Shown: one piece after another, positions 1 through 43,044 of the stretch
How the letters are laid out: each line of letters begins with the position of its first letter
How positions within the stretch are numbered: the first letter of the stretch is position 1
Origin: Oceanicola sp. S124
GTDB taxonomy: Bacteria; Pseudomonadota; Alphaproteobacteria; Rhodobacterales; Rhodobacteraceae
Reading direction: 5' to 3'
DNA length: 43,044 nt
Assembly: GCF_000220565.1 (NCBI RefSeq)
Contig: NZ_AFPM01000186.1
Span: 1 to 43,044 of the forward strand
Program-made: the position numbers and the translations under genes
The notes under the pieces: model-generated
What the model was told of the DNA's origin: nothing
The model's input: the letters and a program-made list of their open reading frames with translations, nothing else
Databases searched by the model: none

Positions 1-48
1 GTTTTCTCGGGTTTTCGCAGCGCCGGTCCTGCCGACTCTGCCCCGAAT

Positions 49-67
49 TACGAAATTTATTTTCGTA
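49..67. promoter_or_regulatory. Candidate operator palindrome upstream of nagA
   Basis: The sequence shows a perfect inverted repeat, TACGAAA-N5-TTTCGTA, in an AT-rich patch about 145 bases before the nagA start. RpiR- and GntR-type repressors of amino-sugar genes commonly bind short AT-rich dyads of this kind, so a regulator encoded left of the window is a reasonable guess. No regulator gene is visible on this side. The repeat is seen directly; its role is inference. Confidence 0.5.
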
Positions 68-212
68 GACTGCGGCGGAGATTCATGGCAGTCAATACAA
101 AAATGAGAAACACAGCAGCGACGATGAAATTCCTTTTCAACAACTGCCCGGGCAAGAGGCATGAAATCCGACAGGTGGCAGGCGCGTGCCTGTCGTGGGC
201 GGGTATGCGGTC

Positions 213-1343
213 ATGAATGACGTTGTTTCTCCTGGCGCAGCGCGGCTGTTCGACGGGCAGCACTGGCATGAGAATGCGGCGCTGCGGATCGAGGCGGGGC
301 GGGTCGTCGAGGTATGTCCCGCCGCCGATCCGCAGGTCGATATGCTGGTGCCCGGATTCGTCGATCTGCAGGTCAACGGCGGCGGCGGGGTACAGTTCAA
401 CGAGGCGCCCACGCCCGAGGCGCTGGCGCAGATCGTCGAGGCGCATCGTGCCGGGGGCACAACCGCGCTGCTGGCGACGCTGATCACCGACACCCCCGGG
501 ATAACCGCAGCGGCCATCGCCGCCACCCGCGCCGCACGCGCCGCCGGGCAGGAGGGGCTGGCAGGGCTGCACCTCGAAGGCCCACATCTCGACCCGCGCC
601 GCAAGGGCACCCATGCGCCCGGGCTGATCCGCCCGATGGAGCAGGGCGATCTCGACGCCATCCTGGCCGCGGCGCCCGACTGCGGGCACCTGCTGGTGAC
701 CCTGGCGCCCGAGGCCGCGACGGCGCAGCAGATCGCGGCGCTGGTCGCGGGCGGCGTTCAGGTCAGCCTCGGCCACAGCGATTGCACCGCCGAAGAGGCC
801 TCGCTTGCCTTCGCGGCAGGTGCTTCGATGGTCACCCACCTCTTCAACGCCATGAGCCAGCTTGGCCACCGCGCCCCCGGCCTTGTCGGGGCGGCGCTGG
901 CGGCGCCCTCGGTCCATGTCGGGCTGATCGCCGACGGCTTCCATGTCGCCGATATCGCCATGCAGGTCGCCCTGCGCGGCAAGGCGGGACCGGGGCGGGT
1001 GTTCCTCGTTTCGGATGCCATGGCCGCGACCGGCTCGGAGCTGACGCAGATCACGCTGAACGGGCGCACCATCCACCGCGCGGGCGGGCGGCTGACGCTG
1101 GCCGACGGCACGCTGGCGGGGGCGGATATCACCCTGCTCGACGCGGTGCGCTACTGCCATTACCAGCTCGGGCTGGCGCTGGACGAGGCGCTGCGGATGG
1201 CGGCGCTCTACCCGGCCGAGGCGGCGGGGCTGGCGGGCAAGGGTCATCTGGGGCGCGGTGCGGATGCGGACTTTCTGCTGATGGACAAGGATTTGCGCCT
1301 GACCTCCCTCTGGGTGGCAGGCAAGGAAAGGTGGGCGGCATGA
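213..1343 (+). CDS. nagA: N-acetylglucosamine-6-phosphate deacetylase
   Basis: Removes the acetyl group from GlcNAc-6-phosphate to give glucosamine-6-phosphate in cytoplasmic amino-sugar catabolism. The 376-aa product shows the amidohydrolase metal-site motifs in order: PGFVDLQVNGGGGV (~47-60), HLEGPHL (metal Glu), GHSDCT, THLFNAMS and LVSDAM with the catalytic Asp. Length fits the family (~370-390). The ATG at 213 is preferred because only about ten residues then precede the usual ARLFDG segment; an in-frame GTG at 186 would add nine residues. It overlaps the ROK kinase start by 4 bases (ATGA), so the two are translationally coupled. NagB is not in the window. Recognition is firm; only the start is uncertain. 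Confidence 0.93.
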   Translation: MNDVVSPGAARLFDGQHWHENAALRIEAGRVVEVCPAADPQVDMLVPGFVDLQVNGGGGVQFNEAPTPEALAQIVEAHRAGGTTALLATLITDTPGITAAAIAATRAARAAGQEGLAGLHLEGPHLDPRRKGTHAPGLIRPMEQGDLDAILAAAPDCGHLLVTLAPEAATAQQIAALVAGGVQVSLGHSDCTAEEASLAFAAGASMVTHLFNAMSQLGHRAPGLVGAALAAPSVHVGLIADGFHVADIAMQVALRGKAGPGRVFLVSDAMAATGSELTQITLNGRTIHRAGGRLTLADGTLAGADITLLDAVRYCHYQLGLALDEALRMAALYPAEAAGLAGKGHLGRGADADFLLMDKDLRLTSLWVAGKERWAA

Positions 1344-2260
1344 TCGTCTGTTTCGATATCGGCGGCTCGGCCATAAAGGGGGCGGTGGCCAGCACGGCCA
1401 GCAACGTGCGTGCCCTGTCGCGGCGCCCGACCCCGGTCGATGACTTCGACGCCTTCGTGGCCGCCCTCAGGGAGGGCATCGCCGAAGCGGGCGCGCGGCC
1501 CGAGGCGGTGGCGATCTCGATCGCCGGGGTGATCGAGCCGCGCGGCGGGCGGGCCATCGTCGCCAATATTCCCTGCCTCGACGGTCGCCCCATGGCCGCC
1601 GACCTGGAAGCCGCGCTTGGCCTGCCGGTGCGCATCGCCAATGACGCCGACTGCTTCGCCCTGGCCGAGGCCGTGGTGGGCGCGGGACGCGGGCACGCTG
1701 TCGTCTTCGGCGCCATCATCGGCACCGGCATCGGTGGCGGGCTGGTCGCGGACGGTCGGCTGGTCGCCTCGGGCGGCGGCTATGCGGGCGAATGGGGCCA
1801 CGGCCCCGTCGCGCGCCGCCTGCTCGACTGCCTGCCCGAGCCGCTGCCGGCCTTCCAGTGCGGCTGCGGGTTGAAGGGCTGCCTCGACGCCACCTGCTCG
1901 GCGCGCGGGATCGAGCGGCTCTATCGCCATATCGCCGGGGCCGAGCTGCCCTCGACCGAGGTGCTTGCGCGCTGGCACGCGGGCGAGGCGCTGGCGGGCA
2001 AGACCGTGGAAGCCTGGCTCGAGGTGCTCTCGGGGCCGTTGGCCATGGTGATCAACATGACCGGGGCCACCGTGGTGCCGGTCGGCGGCGGGCTGTCCAA
2101 CGACGTGGCCCTGATGCAGGCGCTGGATGCGGCGACCCGGCCCCTGACGCTGGCGAAACAGGACGACCCGCTGGTCGTCCGCGCCCAGTGCCAGACCGAA
2201 CCGGGGCTGATCGGCGCCGCCATTCTCGCTCTGCAGGAGGGCCAGCGCAGTGCTGCCTGA
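1340..2260 (+). CDS. ROK family sugar kinase, probable N-acetylglucosamine kinase
   Basis: A 306-aa ATP-dependent sugar kinase of the ROK family. Visible motifs: FDIGGSAIKG phosphate-binding loop (5-14), NDAD with the catalytic Asp (~101-104), GTGIGGG (128-134), EWGHGP with the zinc-ligand His (~154), and the zinc-binding CGCGLKGC motif (174-181). The start ATG lies inside the nagA stop (ATGA overlap). Sitting directly behind nagA it most plausibly phosphorylates GlcNAc to GlcNAc-6-P, the nagA substrate; ManNAc or another hexose is possible. ROK membership is clear from sequence; the substrate is inferred from context. Confidence 0.88.
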   Translation: MIVCFDIGGSAIKGAVASTASNVRALSRRPTPVDDFDAFVAALREGIAEAGARPEAVAISIAGVIEPRGGRAIVANIPCLDGRPMAADLEAALGLPVRIANDADCFALAEAVVGAGRGHAVVFGAIIGTGIGGGLVADGRLVASGGGYAGEWGHGPVARRLLDCLPEPLPAFQCGCGLKGCLDATCSARGIERLYRHIAGAELPSTEVLARWHAGEALAGKTVEAWLEVLSGPLAMVINMTGATVVPVGGGLSNDVALMQALDAATRPLTLAKQDDPLVVRAQCQTEPGLIGAAILALQEGQRSAA

Positions 2261-2296
2261 ACCTGCCGCCCGCGCATTCGCAAGGAAGGACACCGC

Positions 2297-3805
2297 GTGA
2301 GGATCTTCACCGCTTCGCTGGCGACCGAGACCAATACCTTCTCGCCTCTGCCCACCGACCGTGCCGCCTTCGAGGCCGCCTTCTACGCTGGTCCGGGGCA
2401 GCACCCGGAGACGCCGACGCTCTGTTCCTCTCCGGTGCCGATCCTGCGGCGGCGCGGGCGGGCCGAGGGGTTCACGGTGATCGAGGGCAGTGCCTCCTGG
2501 GCCGAGCCCGCCGGGCTGATCAAGCGCGAGACCTACGAAGAGCTGCGCGACGAGATCCTGGACCAATTGCGCGCCGCGCTGCCTGTCGATGGCGTGGTGC
2601 TGGGCCTGCATGGCGCCATGGTTGCCCAGGGCTATGACGATTGCGAAGGCGACCTGCTGGAGCGTGTCCGCCAGATCGTCGGCGCCGAGGTGCTGGTCGC
2701 GGCCGAGTTCGACCCGCACAGCCATCTGACCCGCCGCCGCGTGGCGCAGCTGGACATCGCGGCCATGTTCCTCGAATTCCCGCACACCGATTTCCAGGAG
2801 CGCGGCGAGCATGTGGTCGACCTGGCCCTGCGTGCCCTGCGCGGAGAGATCCGGCCCGTCATATCGACCTTCGACTGCAGGATGATCGGCATCTACCCGA
2901 CCAGCCAGCAGCCGATGCGCGGTTTCGTCGACCGGATGAAGGCGCTGGAGGGGCAGGGCCGGGTGCTCTCGGCCTCTGTCGTGCATGGCTTCATGGCAGG
3001 CGATGTGCCCGAGATGGGGACGAAGATCCTCGTCGTCACCGATGCGGCCCCGGAGGAGGGCGCGGCGCTGGCCCGGCGGCTGGGGGAAGAGCTGTACCGC
3101 CTGCGCGGGCAGACCGCGATGCCGATCCTCGATTTCGAGGCCGGGATCGACGCGGCGCTGGAAACCCGCGCCAAGGATACCTCGAAGCCCGTCACCATCG
3201 CCGATACCTGGGACAATCCGGGCGGCGGCTGCGCGGGTGACGGCACCCATGTGCTGCTGTCGCTGATGAAGCGCGGCGTGGACCGCGTGGCTTGCGGTGC
3301 CATCTGGGATCCGATCGCGGTCAGCTTCTGCCATGCGGCGGGCGAGGGCGCGACGCTGCGCCTGCGCTTCGGCGGCAAGGCTGGCGCCGAGGCCGGCCCG
3401 CCCATCGACGCCGAGGTCATCGTGCGCCATGTGGCCGCCGAGGGCTGGCAGAGCTTCCGCGCCAGCCGGGTCACCCTGGGGCGCACGGCGGTGGTGCGCA
3501 TTGCCGGAACCGAGATCGACGTGGTGCTGATCTCGTCCCGCTCGCAGACCTACGAGCCCTCGCTGTTCTCCAACCACGGGGTCGATTTCGCCGGCAAGGA
3601 GATCCTGCTGGTGAAATCCACCAACCATTTTCACGCGGGCTTCGATCCGGTCTCGTCGCGGATCATCCATGTCGACAGCCCGTCCAGCTATCCGACCAAC
3701 CCGGCGGCGACGCTCTACCAGAAGGCGGGCCGCGATTTCTGGCCCAAGGTCGAGGACCCGCTGGGGCTGGATGCGCGCGACACGGCAGAAGAGGAAGCCC
3801 GATGA
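2297..3805 (+). CDS. M81 family metallopeptidase (MlrC/microcystinase C-like)
   Basis: A 502-aa protein of the M81/MlrC family, named after the zinc enzyme that finishes microcystin breakdown but widespread in bacteria that do not degrade toxins. Typical family segments are the N-terminal MRIFTASLATETNTFSPLP, VLGLHGAMVAQGYDDCEGD (~101-119), FDPHSH (~138-143) and FPHTDFQERG (~161-170), which supply His and Asp metal ligands. The start is a GTG preceded by AAGGAAGG. The 3' end overlaps the SDR start by 4 bases. In this operon it may cleave an amide or peptide linked to an amino sugar; that role is inference and the real substrate is unknown. Confidence 0.85.
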   Translation: MRIFTASLATETNTFSPLPTDRAAFEAAFYAGPGQHPETPTLCSSPVPILRRRGRAEGFTVIEGSASWAEPAGLIKRETYEELRDEILDQLRAALPVDGVVLGLHGAMVAQGYDDCEGDLLERVRQIVGAEVLVAAEFDPHSHLTRRRVAQLDIAAMFLEFPHTDFQERGEHVVDLALRALRGEIRPVISTFDCRMIGIYPTSQQPMRGFVDRMKALEGQGRVLSASVVHGFMAGDVPEMGTKILVVTDAAPEEGAALARRLGEELYRLRGQTAMPILDFEAGIDAALETRAKDTSKPVTIADTWDNPGGGCAGDGTHVLLSLMKRGVDRVACGAIWDPIAVSFCHAAGEGATLRLRFGGKAGAEAGPPIDAEVIVRHVAAEGWQSFRASRVTLGRTAVVRIAGTEIDVVLISSRSQTYEPSLFSNHGVDFAGKEILLVKSTNHFHAGFDPVSSRIIHVDSPSSYPTNPAATLYQKAGRDFWPKVEDPLGLDARDTAEEEAR

Positions 3806-4545
3806 TCAACCTGGCAGGCAAGCGCGTCGTGCTGACCGGCGCGGGCGGTGGCATCGGCTCGGCCATGCTGCGGGCGCTGAACGAGGCCGGGGCGCATGTG
3901 GTCGCCTGTGATCGCTCGGGCACCGGGATCACCGGCGCCGCCGAGGTCGAGCTGTTCGACATCACCGACGCCGATGAGATCGCCGCCGCCGCCGCGCGCA
4001 TCTTGGCCCGGCCCGTCGACGTGCTGATCTCGAACGCCGGGGGCACCCGGGTCGAGACCATGGAAGCCACGGACCGCGCCGCCATCGACTTCGACCTGTC
4101 GCTGAATTTCACCGGGGCGGCGCAGTTCAGCCGCGCCCTGCTGCCTGCGATGCGGGATGCCGGCGGCGCGATGGTCTTCGTGGCCTCGGTCAATGGGCTG
4201 GCGCATTTCGGCAACCCGGCCTATTCGGCGGCCAAGGCCGGGCTGATCGCCTGGGCCAGGGCCATTGCCACCGAAGAGGGCCGCCATGGCATCCGCGCCA
4301 ATGTGGTCGCGCCGGGCTCGGTCCACACCCCCGCCTGGGACGAGCGCAAGGCGCGCCAGCCCGACATCTTCGACAAGGTGACGGCGCTTTATCCGCTGGG
4401 GCGGCTGGTGCGGCCCGAAGAGGTTGCCAGCGCGGCACTGTTCCTTGCCTCGCCGCTGGCCAGCGGCGTCACCGGCACGGTGCTGCCGGTGGATGCAGGG
4501 CTGACGGCGGGCAACCTGCCGTTCATCGACATCATCAGCCAGTGA
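3802..4545 (+). CDS. SDR family NAD(P)-dependent oxidoreductase
   Basis: A 247-aa classical short-chain dehydrogenase. The Rossmann motif TGAGGGIG is at 12-19, NAG at 78-80, catalytic Ser129 and the Y141-x3-K145 pair, with the PG motif of the cofactor loop further on (VVAPGSVHTP). The residue after the second beta strand is Asp37 (VACDRSG), which usually favours NAD over NADP. It overlaps the M81 gene by ATGA and is the last gene of the plus-strand operon. Its stop runs 11 bases into the stop of the convergent P450 gene, leaving no room for a separate terminator. Substrate unknown; a hydroxy or sugar-derived compound is likely. Confidence 0.88.
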   Translation: MINLAGKRVVLTGAGGGIGSAMLRALNEAGAHVVACDRSGTGITGAAEVELFDITDADEIAAAAARILARPVDVLISNAGGTRVETMEATDRAAIDFDLSLNFTGAAQFSRALLPAMRDAGGAMVFVASVNGLAHFGNPAYSAAKAGLIAWARAIATEEGRHGIRANVVAPGSVHTPAWDERKARQPDIFDKVTALYPLGRLVRPEEVASAALFLASPLASGVTGTVLPVDAGLTAGNLPFIDIISQ

Positions 4546-5719
4546 GGCCGTGCAGCCGCAGCGGCACGCTTAGCGGGCCGTATTCGGGCCAGCGGGTCAT
4601 CTCGGGCGTGCCGAGCATCTCGAGCCGCCATGTGCGCGCGGTCAGCTGGGCCAGCACCTCGCGCAGCAGCAGCCGGGCCAGTGGTGCGCCGGGGCACATG
4701 TGGGCGCCACGTCCGAAGGTCAGCAGGTCGCGGGCCGTGCGGTCGAGCCGGTAGTCGGCGGGATCGGGGAAGACCTCAGGGTCGCGGTTGGCGGCGGTGA
4801 AGACCACGGCCACCGGATCGCCCGCGTGAACCGGACAGCCGCCGATGGTGGTGTCCTGTGTCGCGGTGCGGGCGAAGCCGCGATAGGGCGTATAGAGACG
4901 CAGCAGCTCTTCCAGGGCCACGGGCACCAGCGCGGGATCTTCGCGCAGCTCGGCGTGGTGATCGGGGTGGCGGGCCAGGTGGACGGCCATCGAGCCGATG
5001 AAGGTCGTCGGCGCGATGATCCCGACCAGCAGGAACTGCCTGAGGGCGCCGAGGATCAGGTCATCGGCCAGCGGTTCGCCCTGTACCCGCACGGCCAGCA
5101 GGCAGGCGACAGGATCATCCTCGGGCGCGCGGGGGTGGGCGTGACGGTCGGCAATCAGCGCGGCGGCGAGGGCGTAAAGCGCATCGCTGCGCTCGCGCAG
5201 GGTCTCGAAGTCCTGCCGTTGCAGGGCCATGTTGAACTCGGCGCCCACGGTGCGGATTTCTTCGGCGGCCTCGGGCGAGAGGTTGAAAAACTCGGCCAGC
5301 AGGGTGATCGGCAGGGTGAAGGAGAAGTCGGCGCAGATGTCACCCTCGCCCTTCTCCAGCAGCGGCGTCAGCTGGGCATCGACCATGTCGCGCACCCGCG
5401 CGTTCCATGTGGCCAGTCGCGCCGGGGTCAGGAAGCGCAGCAGGGCGCTGCGGTAGGGGATGTTGTCCGGCGGATCCAGGTGCAGCGGCGGGCGGCGCTG
5501 CGTGGTGGCGACGGGGGGCACGACGTTCTGCACCCGGGTGGTGAAGCGCCGCCAGTCCTCCAGCACCTCGCAGGCATCGGCGTGGCGAGTGACGGCCCAG
5601 AAGCCGCCCAGGTCCTCGGTCCAGGCGACGGGGCAATGGCTGCGCAGCTCGGCGAAAAGCGCATGCGGGCTGTCGAAATCCTCGACTTCGGGCAGGGTGA
5701 AATCGGGCTTGTGGGTCAT
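4535..5719 (-). CDS. Cytochrome P450 (first of a tandem pair, downstream copy)
   Basis: A soluble 394-aa bacterial class I-type P450. ExxR is E271-R274 (EELLRLYTP), and the heme loop FGRGAHMCPG holds the thiolate Cys342. The I-helix segment reads LVGIIAPTTF (231-240): the usual Gly-x-Asp/Glu-Thr oxygen-activation motif has Pro in the acid position but keeps Thr-Thr. The start overlaps the stop of the upstream P450 by 4 bases, so both are co-translated. No ferredoxin or ferredoxin reductase gene lies in the operon. With a TRAP importer upstream, the likely job is hydroxylation or demethylation of an imported organic acid; substrate unknown. Confidence 0.92.
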   Translation of the reverse strand: MTHKPDFTLPEVEDFDSPHALFAELRSHCPVAWTEDLGGFWAVTRHADACEVLEDWRRFTTRVQNVVPPVATTQRRPPLHLDPPDNIPYRSALLRFLTPARLATWNARVRDMVDAQLTPLLEKGEGDICADFSFTLPITLLAEFFNLSPEAAEEIRTVGAEFNMALQRQDFETLRERSDALYALAAALIADRHAHPRAPEDDPVACLLAVRVQGEPLADDLILGALRQFLLVGIIAPTTFIGSMAVHLARHPDHHAELREDPALVPVALEELLRLYTPYRGFARTATQDTTIGGCPVHAGDPVAVVFTAANRDPEVFPDPADYRLDRTARDLLTFGRGAHMCPGAPLARLLLREVLAQLTARTWRLEMLGTPEMTRWPEYGPLSVPLRLHGLTG

Positions 5720-6921
5720 GCCACACCTCGCAGATCGAGACGCATGGAAGTCACGCCGTATTCCGTCCAGCGTGCCCATGTGGGCTCGGCCGCGAGGTCA
5801 AGGCCCGGGGCGCGCAGAAGCTGGGCCAGGGTCAGCCGGGCCTGACGGCGGGCGAGGCTTTGGCCGATGCACATATGCGGGCCGATGCCGAAGGCGATGT
5901 GACGATTGGGGGCGCGGTCGGGGCGGAACTCCATCGGCGCGTCAAAGACCTCTTCATCGCGGTTGGCCGAGAGGAAGTTGAGCGCGACGGGGCAACCCTG
6001 CGGGATCTCGGTGCCCGAAAGCCTGGTGTCCTTCGTCGCGACCCGCACAAGCGCCTGGTTGGGCGAATAGAAGCGCAGCAGCTCTTCGATCAGCGCGCGT
6101 TCGCCGGAAGGGTCGTGGCGCAGCATCTGCACATGTTGCGGATGGCTCGCCATGTGCCAGGCCAGCGAACAGAGAAAATTGCGCGGCACGACATGGCCGC
6201 CGATCAGGTTGAGGCGGACCATGCCGGCCAGTTCTTCAGGCGTGAAGGCGCCGCCCTCGGGCTCATGCGCCATCAGGCCCGACACCATGTCGACCTCGGG
6301 GTCGCGCGGCGCGGCGATGCGGTCAGCCACGAGGTCGATGGCGAACTGGTCGACGAGGCGCGACAGCCGCCCGGCCTCGCTCAGGTTCTCGGCCTGCACG
6401 GCGGCGACGTAGTCGTGGCTGAGGTGGCCGATCTCGTCCGCCTCGGCCAGGTCCATGCCGACCAGGATGCAGAGCGCGCCCTGGGTGAAGGGCCCGGCGA
6501 AACCATCGCCGAAATCGGCATCCGCGGGCGTTTCGAGCAGGCGGTCGAAGAGGCTTGTGGCCAGCGCGTCCAGCTCGGGCTCCATCCGCTTCATGCGGTT
6601 TTCCTTGAAGAACAGGTTCAGCCCCTTGCGGTAGCGATCCGAGTCCGGCGGGTCCTTCTGCAACGGCAGGCGCGGCAGGCCCTTGCGAGGGGACGAGGGG
6701 ATGACGGTCATCTTCGTTGCCGTGAAGGTTTCCGGATCGCGCGAGGCGGCGCAGACATCCGCATGCCGCATCAGGGTGACGAAACCGCCCCACTCCTCGG
6801 ACCAGGCCACGGGGGCCTCGGCGCGCAGACGCTCGTGGACTTCGGCCGGGTCCGACAGGGTCTCGGGGGATACCGGGCTCCAGTCCGCGCGGCGTTTCAC
6901 ATCATTGTCCTGGGAAGCCAT
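5716..6921 (-). CDS. Cytochrome P450 (second of a tandem pair, upstream copy)
   Basis: A soluble 401-aa P450. ExxR is E280-R283 (EELLRFYSP); the heme loop FGIGPHMCIG carries Cys351. The I-helix reads LIGGHVVPRNF (239-249), so both the acid and the Thr of the canonical (A/G)Gx(D/E)T(T/S) motif are replaced (Val-Val). That is uncommon and suggests altered oxygen activation or a substrate-assisted mechanism (inference). The ATG at 6921 lies 25 bases inside the dctM-like gene. It is only distantly similar to its tandem partner by eye, so this is not a recent duplication. The pair may act sequentially on one substrate. Confidence 0.92.
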   Translation of the reverse strand: MASQDNDVKRRADWSPVSPETLSDPAEVHERLRAEAPVAWSEEWGGFVTLMRHADVCAASRDPETFTATKMTVIPSSPRKGLPRLPLQKDPPDSDRYRKGLNLFFKENRMKRMEPELDALATSLFDRLLETPADADFGDGFAGPFTQGALCILVGMDLAEADEIGHLSHDYVAAVQAENLSEAGRLSRLVDQFAIDLVADRIAAPRDPEVDMVSGLMAHEPEGGAFTPEELAGMVRLNLIGGHVVPRNFLCSLAWHMASHPQHVQMLRHDPSGERALIEELLRFYSPNQALVRVATKDTRLSGTEIPQGCPVALNFLSANRDEEVFDAPMEFRPDRAPNRHIAFGIGPHMCIGQSLARRQARLTLAQLLRAPGLDLAAEPTWARWTEYGVTSMRLDLRGVA

Positions 6922-8171
6922 AGCGAGATCTCCGGGATGTAGGTGACAAGGATCAGGAAGAGCGCCATCAGCGCCACGAAGGGCAGCATGCCGCGGATCG
7001 CCTCGGACATCGGGGCGCGGGCGATGGAGCTGAGCACGAAGATGTTCAGCCCGATCGGCGGGGTCAGGAAGGCGATCTCCATGTTGACGATCAGCACGAT
7101 GCCGAAGTGCATCGGGTTGATGCCCAGCTGGGCCAGCAGGGGCAGGACGATGGGGGTGACGATCAGCATCACCGCCACGGCGTCCAGGAACATGCCCAGC
7201 ACGATCATGATGACGTTCAGGGCCAGCAGGAACTGCCAGGGCTTCAGGTCCCAGTCGATGGCAAGGTTGACCAGCGCCGTCGGCACGCCCGAGCCGGTGA
7301 TCCAATGGGCGAACAGCATGGCGAACATGACGATGAAGGTGACGGCAGAGGCCGATTTCATCGCCTCGGTCGCCATGCCGAAGATTTCGCGCGGCTTGAC
7401 CTCGCGGTAGACCAGCAGCGCCACCAGGACCGAGGCGACGGCGGCCACGCCCGCGCTTTCGGTGACGGTGGTGTAGCCGGAATAGATGCCCGCGAAGACC
7501 GACAGCGGGATGGCCACGGCCGGCAGGGCGCGCAGGTTCTTGGCAATGAAGTCGGACCGGCTTGCGCGGAGGCCCGAGGCATAGCCCTTGCGGCGCGAGT
7601 AGAAGATCACCCAGGCGGCCAGGATCGCGGCCTGGATCAGCCCGGGGATGACGCCTGCCAGGAAGAGCTGCGGCACCGAGACCTCGGCGATCAGCCCGTA
7701 GAGGATCATCGACAGCGAGGGCGGGATCAGGATGCCAAGGGTGCCCGAGGCGCCGACAAGGCCAAGCGCGAAGGGCCGGTCGTAGCCGCGTGCCATCATC
7801 GCCGGGATCAGCACGGTGCCCATGGCCATGGCGGTGACGACGGAGCTGCCCGAGATCGCCGCAAAGAGCGTCGTGGCGATGACGCAGACCAGCCCCAGGC
7901 CGCCGCGGATATGACCGACCCAGGTTTCCGCCGCCTCGATGATGATCCGCGCGATGCCGCCCTTCTGCATGAAGGTCGCGGCCATGACGAAGAAGGGCAC
8001 GGCCAGGAAGGTGGTCGAGTTGATCCCCGAGACCGAATGCGCGGCAGCATCCATCAGGGGCTTGCCCTCGAGGCCCAGCATCACCAGCGCCACGGTACCG
8101 AGCGCCACGAAGATGGGCGCGCCAAGGGCCATCAGCGCCAGCATGGCGCCAAGTCCGATCAGGGCTTCCAT
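6897..8171 (-). CDS. TRAP transporter large permease subunit (DctM-like)
   Basis: A 424-aa inner-membrane protein with about twelve hydrophobic segments, the ion-coupled translocation subunit of a tripartite TRAP importer. Family-typical stretches include FVMAATFMQKGGIARIIIEA, SGSSVVTAMAMGTVLIP and GTLGILIPPSLSMILYG. The ATG at 8171 is chosen over an in-frame upstream start at 8198 because GGAGG sits at the right distance and the start lies one base beyond the DctQ stop. It works with the DctQ and DctP genes upstream; the P450 genes follow within the same transcript. Confidence 0.93.
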   Translation of the reverse strand: MEALIGLGAMLALMALGAPIFVALGTVALVMLGLEGKPLMDAAAHSVSGINSTTFLAVPFFVMAATFMQKGGIARIIIEAAETWVGHIRGGLGLVCVIATTLFAAISGSSVVTAMAMGTVLIPAMMARGYDRPFALGLVGASGTLGILIPPSLSMILYGLIAEVSVPQLFLAGVIPGLIQAAILAAWVIFYSRRKGYASGLRASRSDFIAKNLRALPAVAIPLSVFAGIYSGYTTVTESAGVAAVASVLVALLVYREVKPREIFGMATEAMKSASAVTFIVMFAMLFAHWITGSGVPTALVNLAIDWDLKPWQFLLALNVIMIVLGMFLDAVAVMLIVTPIVLPLLAQLGINPMHFGIVLIVNMEIAFLTPPIGLNIFVLSSIARAPMSEAIRGMLPFVALMALFLILVTYIPEISLWLPRTMM

Positions 8172-8172
8172 G

Positions 8173-8706
8173 TCAGTGTCCTCCGGCTTCGGGGGCAAGG
8201 TCGGCGCCGAAGGGGCGCTGGCCTTGCAGCAGGATCAGCCCGATGCGGCCGAGGATCAGCACCATGCCGACCGGCAGGGCAAGGAAGACCGCCCAGGCCT
8301 GCGGCATGCGCAGGGTCGAGGCCGAGCGTTCGTCCAGCAGCAGGGCGAAATCCACCGCCTGCCAGCCATAGACCGCCATGGCGGCGCAGAAGGCGATGGT
8401 CAGCACGGTCACCACCCAGCCCAAAACCCGTTGCAGGCGCGGCCCGAGGGCGGCGATGACGACCTCGGTCGCGATATGGCGGCGCTCGGCCACCAGCACG
8501 CTGCCCGAAAGGACGCTGGCCCAGATGATGCAGTAGATGGCGATCTCTTCGGCCCAGTCCACGGCGTGCAGGGGGGCGAGGGCACGGACGACGGCCCCTC
8601 CGAGGAAGCAGCCGAGGGCCGCGAAGATGAGGCATCCGATCAGGATCATCTCGATCCTGGTCCAGAGCTTTAGAATTCTGGTGATCATGTCGGGTCCGGG
8701 TGTCAT
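8173..8706 (-). CDS. TRAP transporter small permease subunit (DctQ-like)
   Basis: A 177-aa four-helix membrane protein of the DctQ family, which forms the membrane module with DctM. Hydrophobic segments are visible at about 20-40, 55-75, 95-120 and 140-160, and the characteristic DWAEEIAIYCIIWASVLSG segment (~50-68) is present. The start is uncertain: ATG 8706 gives the longest form, ATG 8688 (MITRILKL) is equally plausible; neither has a strong ribosome binding site. It is separated from the DctP gene by a spacer with a stem-loop. Confidence 0.87.
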   Translation of the reverse strand: MTPGPDMITRILKLWTRIEMILIGCLIFAALGCFLGGAVVRALAPLHAVDWAEEIAIYCIIWASVLSGSVLVAERRHIATEVVIAALGPRLQRVLGWVVTVLTIAFCAAMAVYGWQAVDFALLLDERSASTLRMPQAWAVFLALPVGMVLILGRIGLILLQGQRPFGADLAPEAGGH

Positions 8707-8746
8707 GAGGGGCCGGAAGGGCCGGGCGCAGGCAGGGCGGAAATGC

Positions 8747-8770
8747 GGCGGAGGGCAGGGGCCCTCCGCC
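8747..8770 (-). terminator. Stem-loop between dctP-like and dctQ-like genes
   Basis: A perfect 10-base-pair GC stem (GGCGGAGGGC / GCCCTCCGCC) with a 4-base loop sits 20 bases behind the binding-protein gene. There is no U-tract, so it is more likely a partial terminator or an mRNA 3'-end stabiliser that raises binding protein over permease, as known for many binding-protein operons. Structure is seen directly; function is inferred. Confidence 0.6.
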
Positions 8771-8789
8771 CGGTCGGGCAGGTCCCGGC

Positions 8790-9824
8790 CTACATGCCGT
8801 TCAGCGCGGCAGCGGCGCGTTCGATGAAACCGGCATCCATGCCGCCCGCCTTGACGATATCCGCCTGCGCGGCCAGCAGCTTGGCCTTCATCGCCTCGAT
8901 CTGCTCCGCGCTCGCCTCGGTATAGACCAGCCCGTGGCTTTCATTGACCGAGCGCGCCTCGGCCCGTTCCATCGCCGATTGCTCGTTCGCCCAGCCGACG
9001 GTCTCGGCCCAGGCCTCTTCGATGGCGGCCTGCTCGGCGTCCGAAAGCTTCTCGAGGCTGCGCTGGCTGATCAGCGGGATATAGATCCCCCAGCCGGCGT
9101 TATCGACGAAGACGTTCTCGATCCCGGCTTCCCAAAGCTTGCCACCCATGATGGTCAGGTCGGTGACGGCACCCAGCCCGTCGATCTGGCCCTGGCTCAG
9201 CTGCAACACGATCTCGGATCGCGGCGTGGCCTGCGGTGCGGCGCCAAGCTCTTTCAGCAGGTTCACCACGATGGGGCTGGGGGGCGTCGCCAGCTTCACC
9301 CCGGCGAGGTCGTCGTAGGAGGCGACCAGCTTGCCCGCCGTGTAAGAGGTGTTGTTGGGCGCATAGAGAAAGGGCCCGGCCTCGGGGATGTGGATGTTCA
9401 GGCGGCCGACCATGCCCCAGAGTTCATCCCCGACGGGGCCCGAGAGCAGCTCCAGCACCTCGTCACCACTGGCGCCGTAGAACGCGGGCAGCGAGAGGAC
9501 CGAGAGGTTGGGCTCGAACTGGCTGAGCGTCGGATTGGCCTGGATCGACATGTCCAGCGCGCCCGAGGCCAGCGCCCGCACCGCATCGGCGGACTTGTAG
9601 AGCTGGGCAGCGGGGAAGATCGCCACGGTGACCGAGCCTTCGGTCTTCTCGGCGATCAGCTCGGCCCAGTGCTCGGCGGCGCGGTTGCGCAGGTGACCCG
9701 GCGGGGTCTCGACCGAGAGCCGCAGCTCGGCGGCCCCGGCGGCGGTCGCGGCCAGCGTGGCCGTGCCAAGTCCAAGGCCGATCAGCGCGATGCAGCTGCC
9801 GGCCGTCTTGATCAGTGTCTTCAT
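8790..9824 (-). CDS. TRAP transporter substrate-binding protein (DctP-like)
   Basis: A 344-aa periplasmic solute receptor. Residues 1-32 form a Sec signal peptide (MKTLIKT, then a hydrophobic core ending ATAAGAA). The mature part has the DctP-family pattern ELRLSVETPPGH, HWAELIAEKTEGSVTVAIFP, ASGALDMS and the hinge SQGQIDGLGA. The ATG at 9824 has GGGAGGAG at good spacing and is preferred to 9851. It is first in the TRAP-P450 operon, as usual for the most abundant component. Ligand unknown; DctP proteins mostly bind carboxylates, fitting a P450 that acts on an organic acid. Confidence 0.93.
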   Translation of the reverse strand: MKTLIKTAGSCIALIGLGLGTATLAATAAGAAELRLSVETPPGHLRNRAAEHWAELIAEKTEGSVTVAIFPAAQLYKSADAVRALASGALDMSIQANPTLSQFEPNLSVLSLPAFYGASGDEVLELLSGPVGDELWGMVGRLNIHIPEAGPFLYAPNNTSYTAGKLVASYDDLAGVKLATPPSPIVVNLLKELGAAPQATPRSEIVLQLSQGQIDGLGAVTDLTIMGGKLWEAGIENVFVDNAGWGIYIPLISQRSLEKLSDAEQAAIEEAWAETVGWANEQSAMERAEARSVNESHGLVYTEASAEQIEAMKAKLLAAQADIVKAGGMDAGFIERAAAALNGM

Positions 9825-10197
9825 GGTCTCCTCCCTGAGAACCGGTTTCACGCAGCCCGCTGGACTGCGCTTCTGGCCCGACCTGTCCCGGCGCGGGCAA
9901 GGCCGCGACAGGCGCGGCGGTTGTGCTGGCAGTGTCCGGCGGGGCCGGCGACCCCTCCCCGGGTGCCTGGCCAGCTGCGCCGCCGGGGCGTGCCTCCTCC
10001 ATATAGTTCAGTTTGTGAACTGATTGCGATTCTGTCAACGGCTCTGTTGACGGTGGCGGATGCTGCAACTGCTAACAGAGGGCGTCCGAGGCGCGACGTG
10101 CCCCCGCGGTCAATGGTTCATAAAATTAACTGGCAGGCCATTCGTGCTTGGCCCGAGGGCGCGGGATCGGCTATGCAGGGGGGAAGGGGGATGCACC
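9825..10197. promoter_or_regulatory. Divergent control region, TRAP-P450 operon / MarR gene
   Basis: This 373-base spacer contains no gene that I can support. It holds AGTTCA-N5-TGAACT (10005-10021), GTCAAC-N6-GTTGAC (10034-10051) and a looser GTTCATAAAATTAAC (10116-10130). On the plus strand, TTGACG (10047-10052), a 17-base gap and TGCTAA (10070-10075) resemble a promoter for the MarR gene. On the minus strand, TTGACA (10038-10033) could be the -35 of the TRAP operon, and the first palindrome would then overlap its spacer and -10. This layout suits a MarR repressor that acts on both directions. The repeats are seen; the roles are inference. Confidence 0.5.
10005..10021. promoter_or_regulatory. 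Candidate MarR operator
   Basis: Perfect inverted repeat AGTTCA-GTTTG-TGAACT, 17 bases, in the divergent spacer next to a MarR-family gene. MarR dimers bind 16-20-base dyads of this type. It lies about 180 bases before the DctP start and immediately downstream of a TTGACA box read on the minus strand. Confidence 0.5.
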
Positions 10198-10731
10198 GTG
10201 GACAGGACCGAAGACAACAAGACCGGTGATTGCGAGGGGCCTCATGCCGTGGCCGCTTCGACCGCGGCCGGCCCCCAGGCAGCCGTTGTCGAACTGGGGC
10301 CATTGTCGCGCGAGGTGGTCTTTCTGGTCCGCAACCTGCATGCGCTGCTGCGCCCCGAGGGCCAGAAGATGCGCGAGGCCATGGCGGTGGAAAGCGGCTC
10401 CATCGGGGTGCTGGCCCTGATCTGGATAAACCCCGGCGTTTCGCAGAACGACCTTGCCGCCAGCCTTGCGTTGAAGAAATCCGCCGTGGCGCGGACCGTG
10501 AAGGCGCTCGAGGCCGAGGGGCTGGTGGCGCGCCGCCGGGCCAGCGCCGACCGCCGCGCAAATGCGCTGACCCTGACCGAGGCCGGTCACGAGAAGATGG
10601 CAATCTTCCGTCCGCTCTCGGCGGCGCTGCACGAGCGGCTGTTCGACGGCGTGCCGGGAGAAGACCGCGAGACCTTCTTGCGGGTGCTGGCAGGACTGGT
10701 CGAGCGGCTATCCCGCGGCGCCCAGGACTGA
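10198..10731 (+). CDS. MarR family transcriptional regulator
   Basis: A 177-aa winged-helix regulator. The core at about 65-140 shows SIGVLALIWINPGVSQNDLA, a recognition helix LALKKSAVARTVKALEAEGLV (~90-110) and a wing RRRASADRRANALTLTEAG (~112-130). Residues 1-30 are an unstructured low-complexity leader. The GTG at 10198 is chosen because a GGGGGAAGGGGG purine run lies just upstream; a longer reading from 10060 lacks homology-like sequence. It is divergent from the TRAP-P450 operon and very likely represses it and itself, relieved by the imported substrate or a metabolite. Confidence 0.88.
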   Translation: MDRTEDNKTGDCEGPHAVAASTAAGPQAAVVELGPLSREVVFLVRNLHALLRPEGQKMREAMAVESGSIGVLALIWINPGVSQNDLAASLALKKSAVARTVKALEAEGLVARRRASADRRANALTLTEAGHEKMAIFRPLSAALHERLFDGVPGEDRETFLRVLAGLVERLSRGAQD

Positions 10732-10815
10732 CGACCACCAAGCGGCACCCGGACGCAGACAGGTGCGAAGCCTGCACGGCTTGCCATCATGCACCCCGAC
10801 CTGCTGGCATCCCCC

Positions 10816-12253
10816 TCACGGCACCGGATCAATCGGCCCGAGCGGCCCGCCCGTGGCGCGCTCGACGGCGCGGGCGGCGGCCAGCAGCCCGGCCTCTCCG
10901 CGGGGCCTGCCGATCAGTTGCAGCCCGACGGGCAGTCCGCGCGGCCCCAGCCCGACCGGGACCGAGATCGAGGGCAGCCCGGTGACCGGCGAGAGATAGG
11001 AAAAGCGTAGCCACGAGATGTAATCCTCCACCGGGCGGCCGTCGATCTCGGCGGGGTACTCCTGCTCGACCGGGCCGGGCATCAGGCCGACCACCGGGCA
11101 GGCCAGCACGTCGAAGCCGCGCATGAACCCGGCGAGGATGTCATAGAGCCGCGACTGCGCCTGCTGGGCATCGTAGACATCGGTGATGGTCAGCATCCGC
11201 CCGTATTCGATGTTCTCGCGCAGGGTCTGCTTGAAATGCCGCTGCACCCTTGGATCGGCGCGCCCGGGACCGGCAGCCCAGAGCATGGCGCGCAGCACGC
11301 GGTAGGTACCGTCCAGATCGGGCAGGGGCGGGCAGGTCTCTTCTACCACGGCGCCGGCGGCCTCGACCTTGCCGAGGGCCATGCGCAGATGGTTCTCGAC
11401 CTCGCGCGCGACGGGGGCGAAGCCGCCGAGGTCGACCGAAAAGGCGATGCGGGGGCTGTCTCCGGCCTCGGCGACGGCCTGCTGAAAGGGGCTGGCGGGC
11501 GCCGGGTAGGACAGCGGCTCGGCCGGGTCGCTGCCGGCCATGGCGTCAAGGAACAGCGCGGCGTCCATCACCGAGCGCGCCATCGGGCCCTGCACCGCCT
11601 CGCGGTGAAAGCGCATGTGGGCCGGGGCGCCGGGCACCAGCCCGGGCGAGGGGCGCAGCCCGACCACGCCGCAGAAGGCCGCCGGGGTGCGCAGCGAGCC
11701 CGCCAGGTCCGAGCCATGGGCCAGCCAGACCTCGCCCGCCGCCAGCGCCGCCGCCGCCCCGCCCGAGGATCCCCCGGCATTCAGCGCGGTGTTCCAGGGG
11801 TTGCGGGTATAGCCGAAGACATCGTTGAAGGTATTGGCCCCGGCGCCGAATTCTGGCGTGTTGGTCTTGCCGATGACCACCCCGCCGCGCGCCTCGATCC
11901 GCCGCACGATGGGCGAGGAGGTCTCGGGCACATGGGCCGTCATCCCCCGGGTGCCCATCGGTGGTCCGCACCCCCGCGACCTCGCTGAGATCCTTGATCG
12001 CCACCGGCAGCCCGGCCAGCCAGCCGGGGTGCGCCGTCTCGCCCGCCAGGGCCACCGCGGCCGCTTCGGCGCGGGCCCGGCAGAGCGTGGGCATGGCGTT
12101 GATCGCAGGCTCTGCCTGTTCGATCCGGGTGAATGCCGCGGCGATCAGCTCGGCCGGAGAGACCTCTCGACGCCGCAGCAGGGCCAGCACCTCATGGGCC
12201 TGAAGGCGGCAGAGATCGGGGCCGGTGAAGCCGGGGTTTTGCGGAGCGCTCAT
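10816..12253 (-). pseudogene. Amidase signature family protein, frameshifted
   Basis: Two overlapping frames together make a normal 478-aa amidase. Residues 1-98 (start ATG 12253) end with the catalytic-Lys segment GLPVAIKDLSEVAGVRTT (Lys87). The rest continues from MGTRGMTAHVPETSSP in another frame starting at 11958. One extra base at or next to 11959 separates them. The downstream part has the cis-Ser motif AGGSSGG (Ser162 in the joined numbering) and the nucleophile motif GSDLAGSLR (Ser186), with the expected 24-residue spacing. All catalytic residues survive, so the break is recent or a sequencing error. If real, neither fragment can be active alone. It would hydrolyse an amide; convergent with the MarR gene and not clearly linked to either neighbour. 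Confidence 0.8.
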
Positions 12254-12278
12254 GGCAAACCTTTGAACAAAAGCGGAA

Positions 12279-12304
12279 ACTTCCCCGCATAGAAGCGGGG
12301 AAGT
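12279..12304 (-). terminator. Terminator-like hairpin after the glycosyltransferase operon
   Basis: Perfect 10-bp inverted repeat ACTTCCCCGC-N6-GCGGGGAAGT in the 81-base gap between the amidase start and the GT4 gene stop. Read on the minus strand it is followed by TTTCCGCTTTTG, so it could end the minus-strand exopolysaccharide transcript before the amidase gene. Confidence 0.65.
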
Positions 12305-12334
12305 CGCGCGGTGTCAAAGGGGCTTGCCAGGGGG

Positions 12335-13342
12335 CTAGGCGCGCTCCTGCTGCAAGGCGATGGGATCGCCCCCGGCCAGAAGATCGCCCAGCAGGTTGCG
12401 CCAGCCGGCGATGGTCGCCTGTTCCTCGATCCGGCGCGGCGGCAGCGAGGTCGGCATCTGGGCGCCGGCCAGGCGTTGCAGCGCGGCGGTCCAGCCCTCG
12501 ACCGAAGGGTCGTTGACCCGGATCGCCCCGAGGCGGACGTGGTCGGCCAGCCCGTCGACGCCCGAGACCAGCAGCGGACGGCGGGCGGCGCGGGCCTCCG
12601 AAGCGGCGATGCCGAAGGGTTCCCAGCGGGAGGGCATGGCGATCACGTCGCATTGCCGCATGGCGCGGACCGGGTCGGGGGCGAAGCCGGCGAACTGGAT
12701 CCGGACGTCGCCCGCGGCAAGGGCTTCCAGCCGGGTGCGCTCGGGACCATCGCCGTAAAGGGTCAGGCGCAGGTCATCGCCGGGAACATCGCGGAAGGCC
12801 TGGATCAGGAGGTCGAACCCCTTCTGACGATCGAAGCGGCCGATGGCGCCGAAGTGGCGCAGGCGGCCTTCCGGGGCGGGCAGGGCGCGGAAGCCGGACA
12901 GGTCCACCGTGGGGCGGATCACCGTCAGCGCGTCAGGCTGCACCAGGCCGCGGCGGGTCAGCCAGTCGCCCTGGCCCTCGCTGACCGCGACGATGCGGTC
13001 GAACAGCGCATAGGAGCAGCGCAGCAGGGTGAAGAACCGCGCCCGCGCCGGGACATTGGCCGCGGTGAAGCCTTCGGAGTAGCTGTGCTCGACATGGACC
13101 AAGGGCGTGCCGGCGTGGCGGGCGCGCAGCGCGATCAGCCCGGGCAGGCCGCGCCAGGTGATCGCCAGATGCGAGACGATCAGGTCGGCCTTCACATGGA
13201 CCGAGGCCGGGCGGGTCCGCGACACGGGCACGATCTGGTGGCGGGCCAGCGCCGCCATGCCCGGGGTGCCCGAGATGAAGGACAGGTAGCGGGTCACGCC
13301 GCCGGCGGACTGGTCGTCGACAAGATGAGCAATGCGAAGCAT
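12335..13342 (-). CDS. GT4-type (GT-B fold) glycosyltransferase
   Basis: A 335-aa retaining glycosyltransferase. The N-terminal Rossmann half opens with MLRIAHLVDDQSAGGVTRYL. The C-terminal donor-binding half has GRFDRQKGFDLLIQAF (~168-183), YGDGPER and the E-x7-E motif EPFGIAASE (E241-E249). ATG 13342 has GAGGAG upstream; longer readings in the frame lack such a site. It is the last gene of the minus-strand exopolysaccharide operon, 11 bases after a GT2 gene, and probably adds one sugar to the lipid-linked repeat unit. Donor and acceptor cannot be told from sequence. Confidence 0.9.
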   Translation of the reverse strand: MLRIAHLVDDQSAGGVTRYLSFISGTPGMAALARHQIVPVSRTRPASVHVKADLIVSHLAITWRGLPGLIALRARHAGTPLVHVEHSYSEGFTAANVPARARFFTLLRCSYALFDRIVAVSEGQGDWLTRRGLVQPDALTVIRPTVDLSGFRALPAPEGRLRHFGAIGRFDRQKGFDLLIQAFRDVPGDDLRLTLYGDGPERTRLEALAAGDVRIQFAGFAPDPVRAMRQCDVIAMPSRWEPFGIAASEARAARRPLLVSGVDGLADHVRLGAIRVNDPSVEGWTAALQRLAGAQMPTSLPPRRIEEQATIAGWRNLLGDLLAGGDPIALQQERA

Positions 13343-13353
13343 GGCGGGTCTCC

Positions 13354-14358
13354 TCAGCCTGCGCGGCGGCCGACGAGGGCCATGGCGCGTTGGATCATTC
13401 CGGCTCCGGCGGTGGCCAGAACCGCGGTGGCGGTCAGGGTGGTGACGGTCTTGGCGGGTTCCTCGACCAGCGGGCGCAACGAGGCGGCAAGGCTGGCGCG
13501 GGCGCGGGCCACGGCCTCGGGCGCATTGCCGGCGCTGATCGCGCGGCGGGCGAGGTAGCGCAGCTGGTAGGCGCGAGCGGCCGGGGCCTCGCGGGCGAAG
13601 AACTCGGGCGCAATCGGGGTCAGCTTCTCGACCATGCGTTCCCAGAAGGCGAACTGCAGGTCGATCCCGGCCGACAGACCGCCGGGGGCGACGCGGTAGC
13701 GGGTCAGCAGGCCGGGCACGCCCTCGATCTCCCAGTCGGTGGTCAGGGCGAGGCGCAGCCAGCATTCGATGTCCTCGGACTGGCGGAAGCTTTCGTCGAA
13801 CCACCAGTCGCGCGCCGTCTCGCCCTCGGGGCGGAAGGCGATGGCATCCAGCGCGGCGCGGCGGATCACCGGAGACGAGCCGTTGCCGATCGGGTTGCGC
13901 TTGAAGACATGGGCGGCGGTGATCCCGGTGAGGCGCGGTTGCTGGCTCAGTCCGGTCGGCTCGCTGTCGGTGTCGATCAGCTCGGATCCCGAGAAGGAGA
14001 TGCCGACCGCCGGCGCGCTGTCCAGGTGGTGGACATGGGCGGCCAGCTTTTCCGGGCGCCAGAGGTCATCGGCATCGCAGAAGCCGATGAAGGTGCCGCG
14101 GGCGTGGAAGATGCCGGTGTTGCGCGCCCCGGCCAGGCCGCGGTTCTTCTGGCGGATCAGCCGCAGGCGCCGGTCCGGGACGCTGCGCGCGATCTCGGCG
14201 GTGCGGTCCGACGAACCGTCGTCGATCACCAGCACTTCGAGATCCTGGAAGGTCTGCGCCAGCAGGGCGGTCAGGGTTTCTTCCAGGGTGGCTTCGACAT
14301 TGTAGCTGGGCACCACGATCGACACGCGCGGGGCGGTGGAGGCGATGATATGCGGCAT
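13354..14358 (-). CDS. GT2 family glycosyltransferase
   Basis: A 334-aa inverting GT-A glycosyltransferase. Family motifs: RVSIVVPSYN (~10-19), LVIDDGSSD (~43-51), NRGLAGARNTG, and FCDADDLW with the DxD metal-binding motif (~95-102). The C-terminal half (AREAPAARAYQLRYLARRAI) resembles that of the neighbouring GT2 protein, so the pair may be paralogues. ATG 14358 follows GGAGACC; the frame extends upstream into the previous gene but without support. It should act on the cytoplasmic face in repeat-unit assembly. Confidence 0.9.
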   Translation of the reverse strand: MPHIIASTAPRVSIVVPSYNVEATLEETLTALLAQTFQDLEVLVIDDGSSDRTAEIARSVPDRRLRLIRQKNRGLAGARNTGIFHARGTFIGFCDADDLWRPEKLAAHVHHLDSAPAVGISFSGSELIDTDSEPTGLSQQPRLTGITAAHVFKRNPIGNGSSPVIRRAALDAIAFRPEGETARDWWFDESFRQSEDIECWLRLALTTDWEIEGVPGLLTRYRVAPGGLSAGIDLQFAFWERMVEKLTPIAPEFFAREAPAARAYQLRYLARRAISAGNAPEAVARARASLAASLRPLVEEPAKTVTTLTATAVLATAGAGMIQRAMALVGRRAG

Positions 14359-14401
14359 GTGGCAGGTCTCCGGTCGAGTGGTTTGCAAAGTCGGGGCGGG
14401 A

Positions 14402-15316
14402 TCAGTTTGCAAAGAGCGATTTGCGCAGCTGCGCGGGCAGCAGGGGCGACATCAGCGCGCCCCCAAGGGTCAGCGCGCCACGGCGGCGATCCGAGAACCA
14501 GCCGAAGGGGCTTGAGGCGAGGCCCCGCAGCGCCAGCCCCAGGGCCTGGCGGACCGGGGCGCCGGTGCGCAGGGCGCGGCGGGTCAGGTAGCGCAGGTGG
14601 ATCGCCTCGTCCCGGCGCGAGGGGCGCCGGTTGTAGCGCGCGGCGGTGACCAGCGCGGCAAGGCGTCCGGCGGCCATGGCGGGCAGGTCCGCCGAAAGGC
14701 CGGTGACCGAGGTGCGATACCAGACCTGGACATCGTCCAGCCCGGCAAGGCGATGGCCCTCGCCGACGAGGCGGATCAGGAACTCGAGATCCTCGTTGTG
14801 CACGATGCGGGGATCCAGCCCTCCGGTCAGCACGAAGGCATCGGACCGCACCGCAAGGTTTGACATGGTGCAGACCGGGTTCTCGCCCAGCAGGTCGGCG
14901 ACCGTGACATCCCGGGGCAGGACGGTGCTGACGCTGCGCGCGCCGTTGCGGTCGAAGAAGGCGACGCGGCCATAGCAGGCGGCCAGGGTCGGATCGCGGA
15001 AGGCCACGGCCAGAGATTGCAGCTTGTGCGGCAGCCAGAGGTCATCGGCATCGCAGAAGGCCAGGATCTCTCCGCCCGCCTCGCTGATGGCCATGTTGCG
15101 CGCCTCGGAGGGGCCCTTGCCTGTGTTGCGCATCAGCCGGAAGCGGCGGTCGCGGGCGCCGTAGATGGCGGCCACCCGCAGGCTGTCATCCTGCGAACCG
15201 TCGTCGATGATCAGCGCTTCCCAGTCGGTGAATGTCTGGGCCAGCAGGCTGTCGAGGGTGGCAGCCAGGGTGGCAGCGGCGTTGTAGCAGGGGATGACAA
15301 TCGAGAAGAGGGGCAT
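14402..15316 (-). CDS. GT2 family glycosyltransferase
   Basis: A 304-aa GT-A glycosyltransferase with MPLFSIVIPCYN (1-12), IIDDGSQDDS (~36-45), SEARNMAISEAGG and FCDADDLWLP (DxD). HNEDLEFLIRL marks the acceptor-side catalytic region. Its ATG shares one base with the flippase stop (TGATG), so translation is coupled. Shared C-terminal elements (HLRYLTRRALRTG) with the gene at 13354-14358 suggest an old duplication with a new specificity. Confidence 0.9.
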   Translation of the reverse strand: MPLFSIVIPCYNAAATLAATLDSLLAQTFTDWEALIIDDGSQDDSLRVAAIYGARDRRFRLMRNTGKGPSEARNMAISEAGGEILAFCDADDLWLPHKLQSLAVAFRDPTLAACYGRVAFFDRNGARSVSTVLPRDVTVADLLGENPVCTMSNLAVRSDAFVLTGGLDPRIVHNEDLEFLIRLVGEGHRLAGLDDVQVWYRTSVTGLSADLPAMAAGRLAALVTAARYNRRPSRRDEAIHLRYLTRRALRTGAPVRQALGLALRGLASSPFGWFSDRRRGALTLGGALMSPLLPAQLRKSLFAN

Positions 15317-16557
15317 CAGGCAAGCTCCATCCGGCGCAGGGTGGTGAAGGCGGGGGCGACGGTCGGCAGGGCCGCGCCGATCTGGGTGAGGACGGCGACC
15401 ACGAGGTAGCCGGTGGCGATTGCGGTCAGCCCGTAGGGTGCCAGCAAGGCTGTGTTGGCCATCAGGGCGAAGGTCATCATCGCGGTGGCGAGGAACTCGG
15501 TCTGGGGCTTGTCGTGGGCGCGCAGCCACTGGGCGGCGGCGGACCAGACGACACCGGGAATGGCTGCCAGGCAGAGGATCGAGACGACGAGGTCGATGTC
15601 CCCCCAGCCTGCGCCGAAGAGCAGCGGCACGTAGAGCGGCGCGGCCAGGGCCTGCAGGACGACCACCGGGGCAATGATCGCCACCGACAGGATCAGCGAG
15701 CGGCGCAGCGCGGCAGCCCGGTCGGGGGCGGTGACCAGATGCGGGAAGAGCACGGTGGCGAAGGCCTGGCTGAACGAGGTGGCAAGTCCGAGCCCGGCGT
15801 TGAAGGCCATGAAGTAGAGGCCCAGCACCTCGGTGCCCAGCATGGCGCCGATGATCAGCTTGTCGGCCTGCAGGCGCAGTGCCTTGACGATCTCGACGCC
15901 CAGAACGGCCCAGCCATAGGTGAGGAAGGGGCGCAGCGGGGCGGGGGCGACGCTGCGGTCGGGCTTCCAGGGGTGCAGGCGGCGCATGGCGATCAGCCAG
16001 ACCGGCGCGGCGAGCAGGCGCGGCAGGATCAGCGCCATCGGGCCGGGGAAGACCAGCGCGAGGACGGCCGAGGCGACATTGGCCGCCACCACCTGCCCGC
16101 CGGCGATGGCGGCGGTCTGCTTCATCTTGCCGGCGCGCATGGCGAGGGCGCATTGCACCAGCCCGCCCGGCATGAAGAGGTACTCTCCGGCCAGTACCGC
16201 GATCAGGGCAAAGAGCATGGCATCGCCGGTCATCGCCCAGACGACGGCGCCGGCGGCGCATTGCAGGGTGAACAGGCCGAGGCACCAGGTCCAGAAGATC
16301 CGGTGCGCGCTGCGGGTGGTGGCGGCCAGGTCGGCCTCGCGCGCGGCGATGATGCGCTGGCCGACGCCGTTCTCGGTCAGCGATTTCACGATGTCGGCGG
16401 CGGCCAGTGCCGCGGCGGCAAGGCCGATGGCGCCGGCATCCATGGTGCGCGCCACAGCGACGACGACCAGCAGGCGCGATCCCTTGGCTGCCGCCTCGGA
16501 GAGGCAGTAGGCAAGAAGATGCGCAGCGAAGCTGCCGGTGCGGAAGGCGCGAAACAT
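15316..16557 (-). CDS. Lipopolysaccharide/exopolysaccharide flippase (Wzx-like, MOP superfamily)
   Basis: A 413-aa inner-membrane protein with about twelve hydrophobic helices and the family-typical ADIVKSLTENGVGQRIIAAR segment near the start and LQADKLIIGAMLGTEVLGLY in the middle. Proteins of this family flip undecaprenyl-linked repeat units to the periplasm. The start ATG 16557 has only a weak ribosome binding site (AGATCCC). It is the first gene of a four-gene minus-strand operon (flippase, GT2, GT2, GT4), divergent from the Wza-like gene across a spacer with a candidate operator. Confidence 0.88.
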   Translation of the reverse strand: MFRAFRTGSFAAHLLAYCLSEAAAKGSRLLVVVAVARTMDAGAIGLAAAALAAADIVKSLTENGVGQRIIAAREADLAATTRSAHRIFWTWCLGLFTLQCAAGAVVWAMTGDAMLFALIAVLAGEYLFMPGGLVQCALAMRAGKMKQTAAIAGGQVVAANVASAVLALVFPGPMALILPRLLAAPVWLIAMRRLHPWKPDRSVAPAPLRPFLTYGWAVLGVEIVKALRLQADKLIIGAMLGTEVLGLYFMAFNAGLGLATSFSQAFATVLFPHLVTAPDRAAALRRSLILSVAIIAPVVVLQALAAPLYVPLLFGAGWGDIDLVVSILCLAAIPGVVWSAAAQWLRAHDKPQTEFLATAMMTFALMANTALLAPYGLTAIATGYLVVAVLTQIGAALPTVAPAFTTLRRMELA

Positions 16558-16663
16558 GGGATCTGACTTTCGGCTGGCGTCTGGATGGGCCCAGATTACC
16601 TTGACCACGGGCGGCACGTCCTTCGCGCCCAAGGAGAGTGCAGGGGCGCAACAGGCGGAAACC

Positions 16664-16681
16664 CCTATCCTTTCGGATGGC
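16664..16681. promoter_or_regulatory. Exopolysaccharide-locus dyad, copy A
   Basis: CCTAT-CCTTTCGG-ATGGC, in the 208-base divergent spacer between the flippase operon and the Wza-like gene. It matches the reverse complement of copy B (21322-21339) over CCTAyCCTTTCGGAT. A further GGTATAGGGT half-site lies at 16720-16729. Candidate operator for the LuxR-type regulator at 23114-23752; the match is seen, the binding is inferred. Confidence 0.5.
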
Positions 16682-16765
16682 CGGCGCCTCGGCAGGGCGC
16701 TGGACGGCTGAATCCCGGCCGGTATAGGGTGACCTCGACCCGCCAGAGCAGATCCGGACCCGACA

Positions 16766-17998
16766 GTGACCTCAATCCGCCGCTCCTTCCTGCCCCGTGG
16801 CGCCTCGATGGCGCTGCTGCTCGCTGCCTGCTCGGCCCCGCCCGAGGCAGGCAACCTCGAGCCGGTGGCCGAGGGCACGGCCTACCAGGCCCAGTACCGC
16901 GCCTTCGAGGTGAGCCGTGCCGAGACCGCCCTGCTGCGCGCGCCGGCGATGAATGCCGCGAGCTGCCTGCCGGCGGCCGGGGACCTGGGCGAGGCGGGCT
17001 CGAAGGTCGGGCCGGCGACCCCTGTGGCGCTTGAGGGCGAATTGCTCAGCCGGGGGGACCTGGTGCAGCTGCGCCTGCCCGAGGATGAAACCTTCAGCGG
17101 CGAATATGTCATTTCGCGCGATGGCACCCTGAAGCTGCCCTATCTGGCGCCGGTCGAGGCCCAGGGCCGCAGCACCGATCAGGTCGCCCGCGAGATCCGC
17201 TCGGCCCTGGTGGCCGGCGACTTCTACGGCGCCGAGCCGCAGCTTTCCCTGCTGCTGATGGACCTCGCGCCGGTCCGCGTGGCGGTGCGCGGAGCCGTCT
17301 TCGAGCCCCATGCGCTGGATATCGGCGGCGTGTCCGGTGACACGGTCGACAGCCGCCGACAGGCCGCGCTTGGCGCTTCGACCGAGGCTCGCAACCTGTC
17401 TGTCGCGCTGCGCAGTGCCGGTGGCGTGCGCCCGGATGCCGATCTTTCGGCGGTGCGCCTGACCCGGGCCGGGGTCAGCTACACGCTGGACCTGCGCGGC
17501 ATCGTCGAGGGCCGGGACGCGCCCGACGTGGTGCTGGTGACCGGAGACGAGATCTTCGTGCCCTCGCGCCAGTGCTTCCAGGATGCGCTGATGACGCCCA
17601 GCCCGATCTCGCCGCCGGGGATATCGCTCTACCTGTCGAACCTGACCCAGCCGGCGTCCGGCAATGCGCCCTCGGCCATCGGACAGACCGTGCGCGAGCT
17701 GCCCTATGGCGCGCGCTACATGCAGGCCGTGGTGGATGCAAACTGCGTCGGTGGGGCCCGGGCCTCCAGTGCCGCGCGATCGGCGGCGCTGTTCACCCGC
17801 AATCCGATGACCGATGTGTCGGCGGTGATCGAACGGCCGGTGGAAGAGATGCGCCAGCGGGCCGACCGGGACGACTACGATCCCTACCTGCTGCCCGGCG
17901 ATGCCATTGCCTGTTACGACAGCGGCGTCACCAACCTGACCGAAGTCGGTCGGGTGCTGGGCGTGCTCGGCGCGGTCGCGGTGCTGGGACGGGACTGA
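16766..17998 (+). CDS. Polysaccharide export outer-membrane lipoprotein (Wza-like)
   Basis: A 410-aa exporter. The N-terminus has basic residues (R5, R6, R11) and a lipobox LLLAAC with Cys22, so a lipoprotein is predicted. The polysaccharide-export domain runs ~90-175 (LLSRGDLVQLRLPEDETFSGEYVISRDG, then GTLKLPYL), followed by SLBB-like repeats (~178-275, VRVAVRGAVFEPHAL). The start is GTG 16766; the internal ATG at 16808 would give too short a signal. It should form the outer-membrane channel for the polymer. The C-terminal part (~300-410) is less typical for Wza and has several Cys (C271, C324, C386). It is transcribed alone. Confidence 0.88.
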   Translation: MTSIRRSFLPRGASMALLLAACSAPPEAGNLEPVAEGTAYQAQYRAFEVSRAETALLRAPAMNAASCLPAAGDLGEAGSKVGPATPVALEGELLSRGDLVQLRLPEDETFSGEYVISRDGTLKLPYLAPVEAQGRSTDQVAREIRSALVAGDFYGAEPQLSLLLMDLAPVRVAVRGAVFEPHALDIGGVSGDTVDSRRQAALGASTEARNLSVALRSAGGVRPDADLSAVRLTRAGVSYTLDLRGIVEGRDAPDVVLVTGDEIFVPSRQCFQDALMTPSPISPPGISLYLSNLTQPASGNAPSAIGQTVRELPYGARYMQAVVDANCVGGARASSAARSAALFTRNPMTDVSAVIERPVEEMRQRADRDDYDPYLLPGDAIACYDSGVTNLTEVGRVLGVLGAVAVLGRD

Positions 17999-18035
17999 GG
18001 CGCGCCGTCCGGCAACAGGCACCGGCTTGCAGGAC

Positions 18036-18074
18036 GGGCCTTTTCAGCATGGCCTGGGAAAGGCCCTGATGCTG
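18036..18074. terminator. Hairpin between convergent export and kinase genes
   Basis: The 119-base convergent gap holds overlapping stems, GGGCCTTT / AAAGGCCC and CAGCAT-GGCCT / AGGCC-CTG-ATGCTG. Either fold could end both transcripts. There is no strong U-tract, so bidirectional termination is a proposal. Confidence 0.5.
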
Positions 18075-18117
18075 GGCCAGAGACATGTGTCAAAGGAGCG
18101 CCCCGCGTCGGCAGGGG

Positions 18118-20709
18118 TCAGGCCACCGCCAGGCGCTTGTCGATCGCGCGGAGCTGGTCGAGGCTGTCACGCCAGAGCGGTTCCAGCGCCGCGAGTTCAT
18201 CTTGAGCCACATCCTGGTTGCGCTTGGTCTTGGTCTCGATGTCGGCAAGAGCGCGGCGCAGGGCAGTCAATCCGAAGGTACCGCAGGTGCCGGCGCAGGC
18301 GTGGGCCAGGCGGGCGATCTCGCTGCGGTCGCCGGGGCCGGAAACCAGGGCGGCGATGCAGCCATCGGTCTCGGCGGTGAAGCGTTCCAGCAACTTGCGG
18401 CCGGTTTCGACGCCGGTGCCGGCCAGAAGGGTCTCGATCTGGTCGCGGTCGATCAGGGGCGCTGCGACATCGGCCTCCTGCGGCTCGGCACCGGGCCCGG
18501 ACAGCCGCCCGCCCACGATATCGTTCAGGCAGCGGGCAAGCACCTTGCGGTCGATCGGCTTGGGCAGGGTCTGCGAAATGCCGACGGCGCGGAACCGCTC
18601 GATCTCTTCCGGCAGCGCATGGGCGGTCAGGGCGACGATGGGCACATCGGCTGAGGCGCCATTGCCGGCGCGGATGCGGCAGGCGGCTTCGGCGCCGTCC
18701 ATGACCGGCATGGAGATATCCATCAGGATGACATCGAAGCGCTGCGCATTGGCCCACTCCACGCCGGCCTGGCCGTCGACGGCCTCGGTCACCGTGTGGC
18801 CATCGCTTTCCAGCATCTCGCGGGCGATGAAGCGGTTGATCTCGTTGTCCTCGACCAGCAGCACTTCCATCGGCACGGCGGCGGGGGCCTGGCTTTCGGA
18901 GCCGACGGCCTCGTCCTGGGCGGCGGCTTCGGAGACAGGGATGCGGATCCAGAACAGGCTGCCGTCGCCCGGCTCGCTTTCCGCGCCCAGTTCGGCATCC
19001 ATCACCTTGGCGAGACGCCGCACGATACCCAGCCCCAGCCCGGTGCCCCCGGCCTGGCGCGCGTAAGAGCTGTCGAGGGTCTCGAAATCGTTGAAGATCC
19101 GTTCGATATCGCCCTCGGCGATGCCAATGCCGCTGTCGATGACGCGGAACTCGATCTGGTTGCGTTCGGCGCCCAGCATCTCGACCTCGATGTCGATGCC
19201 GCCGCCGCGGGTGAACTTGGCGGCGTTGCTGACCAGGTTCAGCAGGATCTGGCGGATCTTGCGTGAGTCGCCGGTCAGCCGGTCGCTGGCAGGGCCGACC
19301 CAGGACCAGCTGAGGTCATTGCCGTTGCTGCTGGCCAGGGTCGCGGTGCTCTCGACCACCCCGTCCATCAGACGCGAGACCGAGAAGGGCCGCGACTCGG
19401 CCTTCATCTTGCCGGCCTCGAACTTGGCCAGGTCGAGCACGTCGTTGACCAGACCCAGCAGGTGCTCGCCCGAGCCCTGCATCAGGTCCAGCAACTCGCT
19501 CTGGGTCTCGTTCAGCTCGTGGTCGCGCAACAGCTGCATCGAGCCGAGCAGGCCGTTCAGCGGGGTGCGCATCTCGTGGCTCATCACCGCGAGGAATTCG
19601 GACTTAGAACGCTCTCCGGCCAGGGCGCGGTCGCGGGCCTGGGTGATCATTTCTTCCTGGGCCTTCCGCAGCGAGATGTCGCGGACGAAGGAGACGTAGA
19701 GATGTTCGTCGTCGGCAGCCCGATCGAAGGAGACCTCGGCCGGGAAGCGGCGTCCAAAGCGGTCGACCGCGATGACTTCGTGCGGGTGCAGGATGTGGTC
19801 GCCGCGTTCGCGCGCCTTCATCACGTTGCGCACCACGTTCTGCAATTCGTCCGCCTGGTCATTGGTCATCAGGATGTCGCGGACCCGGCGGCCGATGGCC
19901 TCGTCGCGGCGATAGCCGAAGATACGCTCTGCGGCAGAGTTGTAATCCCGGATGACGCCCAGGTCGTCGGTCACCACGATGGCGTCCAGCGAGGTCTCGA
20001 CGATGGTGTGCATGCGGTTGGCGCGGCCCTCGGCCAGCTCGGCGTGCTCGCGGGCTTCGCGGGTCAGCCGCATCAGCACCAGGGCGATCAGCGACAGGCC
20101 GGCGATGAAGGCGAAGAGCACCGCCGCGATCAGGCTGAGCTTGCGGATCAGGCTGGCCTCGTTGGCGTCGGCAACGCGCACGAAGGCATCCAGAGCGGCC
20201 AGCGAGAAGGCCCGCACGGCAACTCCGGTCGCGGCCGCATCCTCGGCGATGGCGGGCAGGGCGGCGGCGAGCTTGGCGTCATCGCCGTCGATCAGCGGGA
20301 TCGTCCGGTCGAGGAAGGCGACGACCTCCCCGCGGGGGATCGTCAGGGCCTGTTCGCGTTCGATGCTGTCGAAGGGTTCGGAGAAGTCGACGGTGTTCAT
20401 CCGGCTGTAGAACACGTCGAAGCGCAGGCGGGTGTCGCGCAGGGCCCGCTGCACGACATCGGGCGCACTGCCGTCCTCGACCGCTTCCTGCGCTGCCTGG
20501 AGTTGCAGGCGGAAGTTGAGGAATTCGACATCGGCCTGGGACAGGCTCCATTGAAGCCCGTCCGCCTTGGATGAGGTAAGACGCTCGATCTCGAAGAGCA
20601 CCGTCCAAGCCGTCCCTGCCACCAGCGCCACGCAGAGTGCCAAGGTGACGATTGCCGCCATTGGTCGCTGCCACAGTGCGGCCCCGGAAGTCTTCAGGCT
20701 CGGGCTCAT
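18118..20709 (-). CDS. Hybrid sensor histidine kinase (PAS-HisKA-HATPase-REC-Hpt)
   Basis: An 863-aa inner-membrane sensor. Order: TM helix ~17-39, helical periplasmic domain ~45-185, TM ~190-214, PAS ~230-345, HisKA with SHEMRTPLNG (phospho-His378), HATPase with N-box (N491/N495), DSGIGI (~525-530) and GGTGLGLGI (554-562), receiver ~615-730 with phospho-Asp664 and Lys717, and a C-terminal Hpt domain with LAHACAGTCGTFG (His803). The Hpt motif has Ala where Lys usually follows the His by three. It can run His-Asp-His steps within one chain and needs an outside receiver. ATG 20709 has GAGGGA. It follows the periplasmic SUOX-fold gene by 29 bases, probably one transcript. Confidence 0.94.
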   Translation of the reverse strand: MSPSLKTSGAALWQRPMAAIVTLALCVALVAGTAWTVLFEIERLTSSKADGLQWSLSQADVEFLNFRLQLQAAQEAVEDGSAPDVVQRALRDTRLRFDVFYSRMNTVDFSEPFDSIEREQALTIPRGEVVAFLDRTIPLIDGDDAKLAAALPAIAEDAAATGVAVRAFSLAALDAFVRVADANEASLIRKLSLIAAVLFAFIAGLSLIALVLMRLTREAREHAELAEGRANRMHTIVETSLDAIVVTDDLGVIRDYNSAAERIFGYRRDEAIGRRVRDILMTNDQADELQNVVRNVMKARERGDHILHPHEVIAVDRFGRRFPAEVSFDRAADDEHLYVSFVRDISLRKAQEEMITQARDRALAGERSKSEFLAVMSHEMRTPLNGLLGSMQLLRDHELNETQSELLDLMQGSGEHLLGLVNDVLDLAKFEAGKMKAESRPFSVSRLMDGVVESTATLASSNGNDLSWSWVGPASDRLTGDSRKIRQILLNLVSNAAKFTRGGGIDIEVEMLGAERNQIEFRVIDSGIGIAEGDIERIFNDFETLDSSYARQAGGTGLGLGIVRRLAKVMDAELGAESEPGDGSLFWIRIPVSEAAAQDEAVGSESQAPAAVPMEVLLVEDNEINRFIAREMLESDGHTVTEAVDGQAGVEWANAQRFDVILMDISMPVMDGAEAACRIRAGNGASADVPIVALTAHALPEEIERFRAVGISQTLPKPIDRKVLARCLNDIVGGRLSGPGAEPQEADVAAPLIDRDQIETLLAGTGVETGRKLLERFTAETDGCIAALVSGPGDRSEIARLAHACAGTCGTFGLTALRRALADIETKTKRNQDVAQDELAALEPLWRDSLDQLRAIDKRLAVA

Positions 20710-20738
20710 GCGGTGTCCCTCGTGCAGAGGCCCGGCGA

Positions 20739-21248
20739 TCAGTCGATGACGCGCAGGCGGTCCAGTTGCCAGACACTTCTAAAATGAATCACGTCCGTGC
20801 GATAGGCCGAGGACACGTCATAAGGATAAACGATCCAGAGCGGACCCTTCTCACGCACTGACATCGTCTGGCCGTGGTTGCGATAGGCCAGGATCGGATA
20901 ATCCTGATCCCAGCCGTCACGCGGAATGGTGACCGCGTAATCGTTGATGGCTGTCAGATCCAGCGCCTTGGCGTCGGGGGCGACGGCATCGACCAGGATC
21001 TGAAGCGGCACACCGGTGAATTCCTGCATGCCGTCGGTCCAGTTGGTGGTGGTGTCGATCTCGGCAACCGGAAACGCCTCCAGATCGGCGAGGGTGAACT
21101 CGGCCAGAACCGTCCCTTCCTCGTCAAGCACGGTGAGCAGGATCGGTTCCGCATCCTGTGCAAGGGCCGGCAGAGCAGGGGCGGCGAAGCTTGCGGCGAT
21201 CACGGCAAGAGCCGAGAGTCGCTTGGCGAGGCGTGGCAGTGCGAACAT
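20739..21248 (-). CDS. Periplasmic SUOX-fold (molybdopterin oxidoreductase-like) protein without cysteine
   Basis: A 169-aa secreted protein: signal peptide ~1-30 ending LPALA-QDAEP, then a small domain resembling the molybdopterin-binding fold of sulfite-oxidase relatives (FTLADLEAFP, TTTNWTDGMQEFTGVPLQIL, GPLWIVYPYD). No Cys exists anywhere in the protein, so the molybdenum-ligating Cys of true enzymes is absent and catalysis is unlikely. Lying directly before the hybrid kinase gene, it is best read as a periplasmic ligand-binding partner of that sensor (inference). Candidate operator copy B lies 74 bases upstream. The fold assignment is moderately sure. Confidence 0.75.
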   Translation of the reverse strand: MFALPRLAKRLSALAVIAASFAAPALPALAQDAEPILLTVLDEEGTVLAEFTLADLEAFPVAEIDTTTNWTDGMQEFTGVPLQILVDAVAPDAKALDLTAINDYAVTIPRDGWDQDYPILAYRNHGQTMSVREKGPLWIVYPYDVSSAYRTDVIHFRSVWQLDRLRVID

Positions 21249-21321
21249 GATGCGAATCCTTTTTTACCGGTGAGTGTCGCATAAAACTCTAGAGTCTCCT
21301 TCGGGGCATCCGAAGACTTAA

Positions 21322-21339
21322 CCTATCCGAAAGGGTAGG
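21322..21339. promoter_or_regulatory. Exopolysaccharide-locus dyad, copy B
   Basis: CCTAT-CCGAAAGG-GTAGG, 74 bases upstream of the SUOX-fold protein start (minus strand). Read in reverse it is CCTAC-CCTTTCGG-ATAGG, nearly the same as copy A. Its position suits control of the sensor operon. Confidence 0.5.
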
Positions 21340-21408
21340 ATCTGCTATTTTCTCAACGCGTACCATTCGGCCTGCCCGGGAAACCGCCGGGGCCGTGGGG
21401 TCGGGCGC

Positions 21409-22800
21409 TCAGTAGGCGCCACGGCCGCCGACGACCGCCCGCGCGGTCAGCGCGAGCAGCATCATGTCAAGGAAGATAGAGCGCGAGCGGACATAGGCCA
21501 GATCAAGGTCGACCATCTTGTCGAAGCCGATCTCTGCCCGGCCCGAGACCTGCCACAGACCGGTCAGCCCGGGGCGGACGGCAAGCCGCCCAAGGGCCCT
21601 GGCCGGATAGGCCGCGACCTCTTCGGGCAGGGCCGGACGGGGGCCGACGATGGACATGTCGCCCTTCAGCACGTTGAGGATCTGGGCCAGTTCGTCGATC
21701 GAAAGGCGGCGCAGGATCCGACCGACGCGGGTGATCCGGGGATCGTTGCGCGCCTTGAAGCAGATGCCCTCGCGGTCCGAGCTTTGCAGCAGCGCGGCCC
21801 GCCGTGCCTCGGCGTCGCGATACATCGAGCGGAACTTTAGCATGGTGAAAGGCTTGCCGTCGCGCCCGATGCGGGTCTGGCGGAACAGCACCGGCCCGCC
21901 GCTTTCGAGGCGGATCGCCAGGGCGGTCACCAGCAGCAGCGGAGAGAGGAGCACCAGCGCCACCGAGGCGATCAGCAGGTCGAAGGCACGGCGGGCGGCC
22001 TCTCCGGCGGGGCGCTGTGTGCGGGCGTCGCGACGGGCGCGGATCAGGAACTCGACATTGCCGATCAGGTAGCGGCGGGCCATGCGGCGCGGCTCCATCG
22101 CCAGGCGCCAGACCCATTCGGCCTTCGCCTTGCGGACCAGGGCGGGGGCCCGCTGGACCCGACCGGCAAGAAAGTCGAACAGCGCGCCGACGCCCATCGA
22201 CAGACGGGGCGACAGCCGGGCCGCGTTGCGGGCCAGCCAGGTGTCCTGGAAGGGAACGCCGAGGGCGACCAGCAGGATGTCGGCGCGCGAGGCATTGATC
22301 TGGGCGATGGCCGCAGCCTCGTCCTTCATGCCGTCATAGCCGTCACGGGTGCCGGCGATCTTCAGCCCCGGGATGTCGCGTTGCATCCGCAGGGCCGCGC
22401 CCTCGGCCACGCCGGGCTGCCCGCCCAGCAGGAAGACCGAAAGGCCGCGGCGGGCGGCCGCCGCCAGCAGCCGGGGGCAGAAATCGGTGCCGTTGAGGTT
22501 CTCGGTGAAACGCTTCTCTTGCATCCGGGCGGCCAGTTCGACGCCGATCCCGTCGGGCAGGATCATGTCGGCCGTCACCAGCGCGTCGCGATAACCGGCG
22601 TCCTTCGCGGCGACATTGCCGCAATGGGCATTCAGGAAGGCAACGCGGGCGCGCCGTCCCGGCAGCATCAGGCGTGCAATGACGGCCTCGGTCCCGGCAT
22701 CCACGATGCCGAGGCCGAACAGGCGGATCCGGGGCAGCACCGGGCTACCCTTGACCGGGCGGGCATCTTGCAGATGGGCAAGCTGGGTCGGGAAATTCAT
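21409..22800 (-). CDS. Fusion of WecG/TagA/CpsF glycosyltransferase (GT26) and WbaP-type priming sugar transferase
   Basis: A 463-aa two-domain protein. Residues ~25-235 match GT26 (FLNAHCGNVAAKD ~56-67, LPDGIGVELA with the likely catalytic Asp83, LLVALGVPFQDTWLARN). Residues ~268-463 match the bacterial sugar transferase family: a membrane helix ~275-297, KFRSM (322-326), RVGRILRRLSIDELAQILNV, SIVGPRP (383-389) and RPGLTGLWQVSGR (409-421). The C-terminal domain should load the first sugar phosphate onto undecaprenyl phosphate and the N-terminal domain add the second sugar. GGAGGA precedes ATG 22800. It appears monocistronic, divergent from the LuxR regulator. Confidence 0.93.
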   Translation of the reverse strand: MNFPTQLAHLQDARPVKGSPVLPRIRLFGLGIVDAGTEAVIARLMLPGRRARVAFLNAHCGNVAAKDAGYRDALVTADMILPDGIGVELAARMQEKRFTENLNGTDFCPRLLAAAARRGLSVFLLGGQPGVAEGAALRMQRDIPGLKIAGTRDGYDGMKDEAAAIAQINASRADILLVALGVPFQDTWLARNAARLSPRLSMGVGALFDFLAGRVQRAPALVRKAKAEWVWRLAMEPRRMARRYLIGNVEFLIRARRDARTQRPAGEAARRAFDLLIASVALVLLSPLLLVTALAIRLESGGPVLFRQTRIGRDGKPFTMLKFRSMYRDAEARRAALLQSSDREGICFKARNDPRITRVGRILRRLSIDELAQILNVLKGDMSIVGPRPALPEEVAAYPARALGRLAVRPGLTGLWQVSGRAEIGFDKMVDLDLAYVRSRSIFLDMMLLALTARAVVGGRGAY

Positions 22801-23113
22801 CTGGGTCCTCCGAATGTGCGTTTCGTTACATTCAGATGACCGAGGGGGCCTTCCGCGCTCAATCGCGCGGGGGGCGAGGACGGCGGGACTTTCGCAGAGC
22901 CCGCTCCCTCGAGGAAGAGGTGGCGTCGATCCGCCGGTATGGGCCTTGATCCCGAAGGAGGGGGGCATTATCCCTAAGAATATTCAGCATTCTCCTTTCG
23001 GGTTCCCCGATTTGGTCACATTCTTGGTGTGTTGTTAACCAGTGACCGACGTCTTGATTCGAAATGACGGGAATTGAACAGTGATTACGGCTAGCCCCCT
23101 GCAGGAGACTTCT
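22801..23113. promoter_or_regulatory. Divergent control region, GT26-WbaP gene / LuxR gene
   Basis: A 313-base spacer with no gene that I can support. It holds CCGGTATGGGCCTT (22934-22947), nearly repeated before the Wzz-like gene (23823-23836), a CTCCTTTCGGG block (22993-23003) sharing the CCTTTCGG core of dyads A and B, and nested inverted repeats GGTCAC/GTGACC (23014-23019 and 23042-23047) around TTGGT/AACCA. These sit 66-100 bases before the regulator start and may be its own operator. Confidence 0.4.
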
Positions 23114-23752
23114 GTGCGTAATATGGCTTCTGGTGGCATGCGGGTGCTGATCGCGGATGATCATGATCTTCTCCGGGATACCCTTCAGGCATTCCTGAAT
23201 GCCGAGGGCGGCTTCGAAACCGTGACCGTCGCCTCTTATGACGAGGCCGTGGAACGGGTCGAACGGGACGACGACTATGATCTTGTGCTGCTCGACTACT
23301 CCATGCCCGGCATGTCCGGCATCGAGGGCCTGCAACGCATGATGGAGCAGACCGGCCACAAGCGTGTCGCCATCATCTCGGGTACCGCCAGCCGCGAGAT
23401 CGCGGAAGAGGCGCTGGCCATGGGCGCCGCCGGTTTCCTGCCCAAGACCCTGTCGGCCAAGTCGCTGATCAACGCCGTGCGCTTCATGGCCATGGGAGAG
23501 CAGTACGCCCCGCTGGAATTCATGCGCGCCACCGCCGACGAGACGTCGAACCCGCTGGCCGACAAGCTCTCGCACCGCGAGTTGCAGGTGCTGGAGGGGC
23601 TGACCCAGGGCAAGTCCAACAAGGAAATCGCCCGCGATCTGGATATCCGCGAGCCGACGGTGAAGCTGCACGTCAAGACGCTGTATCGCAAGATCAACGC
23701 CTCGAACCGCACCCAGGCGGCGATGATCGCCAAGGAAGCCGGCCTCTTCTGA
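23114..23752 (+). CDS. LuxR/NarL-type response regulator
   Basis: A 212-aa two-domain regulator. The receiver (~9-125) has acidic D15/D16, phospho-Asp61 (LVLLDYSMPGMSG), Ser89 and Lys111 (FLPKTL). The C-terminal LuxR HTH (~152-210) reads LSHRELQVLEGLTQGKSNKE and TVKLHVKTLYRKINASNRTQ. GTG 23114 is chosen because GGAG lies six bases before it; an upstream GTG at 23081 and ATG 23123 are alternatives. No kinase is adjacent, but the hybrid kinase 2.4 kb away in the same locus lacks an output regulator, so this is its likely partner. It probably controls the exopolysaccharide genes. Confidence 0.92.
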   Translation: MRNMASGGMRVLIADDHDLLRDTLQAFLNAEGGFETVTVASYDEAVERVERDDDYDLVLLDYSMPGMSGIEGLQRMMEQTGHKRVAIISGTASREIAEEALAMGAAGFLPKTLSAKSLINAVRFMAMGEQYAPLEFMRATADETSNPLADKLSHRELQVLEGLTQGKSNKEIARDLDIREPTVKLHVKTLYRKINASNRTQAAMIAKEAGLF

Positions 23753-23802
23753 CAGGAGCTCCGGCGTCTGCTTTCCCTTCTAAGGCATGACGTGTTTCAG
23801 GC

Positions 23803-23826
23803 CCGCCTATCCCGCCGTATAGGCGG
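23803..23826. promoter_or_regulatory. Exopolysaccharide-locus dyad, copy C
   Basis: Perfect inverted repeat CCGCCTAT-CCCGCCGT-ATAGGCGG; its core CCTAT-N8-ATAGG (23806-23823) has the same geometry as copies A and B. It lies 87 bases before the Wzz-like start. It also sits 50 bases after the LuxR gene within a longer AGGCCC/GGGCCT stem followed by only TTT, so a terminator role is an alternative. Confidence 0.5.
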
Positions 23827-23912
23827 TATGGGCCTTTGCGCGTTCAGGGTAACCTTGGGCGCGGCCCCGGCAGGGGGCGCGCTGCGCTAGACGGGGGGCA
23901 AGGAGATCCACC

Positions 23913-25442
23913 ATGCCCCATGCCAGCGACGACACCCCGAACGTGCCGAACGACGGCCTGCGCGAAGCCCCGAGGGGCCGCCGCCGCCTGTTGCCCCGCC
24001 TGATGCGCAAGCCGCTTGGCGCGCTGACCGCGATGCGCATCCTGCGCGGCGGGCGGGTGGCGGATGCGGGACGCCTGCCGCGTTACCTCGGCCTGTTCCT
24101 GCTGGGCGCCGGGGCGATCTGGGCGCCGATCCTGACCTATCTTGACACCGCGCCGCTGCGCTACACCTCGTCGATGTCGCTGATCCTGCCCGGCTCGGGC
24201 GCTTCGGCCTCGGTCAACCTGGCCCAGATCGGCCAGGCGTCCTCGTTTGCCAGTTCGCCCTTCAGCGGCGGGTCCGTCAGCCCGACCGAGACCTACAAGC
24301 GCCTGCTGGCCGCCGAGCGCATCGTCGACGGCGCCGCCCGCAGCATGGAGATGGAACTGCGCGCCTTCGGTCAGCCCCGGGTCGAGCTGGTCGACCAGAC
24401 CGGACTCATCCATATCTCGCTGACCGGCAATTCGCCTGAGGATGCCCGTGCCCGGGGCCAGGCGCTGCTGGCTGCCTTTTTCGCAGAGATCGACAAGCTG
24501 CGCTCGGACGAGATCGCCACCCGCGAGTTGGGCGCCGGATCGGCCATCGCGGAATACCGCGCCTCGGTCATGGCCACCCGGGACGAGATCACCCGCCTGC
24601 AGACCGAAACCGGCCTGCTCTCGCCCGACCAGTACCGGGCGCTGGTCTCGGAGACCGACGAGCTGGCGCGCAACGTGCGTGACCTTGCCGCCAAGCTGGA
24701 CGAGAGCCGCCGGGCGGTGCAGGCCCTGGCCCAGTCGCTGGGCACCACGCCGCGTCTCGCCGCTGCCGCGCTGCGCCTGCACGCGGACACGGAATTCGCC
24801 GTCCTCAACGAAGAGATGTCCCTGCGCGCCGCCGATCTGGCGCAGGCGCGGGCCCGCTACGGCGCCGCCCATCCGACCCTGTCGGGCGCCATGGCCGGTC
24901 ATGACAGCGCCCGCAGCGAGGCACTGAACCGCGCCATCCGCCTGACCGGCCTGACCGTGCCGGAGATCGAGGCGCTGGACATGTCCCACACCGGCGCCCG
25001 CACCGGGCTGCTGAGCGAGCTGGTCACGCTGGACAGCGCCCGCGCCGGGCTGGAGGCCGAGCACGCCGCCCTGGCGCAGCGCCTCGCCGAGGCCGAGGCA
25101 CGTCGCCTGGCGCTGATCGAACCGGCGGCGCGGCTGGAGGACCTGCAACGCGACTTCTCGGTCGCCGAGGCGGTCTTTGCCTCGGCCATGGCGCGGACCC
25201 AGACCAGCAAGGCTGACCTCTATGCCTCCTATCCGCTGGTGCAGGTGCTGGAAGATCCCTCCTACCCGATGGAACCCTCTTCGCCGCGCCGCAAGCTGGC
25301 GCTGGCGGCCGGGATCGCGGCGACCTTCATGTTCCTCATGGGCCTTTCGCTGGGCTGGCTGCGCCGTCCGCTGATCGACCGGCTGATCGACAGCGGCAAG
25401 AACCGCTATGGCGAACCCGGCCTGACCGTGGCGGCGGAATGA
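23913..25442 (+). CDS. Polysaccharide chain-length determinant (Wzz/GumC-like)
   Basis: A 509-aa polysaccharide co-polymerase. A basic cytoplasmic leader (1-55) precedes TM1 (~58-77), a large periplasmic region with long coiled coil (~205-430, rich in Ala, Arg and Glu), a Pro-rich segment SYPMEPSSPRRK and TM2 (~461-483). No C-terminal tyrosine kinase domain is attached, and none is encoded nearby. AAGGAG stands at ideal distance from ATG 23913. The stop overlaps the polymerase start by ATGA. It should set polymer length together with the Wzy-like and Wza-like proteins. Confidence 0.9.
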   Translation: MPHASDDTPNVPNDGLREAPRGRRRLLPRLMRKPLGALTAMRILRGGRVADAGRLPRYLGLFLLGAGAIWAPILTYLDTAPLRYTSSMSLILPGSGASASVNLAQIGQASSFASSPFSGGSVSPTETYKRLLAAERIVDGAARSMEMELRAFGQPRVELVDQTGLIHISLTGNSPEDARARGQALLAAFFAEIDKLRSDEIATRELGAGSAIAEYRASVMATRDEITRLQTETGLLSPDQYRALVSETDELARNVRDLAAKLDESRRAVQALAQSLGTTPRLAAAALRLHADTEFAVLNEEMSLRAADLAQARARYGAAHPTLSGAMAGHDSARSEALNRAIRLTGLTVPEIEALDMSHTGARTGLLSELVTLDSARAGLEAEHAALAQRLAEAEARRLALIEPAARLEDLQRDFSVAEAVFASAMARTQTSKADLYASYPLVQVLEDPSYPMEPSSPRRKLALAAGIAATFMFLMGLSLGWLRRPLIDRLIDSGKNRYGEPGLTVAAE

Positions 25443-26785
25443 GCGCGCCCGCGCCGCGCCTGTCCCCGGTGAACCCGGCCGAGCGGATGGTCTGGGTCGC
25501 CCTGCGCTGGACATGGCCGTTCTACTTCCTCGGGGCGCTCTACGTGGTCGGGCCGGTGCTGGCCTGGCTGCTGGCGGGGCTGGCGGCCTTCTGCCTCTAC
25601 TTCGGCCCGGTGATGCGCCCCGAGATGCGCCCGCGCGGCGCCATCCCGCCCGTCGTCTGGGCCTGGATGCTGGGCATGTGCGTCATGCTGGTCGCCCTCT
25701 GGGTCGGTCATCTGAACTGGGGCCTCGGCACCGGCAAGACCATCAAGAGCTCGATCGGCTGGGCCAAGGGCTGGGCGCTGCTGGCGCTCTTCCCGCTGGC
25801 CGGTGCCGTGCTGCCGATCCGGCGCGAGATCCTGATCCGCGCGCAATGCGTCGTTGGCCTCTGGACGCTGGCGCTGCTGCCGATCCTGATCGCCGCGCCC
25901 TACGCGGGTCTGCCGGAACGCATCTTCACCTCTCCGCTGAAGGCCATCGGCGGGCCGGGGCCCGAGTACTTCAGCGTCTTCTTCTTCACCTGGGATCCGG
26001 CCAGCTGGACGCCGCGCTGGCAGTTCTATGCCCCCTGGTCGCCTTTCGCGGCGCTGCTCGGGGTGCTTCAGGTCTGCTTCGCGCTGGAGGAAAAGGACCG
26101 CCGCTGGAAGTCCATCGGCATCGCGGCGGGCGTGGCGATGATCCTGCTGTCGAAGTCGCGCATGGGGATCGTCGGGCTGGTGGCCTGCACCCTCGGGCCG
26201 CGCCTGCTGCCGCTGGTGCTGCGGGGCTGGGCCTGGATGATGCTGGCCGCGCTGACCGGCTCGCTGGCGGTGCTGGGCAGCTGGCTGCTGCAGGGCCTGA
26301 AGGATGGCGTGGCCGCCTTCAAGGGCGCCCGCGCCGACAGCACGCGGGTGCGCGAGACCCTGCAGCGGATCGCCGGGGAACGCTGGCAGAACGAGGCCTA
26401 CTGGTTCGGCCATGGCACCGTCGCGCCGGGGCCGCACCTGGTGGAGTACATGCCGATCGGCTCGCATCACACCTGGTGGGGGCTGCTCTTCGTCAAGGGC
26501 CTCGTCGGGATGCTGGCGCTGCTGGTGCCGCTGGTCTGGCACACGCTGATCGTGCTGGTCGATGCGGCACGCCACCCGCGCGGGCGGCTGCCGCTCTCGG
26601 TGATCATGACCATCGTGCTGCTGTCCTTTGGCGAGAACCTGGAAATCGAGGCCTACATGCTCTGGCCGGGTCTGCTGATCCTCGGCGCCCATGCGCAGGA
26701 CGTGGCGCAGGATGCGCGACGCCGTGTCAGCCGGGCAGCACCCGGCCCCGGCCAAGCAGCCCCTGCGGGTCCAGTGCCCGCTTGA
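25439..26785 (+). CDS. O-antigen ligase/polymerase family protein (Wzy-like)
   Basis: A 448-aa inner-membrane protein with about ten hydrophobic segments and a large periplasmic loop between ~285 and 350 (GARADSTRVRETLQRIAGER, YMPIGSHHTWWGLLFVKG). The SKSRMGIVG stretch followed by a helix and the loop pattern are typical of Wzy/WaaL proteins. It starts in the Wzz-like stop codon, so the two are coupled. Within a Wzx/Wzy locus a polymerase is likelier than a ligase. Its last 59 bases overlap the 3' end of the convergent flavin dehydrogenase gene. Confidence 0.85.
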   Translation: MSAPAPRLSPVNPAERMVWVALRWTWPFYFLGALYVVGPVLAWLLAGLAAFCLYFGPVMRPEMRPRGAIPPVVWAWMLGMCVMLVALWVGHLNWGLGTGKTIKSSIGWAKGWALLALFPLAGAVLPIRREILIRAQCVVGLWTLALLPILIAAPYAGLPERIFTSPLKAIGGPGPEYFSVFFFTWDPASWTPRWQFYAPWSPFAALLGVLQVCFALEEKDRRWKSIGIAAGVAMILLSKSRMGIVGLVACTLGPRLLPLVLRGWAWMMLAALTGSLAVLGSWLLQGLKDGVAAFKGARADSTRVRETLQRIAGERWQNEAYWFGHGTVAPGPHLVEYMPIGSHHTWWGLLFVKGLVGMLALLVPLVWHTLIVLVDAARHPRGRLPLSVIMTIVLLSFGENLEIEAYMLWPGLLILGAHAQDVAQDARRRVSRAAPGPGQAAPAGPVPA

Positions 26786-28094
26786 GGGTGCCCATCAGGT
26801 CGATCTCGGCGCCGCTGCGGACCATCGCCAGATAGGGCGCCTTGTCCTGCCCCAGCCCGTGCTCGGCGGTGACCGAGCCGCCCATGCCCGCCGCCAGCGC
26901 GTTCAGCGCCGTACTGACCTCCGAGCGCCGCACGGTCTGCACGATGTAGTGCAGGTTGCCGTCGCCGAGGTGGCCGTAGATGTAGGGCCGGGCCTCCGGG
27001 TCGATGCGGGCCAGCAGGGCGCGGGCCTTGTCGAGGAAGGCGGGCAGGGCATGGGCGGGCAGGGACAGGTCATGCGGTACCAGCTCGCCCAGCCCGAAGG
27101 TATACTCCACGCAGGCTTCGCGCAGCGCCCAGAGCTGGTCATGCTCGCGCCCCGACTGGGCGACCACGATATCGCGGCACAGCCCGGCCTCGTAGGCCTC
27201 GATCAGGGCGGCCTCGAAGGCCTCTTCGCGCAGGATCTGCTGCATTCCCTGGATCTCGGCCAGAACGTAAAGCCCGGCGCCACAGGGCAGGGGCATGGTG
27301 CCAAGGCGCGCCGTGGCGCCTTCGTAGACCTCGGGCCAGATCCCCTCGTAGGCCGAGAGCAGCCCGCCGAGCCGTGCCTGCAGGTGGCGCAGCAGCGCCT
27401 GCGCCTGGGGGACATCGTCGACGGCGATCAGCGCATTGGCTTGCAGCGTCGGAGCGGGGTGCAGCCGCAGCAGGGCGCGGGTGATCACGCCATAGGTGCC
27501 TTCCGAGCCGATGAAGAGCTGATGCAGCGCGGGACCGGCGTTGTCCTTGTCCAGCCCGCGCATCGCCCTGATGACCGAGCCATCGGCCAGCACCACCTCG
27601 AGGCCCGCGACCTGCGCGCGCATCATGCCGTATCGCAACACCCGGATGCCGCCGGCATTGGTCGCCACCATGCCGCCGATGGTGGCGGTTCCGCGCGCGC
27701 CAAGATCGACGCCGAAGACGAGATCATGCGCGGCGGCGGCGGACTGCACTGCTTGCAGCGTTGCCCCGGCCTCGACCTCGATCTGCGCGGAGAGCGGATC
27801 GACCGGGCCGAGGCTCCGCATCCGCTCCAGCGACAGCACGACCTCGCCCGGGCGCACGCGGGCCCCGCCCGACAGGCCGGTCAGCCCGCCCTGCACGACG
27901 ACGGGCCGCCCCGCCGCGTGGCAGGCGGCGAGCACCGCCGAGACCCCCGCCGTACCCGCCGGGCGCAGCACCAGCGTCGGCACGCTTTCCACCCGCCGGG
28001 TGGCATCGGTGGCAAAGCGCGCGCAGGCGTCAGGATCGCTCAGCGGGGCAAGGTCATGCCCCGCGAGGGCGACCAGCAGCGGGTCGTCAGACAT
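26727..28094 (-). CDS. FAD-binding oxidoreductase, GlcD / D-2-hydroxyacid dehydrogenase type
   Basis: A 455-aa flavoprotein of the VAO/PCMH fold. The FAD part has VVVQGGLTGLSGGA (~66-79), GVDLGARGTATIGGMVATNA and GSEGTYGVITRALLRL. The C-terminal FAD-oxidase domain ends with the metal-ligand motif GHLGDGNLHY and TAEHGLGQDKAPYL. Relatives oxidise D-lactate, glycolate or D-2-hydroxyglutarate to the 2-keto acid. It is the last gene of the ten-gene operon and overlaps the RidA gene by eight bases, so the substrate is probably a 2-hydroxy acid formed from the imported compound. Exact substrate unknown. Confidence 0.9.
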   Translation of the reverse strand: MSDDPLLVALAGHDLAPLSDPDACARFATDATRRVESVPTLVLRPAGTAGVSAVLAACHAAGRPVVVQGGLTGLSGGARVRPGEVVLSLERMRSLGPVDPLSAQIEVEAGATLQAVQSAAAAHDLVFGVDLGARGTATIGGMVATNAGGIRVLRYGMMRAQVAGLEVVLADGSVIRAMRGLDKDNAGPALHQLFIGSEGTYGVITRALLRLHPAPTLQANALIAVDDVPQAQALLRHLQARLGGLLSAYEGIWPEVYEGATARLGTMPLPCGAGLYVLAEIQGMQQILREEAFEAALIEAYEAGLCRDIVVAQSGREHDQLWALREACVEYTFGLGELVPHDLSLPAHALPAFLDKARALLARIDPEARPYIYGHLGDGNLHYIVQTVRRSEVSTALNALAAGMGGSVTAEHGLGQDKAPYLAMVRSGAEIDLMGTLKRALDPQGLLGRGRVLPG

Positions 28095-28476
28095 CCGCCG
28101 CGGGTGCGCTGTCAGGGACGGTGCAGATCATGATCAGTTCGACCTTGAGGGCCGGGTTGGCCATGTTCGCCTCGAAGCAGGCGCGGGCGGGGGGCGCCAC
28201 ATCGGCCACCCATTCGTCCCAGACGGCGTTGAAGGCGGCAACCTCGCTGACGTCCTTCAGGATGATGGCGCAGAACAGCAGCTGCCCCTTGGACGAGCCG
28301 ATCTCGGCCAGCCGCGCCTCGGCCTTGGCAAAGAGCTGGCGGGCCTGTTCGGGCATCGACAGGCTGGCGTCATAGGGCGCCTCTGGCGTGACGGCGAAAT
28401 AGCCGGTGCCATTGGCGACAGTGGCGATGGAGGCACGCGCAGAGGTGCCGAAACGGGTGATCATCTGGTCCAGCAT
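28087..28476 (-). CDS. RidA family protein (reactive imine/enamine deaminase)
   Basis: A 129-aa YjgF/YER057c/UK114-family protein. Arg98 and Glu113 lie 15 residues apart, as do the catalytic Arg and Glu of E. coli RidA, so deaminase activity is plausible. ATG 28476 (MLDQMITRFG) has GAGG upstream and starts seven bases after the ATPase stop; ATG 28464 is an alternative. RidA hydrolyses reactive imines and enamines released in amine or amino-acid oxidation, which fits an operon for an amino compound. A specialised RidA subfamily rather than the housekeeping enzyme is likely from context. Confidence 0.88.
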   Translation of the reverse strand: MLDQMITRFGTSARASIATVANGTGYFAVTPEAPYDASLSMPEQARQLFAKAEARLAEIGSSKGQLLFCAIILKDVSEVAAFNAVWDEWVADVAPPARACFEANMANPALKVELIMICTVPDSAPAADV

Positions 28477-28483
28477 GGGGGCC

Positions 28484-29554
28484 TCACTTGTCCAGGACGA
28501 AGACCGCGTCGGCGGTCCAGCTGAAGTGACAGCTGTCACCTTCCTTCAGAATGACGACATCCGCCCCCGGCACCCTGACACGGATCTGCTGATCGCCCGC
28601 ATGGCCGATCACGACGGCGTTGTCGCCATAGTTGACGATGGTCTCGATCACCATCTGCGCGTTCTGGCGGCCCTCCTTCGGCTCTCGCGAGAGCTTGAGG
28701 TGTTCGGGCCGGATGAGAAGCGTCACCGCCTGGCCATCCGTCAGCGGCGGCAGGCCCTCGGCACCGCAGGTTACCTCGCCCAGCACCGGGCTTTGCGCCT
28801 TGCCACTTGCGGCATCGGTGATGGTGGCCTCCAGCAGGTTGCTCTCGCCGATGAAGTCGGCAACGAAGCGGGTGGCGGGGCGGTGGTAGATATCCAGCGG
28901 GGCGGCGGCCTGTTCGATCGCGCCGTTCGAGAAGACGACGATGCGGTCGGACATCGACATCGCCTCGGTCTGGTCATGGGTGACGAAGATCGTGGTCACG
29001 CCAAGGCGCTTCTGGATGCGCTTGATCTCGATCTGCATCTGCTCGCGCAGGTTCTTGTCCAGCGCGCCGAGAGGCTCGTCCAGCAGCAGCAGGTCAGGTT
29101 CGAAGACCAGCGCGCGGGCCAGGGCCACACGCTGTTGCTGGCCGCCCGACAGCTCTTTCGGCAGGCGGTGGGCGAAACCGGCCAGGCCGACCAGCTCCAG
29201 CATTTCCTCGGCCTTCCTCATGCCTTCCTTCTTGCCCACCTTGCGCATCTGCAGGGGGAAGTAGACGTTTTCCGCTGCGGTCTTGTGCGGGAACAGGGCG
29301 TAGTTCTGGAACACGATGCCGATGTTGCGTTCCTGCGGCGCGAGATGGGCAAGCGACTGGTCTGCCACGGTGATCTCGCCCTTGGTGGCCTGCTCGAAGC
29401 CGGCGATCACCATCAGTGTGGTGGTCTTGCCCGAGCCCGACGGCCCGAGGAAGGTGACGAATTCGCCCTTCTCGACCTCAAGGTCTATATGGCCGAGGGC
29501 GGTGAAACTGCCGAAGGTCTTGTTGACGCCGGCGAGGCGAAGATAGGCGCTCAT
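28484..29554 (-). CDS. ABC transporter ATP-binding protein, polyamine/opine type (PotA-like)
   Basis: A 356-aa ATPase: Walker A GPSGSGKT (37-44), Q-loop Q83, signature LSGGQ (135-139), Walker B LLLLDEP (155-161), switch His in FVTHDQTEA, and a C-terminal TOBE domain (~275-355). ATG 29554 is preferred because AGGAG lies five bases before it; ATG 29581, overlapping the permease stop, would add nine residues. It powers the importer formed by the two permeases and the Tat-exported binding protein upstream. The PotA family covers spermidine, putrescine, opines and iron, so substrate cannot be read from it. Confidence 0.93.
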   Translation of the reverse strand: MSAYLRLAGVNKTFGSFTALGHIDLEVEKGEFVTFLGPSGSGKTTTLMVIAGFEQATKGEITVADQSLAHLAPQERNIGIVFQNYALFPHKTAAENVYFPLQMRKVGKKEGMRKAEEMLELVGLAGFAHRLPKELSGGQQQRVALARALVFEPDLLLLDEPLGALDKNLREQMQIEIKRIQKRLGVTTIFVTHDQTEAMSMSDRIVVFSNGAIEQAAAPLDIYHRPATRFVADFIGESNLLEATITDAASGKAQSPVLGEVTCGAEGLPPLTDGQAVTLLIRPEHLKLSREPKEGRQNAQMVIETIVNYGDNAVVIGHAGDQQIRVRVPGADVVILKEGDSCHFSWTADAVFVLDK

Positions 29555-29577
29555 GTCGGCTCCTGTGGGGGTCTGGG

Positions 29578-30369
29578 TCATTTGGATGGGGTGCCTTTGG
29601 CCATGCGGCGCAGGCCCTTGATCAGCGAGGGGGCGATCAGCCCGGCGAAGACCACGGCAAAGAGCAGGGTCGAAATCACGGCGATCACCGGATCGGCCTC
29701 TTCGCGGATCGAGTCGAACATCTTGCGGGGCAGGGTCTCGGCGTCGCGACCCGAGATGAAGATCGCCACCACGGTTTCGTCAAAGGACTGGATGAAGGCG
29801 AAGAGCGCCGAGATGGCGAGGCCAGGCTTGAGGATCGGCAGGGTGATGTGGCGGAAGACCTGCCCCGGCGTGGCGCCAAGCGAGCGGGCCGCACGCTCCA
29901 GCGTCAGGTCGAAGCCCTTCAGGTTGGCCGAGAGGACAAGGAAGGTGATCGGCACCGACAGGCAGGTATGGGCCAGGATCACGCCCAGCTTCGAGTGCAC
30001 CAGCTTCAGCTCTCCGAAGTAGGAGTAGTAGCCGACTGCCATGACGATATGGGGCACCGCCATGGGCATCATCATCATCAGGTTGGCAAAGCTCTTGCCC
30101 CAGAACTTGTGGCGCACCAGGGCGAAGGTGGCAGGCACCACCAGCGCCATGGTCAGCAGGGTGTTCATCGTGGCGATGTAGATCGAGTTCCAGGCAGGCC
30201 GCAGCCAGGAGGGATCCGAGAAGAACTGCTGGTAATAGCCCCAGGAATAGCCCGGCGGCGGGAACTGCAGCGAGGCGGCGGTCGAGAAGGACATCGGGAC
30301 CACGATCACCAGCGGGGCGGCGATGAAGATCACCACCGCGATCCCGATCCAGCGCATCAGCGTATTCAT
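29578..30369 (-). CDS. ABC transporter permease, PotC-like
   Basis: A 263-aa inner-membrane permease with six hydrophobic helices and the EAA-type loop RAARSLGATPGQVFRHITLP (~155-175) that contacts the ATPase. MNTLMRWIGIAVVIFIAAPL starts the first helix. GGAG precedes ATG 30369, 11 bases after the other permease gene. It pairs with the PotB-like protein. Confidence 0.92.
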   Translation of the reverse strand: MNTLMRWIGIAVVIFIAAPLVIVVPMSFSTAASLQFPPPGYSWGYYQQFFSDPSWLRPAWNSIYIATMNTLLTMALVVPATFALVRHKFWGKSFANLMMMMPMAVPHIVMAVGYYSYFGELKLVHSKLGVILAHTCLSVPITFLVLSANLKGFDLTLERAARSLGATPGQVFRHITLPILKPGLAISALFAFIQSFDETVVAIFISGRDAETLPRKMFDSIREEADPVIAVISTLLFAVVFAGLIAPSLIKGLRRMAKGTPSK

Positions 30370-30380
30370 GATCTGCGCTC

Positions 30381-31229
30381 CTATCCGTAAAGTTTGTCGA
30401 GGCCGAAGCGGCGGTGGTAGATCCCGAGGATCACCAGCGTCACCACCAGCAGGACGATGGACATCGCGCTGCCCAGACCGAAGGCCAGGAACTGCTCGAT
30501 CTGGTTGCCGATCAGGCCGGCGGCCATCTGTTCGCGCGGGGATCCCAGCAGGACGGGCGTGACGTAGAAGCCGAGGCAGATCACGAAGACCAGGACAGAA
30601 CCATTGGCGATGCCCGGCGCCGTCAGCGGCAGGTAGATATGGCGGAACAGCGACTTGCCATAGGCCCCCATGCTTTCCGCCGAGCGGATCAGCGAGGGGT
30701 CGATCTTCTGCATCACCGTGTAGATGTTCATGATCATGTAGGGCGCCAGGATATGCACCATCGCCAGAGTCGAGCTGAAGCGGGTGAACAGCAGCGGCGG
30801 CGGCTCGGCGATGCCGAGGGTCTGCATCAGCCAGACCACGGGGCCGTTGTTGCCCAGAAGGACCATCCAGGCGTAGGTGCGCACCAGGAACGAGGTCCAG
30901 AAGCTCATGGTGATCAGCAGCAGGATGCCCATGGCGGCGCGCTTGCTGACCGTCGACATCAGGTAGGCCAGCGGGTAGCCGACCAGCAGGCAGCAGAGCG
31001 TCACCAGCAGCGCGGTGCCGAAGGTGTTGAGGAAGACCTTGCGATACAGGCTGCCGGTCAGCACCTTTTCGTAGTTGGCAAGGCCGGGGCGCGGTTCGGT
31101 CACCGACATGAGCGCGACCTCGACCAGCGGGACGAGGAAGAACAGCGCGAGATAGATGGTCAGCGGCGCCAGCAAAAGCCAGGGCCAGAGCGTCTTGCGC
31201 TCTGCGAGGGCTGAGAGGGACAGGCCCAT
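30381..31229 (-). CDS. ABC transporter permease, PotB-like
   Basis: A 282-aa six-helix permease. The first helix lies at ~16-36 (WPWLLLAPLTIYLALFFLVP), and the EAA loop is RSAESMGAYGKSLFRHIYLP (~188-207). ATG 31229 has a strong GGAGGAGGT; an upstream reading has no such site. It follows the binding-protein gene after a 122-base spacer with a stem-loop. Confidence 0.92.
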   Translation of the reverse strand: MGLSLSALAERKTLWPWLLLAPLTIYLALFFLVPLVEVALMSVTEPRPGLANYEKVLTGSLYRKVFLNTFGTALLVTLCCLLVGYPLAYLMSTVSKRAAMGILLLITMSFWTSFLVRTYAWMVLLGNNGPVVWLMQTLGIAEPPPLLFTRFSSTLAMVHILAPYMIMNIYTVMQKIDPSLIRSAESMGAYGKSLFRHIYLPLTAPGIANGSVLVFVICLGFYVTPVLLGSPREQMAAGLIGNQIEQFLAFGLGSAMSIVLLVVTLVILGIYHRRFGLDKLYG

Positions 31230-31283
31230 GGGAGACCTCCTCCGGGAAACGGGAACGGGCGGCGCGCGGGCGCCGGGCAAGGA

Positions 31284-31314
31284 CCGGGGCGGCAAGGGAT
31301 GCGCGCCGCCCCGG
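31284..31314 (-). terminator. Stem-loop between binding-protein and permease genes
   Basis: Perfect 10-bp stem CCGGGGCGGC / GCCGCCCCGG with an 11-base loop, 38 bases behind the binding-protein stop and 55 before the permease start. No U-tract follows, so partial termination or 3'-end protection of the binding-protein mRNA is likelier than full termination. Confidence 0.6.
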
Positions 31315-31351
31315 CAGTTTCAGGGCCTGGGGAGGGCCCCGGGGGGCGGGC

Positions 31352-32407
31352 TTACGAGGCCAGCCACTCGTCGAAGCGCATCGCCACTTCCTGCGGGTCG
31401 GCGCCGAAGTTCAGCATGTCCTGCTCGAAGGTCATCTCGACGTTGCCCGGCGCCGTGGGCATCCGCGGCTTGGCGCTGTCGGGGATGAACGCGTCCGCGG
31501 CGGGGTTCATCGCGCCGTAGTTGGCCTGGGCGACGAAACCGGCAAGCGGCTCGGCCGAGGTGGCGAAGTCGACGAACATCTTCGCGGCTTCCATGTTGGG
31601 GGTCTCCTTGGCGACGACCCAGTAGGCGCTGTCCAGCTCGGCCTGGTTCCAGGTGAAGGCGACCGGGGCACCGGCGTCCTCGGCCTCGAAGTAGCGGCCG
31701 TGCCAGATGCCGATCATATCGACCTCGCCGTCGCGCAGGATCTGCGTCGACTGCGCTCCGCCGGTCCACCAGACGCGGACATGCTCCTTGATCTCGTCCA
31801 GCTTGGCGAAGGCGCGGTCGATGTCCAGCGGGTAGAGATCCTCGGGCGCAACGCCATCGGCCAGCAGGGCCAGCGGCAGGACGCGGGCCGGGTAGCGCTG
31901 CAGCGAGCGGCCGCCGGGGAAGCGTTCGACATCCCAGAAGTCGGCCCAGCTTTGCGGGGTCTCGTCCCAGCCCTTGTCGGTGCGCCAGGCCATCATGGTG
32001 GCGAAGGCATGGCTGCCGACGCCGTTCTGGAACAGCCCGCCGGGGTAGGGTTCTTCCAGCGGTTCCAGCAGGCCGGCGTTGTTGGCGGCCACGATGTCGC
32101 CGCCGCCCAGGGTGGTGACGTCGAACTCATAGACCCCGGTGCGCACCTGTGCGGCCAGCTTGGCGAAGGACACGGGGCTGACCGTGTTGACCTTGATGCC
32201 GGTGGCCTCGGTGAAGGGGGTGAACAGGTTCTCGGTCGCGGCTTCCAGCCAGGGACCACCCCAGGAGTTGATGTACAGCTCCTTGGACTGGGCGCGGCCG
32301 ATGGAGGGGGCGGCGAGGGCCGAGGCGCCGGCAAGCGCTGCCGTGCCCTGCAGGAACAGGCGGCGGTTGGGGCGGATCAGCGCGTTGTGCGTCTTCTTGA
32401 TCGTCAT
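31352..32407 (-). CDS. ABC transporter substrate-binding protein, polyamine type, Tat-exported
   Basis: A 351-aa periplasmic binding protein of the PotD/spermidine-putrescine class. The leader has a twin-arginine motif RRLFLQG (15-21) and ends at APSIGRAQS (~40), so export is by Tat. The mature part starts LYINSWGGPWLEAA and has FTPFTEATGIKV, typical of this class. ATG 32407 with GAGAG upstream is chosen over a TTG at 32419. The binding pocket cannot be deduced by eye, so the ligand may be a polyamine, opine or other cationic amino compound. Confidence 0.9.
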   Translation of the reverse strand: MTIKKTHNALIRPNRRLFLQGTAALAGASALAAPSIGRAQSKELYINSWGGPWLEAATENLFTPFTEATGIKVNTVSPVSFAKLAAQVRTGVYEFDVTTLGGGDIVAANNAGLLEPLEEPYPGGLFQNGVGSHAFATMMAWRTDKGWDETPQSWADFWDVERFPGGRSLQRYPARVLPLALLADGVAPEDLYPLDIDRAFAKLDEIKEHVRVWWTGGAQSTQILRDGEVDMIGIWHGRYFEAEDAGAPVAFTWNQAELDSAYWVVAKETPNMEAAKMFVDFATSAEPLAGFVAQANYGAMNPAADAFIPDSAKPRMPTAPGNVEMTFEQDMLNFGADPQEVAMRFDEWLAS

Positions 32408-32415
32408 GGGATCTC

Positions 32416-33405
32416 TCAACTGTTGGATTTGCGGAAGGTCTCGCCGTAGAGGCGCAACCAGTTGCCGTGGGTAATCTTGGCGACCTCTTCTTCTGAAAAG
32501 CCCACGGAGCGGAGGCCGTTAGGGATGATCTGCATGTCCGTCAGCGACTGGAACCAGTCCGGCGGCGGGGCCTTGCCGGGACGGGCCGCCGAGGCCGCGC
32601 CGTAGTCGACGCCACGGGTCCAGCGCCCCATGCGCATCCAGGCGTAGTCGGGCGCGGTGAAGTTGTGGCTGCGGTCGGTGCCGATGGCGACGCTGTCGAT
32701 CCCGGCGATATCGACGGTCTTGGCGACCATCTCGCACCAGGTCTCGATGGGCCCCGAGAAGTAGTCGCCGGTGATGTTGCGATAGGCCGCGACGCCGATC
32801 ACGCCGCCGGTATCGCGCAGCGCATGCAGCACGTCATCGGTCTTGTTGCGCTTGTGCGCGAAAAGGCTGTCGGCATTGGCATGGGTCACGGCGATCGGCT
32901 TTTCGCTGGCCGCGATGGCCTGCAGGGTCGAGAGGTTCCCGACATGGGAACAATCGACGAGGATGCCGGCGCGGTTCATCTCGCGGATGACCTCCTTGCC
33001 ATAGCGCGCAAGGCCCGAGTCCTCGGCCTCGTAGCAGCTGCCGGCCAGCTCGTTCTGGTTGTTGTAGGTCAGCTGCACCACCCGCACGCCCAGCTCGGCC
33101 CACATCTCGACCAGCCGGATGCGGCCCTCGAAGAGGTTCGAGTTCTGGTAGCCGAGGATCGCGGCGACCTTGCCCTCGGCGGCGGCGGTCTCGATGTCCT
33201 CGGGCGTGTAGCCGAAGGCGGCGACATCACTGTTTTCGCGGATAAGGTCACGCCAGCGGCCAAGGCTGTCGAGGCTTTCCAGCGTGCCTTCCCAGAAGCC
33301 GCAGGTCACCACGACGCCATGCACGCCGGCGGCCTTCAGGTTGACGAAGCTGTCGCGGTCGAAGTGGCCGCATTGCAGCCCGTCGATGATCTGGTCGGGT
33401 GTCAT
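32416..33405 (-). CDS. M19 family dipeptidase (membrane/renal dipeptidase-like)
   Basis: A 329-aa zinc hydrolase of the amidohydrolase superfamily. The N-terminal DGLQCGHFD (8-16) supplies an HxD-like pair, followed by LTYNNQNELAGSCYE, VDCSHVG, VTHANADSLFAHKRNKTDD, IGTDRSHNF and the terminal GNWLRL segment. The classical DGHNDLP start is altered, so this is a divergent branch. No signal peptide is visible, so it should act in the cytoplasm on the imported compound. It overlaps the 229-aa unknown gene by ATGA. Confidence 0.85.
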   Translation of the reverse strand: MTPDQIIDGLQCGHFDRDSFVNLKAAGVHGVVVTCGFWEGTLESLDSLGRWRDLIRENSDVAAFGYTPEDIETAAAEGKVAAILGYQNSNLFEGRIRLVEMWAELGVRVVQLTYNNQNELAGSCYEAEDSGLARYGKEVIREMNRAGILVDCSHVGNLSTLQAIAASEKPIAVTHANADSLFAHKRNKTDDVLHALRDTGGVIGVAAYRNITGDYFSGPIETWCEMVAKTVDIAGIDSVAIGTDRSHNFTAPDYAWMRMGRWTRGVDYGAASAARPGKAPPPDWFQSLTDMQIIPNGLRSVGFSEEEVAKITHGNWLRLYGETFRKSNS

Positions 33406-34091
33406 TGTGTGGCTTCCTTGGTCTTCAGGCCGACCGAATTGATGAAATTCGGATCGGTATCGTCGTCATTGTCGGTGCGGCCGATGATCTGGCCGTCCTC
33501 GGTCACGATGTTCACCCCCGCATGGCGGCGCGACACCACCGAGTCCGGGGTCAGCGCGGTCTGGGCCAGAGCCCAGATGCGCCACCACAGCTCTGCCGGG
33601 ATACGGCAGCCGTCCTGCAGGGCGCGCTCCAGCACCGGGTCTTCGGGCGGGCAGGCGCGGGCCGAGACGACCTCTCCGCTGACCTTGACCGCCAGGCCGA
33701 GCCGCAGGCCGAAGCCCTCGGCCAGCGCCAGCTCTTCGGGGTGGGTGAGGTTCTCCAGCAGGATGCGGGCGCCGTCGCGGCGCGCCGCCTCAAGCCCCAG
33801 CAGGTCCAGCACCGAAGGCAGCACGATCCAGGCATGTTGCCCGCCGCAGTCCATGTGCAGCGTGCCGTCGCGATCCTCGATCAGCTTCAGCCGCTGCGGA
33901 TCCGCGGCCTTCAGTGCCTCGATCCCGGTTTCGAGATGGGCGAAGCCGCCCAGCCCCATGGCCTGCGAGTACATCACCGTATCGGTCAGCATCAGCGCGA
34001 AGCCCTTGGGCAGCGCAGTGAGAGAGAAGATGCGTTCGCTCATCATGCGCATCTCGCGCGGCATGACTCTCAGGATGTGCGGATCGCTCAT
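33402..34091 (-). CDS. Conserved-looking protein of unknown function (229 aa)
   Basis: I do not recognise this protein. It is cytoplasmic (no signal or membrane segment), with a Met-rich start (MSDPHILRVMPREMRMMSER), TLHMDCGGQHAWIVLPSVLD (~75-95) and a C-terminal SRRHAGVNIVTEDGQIIGRT stretch followed by an acidic NDDDTDPN patch. His and Cys in HMDCGGQH could bind metal, but that is a guess. It overlaps both neighbours by 4 bases (ATGA), so it is made in step with the 574-aa unknown and the M19 dipeptidase, and likely works with them. Confidence 0.8.
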   Translation of the reverse strand: MSDPHILRVMPREMRMMSERIFSLTALPKGFALMLTDTVMYSQAMGLGGFAHLETGIEALKAADPQRLKLIEDRDGTLHMDCGGQHAWIVLPSVLDLLGLEAARRDGARILLENLTHPEELALAEGFGLRLGLAVKVSGEVVSARACPPEDPVLERALQDGCRIPAELWWRIWALAQTALTPDSVVSRRHAGVNIVTEDGQIIGRTDNDDDTDPNFINSVGLKTKEATQ

Positions 34092-35812
34092 GCGCGGGGC
34101 TCCTCGGGGTAGAACCAGCCGGCGCCTTCGCCCGCGCGGATCGCCTCGCGGGTCGGGGCGCCGTGGTAGAGAACGCCGCGCAGGTTGCGTTGCAGGTAGT
34201 CGCGGGTCTTGTCGATGCCGTGCAGGGCGACATTCATCAGCCGCACCAGGTCGATGGGCACGAAGTCACCGGCGTTGATATTGGCGTGCGGGGTGTGGAA
34301 GGGCAGGCCCTCCAGGCTTTGCGCGCGGGCCACGATCAGGCGGTGATGGGGATGGGACAGCAGGAAATGCGCCATCGGCATGTCACCGGCCATGCCGGAC
34401 AGATCCTGGTGCAGCAGCTGCACCTGTCCGGGGATGTCCAGCCCAAGGTCACGCGCCTCGGGCACCTCGGCGCGCAGGCCGCGTCGGGGCTCTTCGGCGG
34501 TCTCGGACTTGTACCAGACGTAGTCCTGGGCATTGGCGGCACTCATGTCCATCTGCAGCGCCCAGGCGTATTCATCTTCCAGCAGGTCGATCATCGCCCC
34601 GGCGGTCATGCCGGGTTTGACCGCCATCTCGTCGGCGCCCGAAACCTGCGCGGCGAGGGCGTCGGCCTCGTCCGGGACCAGCTCCATGCAGAGCGACAGG
34701 AAGCTTTCGTAGCTCTCGGGGGCCAGGGCGGCCTCGGCACGGCGGGCCAGCATGTCCAGCGGGAAGCGAAGGCTCTGCCCCTCAATGGTGCCGGCGTCGC
34801 GCAGCTCTTCCAGTGCGGGCAGCAGCGAGGCCAGGTCCTGCGCCACCTGCGACGAGGCGGTGAAGGTCTCGTACATCATCGTGTCTTCGCTGCGGAACCG
34901 GATGGCGCGCCGGATCAGGCTGATCAGGGTGTCGATCCGCGCATCGCCCTTGCCCAGTTCAAGCCCGAGGGCGGCGGCCAGGGCGGTTTCGCGCGCGCTC
35001 AGCCAGCTGTTCAGCAGCCGGGGGTGCTTCTGCACGAAGAAGATCAGCCCGAGGGCAGAGCCGTTGCCGACACCGAGATAGCTGCGCAGCGCCGGATCCA
35101 GCGCCACCGCCTTGTCCGAGCGCTGCCGGGCCAGGTGCTCGACCAGGTCGCAGGACAGCTCGCGCATCAGGTAGGCCAGCAGCAGCTGCGCCTCCAGCAT
35201 GCCGCCAAGGTCATGCGCGCCGGTGTTGATCGACGGGAAAGAGCGGGTGCCGAAGGTGCCGTTGCCGTCCAGCCCGGTGTTGCGCATGAGGTAGCAGACG
35301 GTGTTCAGGTCCTCGACCGAGGGCTGGCGACCGTCGGAGAGCGCGTCCAGCACCGTCTCGAAGACCCGCATCGAGCGGTTGGAGCGGCACCAGACAAGGG
35401 CGTTCTCGCTGGCCCGGCCACGGTAGAGCTTGGGCAGGTCCTCGCGGGCGCGCTCGATGTCCGCCTCGGTTGCCGGGCCCTCGTTGAGGGTGCCCATCAT
35501 GTCCCAGGCGCGGCCGATGATGCGCCCCGTGCGCCCCTCGCGCTTCGGGGTCAGCGAGAAGGCGATGAAGCTGAACTCCTGCCGGGGGGTGCGGATCGAA
35601 TAGACGATGGTGCCGCGCGCCTCTGCATCGACGTCGAAGCGCTGAAGCTGGATGTCCCACTTTTCGCGGATCATGCGGTTCATCATGGCACGGGTGCCGG
35701 ATAGCCGGCTGGGCTGCATCGCGGCAAGGCGCTGCGGTTTCATCAGCTCGCGCCAGTTGCGCAGGCCGGGGCGCCCGTCGGGGGCCGTGGTGTGAAGTGA
35801 CGACGCGGTCAC
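34088..35812 (-). CDS. Large protein of unknown function (574 aa)
   Basis: I do not recognise this family. It is a soluble protein without signal peptide or membrane segment. Visible stretches: MMNRMIREKWDIQLQRFDVD (~43-62), VYSIRTPRQEFSFIAFSLTP, VCYLMRNTGLDGNGTFGTRS (~172-191), GVGNGSALGLIFFVQKHPRL (~246-265), YVWYKSETAEEPRRG and PFHTPHANINAGDFVPIDLV, with several His and Asn that could form an active site. Start is GTG 35812 with GGAG upstream, overlapping the IclR stop by 4 bases. Position right after the regulator and before a second unknown and a dipeptidase suggests a central catabolic enzyme. Confidence 0.82.
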   Translation of the reverse strand: MTASSLHTTAPDGRPGLRNWRELMKPQRLAAMQPSRLSGTRAMMNRMIREKWDIQLQRFDVDAEARGTIVYSIRTPRQEFSFIAFSLTPKREGRTGRIIGRAWDMMGTLNEGPATEADIERAREDLPKLYRGRASENALVWCRSNRSMRVFETVLDALSDGRQPSVEDLNTVCYLMRNTGLDGNGTFGTRSFPSINTGAHDLGGMLEAQLLLAYLMRELSCDLVEHLARQRSDKAVALDPALRSYLGVGNGSALGLIFFVQKHPRLLNSWLSARETALAAALGLELGKGDARIDTLISLIRRAIRFRSEDTMMYETFTASSQVAQDLASLLPALEELRDAGTIEGQSLRFPLDMLARRAEAALAPESYESFLSLCMELVPDEADALAAQVSGADEMAVKPGMTAGAMIDLLEDEYAWALQMDMSAANAQDYVWYKSETAEEPRRGLRAEVPEARDLGLDIPGQVQLLHQDLSGMAGDMPMAHFLLSHPHHRLIVARAQSLEGLPFHTPHANINAGDFVPIDLVRLMNVALHGIDKTRDYLQRNLRGVLYHGAPTREAIRAGEGAGWFYPEEPRA

Positions 35813-36579
35813 GATGCGTCTCCTTGCAGATGTCGGGAAAGCTCGGCTGCGGCTTCGACCAGCGGGCCGGCGAAGCGGGCCTCGTCGAAGCGGATCTGGG
35901 GCACCACCAGCGACAGGGTCGCGCTGCAGCGGCCCGGCTGGTCGAAGACCGGCGCCGCAATGGCGATCACGCCGGTCTGGGTGTACCCGCTGGACAGGGC
36001 GTAGCCCTTCTCGCGGATCGCGGGCAGCATGTCTTCGGCGGGCAGGGGATGCGGGCCACGACGCAGGCGTTCAAGCTGCGCGGCATCGGCATAGGCCACC
36101 AGGATCCGCCCCGAGGCCGAGCCTTCCAGCGACATCATGGTGCCCATCTTCTGTTCGGCGCGCAGCAGCGTGTCGGTCTCGACGCGGGCGACGATGCAGG
36201 GCTGGCCCCGGTCGATGATCGACAGCGAGGCGGTCTCGCCCGTGGCCTCGGCCAGCCGGTGCAGCACCGGGTCGGCGCGGGTGCCGAGGTCGGCCTGGTC
36301 GAGCGCCGCCACCGCCATGCGGGTGGCCAGCATCGACAGCCGGTAGGCGCCGCCCTCGTCCTGTTCCAGCCAGCCCGCCGCGACCAGGGTCAGCAGCCGC
36401 TGGTAGGCCGTGGCCCGCGACAGGCCCAGCCCCGTGGCGACATCCGACAGCCGCAGCGGGCGCCGCTTGTCGGAAAAGAAAGCGAGCACCTCAAGCACCT
36501 TCAGCGCCGTCGAGAGGGGCCGGACACCGCCGTCCTTGCCGCTTTCGTCTTGTATTCTATTTGAATATGTGCGATCCAT
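35809..36579 (-). CDS. IclR family transcriptional regulator
   Basis: A 256-aa regulator: N-terminal winged helix (~20-80: VRPLSTALKVLEVLAFF, LRLSDVATGLGLSRATAYQR) and a C-terminal effector-binding domain (~90-250: GETASLSIIDRGQPCIVARV, GSASGRILVAYA, YTQTGVIAIAAPVFD). ATG 36579 is the best visible start although no ribosome binding site is clear and it lies within a palindrome. As first gene of the ten-gene operon it probably controls its own transcription and thus the whole pathway. Confidence 0.88.
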   Translation of the reverse strand: MDRTYSNRIQDESGKDGGVRPLSTALKVLEVLAFFSDKRRPLRLSDVATGLGLSRATAYQRLLTLVAAGWLEQDEGGAYRLSMLATRMAVAALDQADLGTRADPVLHRLAEATGETASLSIIDRGQPCIVARVETDTLLRAEQKMGTMMSLEGSASGRILVAYADAAQLERLRRGPHPLPAEDMLPAIREKGYALSSGYTQTGVIAIAAPVFDQPGRCSATLSLVVPQIRFDEARFAGPLVEAAAELSRHLQGDAS

Positions 36580-36589
36580 ATTGAATATG
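36557..36589. promoter_or_regulatory. Tandem operator-like repeats over the IclR start
   Basis: CATATT-G-AATATG (36577-36589) is a perfect palindrome that contains the IclR start codon. A related CTATTTGAATATG (36557-36569) follows exactly 20 bases away, two helical turns, inside the first codons. Such spacing suits two dimers of an autoregulator on one DNA face. The repeats are seen; binding is inferred. Confidence 0.5.
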
Positions 36590-37006
36590 CTGCGGGCAGA
36601 GCCAGCGCCTGTCAAAGGAAATTCGACCCCGTTCCGGGCCGGATTTCGCCGTGCACGCCCCAAGCCCTTGAATTCTGTAAGAGAAATTCATCATTTTCGG
36701 CGTGTGATTTTTTGAGCGCTCGGGGCTGGCCGCTTTGCCCTCATCACGCGCCGAGATGTAAGGGCTGATCGGGATCACGAATCGCATTCGCGCCCCTGTC
36801 ATGGATTTTGAGCGCGTATTCCCATGAAATACCCGGGTTTCCGCGCTTTTCTACATGGGTTCCAGGTGCTCTTGGCCTGCGCATCCTCGGGCTCTGTCGA
36901 AAATCCTTGGCACAGGCTTGCTCATTATTATTGACACTTTGGCGGGGCTCGGGGAGGAGTCACGGAACGTCATGCCCCAGCAGAGGCCAGCAGAGGAATG
37001 AAACCC
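36580..37006. other. Divergent spacer, IclR operon / ThDP enzyme
   Basis: This 427-base spacer contains no gene that I can support. It is more AT-rich than its surroundings, with a GAATTC/AAATTC imperfect repeat near 36668-36690, a T6 run at 36709-36714, and a TTATTATTGACA block at 36925-36936 that may belong to the promoter of the plus-strand gene. Nothing else stands out. Confidence 0.4.
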
Positions 37007-38545
37007 ATGGAACAGAACGGCGCCGACCTCGTGGTCCGTACCCTGGTGGAAAACGGGGTGCGCATGTGCTTCGCCAACCCCGGCACGACCGAGATGCACA
37101 TGCTGGCGGCGCTCGGGCGGACCGAGGGGATGGCGCTGTCGCTCTGCCTGTTCGAGGGGGTGGCGACCGGCGCGGCGGATGGCTATGCGCGGATGACCGG
37201 CACCCCGGCGGCGGTGCTGCTGCACCTCGGGCCGGGCTTCGCCAACGGCATGGCCAACCTGCACAATGCCCGCAAGGCCGAGACGCCGCTGTTCAACATC
37301 GTGGGCGAGCACGCCACCTATCACCTTGCCTATGAAGCCCCGCTCAGTGCTGATATCGAAGGCATGGCGGCGACGGTCAGCGCCGCAGTTGCCACGCCGC
37401 AGAGCCCGGGCGAGGTGGCCGGAGCCACCGCGCATCTGCTGTCGGAGGTCTCGACCGGTGGGGTTGCGACGCTGATCGTGCCCAATGATGTCGCATGGCT
37501 GCCGGCCGAGGGTGCCCCCGTTGCGGCGCTGCCGAAGGCGCGTCCGTCTCATGACGAAGCGAAGCTGGCCGATGCCCTCGAGGCACTGAGCGCCCCCGGG
37601 GCCGCGCTGGTGATCGGCGCACCCTGCATCACGCGGGGCATGGCCGAACTGGCCGATGCCATCGCCCGCAAGACCGGCGCGAAGGTGCTGGCCGAGGCTG
37701 CGGTGGCGCGGATGCAGCGGGGCGGGGGCACGCCGCCGCTGGCCCGCATTCCCTTCCATGTCGATCCCGCCACCGAGGCGCTGAAGGAGGTCCGCGCCGC
37801 TGTCCTCTGCGGCGCGCGGGAGCCCGTCGCCTTCTTTGCCTATCCGGGTCGCCCCTCGAAGCTGCTGCCCGAGGGCGCGGCGGTCCTGCCGCTCTGCGCG
37901 CCGGGTGGCGAGGTCGAGGCGACGCTGGAGGCACTGGCGGCGGCGCTCGGGGCGGAGGTCACTCCTTACATTCAGTCCGAGGTCGTGGCAGCGGACCCCG
38001 GGGCGGCGATCGACGCCGAGGTGCTGGGCCGCTGTGTCGCCAGAGCCCTGCCGACAGGCGCCATCGTGGTCGACGAGTCGATCACCAACGGCGGCCATAT
38101 GTTCCCGATGTGCGCCGAGGCGCCCTCGCATGACTGGATCAACAACCGGGGCGGCTCGATCGGGTACTCGATGCCCGTGGCGCTTGGCGCCTCGACCGCC
38201 TGCCCGGAGCGCAAGGTGCTCTGCGTCACCGGCGACGGTTCGGCCTTCTACACGTTGCAGGCGCTGTGGAGCATGGCGCGCGACAGGCGCGACGTGACGG
38301 TGCTCGTGCTGGCCAACCGGTCCTACCGGATCCTGGCCAACGAGACCTCGAAGATCGGCGCCGGCGCGCCCATTGACGAGACCCAGCCGCTGATGTCGTT
38401 GGAGGATCCCGCGCCCGACTGGGTGAAGCTGGCCGAGGGACAGGGCGTCGCCGCCGAGCGGGTCGCCACGGCCGGCGCCCTGCAGGCGGCGTTGGAGCAG
38501 GCCATGTCCACCCCCGGCCCGCGCCTGATCGAGGTCGCGATGTAA
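37007..38545 (+). CDS. Thiamine-diphosphate-dependent enzyme, acetolactate synthase / benzoylformate decarboxylase-like
   Basis: A 512-aa ThDP enzyme with three domains: Pyr domain (~1-165) containing the catalytic Glu50 (CLFEGVATGAADGYAR), a central domain (~185-320), and the PP domain with the ThDP-Mg motif GDG (409-411) to Asn437. It is shorter than true acetolactate synthases (~560-600 aa), nearer to benzoylformate decarboxylase. ATG 37007 is favoured because GAGG lies ten bases before it; ATG 36998 is possible. No small regulatory subunit gene follows, so a housekeeping ilvB role is unlikely. It probably cleaves or decarboxylates a 2-keto acid. Substrate unknown. Confidence 0.88.
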   Translation: MEQNGADLVVRTLVENGVRMCFANPGTTEMHMLAALGRTEGMALSLCLFEGVATGAADGYARMTGTPAAVLLHLGPGFANGMANLHNARKAETPLFNIVGEHATYHLAYEAPLSADIEGMAATVSAAVATPQSPGEVAGATAHLLSEVSTGGVATLIVPNDVAWLPAEGAPVAALPKARPSHDEAKLADALEALSAPGAALVIGAPCITRGMAELADAIARKTGAKVLAEAAVARMQRGGGTPPLARIPFHVDPATEALKEVRAAVLCGAREPVAFFAYPGRPSKLLPEGAAVLPLCAPGGEVEATLEALAAALGAEVTPYIQSEVVAADPGAAIDAEVLGRCVARALPTGAIVVDESITNGGHMFPMCAEAPSHDWINNRGGSIGYSMPVALGASTACPERKVLCVTGDGSAFYTLQALWSMARDRRDVTVLVLANRSYRILANETSKIGAGAPIDETQPLMSLEDPAPDWVKLAEGQGVAAERVATAGALQAALEQAMSTPGPRLIEVAM

Positions 38546-38616
38546 CCCGGCGGCGAGGCTGGCAAAGGCTGCAAAAGCAGGCTAGTTTTCGACACTTGCA
38601 GGTGAGGAGAGGCGTC

Positions 38617-39204
38617 ATGACCGACGCGGCATTCGATATCGGGGCGCGGCTGCTGGCCATGCGCAAGGCGGCGCAGCTGTCGCAGCGGCAGCTGGCCGAG
38701 CGCGCCGGCGTGCCCCATGCCCAGATCTCGATCATCGAAAAGAACAAGTCCTCGCCCTCGATCGCCACGCTGCGCAAGATCCTCTCGGGGCTCGGCATGA
38801 CCATGGCCGACTTCTTCGACAGCGAGCGCACTGCGCCCGAGGGGCCCTTCTTCGGGCCTGACGACCTGCTGGACCTGACCTCGAAGCTGCCGGTGACCGG
38901 CGCGGCGGGGGTGGTGGGGCATGTGGCCTTCCGCCAGATCGGCGACGCCCGTCGGCACAACCTGCAGATCCTGCACGAGGTTTACGAACCCGGCGCCGAC
39001 ACCGGCGAGACCATGCTGGAGCATTTCTCGAACGAGGGCGGCTATGTCATCGAGGGAGAGCTGGAGCTGACCGTGGGGCAGGAGGTGCGGACCCTGCTGC
39101 CCGGCGACAGCTATCTCTTTGACAGCCGCATCCCGCATCGCTTCCGCAATACCAGCGCGGCGCGCACGGTCGTGATCTCGGCCTGTACCCCACCCTATCT
39201 CTGA
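38617..39204 (+). CDS. XRE family regulator with C-terminal cupin domain
   Basis: A 195-aa regulator: HTH_3 at ~8-62 (RLLAMRKAAQLSQRQLAERA, HAQISIIEKNKSSPSIATLR) and a cupin_2 sensor domain (~115-190; EHFSNEGGYVIEGELELTVG, LPGDSYLFDSRIPHRFRN) with possible metal ligands among the His and Glu residues. ATG 38617 has GAGGAGAGG. It follows the ThDP-enzyme gene by 71 bases, likely the same transcript. The layout is like PuuR, the putrescine-pathway repressor, so it may sense an amine or its metabolite (inference). Confidence 0.9.
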   Translation: MTDAAFDIGARLLAMRKAAQLSQRQLAERAGVPHAQISIIEKNKSSPSIATLRKILSGLGMTMADFFDSERTAPEGPFFGPDDLLDLTSKLPVTGAAGVVGHVAFRQIGDARRHNLQILHEVYEPGADTGETMLEHFSNEGGYVIEGELELTVGQEVRTLLPGDSYLFDSRIPHRFRNTSAARTVVISACTPPYL

Positions 39205-39333
39205 TCCCTTCCAATGCGCAGGCTGACAGCCGGCCCGCCCCCGGCGGGGCCGCCCTGCGGGTCTGCGCGCGCTCCGGTGCCCTTACGGAATGGAAGGGCG
39301 AGATTACCGGAACTTCATCGAGGTGAAGCAAAA

Positions 39334-39344
39334 CTGTCACGAAC
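39334..39344 (+). promoter_or_regulatory. Candidate Pho box half-site before ugpB
   Basis: CTGTCACGAA, 48 bases before the ugpB start, matches one half of a Pho box (direct repeats of CTGTCA about 11 bases apart). The position 11 bases upstream (GTGAAGC) matches poorly, so the box is incomplete. ugp genes belong to the Pho regulon in many bacteria, which makes PhoB control likely on prior knowledge. Confidence 0.35.
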
Positions 39345-39391
39345 GGGGCCTAGCACGTCGGCATTTCCTTCCTCTTCCGATGGAGTTTCCA

Positions 39392-40714
39392 ATGCAGCGT
39401 TCCCTGATCGCAGGCCTCGCTCTGACCAGCGCCCTGGTGGCCCCCCTGGCAGCATCCGCACAGACTGAAGTCACCTGGTGGCACGCCATGGGCGGTGCCC
39501 TGGGCGAAAAGGTCGACGAGATCGTCGCCGGCTACAATGCCAGCCAGGACCAGTATCACCTGACGGCCGTCTACAAGGGCAGCTATACCGAGACCATGAC
39601 CGCCGCCATCGCCGCCTTCCGCGCCGGTGAGCAGCCCGACCTGGTGCAGGTCTTCGAAGTCGGCACCGGCACCATGATGGCCGCCGAAGGCGCCGTCTAC
39701 CCGGTCTACAAGCTGATGGAAGATCACGGTCAGAACTTCGACCCCTCGGTCTACCTGCCCGCCGTGGCCGGCTACTACACCAACACCGACGGCAAGATGC
39801 TGTCGATGCCCTTCAACAGCTCGACCCCGATCCTGTACTACAACAAGGACATCTTCGAAGCTGCCGGGCTCGACCCGGAAGTGGCGCCCGAGACCTGGGC
39901 CGACATGGAAGCCTTCACCCAGCAGATCGTCGACAGCGGCGCCGCCACCTGCGGCTTCACCACCGGCTGGATCTCCTGGGCGCAGCTGGAAAACCTCTCG
40001 GCCTGGCACAACCAGCCGATCGGCACCAACGAGAACGGCTTCGGCTCGATCGACAGCAAGCTGACCGTGAACGGCCCCGTACAGGTCCGTCACTGGGAGA
40101 ACCTGGCCAAGTGGCAGGAAGCCGGCCTGTTCAAGTACGGCGGCCCCGGCGGCGGTGCAGACGCGGCCCCGGCCTTCTACTCGGGTGAATGCGCCATCTA
40201 CATGAACTCCTCCGCCTCGCGCGCCGGCGTTCTGGCCAATACCGACTTCGATCTGGGCCTGGGCATGCTGCCCTACTACGCCGACGTCGAAGGCGCACCG
40301 CAGAACTCGATCATCGGCGGCGCCACCCTGTGGACCCTGACCGGAGCGAGTGATGCCGAATACGAAGGCGTCGCCGACTTCCTGACCTACCTGTCCTCTG
40401 CCGAGGTCCAGGCCGACTGGCACCAGTTCACCGGCTACCTGCCGATCACCACTGCCGCCTACGAGCTGTCGAAGGAGCAGGGTTACTACGACGAGAACCC
40501 CGGCGCCGACATCGCGATCAAGCAGGTCAACCTGAACGAGCCGACCGCCAACTCCAAGGGCCTGCGCTTCGGCAACTACGTGCAGATCCGTGGCGTGATC
40601 GACGAAGAATTCGAGGCCCTGCTGTCCGGCTCCAAGACCGCCCAGGACGCCCTCGATGACCTGGTCGAGCGCGGCAACAGCCTGATCGAAGAGTTCGTCG
40701 AAGCCAACGGCTGA
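39392..40714 (+). CDS. ugpB: sn-Glycerol-3-phosphate ABC transporter substrate-binding protein
   Basis: A 440-aa periplasmic protein that closely follows E. coli UgpB along its length: TWWHAMGGALGEKVDEIV, YKGSYTETMTAAIAAFR, MPFNSSTPILYYNKD, WAQLENLSAWHN, PQNSIIGGATLWTL, TGYLPITTAAYEL, KGLRFGNYVQIR and VERGNSLIEEF. Signal peptide 1-22 ends ASAQ. ATG 39392 has GGAG six bases before it. It binds glycerol-3-phosphate and glycerophosphodiesters as a phosphate source. First gene of the ugpBAEC operon. Confidence 0.96.
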   Translation: MQRSLIAGLALTSALVAPLAASAQTEVTWWHAMGGALGEKVDEIVAGYNASQDQYHLTAVYKGSYTETMTAAIAAFRAGEQPDLVQVFEVGTGTMMAAEGAVYPVYKLMEDHGQNFDPSVYLPAVAGYYTNTDGKMLSMPFNSSTPILYYNKDIFEAAGLDPEVAPETWADMEAFTQQIVDSGAATCGFTTGWISWAQLENLSAWHNQPIGTNENGFGSIDSKLTVNGPVQVRHWENLAKWQEAGLFKYGGPGGGADAAPAFYSGECAIYMNSSASRAGVLANTDFDLGLGMLPYYADVEGAPQNSIIGGATLWTLTGASDAEYEGVADFLTYLSSAEVQADWHQFTGYLPITTAAYELSKEQGYYDENPGADIAIKQVNLNEPTANSKGLRFGNYVQIRGVIDEEFEALLSGSKTAQDALDDLVERGNSLIEEFVEANG

Positions 40715-40730
40715 ACGATCTGACCCAAAG

Positions 40731-40758
40731 ACAGGCCCGTGCCACGGCGCGGGCCTGT
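40731..40758 (+). terminator. Stem-loop between ugpB and ugpA
   Basis: Perfect 9-bp stem ACAGGCCCG / CGGGCCTGT with a 10-base loop, 16 bases behind ugpB, followed by TCCCTTTCC. Probably a leaky terminator or mRNA-stabilising structure that keeps ugpB expression above that of the permeases. Confidence 0.6.
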
Positions 40759-40783
40759 TCCCTTTCCGGCCGCCGGGATCCCC

Positions 40784-41668
40784 ATGCAGACCAAGCGCAC
40801 AACCTTCCGCAGCTACTGGCTGCCCTACCTGCTGATCGCGCCGCAACTTGCGATCACGCTGATCTTCTTCATCTGGCCCGCGGGCCAGGCCGTCCGTCAG
40901 AGCTTCCTGCAGGAAGATCCCTTCGGCCTCTCCACCAAGTTCGTCGGCCTCAAGAACTACGTGAAGCTGTTCCACAGCGCCGAGTATCTGGCCTCGTTCG
41001 AGACCACGGTGATCTTCACCCTCTGCACGGCCACCCTGTCGATGGGGCTGGCGCTGCTGTTCGCCGTGGCGGTGGACAGGATGATCCGCACCTCTTCGGC
41101 CTATACGACCTTCATGGTCTGGCCCTATGCCGTCGCCCCCGCCATCGCCGGTGTGCTCTGGTGGTTCATGTTCAACCCCTCGGTCGGCGTGCTGACCTAT
41201 GCGCTGGATGTCATGGGCTACGACTGGAACCACCGCCTGTCAGGCACCGACGCGATGATCCTGGTGGTACTGGCCAGCAGCTGGAAGCAGATCAGCTACA
41301 ACTTCCTGTTTTTCGTCGCCGGGCTGCAGTCAATCCCGCAGAGCTTGCGCGAAGCCGCCGCCATCGACGGCGCGGGGCCGGTGAAGCGCTTCTTCACCGT
41401 GGTCTTCCCGCTGCTCTCGCCCACGACGTTCTTCCTGCTGGTCGTCAACATCAACTACACGATGTTCGACACCTTCTCGACCATCGACGCCTCGACCGCG
41501 GGCGGCCCCGGACAGGCCACGACCATCCTCGTCTACAAGGTCTACGAGGACGGCTACAAGGGCCTCAACCTCGGCTCCTCGGCGGCGCAATCGGTGATCC
41601 TGATGGGGATCGTCATGGTCCTGACCTTCATCCAGTTCCGCTTCATCGAGCGGCGCGTGCAGTACTGA
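40784..41668 (+). CDS. ugpA: sn-Glycerol-3-phosphate ABC transporter permease
   Basis: A 294-aa six-helix permease. The first helix starts RSYWLPYLLIAPQLAITLIF and the ATPase-contact loop is REAAAIDGAGPVKRFFTVVF (~202-221). The DASTAGGPGQATTILVYKVY stretch is typical of sugar-type permeases of this class. ATG 40784 is chosen; the frame extends upstream into the stem-loop without support. Pairs with UgpE in the membrane. Confidence 0.94.
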   Translation: MQTKRTTFRSYWLPYLLIAPQLAITLIFFIWPAGQAVRQSFLQEDPFGLSTKFVGLKNYVKLFHSAEYLASFETTVIFTLCTATLSMGLALLFAVAVDRMIRTSSAYTTFMVWPYAVAPAIAGVLWWFMFNPSVGVLTYALDVMGYDWNHRLSGTDAMILVVLASSWKQISYNFLFFVAGLQSIPQSLREAAAIDGAGPVKRFFTVVFPLLSPTTFFLLVVNINYTMFDTFSTIDASTAGGPGQATTILVYKVYEDGYKGLNLGSSAAQSVILMGIVMVLTFIQFRFIERRVQY

Positions 41669-41684
41669 GAGAGGAGGCGCACCC

Positions 41685-42533
41685 ATGGTCGAAAACCGTC
41701 CGTTCCTGACCTTCCTGGCGCATCTGGTGCTGATCCTCGGCGTGGCCTTCGTGGCCCTGCCGGTCTGGATCGCCTTCGTCGCCTCAACCCATGACCAGGC
41801 CACCTTCCTCGGCGGCACCATGCCGCTCTGGCCCGGCTCCAACATGTGGGAGACCTACCGCACCATCCTGGTGGATGGGGTGCAAAGCTCCGGCGCACCG
41901 CCGCTGACGATGATGATGAAGAACTCGCTGCTGATGGCGCTGATCATCACCTTCGGCAAGATCGCCATCTCGATCCTGTCGGCCTTCGCGATCGTCTACT
42001 TCCGCTTCCCCTTCCGGGTGCTGGCCTTCTGGATCATATTCGTGACCCTGATGCTGCCGGTGGAAGTGCGGATCATGCCCACCTTCAAGGTGGTCGCGGA
42101 CCTCGGCCTGCTGAACAGCTACGCGGGCCTCTCGATCCCGCTGATCGCCTCGGCCACGGCCACCTTCCTCTTCCGTCAGTTCTTCCTGACCATACCCGAA
42201 GAGCTGGTCGAGGCCGCCCGGATCGACGGCGCCGGGCCGATGAAGTTCTTCCGCGACATGGTGCTGCCGCTCAGCCAGACCAATATCGCGGCGCTCTTCG
42301 TCATCCTCTTCATCTACGGCTGGAACCAGTACCTCTGGCCGATGCTGATCACCACGGACGAGAAGTTCTACACCGTCGTCATGGGCATCAAGCGGATGTC
42401 CGACGTGGCCGACAGCGACCCCCAATGGAACTTCGTCATGGGCTCGGCCATGCTGGCCATGCTGCCGCCCGTGCTCGTCGTCGTCTTCATGCAGAGGCTT
42501 TTCGTCAAAGGCCTCGTGGAACAGGAGAAGTAA
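41685..42533 (+). CDS. ugpE: sn-Glycerol-3-phosphate ABC transporter permease
   Basis: A 282-aa permease with six helices and the EAA loop [20 protein letters not shown] (~182-201). [20 protein letters not shown] and [19 protein letters not shown] are strongly UgpE-like. GAGGAGG precedes ATG 41685, 16 bases after ugpA. Forms the translocation pore with UgpA. Confidence 0.95.
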
Positions 42534-42535
42534 TC

Positions 42536-43044
42536 ATGGCCGGTATCAAGCTTTCCGCCGTGAAAAAGGTCTACCCGGGCAGTGCAGAGCCTGCCGTGAA
42601 GGGCGTCGACCTCGACATCAGGGACGGCGAATTCGTCGTCCTCGTCGGCCCCTCGGGCTGCGGCAAATCCACCCTGCTGCGGATGATCGCGGGGCTCGAA
42701 ACCGTCTCGGACGGCGAGATCGCCATCGGCGACAAGGTGGTCAACAACATGGAACCCGCCGAGCGCGACATCGCCATGGTGTTCCAGAACTACGCCCTCT
42801 ATCCGCATATGTCGGTGCGCCAGAACATGGCCTACGGGCTGAAGAACCGCCGCATGCCGAAGGACGAGATCGCCCGCCGCATCGACGAGGCCGCCGCTGT
42901 GCTCGAGATCTCGGACTATCTCGACCGCAAGCCGCGCGCGCTTTCGGGCGGACAGCGTCAGCGGGTCGCCATGGGCCGTGCCATCGTGCGCGACCCCGCC
43001 GCCTTCCTGTTCGACGAGCCGCTGTCGAACCTCGACGCCAAGCT
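42536..43044 (+). CDS. ugpC: sn-Glycerol-3-phosphate ABC transporter ATP-binding protein (5' part, cut by the window edge)
   Basis: The first 169 codons of an ABC ATPase, open to the window end, so the gene is simply cut, not broken. AGGAG precedes ATG 42536, which lies two bases after the ugpE stop. Visible: Walker [10 protein letters not shown] (38-46), [20 protein letters not shown] with the Q-loop, the signature LSGGQRQRV, and Walker [14 protein letters not shown] at the very end. The missing part should hold the H-loop and the TOBE region. The name rests on operon position; the sequence alone fits any MalK/UgpC-type ATPase. Confidence 0.94.

Follow-up and report, generated by a model that had tools for sequence, protein, structure and literature searches.

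The exopolysaccharide (EPS) locus of Oceanicola sp. S124 carries a dyad, CCTATCC-N4-GGATAGG, which is kept in the orthologous spacers of related genomes and whose occurrence tracks the NarL-type regulator of the locus. The full explanation that we consider likely is that this dyad is the operator of the NarL/FixJ-type regulator encoded in the locus, and that the regulator is run by input from a PruR homologue and its neighbouring kinase. The regulator is proposed as the binding protein because the dyad is conserved at four orthologous spacers relative to scrambled and reversed controls, because it co-occurs with orthologues of the regulator, because sites are found at PruR-kinase-LuxR modules without EPS genes and at two EPS loci from which luxR is missing, and because accessory half-sites lie in phase and the regulator is of the NarL type. 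An operator shared by all units of the locus had been suggested in an earlier note on this DNA. The conservation and the co-occurrence support that suggestion, with the arms corrected to 7 bp and a fourth site added. The corrected consensus, the fourth site and the likely sensor are new here; response-regulator operators as such are already known.

The locus and the dyad copies in the window

The window is the whole stretch of 43,044 nucleotides that was analysed, a single contig of the draft genome. The genes concerned begin with a Wzx-like flippase (15316-16557, minus strand; Pfam Polysacc_synt_3), for which the ATG at 16557 was taken as the start. It is divergent from a Wza-like polysaccharide export protein (16766-17998, plus strand; Pfam Poly_export). 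The sensor operon follows on the minus strand, and consists of the gene for a PruR homologue (20739-21248) and, 29 bp further along the same strand, that for a hybrid sensor kinase (18118-20709) with the Pfam domain order PAS-HisKA-HATPase-REC-Hpt and a WX7E motif in its N-terminal part. Next is a WecG/TagA and sugar-transferase fusion assigned by Pfam (21409-22968, minus strand; the coordinates are those of the longest open reading frame, and the true start is probably further in). The LuxR-type response regulator that had been recognized in the locus (23081-23752, plus strand) is borne out by Pfam matches to Response_reg and GerE, and NarL is its nearest relative among solved structures. A quorum-sensing LuxR is ruled out, as these two domains are the only Pfam matches and there is no autoinducer-binding domain. 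The last two genes, both on the plus strand, encode a Wzz-like chain-length determinant (23913-25442; no Pfam match and a weak NCBIfam match) and a Wzy polymerase-like protein (25439-26785; no Pfam or NCBIfam match, named by the earlier note and by position).

Copy A of the dyad, CCTATCCTTTCGGATGGC (16664-16681), lies in the divergent wzx/wza spacer, 84 bp before wza and 106 bp before wzx. Copy B, CCTATCCGAAAGGGTAGG (21322-21339), ends 73 bp before the start of the PruR homologue, and copy C, CCTATCCCGCCGTATAGG (23806-23823), is in the luxR/wzz spacer, 89 bp before wzz. No strand is given for these palindromic features. The three copies had been reported at these positions before the flippase/export divergent pair, the sensor operon and the chain-length/polymerase operon, with CCTTTCGG common to copies A and B on opposite strands, and all of this holds. 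The common geometry that had been proposed, CCTAT-N8-ATAGG, is exact for copy C only, with one mismatch in copy B and two in copy A, so the original observation is partly confirmed. The dyad is better described as 7-4-7, with 7-bp arms and a 4-bp centre; measured against this form copies A, B and C have two, one and one mismatches. A decayed fourth copy before luxR, ATTATCCCTAAGAATATT (22967-22984, likewise without strand), has five mismatches counted by eye. This site was absent from the earlier note and is clearer in relatives than in the window.

In the window alone, three imperfect copies are unremarkable and the pattern is not significant. CCTAT-N8-ATAGG has 7 matches at up to two mismatches against 3.78 expected, and 9 of 100 shuffles attain at least that number. 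Across the whole draft genome (4.65 Mb) the 7-4-7 form has 152 matches at up to three mismatches and the reversed control has 118, so loose matches carry little meaning. Exact matches number four in this genome, versus none for the reversed pattern. Three of the four, on contigs C9, C148 and C303, have flanks that are near-identical as judged by eye; they were set aside as operators since such flanks point to a repeated element, and they stay included in the totals given below for 100 relatives, for 149 family genomes and within the genus.

Conservation of the dyad as a DNA element

Orthologous loci were collected by a search based on aligned Wzy-like sequences, and the best 80 of 261 relatives were retained, the nearest among them being a Rhodobacteraceae MAG and Pseudooceanicola antarcticus. 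This set overlaps the genome set collected earlier in several genomes, and the two are not independent. A spacer was scored only where both flanking genes are present in the expected orientation. At up to one and up to two mismatches, the site is found in 59 and 65 of 67 loci between PruR (the sensor operon) and WecG, in 46 and 63 of 73 between LuxR and Wzz, in 37 and 52 of 67 between Wzx and Wza, and in 18 and 38 of 76 between WecG and LuxR, which is the fourth site. The highest counts for any spacer are 1 and 4 loci among 104 scrambled palindromes, and 2 and 4 loci for the reversed pattern. Loss of the dyad from orthologous spacers had been named beforehand as evidence against an operator. 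When this was checked the dyad proved to be kept, and the scrambled controls reached at most four loci per spacer. Conservation extends to a reduced set of 68 representatives below 90% Wzy identity (up to two mismatches: PruR/WecG 54/56, LuxR/Wzz 53/62, Wzx/Wza 43/58, WecG/LuxR 33/64). Among the 57 loci in which all four spacers could be scored, 24 carry four sites, 26 three, 2 two and 5 one. A count made free of assumptions, over all exact 6-bp palindromes with gaps of 0-12, ranks CTATCC-N4-GGATAG first in every one of the four spacers (48/67 PruR/WecG, 29/73 LuxR/Wzz, 23/67 Wzx/Wza and 14/76 WecG/LuxR).

The exact 7-4-7 pattern occurs at 29 sites in 17 of 100 relatives, the reversed pattern at none in the same 100, and the exact form is missing from each of the 40 genomes that lie outside the family. 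Twenty 20-kb neighbourhoods of LuxR relatives together contain 9 sites without mismatch, 23 with one mismatch and 12 with two, compared with 0, 0 and 4 for the reversed control, and 103 scrambled palindromes give a mean of 0.08 and a maximum of 2 sites at up to one mismatch. The unremarkable count in the window taken by itself would fit a chance resemblance. Set against that reading are the orthologous spacers, conserved also below 90% Wzy identity, the first rank of the palindrome without prior assumption, and the exact sites in the 100 genomes and in the LuxR neighbourhoods where the reversed pattern has none, and we regard chance as the least probable of all the explanations considered. Judged by sequence comparison the dyad is real, and the comparison across genomes is what is decisive.

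The arms of the dyad carry 1.1-2 bits at most positions, falling to about 0.6 at the outermost bases. The flanks are mostly below 0.5 bits, and among the few positions that exceed this is a G located nine bases ahead of the wzx/wza dyad; the luxR/wzz part of this profile comes from 15 sites, those near the spacer edge being left out. Copy C had also been considered as a possible terminator stem. The arms are able to pair around a 4-base loop, and the region of copy C folds with a z-score of -1.91, with 10 of 200 shuffles folding equally well. However, none of 63 orthologous copy C sites is followed by a T-tract (at least 6 T in the next 12 bases), a terminator scan listed nothing at copy C, no Rfam match was found in 14000-28200, and sites are placed between divergent genes. 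Mismatched arm pairs read on the coding strand are A.C and G.U in 9 and 9 cases for the PruR operon, 24 and 11 for luxR, 13 and 15 for wzz, and 15 and 8 for wza. As these pairs show no bias towards G.U, pairing in a transcript does not appear to be the conserved feature. The terminator suggestion is thus not borne out, an RNA terminator or hairpin of any kind is very improbable, and the pattern of substitution indicates that the dyad acts as DNA, not RNA.

Further copies of the CTATCC half-site, matching in at least 5 of the 6 bases, lie at preferred distances from the dyad in front of some of the units. Counted from the core half-site, they are most frequent at +20 bp for the PruR operon (43% of 65 sites), at +21 for luxR (26% of 39 sites) and at +41 in the direction of wzx (35% of 52 sites). 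In the directions of wza and wzz no position rises above about 12%. NarL is described, in passages of PMC7419079, as using paired and single 7-base elements at various distances from promoters. Because the half-site layout recalls this arrangement, the regulator would, by analogy, rather be an activator of its targets, a point we hold with less assurance than the binding itself. It is improbable that the regulator, bound at the dyad, acts chiefly as a repressor, or in either direction according to the promoter. The window sites stand 73-106 bp before gene starts, where overlap with a promoter is possible, but the half-sites at +20/+21 or +41 bring to mind arrays used by activators, for instance the tandem sites of NarL at ogt (as presented in parts of PMC7419079).

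Association with the locus regulator

The occurrence of the dyad tracks the NarL-type regulator of the locus. In a set of 149 genomes of the family, each from a different genus, an exact dyad is present in 18 of the 60 that have a LuxR match at E<=1e-55 and in 1 of the remaining 89 (Fisher 1.7e-7); within the genus, CCTAYCC-N4-GGRTAGG is present in 11 of 13 genomes with an orthologue (at least 65% identity) and in 0 of 9 others (Fisher 2.2e-4), both tests ignoring ancestry and using cut-offs chosen after the lists were seen. The within-genus pattern has 35 sites, versus 1 for its control, and the nine genomes without an orthologue have only LuxR relatives of 40-56% identity. Of the 19 family genomes having an exact dyad, 13 have one within 8 kb of the LuxR match. 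The dyad is also present at four PruR-kinase-LuxR modules (L048, L049, L050 and L053) with no wza, wzz, wzy or wecG in the 20-kb neighbourhood.

Four EPS loci lack luxR. Two of them (L150 and L173) keep their EPS sites at 0-1 mismatches, with a LuxR of 66-69% identity elsewhere in the genome. A third, L097, has no EPS-locus sites, as expected with a best LuxR of 56% in its genome. The fourth, L129, misfits, as it has no EPS sites at up to two mismatches and yet has a 63% LuxR elsewhere with an exact site beside it.

L129 is counted against the regulator-operator reading, as are several other observations. Genome G024 has one exact dyad and no LuxR match at E<=1e-30. Locus L063 has the kinase and LuxR and no site at up to two mismatches. 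Two genomes of the genus with an orthologue (G001 and G019) have no CCTAYCC-N4-GGRTAGG and only weaker sites near luxR. The 4-bp spacing of the arms, against 2 bp for NarL, is counted in the same way, as is a scan of 16400-24000 that found no sigma-70-like promoter, a result that carries little information with 0.7 expected.

The dyad could instead serve as operator for a protein encoded elsewhere, for example a paralogue of the LuxR type, with both the EPS genes and the sensor module under its control. That the local regulator binds is something we infer, related regulators are numerous in family genomes (2 to 49 matches at E<=0.001), and L129 has retained LuxR and lost its EPS sites. A regulator from elsewhere is nevertheless unlikely, given that the within-genus pattern is missing from all nine members with only distant relatives of the regulator, and that the dyad stands at the promoter of luxR itself and, in modules that have no EPS genes, next to luxR. 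We therefore return to the regulator of the locus, which, from the comparative evidence, very probably binds the dyad.

The earlier note had the dyad linking all units of the locus. Its place before those units stands, and a few close species also carry it before genes outside the locus. In five species of the genus (G000, G009, G016, G017 and G021) it precedes a VTT-domain/dsbB pair (5 of the 21 genomes having that gene). The five also carry it 442-457 bp ahead of a gene for a 336-residue protein with no family assignment (5 of 9). Three species have it 568-579 bp ahead of a DUF1775-PCuAC gene, next to an SCO1 gene (3 of 15 matches). Where a LuxR orthologue is present the dyad is found at 5/13 VTT/dsbB, 5/8 336-residue and 3/10 DUF1775-PCuAC matches, compared with 0/8, 0/1 and 0/5 where it is not. 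A UDP-sulfoquinovose-synthase-like gene is preceded by the dyad in G011 (two copies) and G013. The dyads outside the locus look like subclade additions.

The sensor pair, the proposed circuit and known systems

The gene upstream of the kinase encodes a protein with the secreted SUOX-like pterin-binding-protein fold, as assigned from its predicted structure, from Foldseek and from a profile search. The structure model has a mean pLDDT of 80.8, and its seven best Foldseek matches (E 1.5e-12 to 2.3e-10) are to pterin-binding proteins of the PruR kind, followed by sulfite oxidases from 1e-5. A 12-sequence profile searched against the PDB matched four distinct sequences at E<=0.001. Each of them is a PruR entry, and the best match is at 4.7e-38. 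One of these four entries is labelled Oxidored_molyb in the profile search and PruR in the Foldseek listing. Residues Y104 and W160, which align to the pterin-contact Tyr and Trp of PruR named in parts of PMC13259868, are shared by all 73 proteins aligned, and Cys is missing from the examined part of 71 of 72 relatives. A sulfite-oxidase-like enzyme was dropped as an identification, as the Pfam match is below cut-off and the fold and profile searches give PruR.

The best NCBIfam match of the hybrid kinase is TorS, below the cut-off of that model. Its WX7E motif reads WSLSQADVE, and the strict pattern matches 60 of 75 kinases. Kinases paired with PruR have been described across Proteobacteria (section 8 of PMC13259868). 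Because PruR homology is combined with a TorS-like kinase that carries WX7E, the sensor operon is most likely a pair of the PruR-DTB type, an assignment made from sequence and from the structure model.

In the proposed circuit, a dimer of the regulator would sit on the two 7-bp arms of the dyad, with further protomers probably on weaker downstream half-sites in helical phase. It would control its own gene, the pruR-kinase operon, and the wzx, wza and wzz-wzy units, with activation likelier than repression. Periplasmic PruR, perhaps with pterin bound, would set the hybrid kinase, and phosphate would pass through the receiver and Hpt domains of the kinase to the regulator. Input from the hybrid kinase of the locus is probable; that pterin is the signal has about an even chance. 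Somewhat short of even is the broader prospect that, in many Rhodobacteraceae genera, a periplasmic pterin signal controls the transcription of Wzx/Wzy-type exopolysaccharide genes, with PruR, the hybrid kinase, the NarL-type regulator and the 7-4-7 operator forming a closed, self-regulated circuit. If this is true, the dyad would mark the targets of PruR-DTB systems in genomes, including the dsbB and copper-chaperone promoters of the subclade. By its sequence the dyad also gives access to the control of exopolysaccharides in the Rhodobacteraceae.

Among the matches listed in a search of the open-access literature (titles and abstract openings, with subscription journals and preprints outside its scope), none describes the 7-4-7 operator, and none assigns a response regulator to kinases linked with PruR. 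The known systems nearest to the proposed one each share part of it. VarR of Nautella italica is likewise a LuxR-type regulator in a roseobacter and has a biofilm phenotype (according to parts of PMC4602140), but it has an autoinducer-binding domain where the regulator of the window has a receiver domain. The NarL 7-2-7 operators of E. coli belong to the same regulator family and also consist of two inverted 7-base elements (passages of PMC7419079), as are found in the dyad. They differ in sequence, in their sensor and in the 2 bp between their arms, whereas the dyad has 4 bp. A NarL 7-2-7 operator proper is not seen here, as the top palindrome of every spacer has the 4-bp centre. In the PruR-DcpA system of Agrobacterium tumefaciens a PruR-type protein is likewise tied to control of a surface polysaccharide (parts of PMC13259868). 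DcpA makes and breaks c-di-GMP, whereas the partner in the window is a hybrid kinase. In the PruR-DTB systems PruR is combined with a kinase of the DcpA-TorS-BaeS type and, as in the window, a PruR homologue and a TorS-like WX7E kinase are encoded by adjacent genes (parts of PMC13259868). The words 'response regulator' are absent from the main text of that review, and the parts read name none for PruR-DTB pairs. The finding of PruR, kinase, LuxR, dyad and EPS genes together is a concrete proposal for the output of PruR-DTB systems, in which the operator supplies a candidate regulator, a DNA word and targets for what these sensors control. Relative to the PruR-DTB systems as that review describes them, the window adds a linked response regulator, its probable operator in the DNA and EPS genes as likely targets.

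Dyads beside glnB-glnA and a copper operon

At five loci the dyad lies 3' of glnB-glnA (L163, 4521-4538; L169, 4888-4905; L171, 5108-5125; L172, 4881-4898; L192, 3065-3082; coordinates count within each locus). It is found there 442-457 bp upstream of a gene for a 336-residue protein, for which Pfam and NCBIfam gave no match. That the distance is so even across loci is a hint that the protein gene has a long leader or that a small gene intervenes. In three species the dyad is flanked by the CoxG gene and a small ORF that heads the DUF1775-PCuAC/SCO1 copper operon (L164, 4412-4429; L166, 5012-5029; L170, 5028-5045).

Sulfoquinovose-type gene and sensor module

The form CCTACCCCTTCGGATAGG occurs upstream of a UDP-sulfoquinovose-synthase-like gene in genomes G011 (two copies) and G013 (L187, 3069-3086; L188, 3055-3072; L189, 3022-3039). 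L176 has, at 1717-4822, a PruR-kinase-LuxR module with three dyads; its neighbours are a gene for a nucleotidyl-transferase and one for a response regulator with a SpoIIE phosphatase domain.

A repeated element and a second block before wzx

In the window's genome, three contigs carry the dyad CCTATCCCTTGGGATAGG (L001, L002 and L004, 1501-1518 in each), and in G009 it recurs close to a gene's 3' end (L167, 5089-5106), each time embedded in longer, near-identical flanks. These copies belong to a repeated element containing a perfect dyad by happenstance.

The spacers between the divergent wzx and wza genes hold an additional conserved block between the dyad and wzx, at +29 to +62 from the dyad in the wzx direction. 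Its order is TTGCGCC followed by CTGTCC and GGCG, and this block may represent a promoter or another site.
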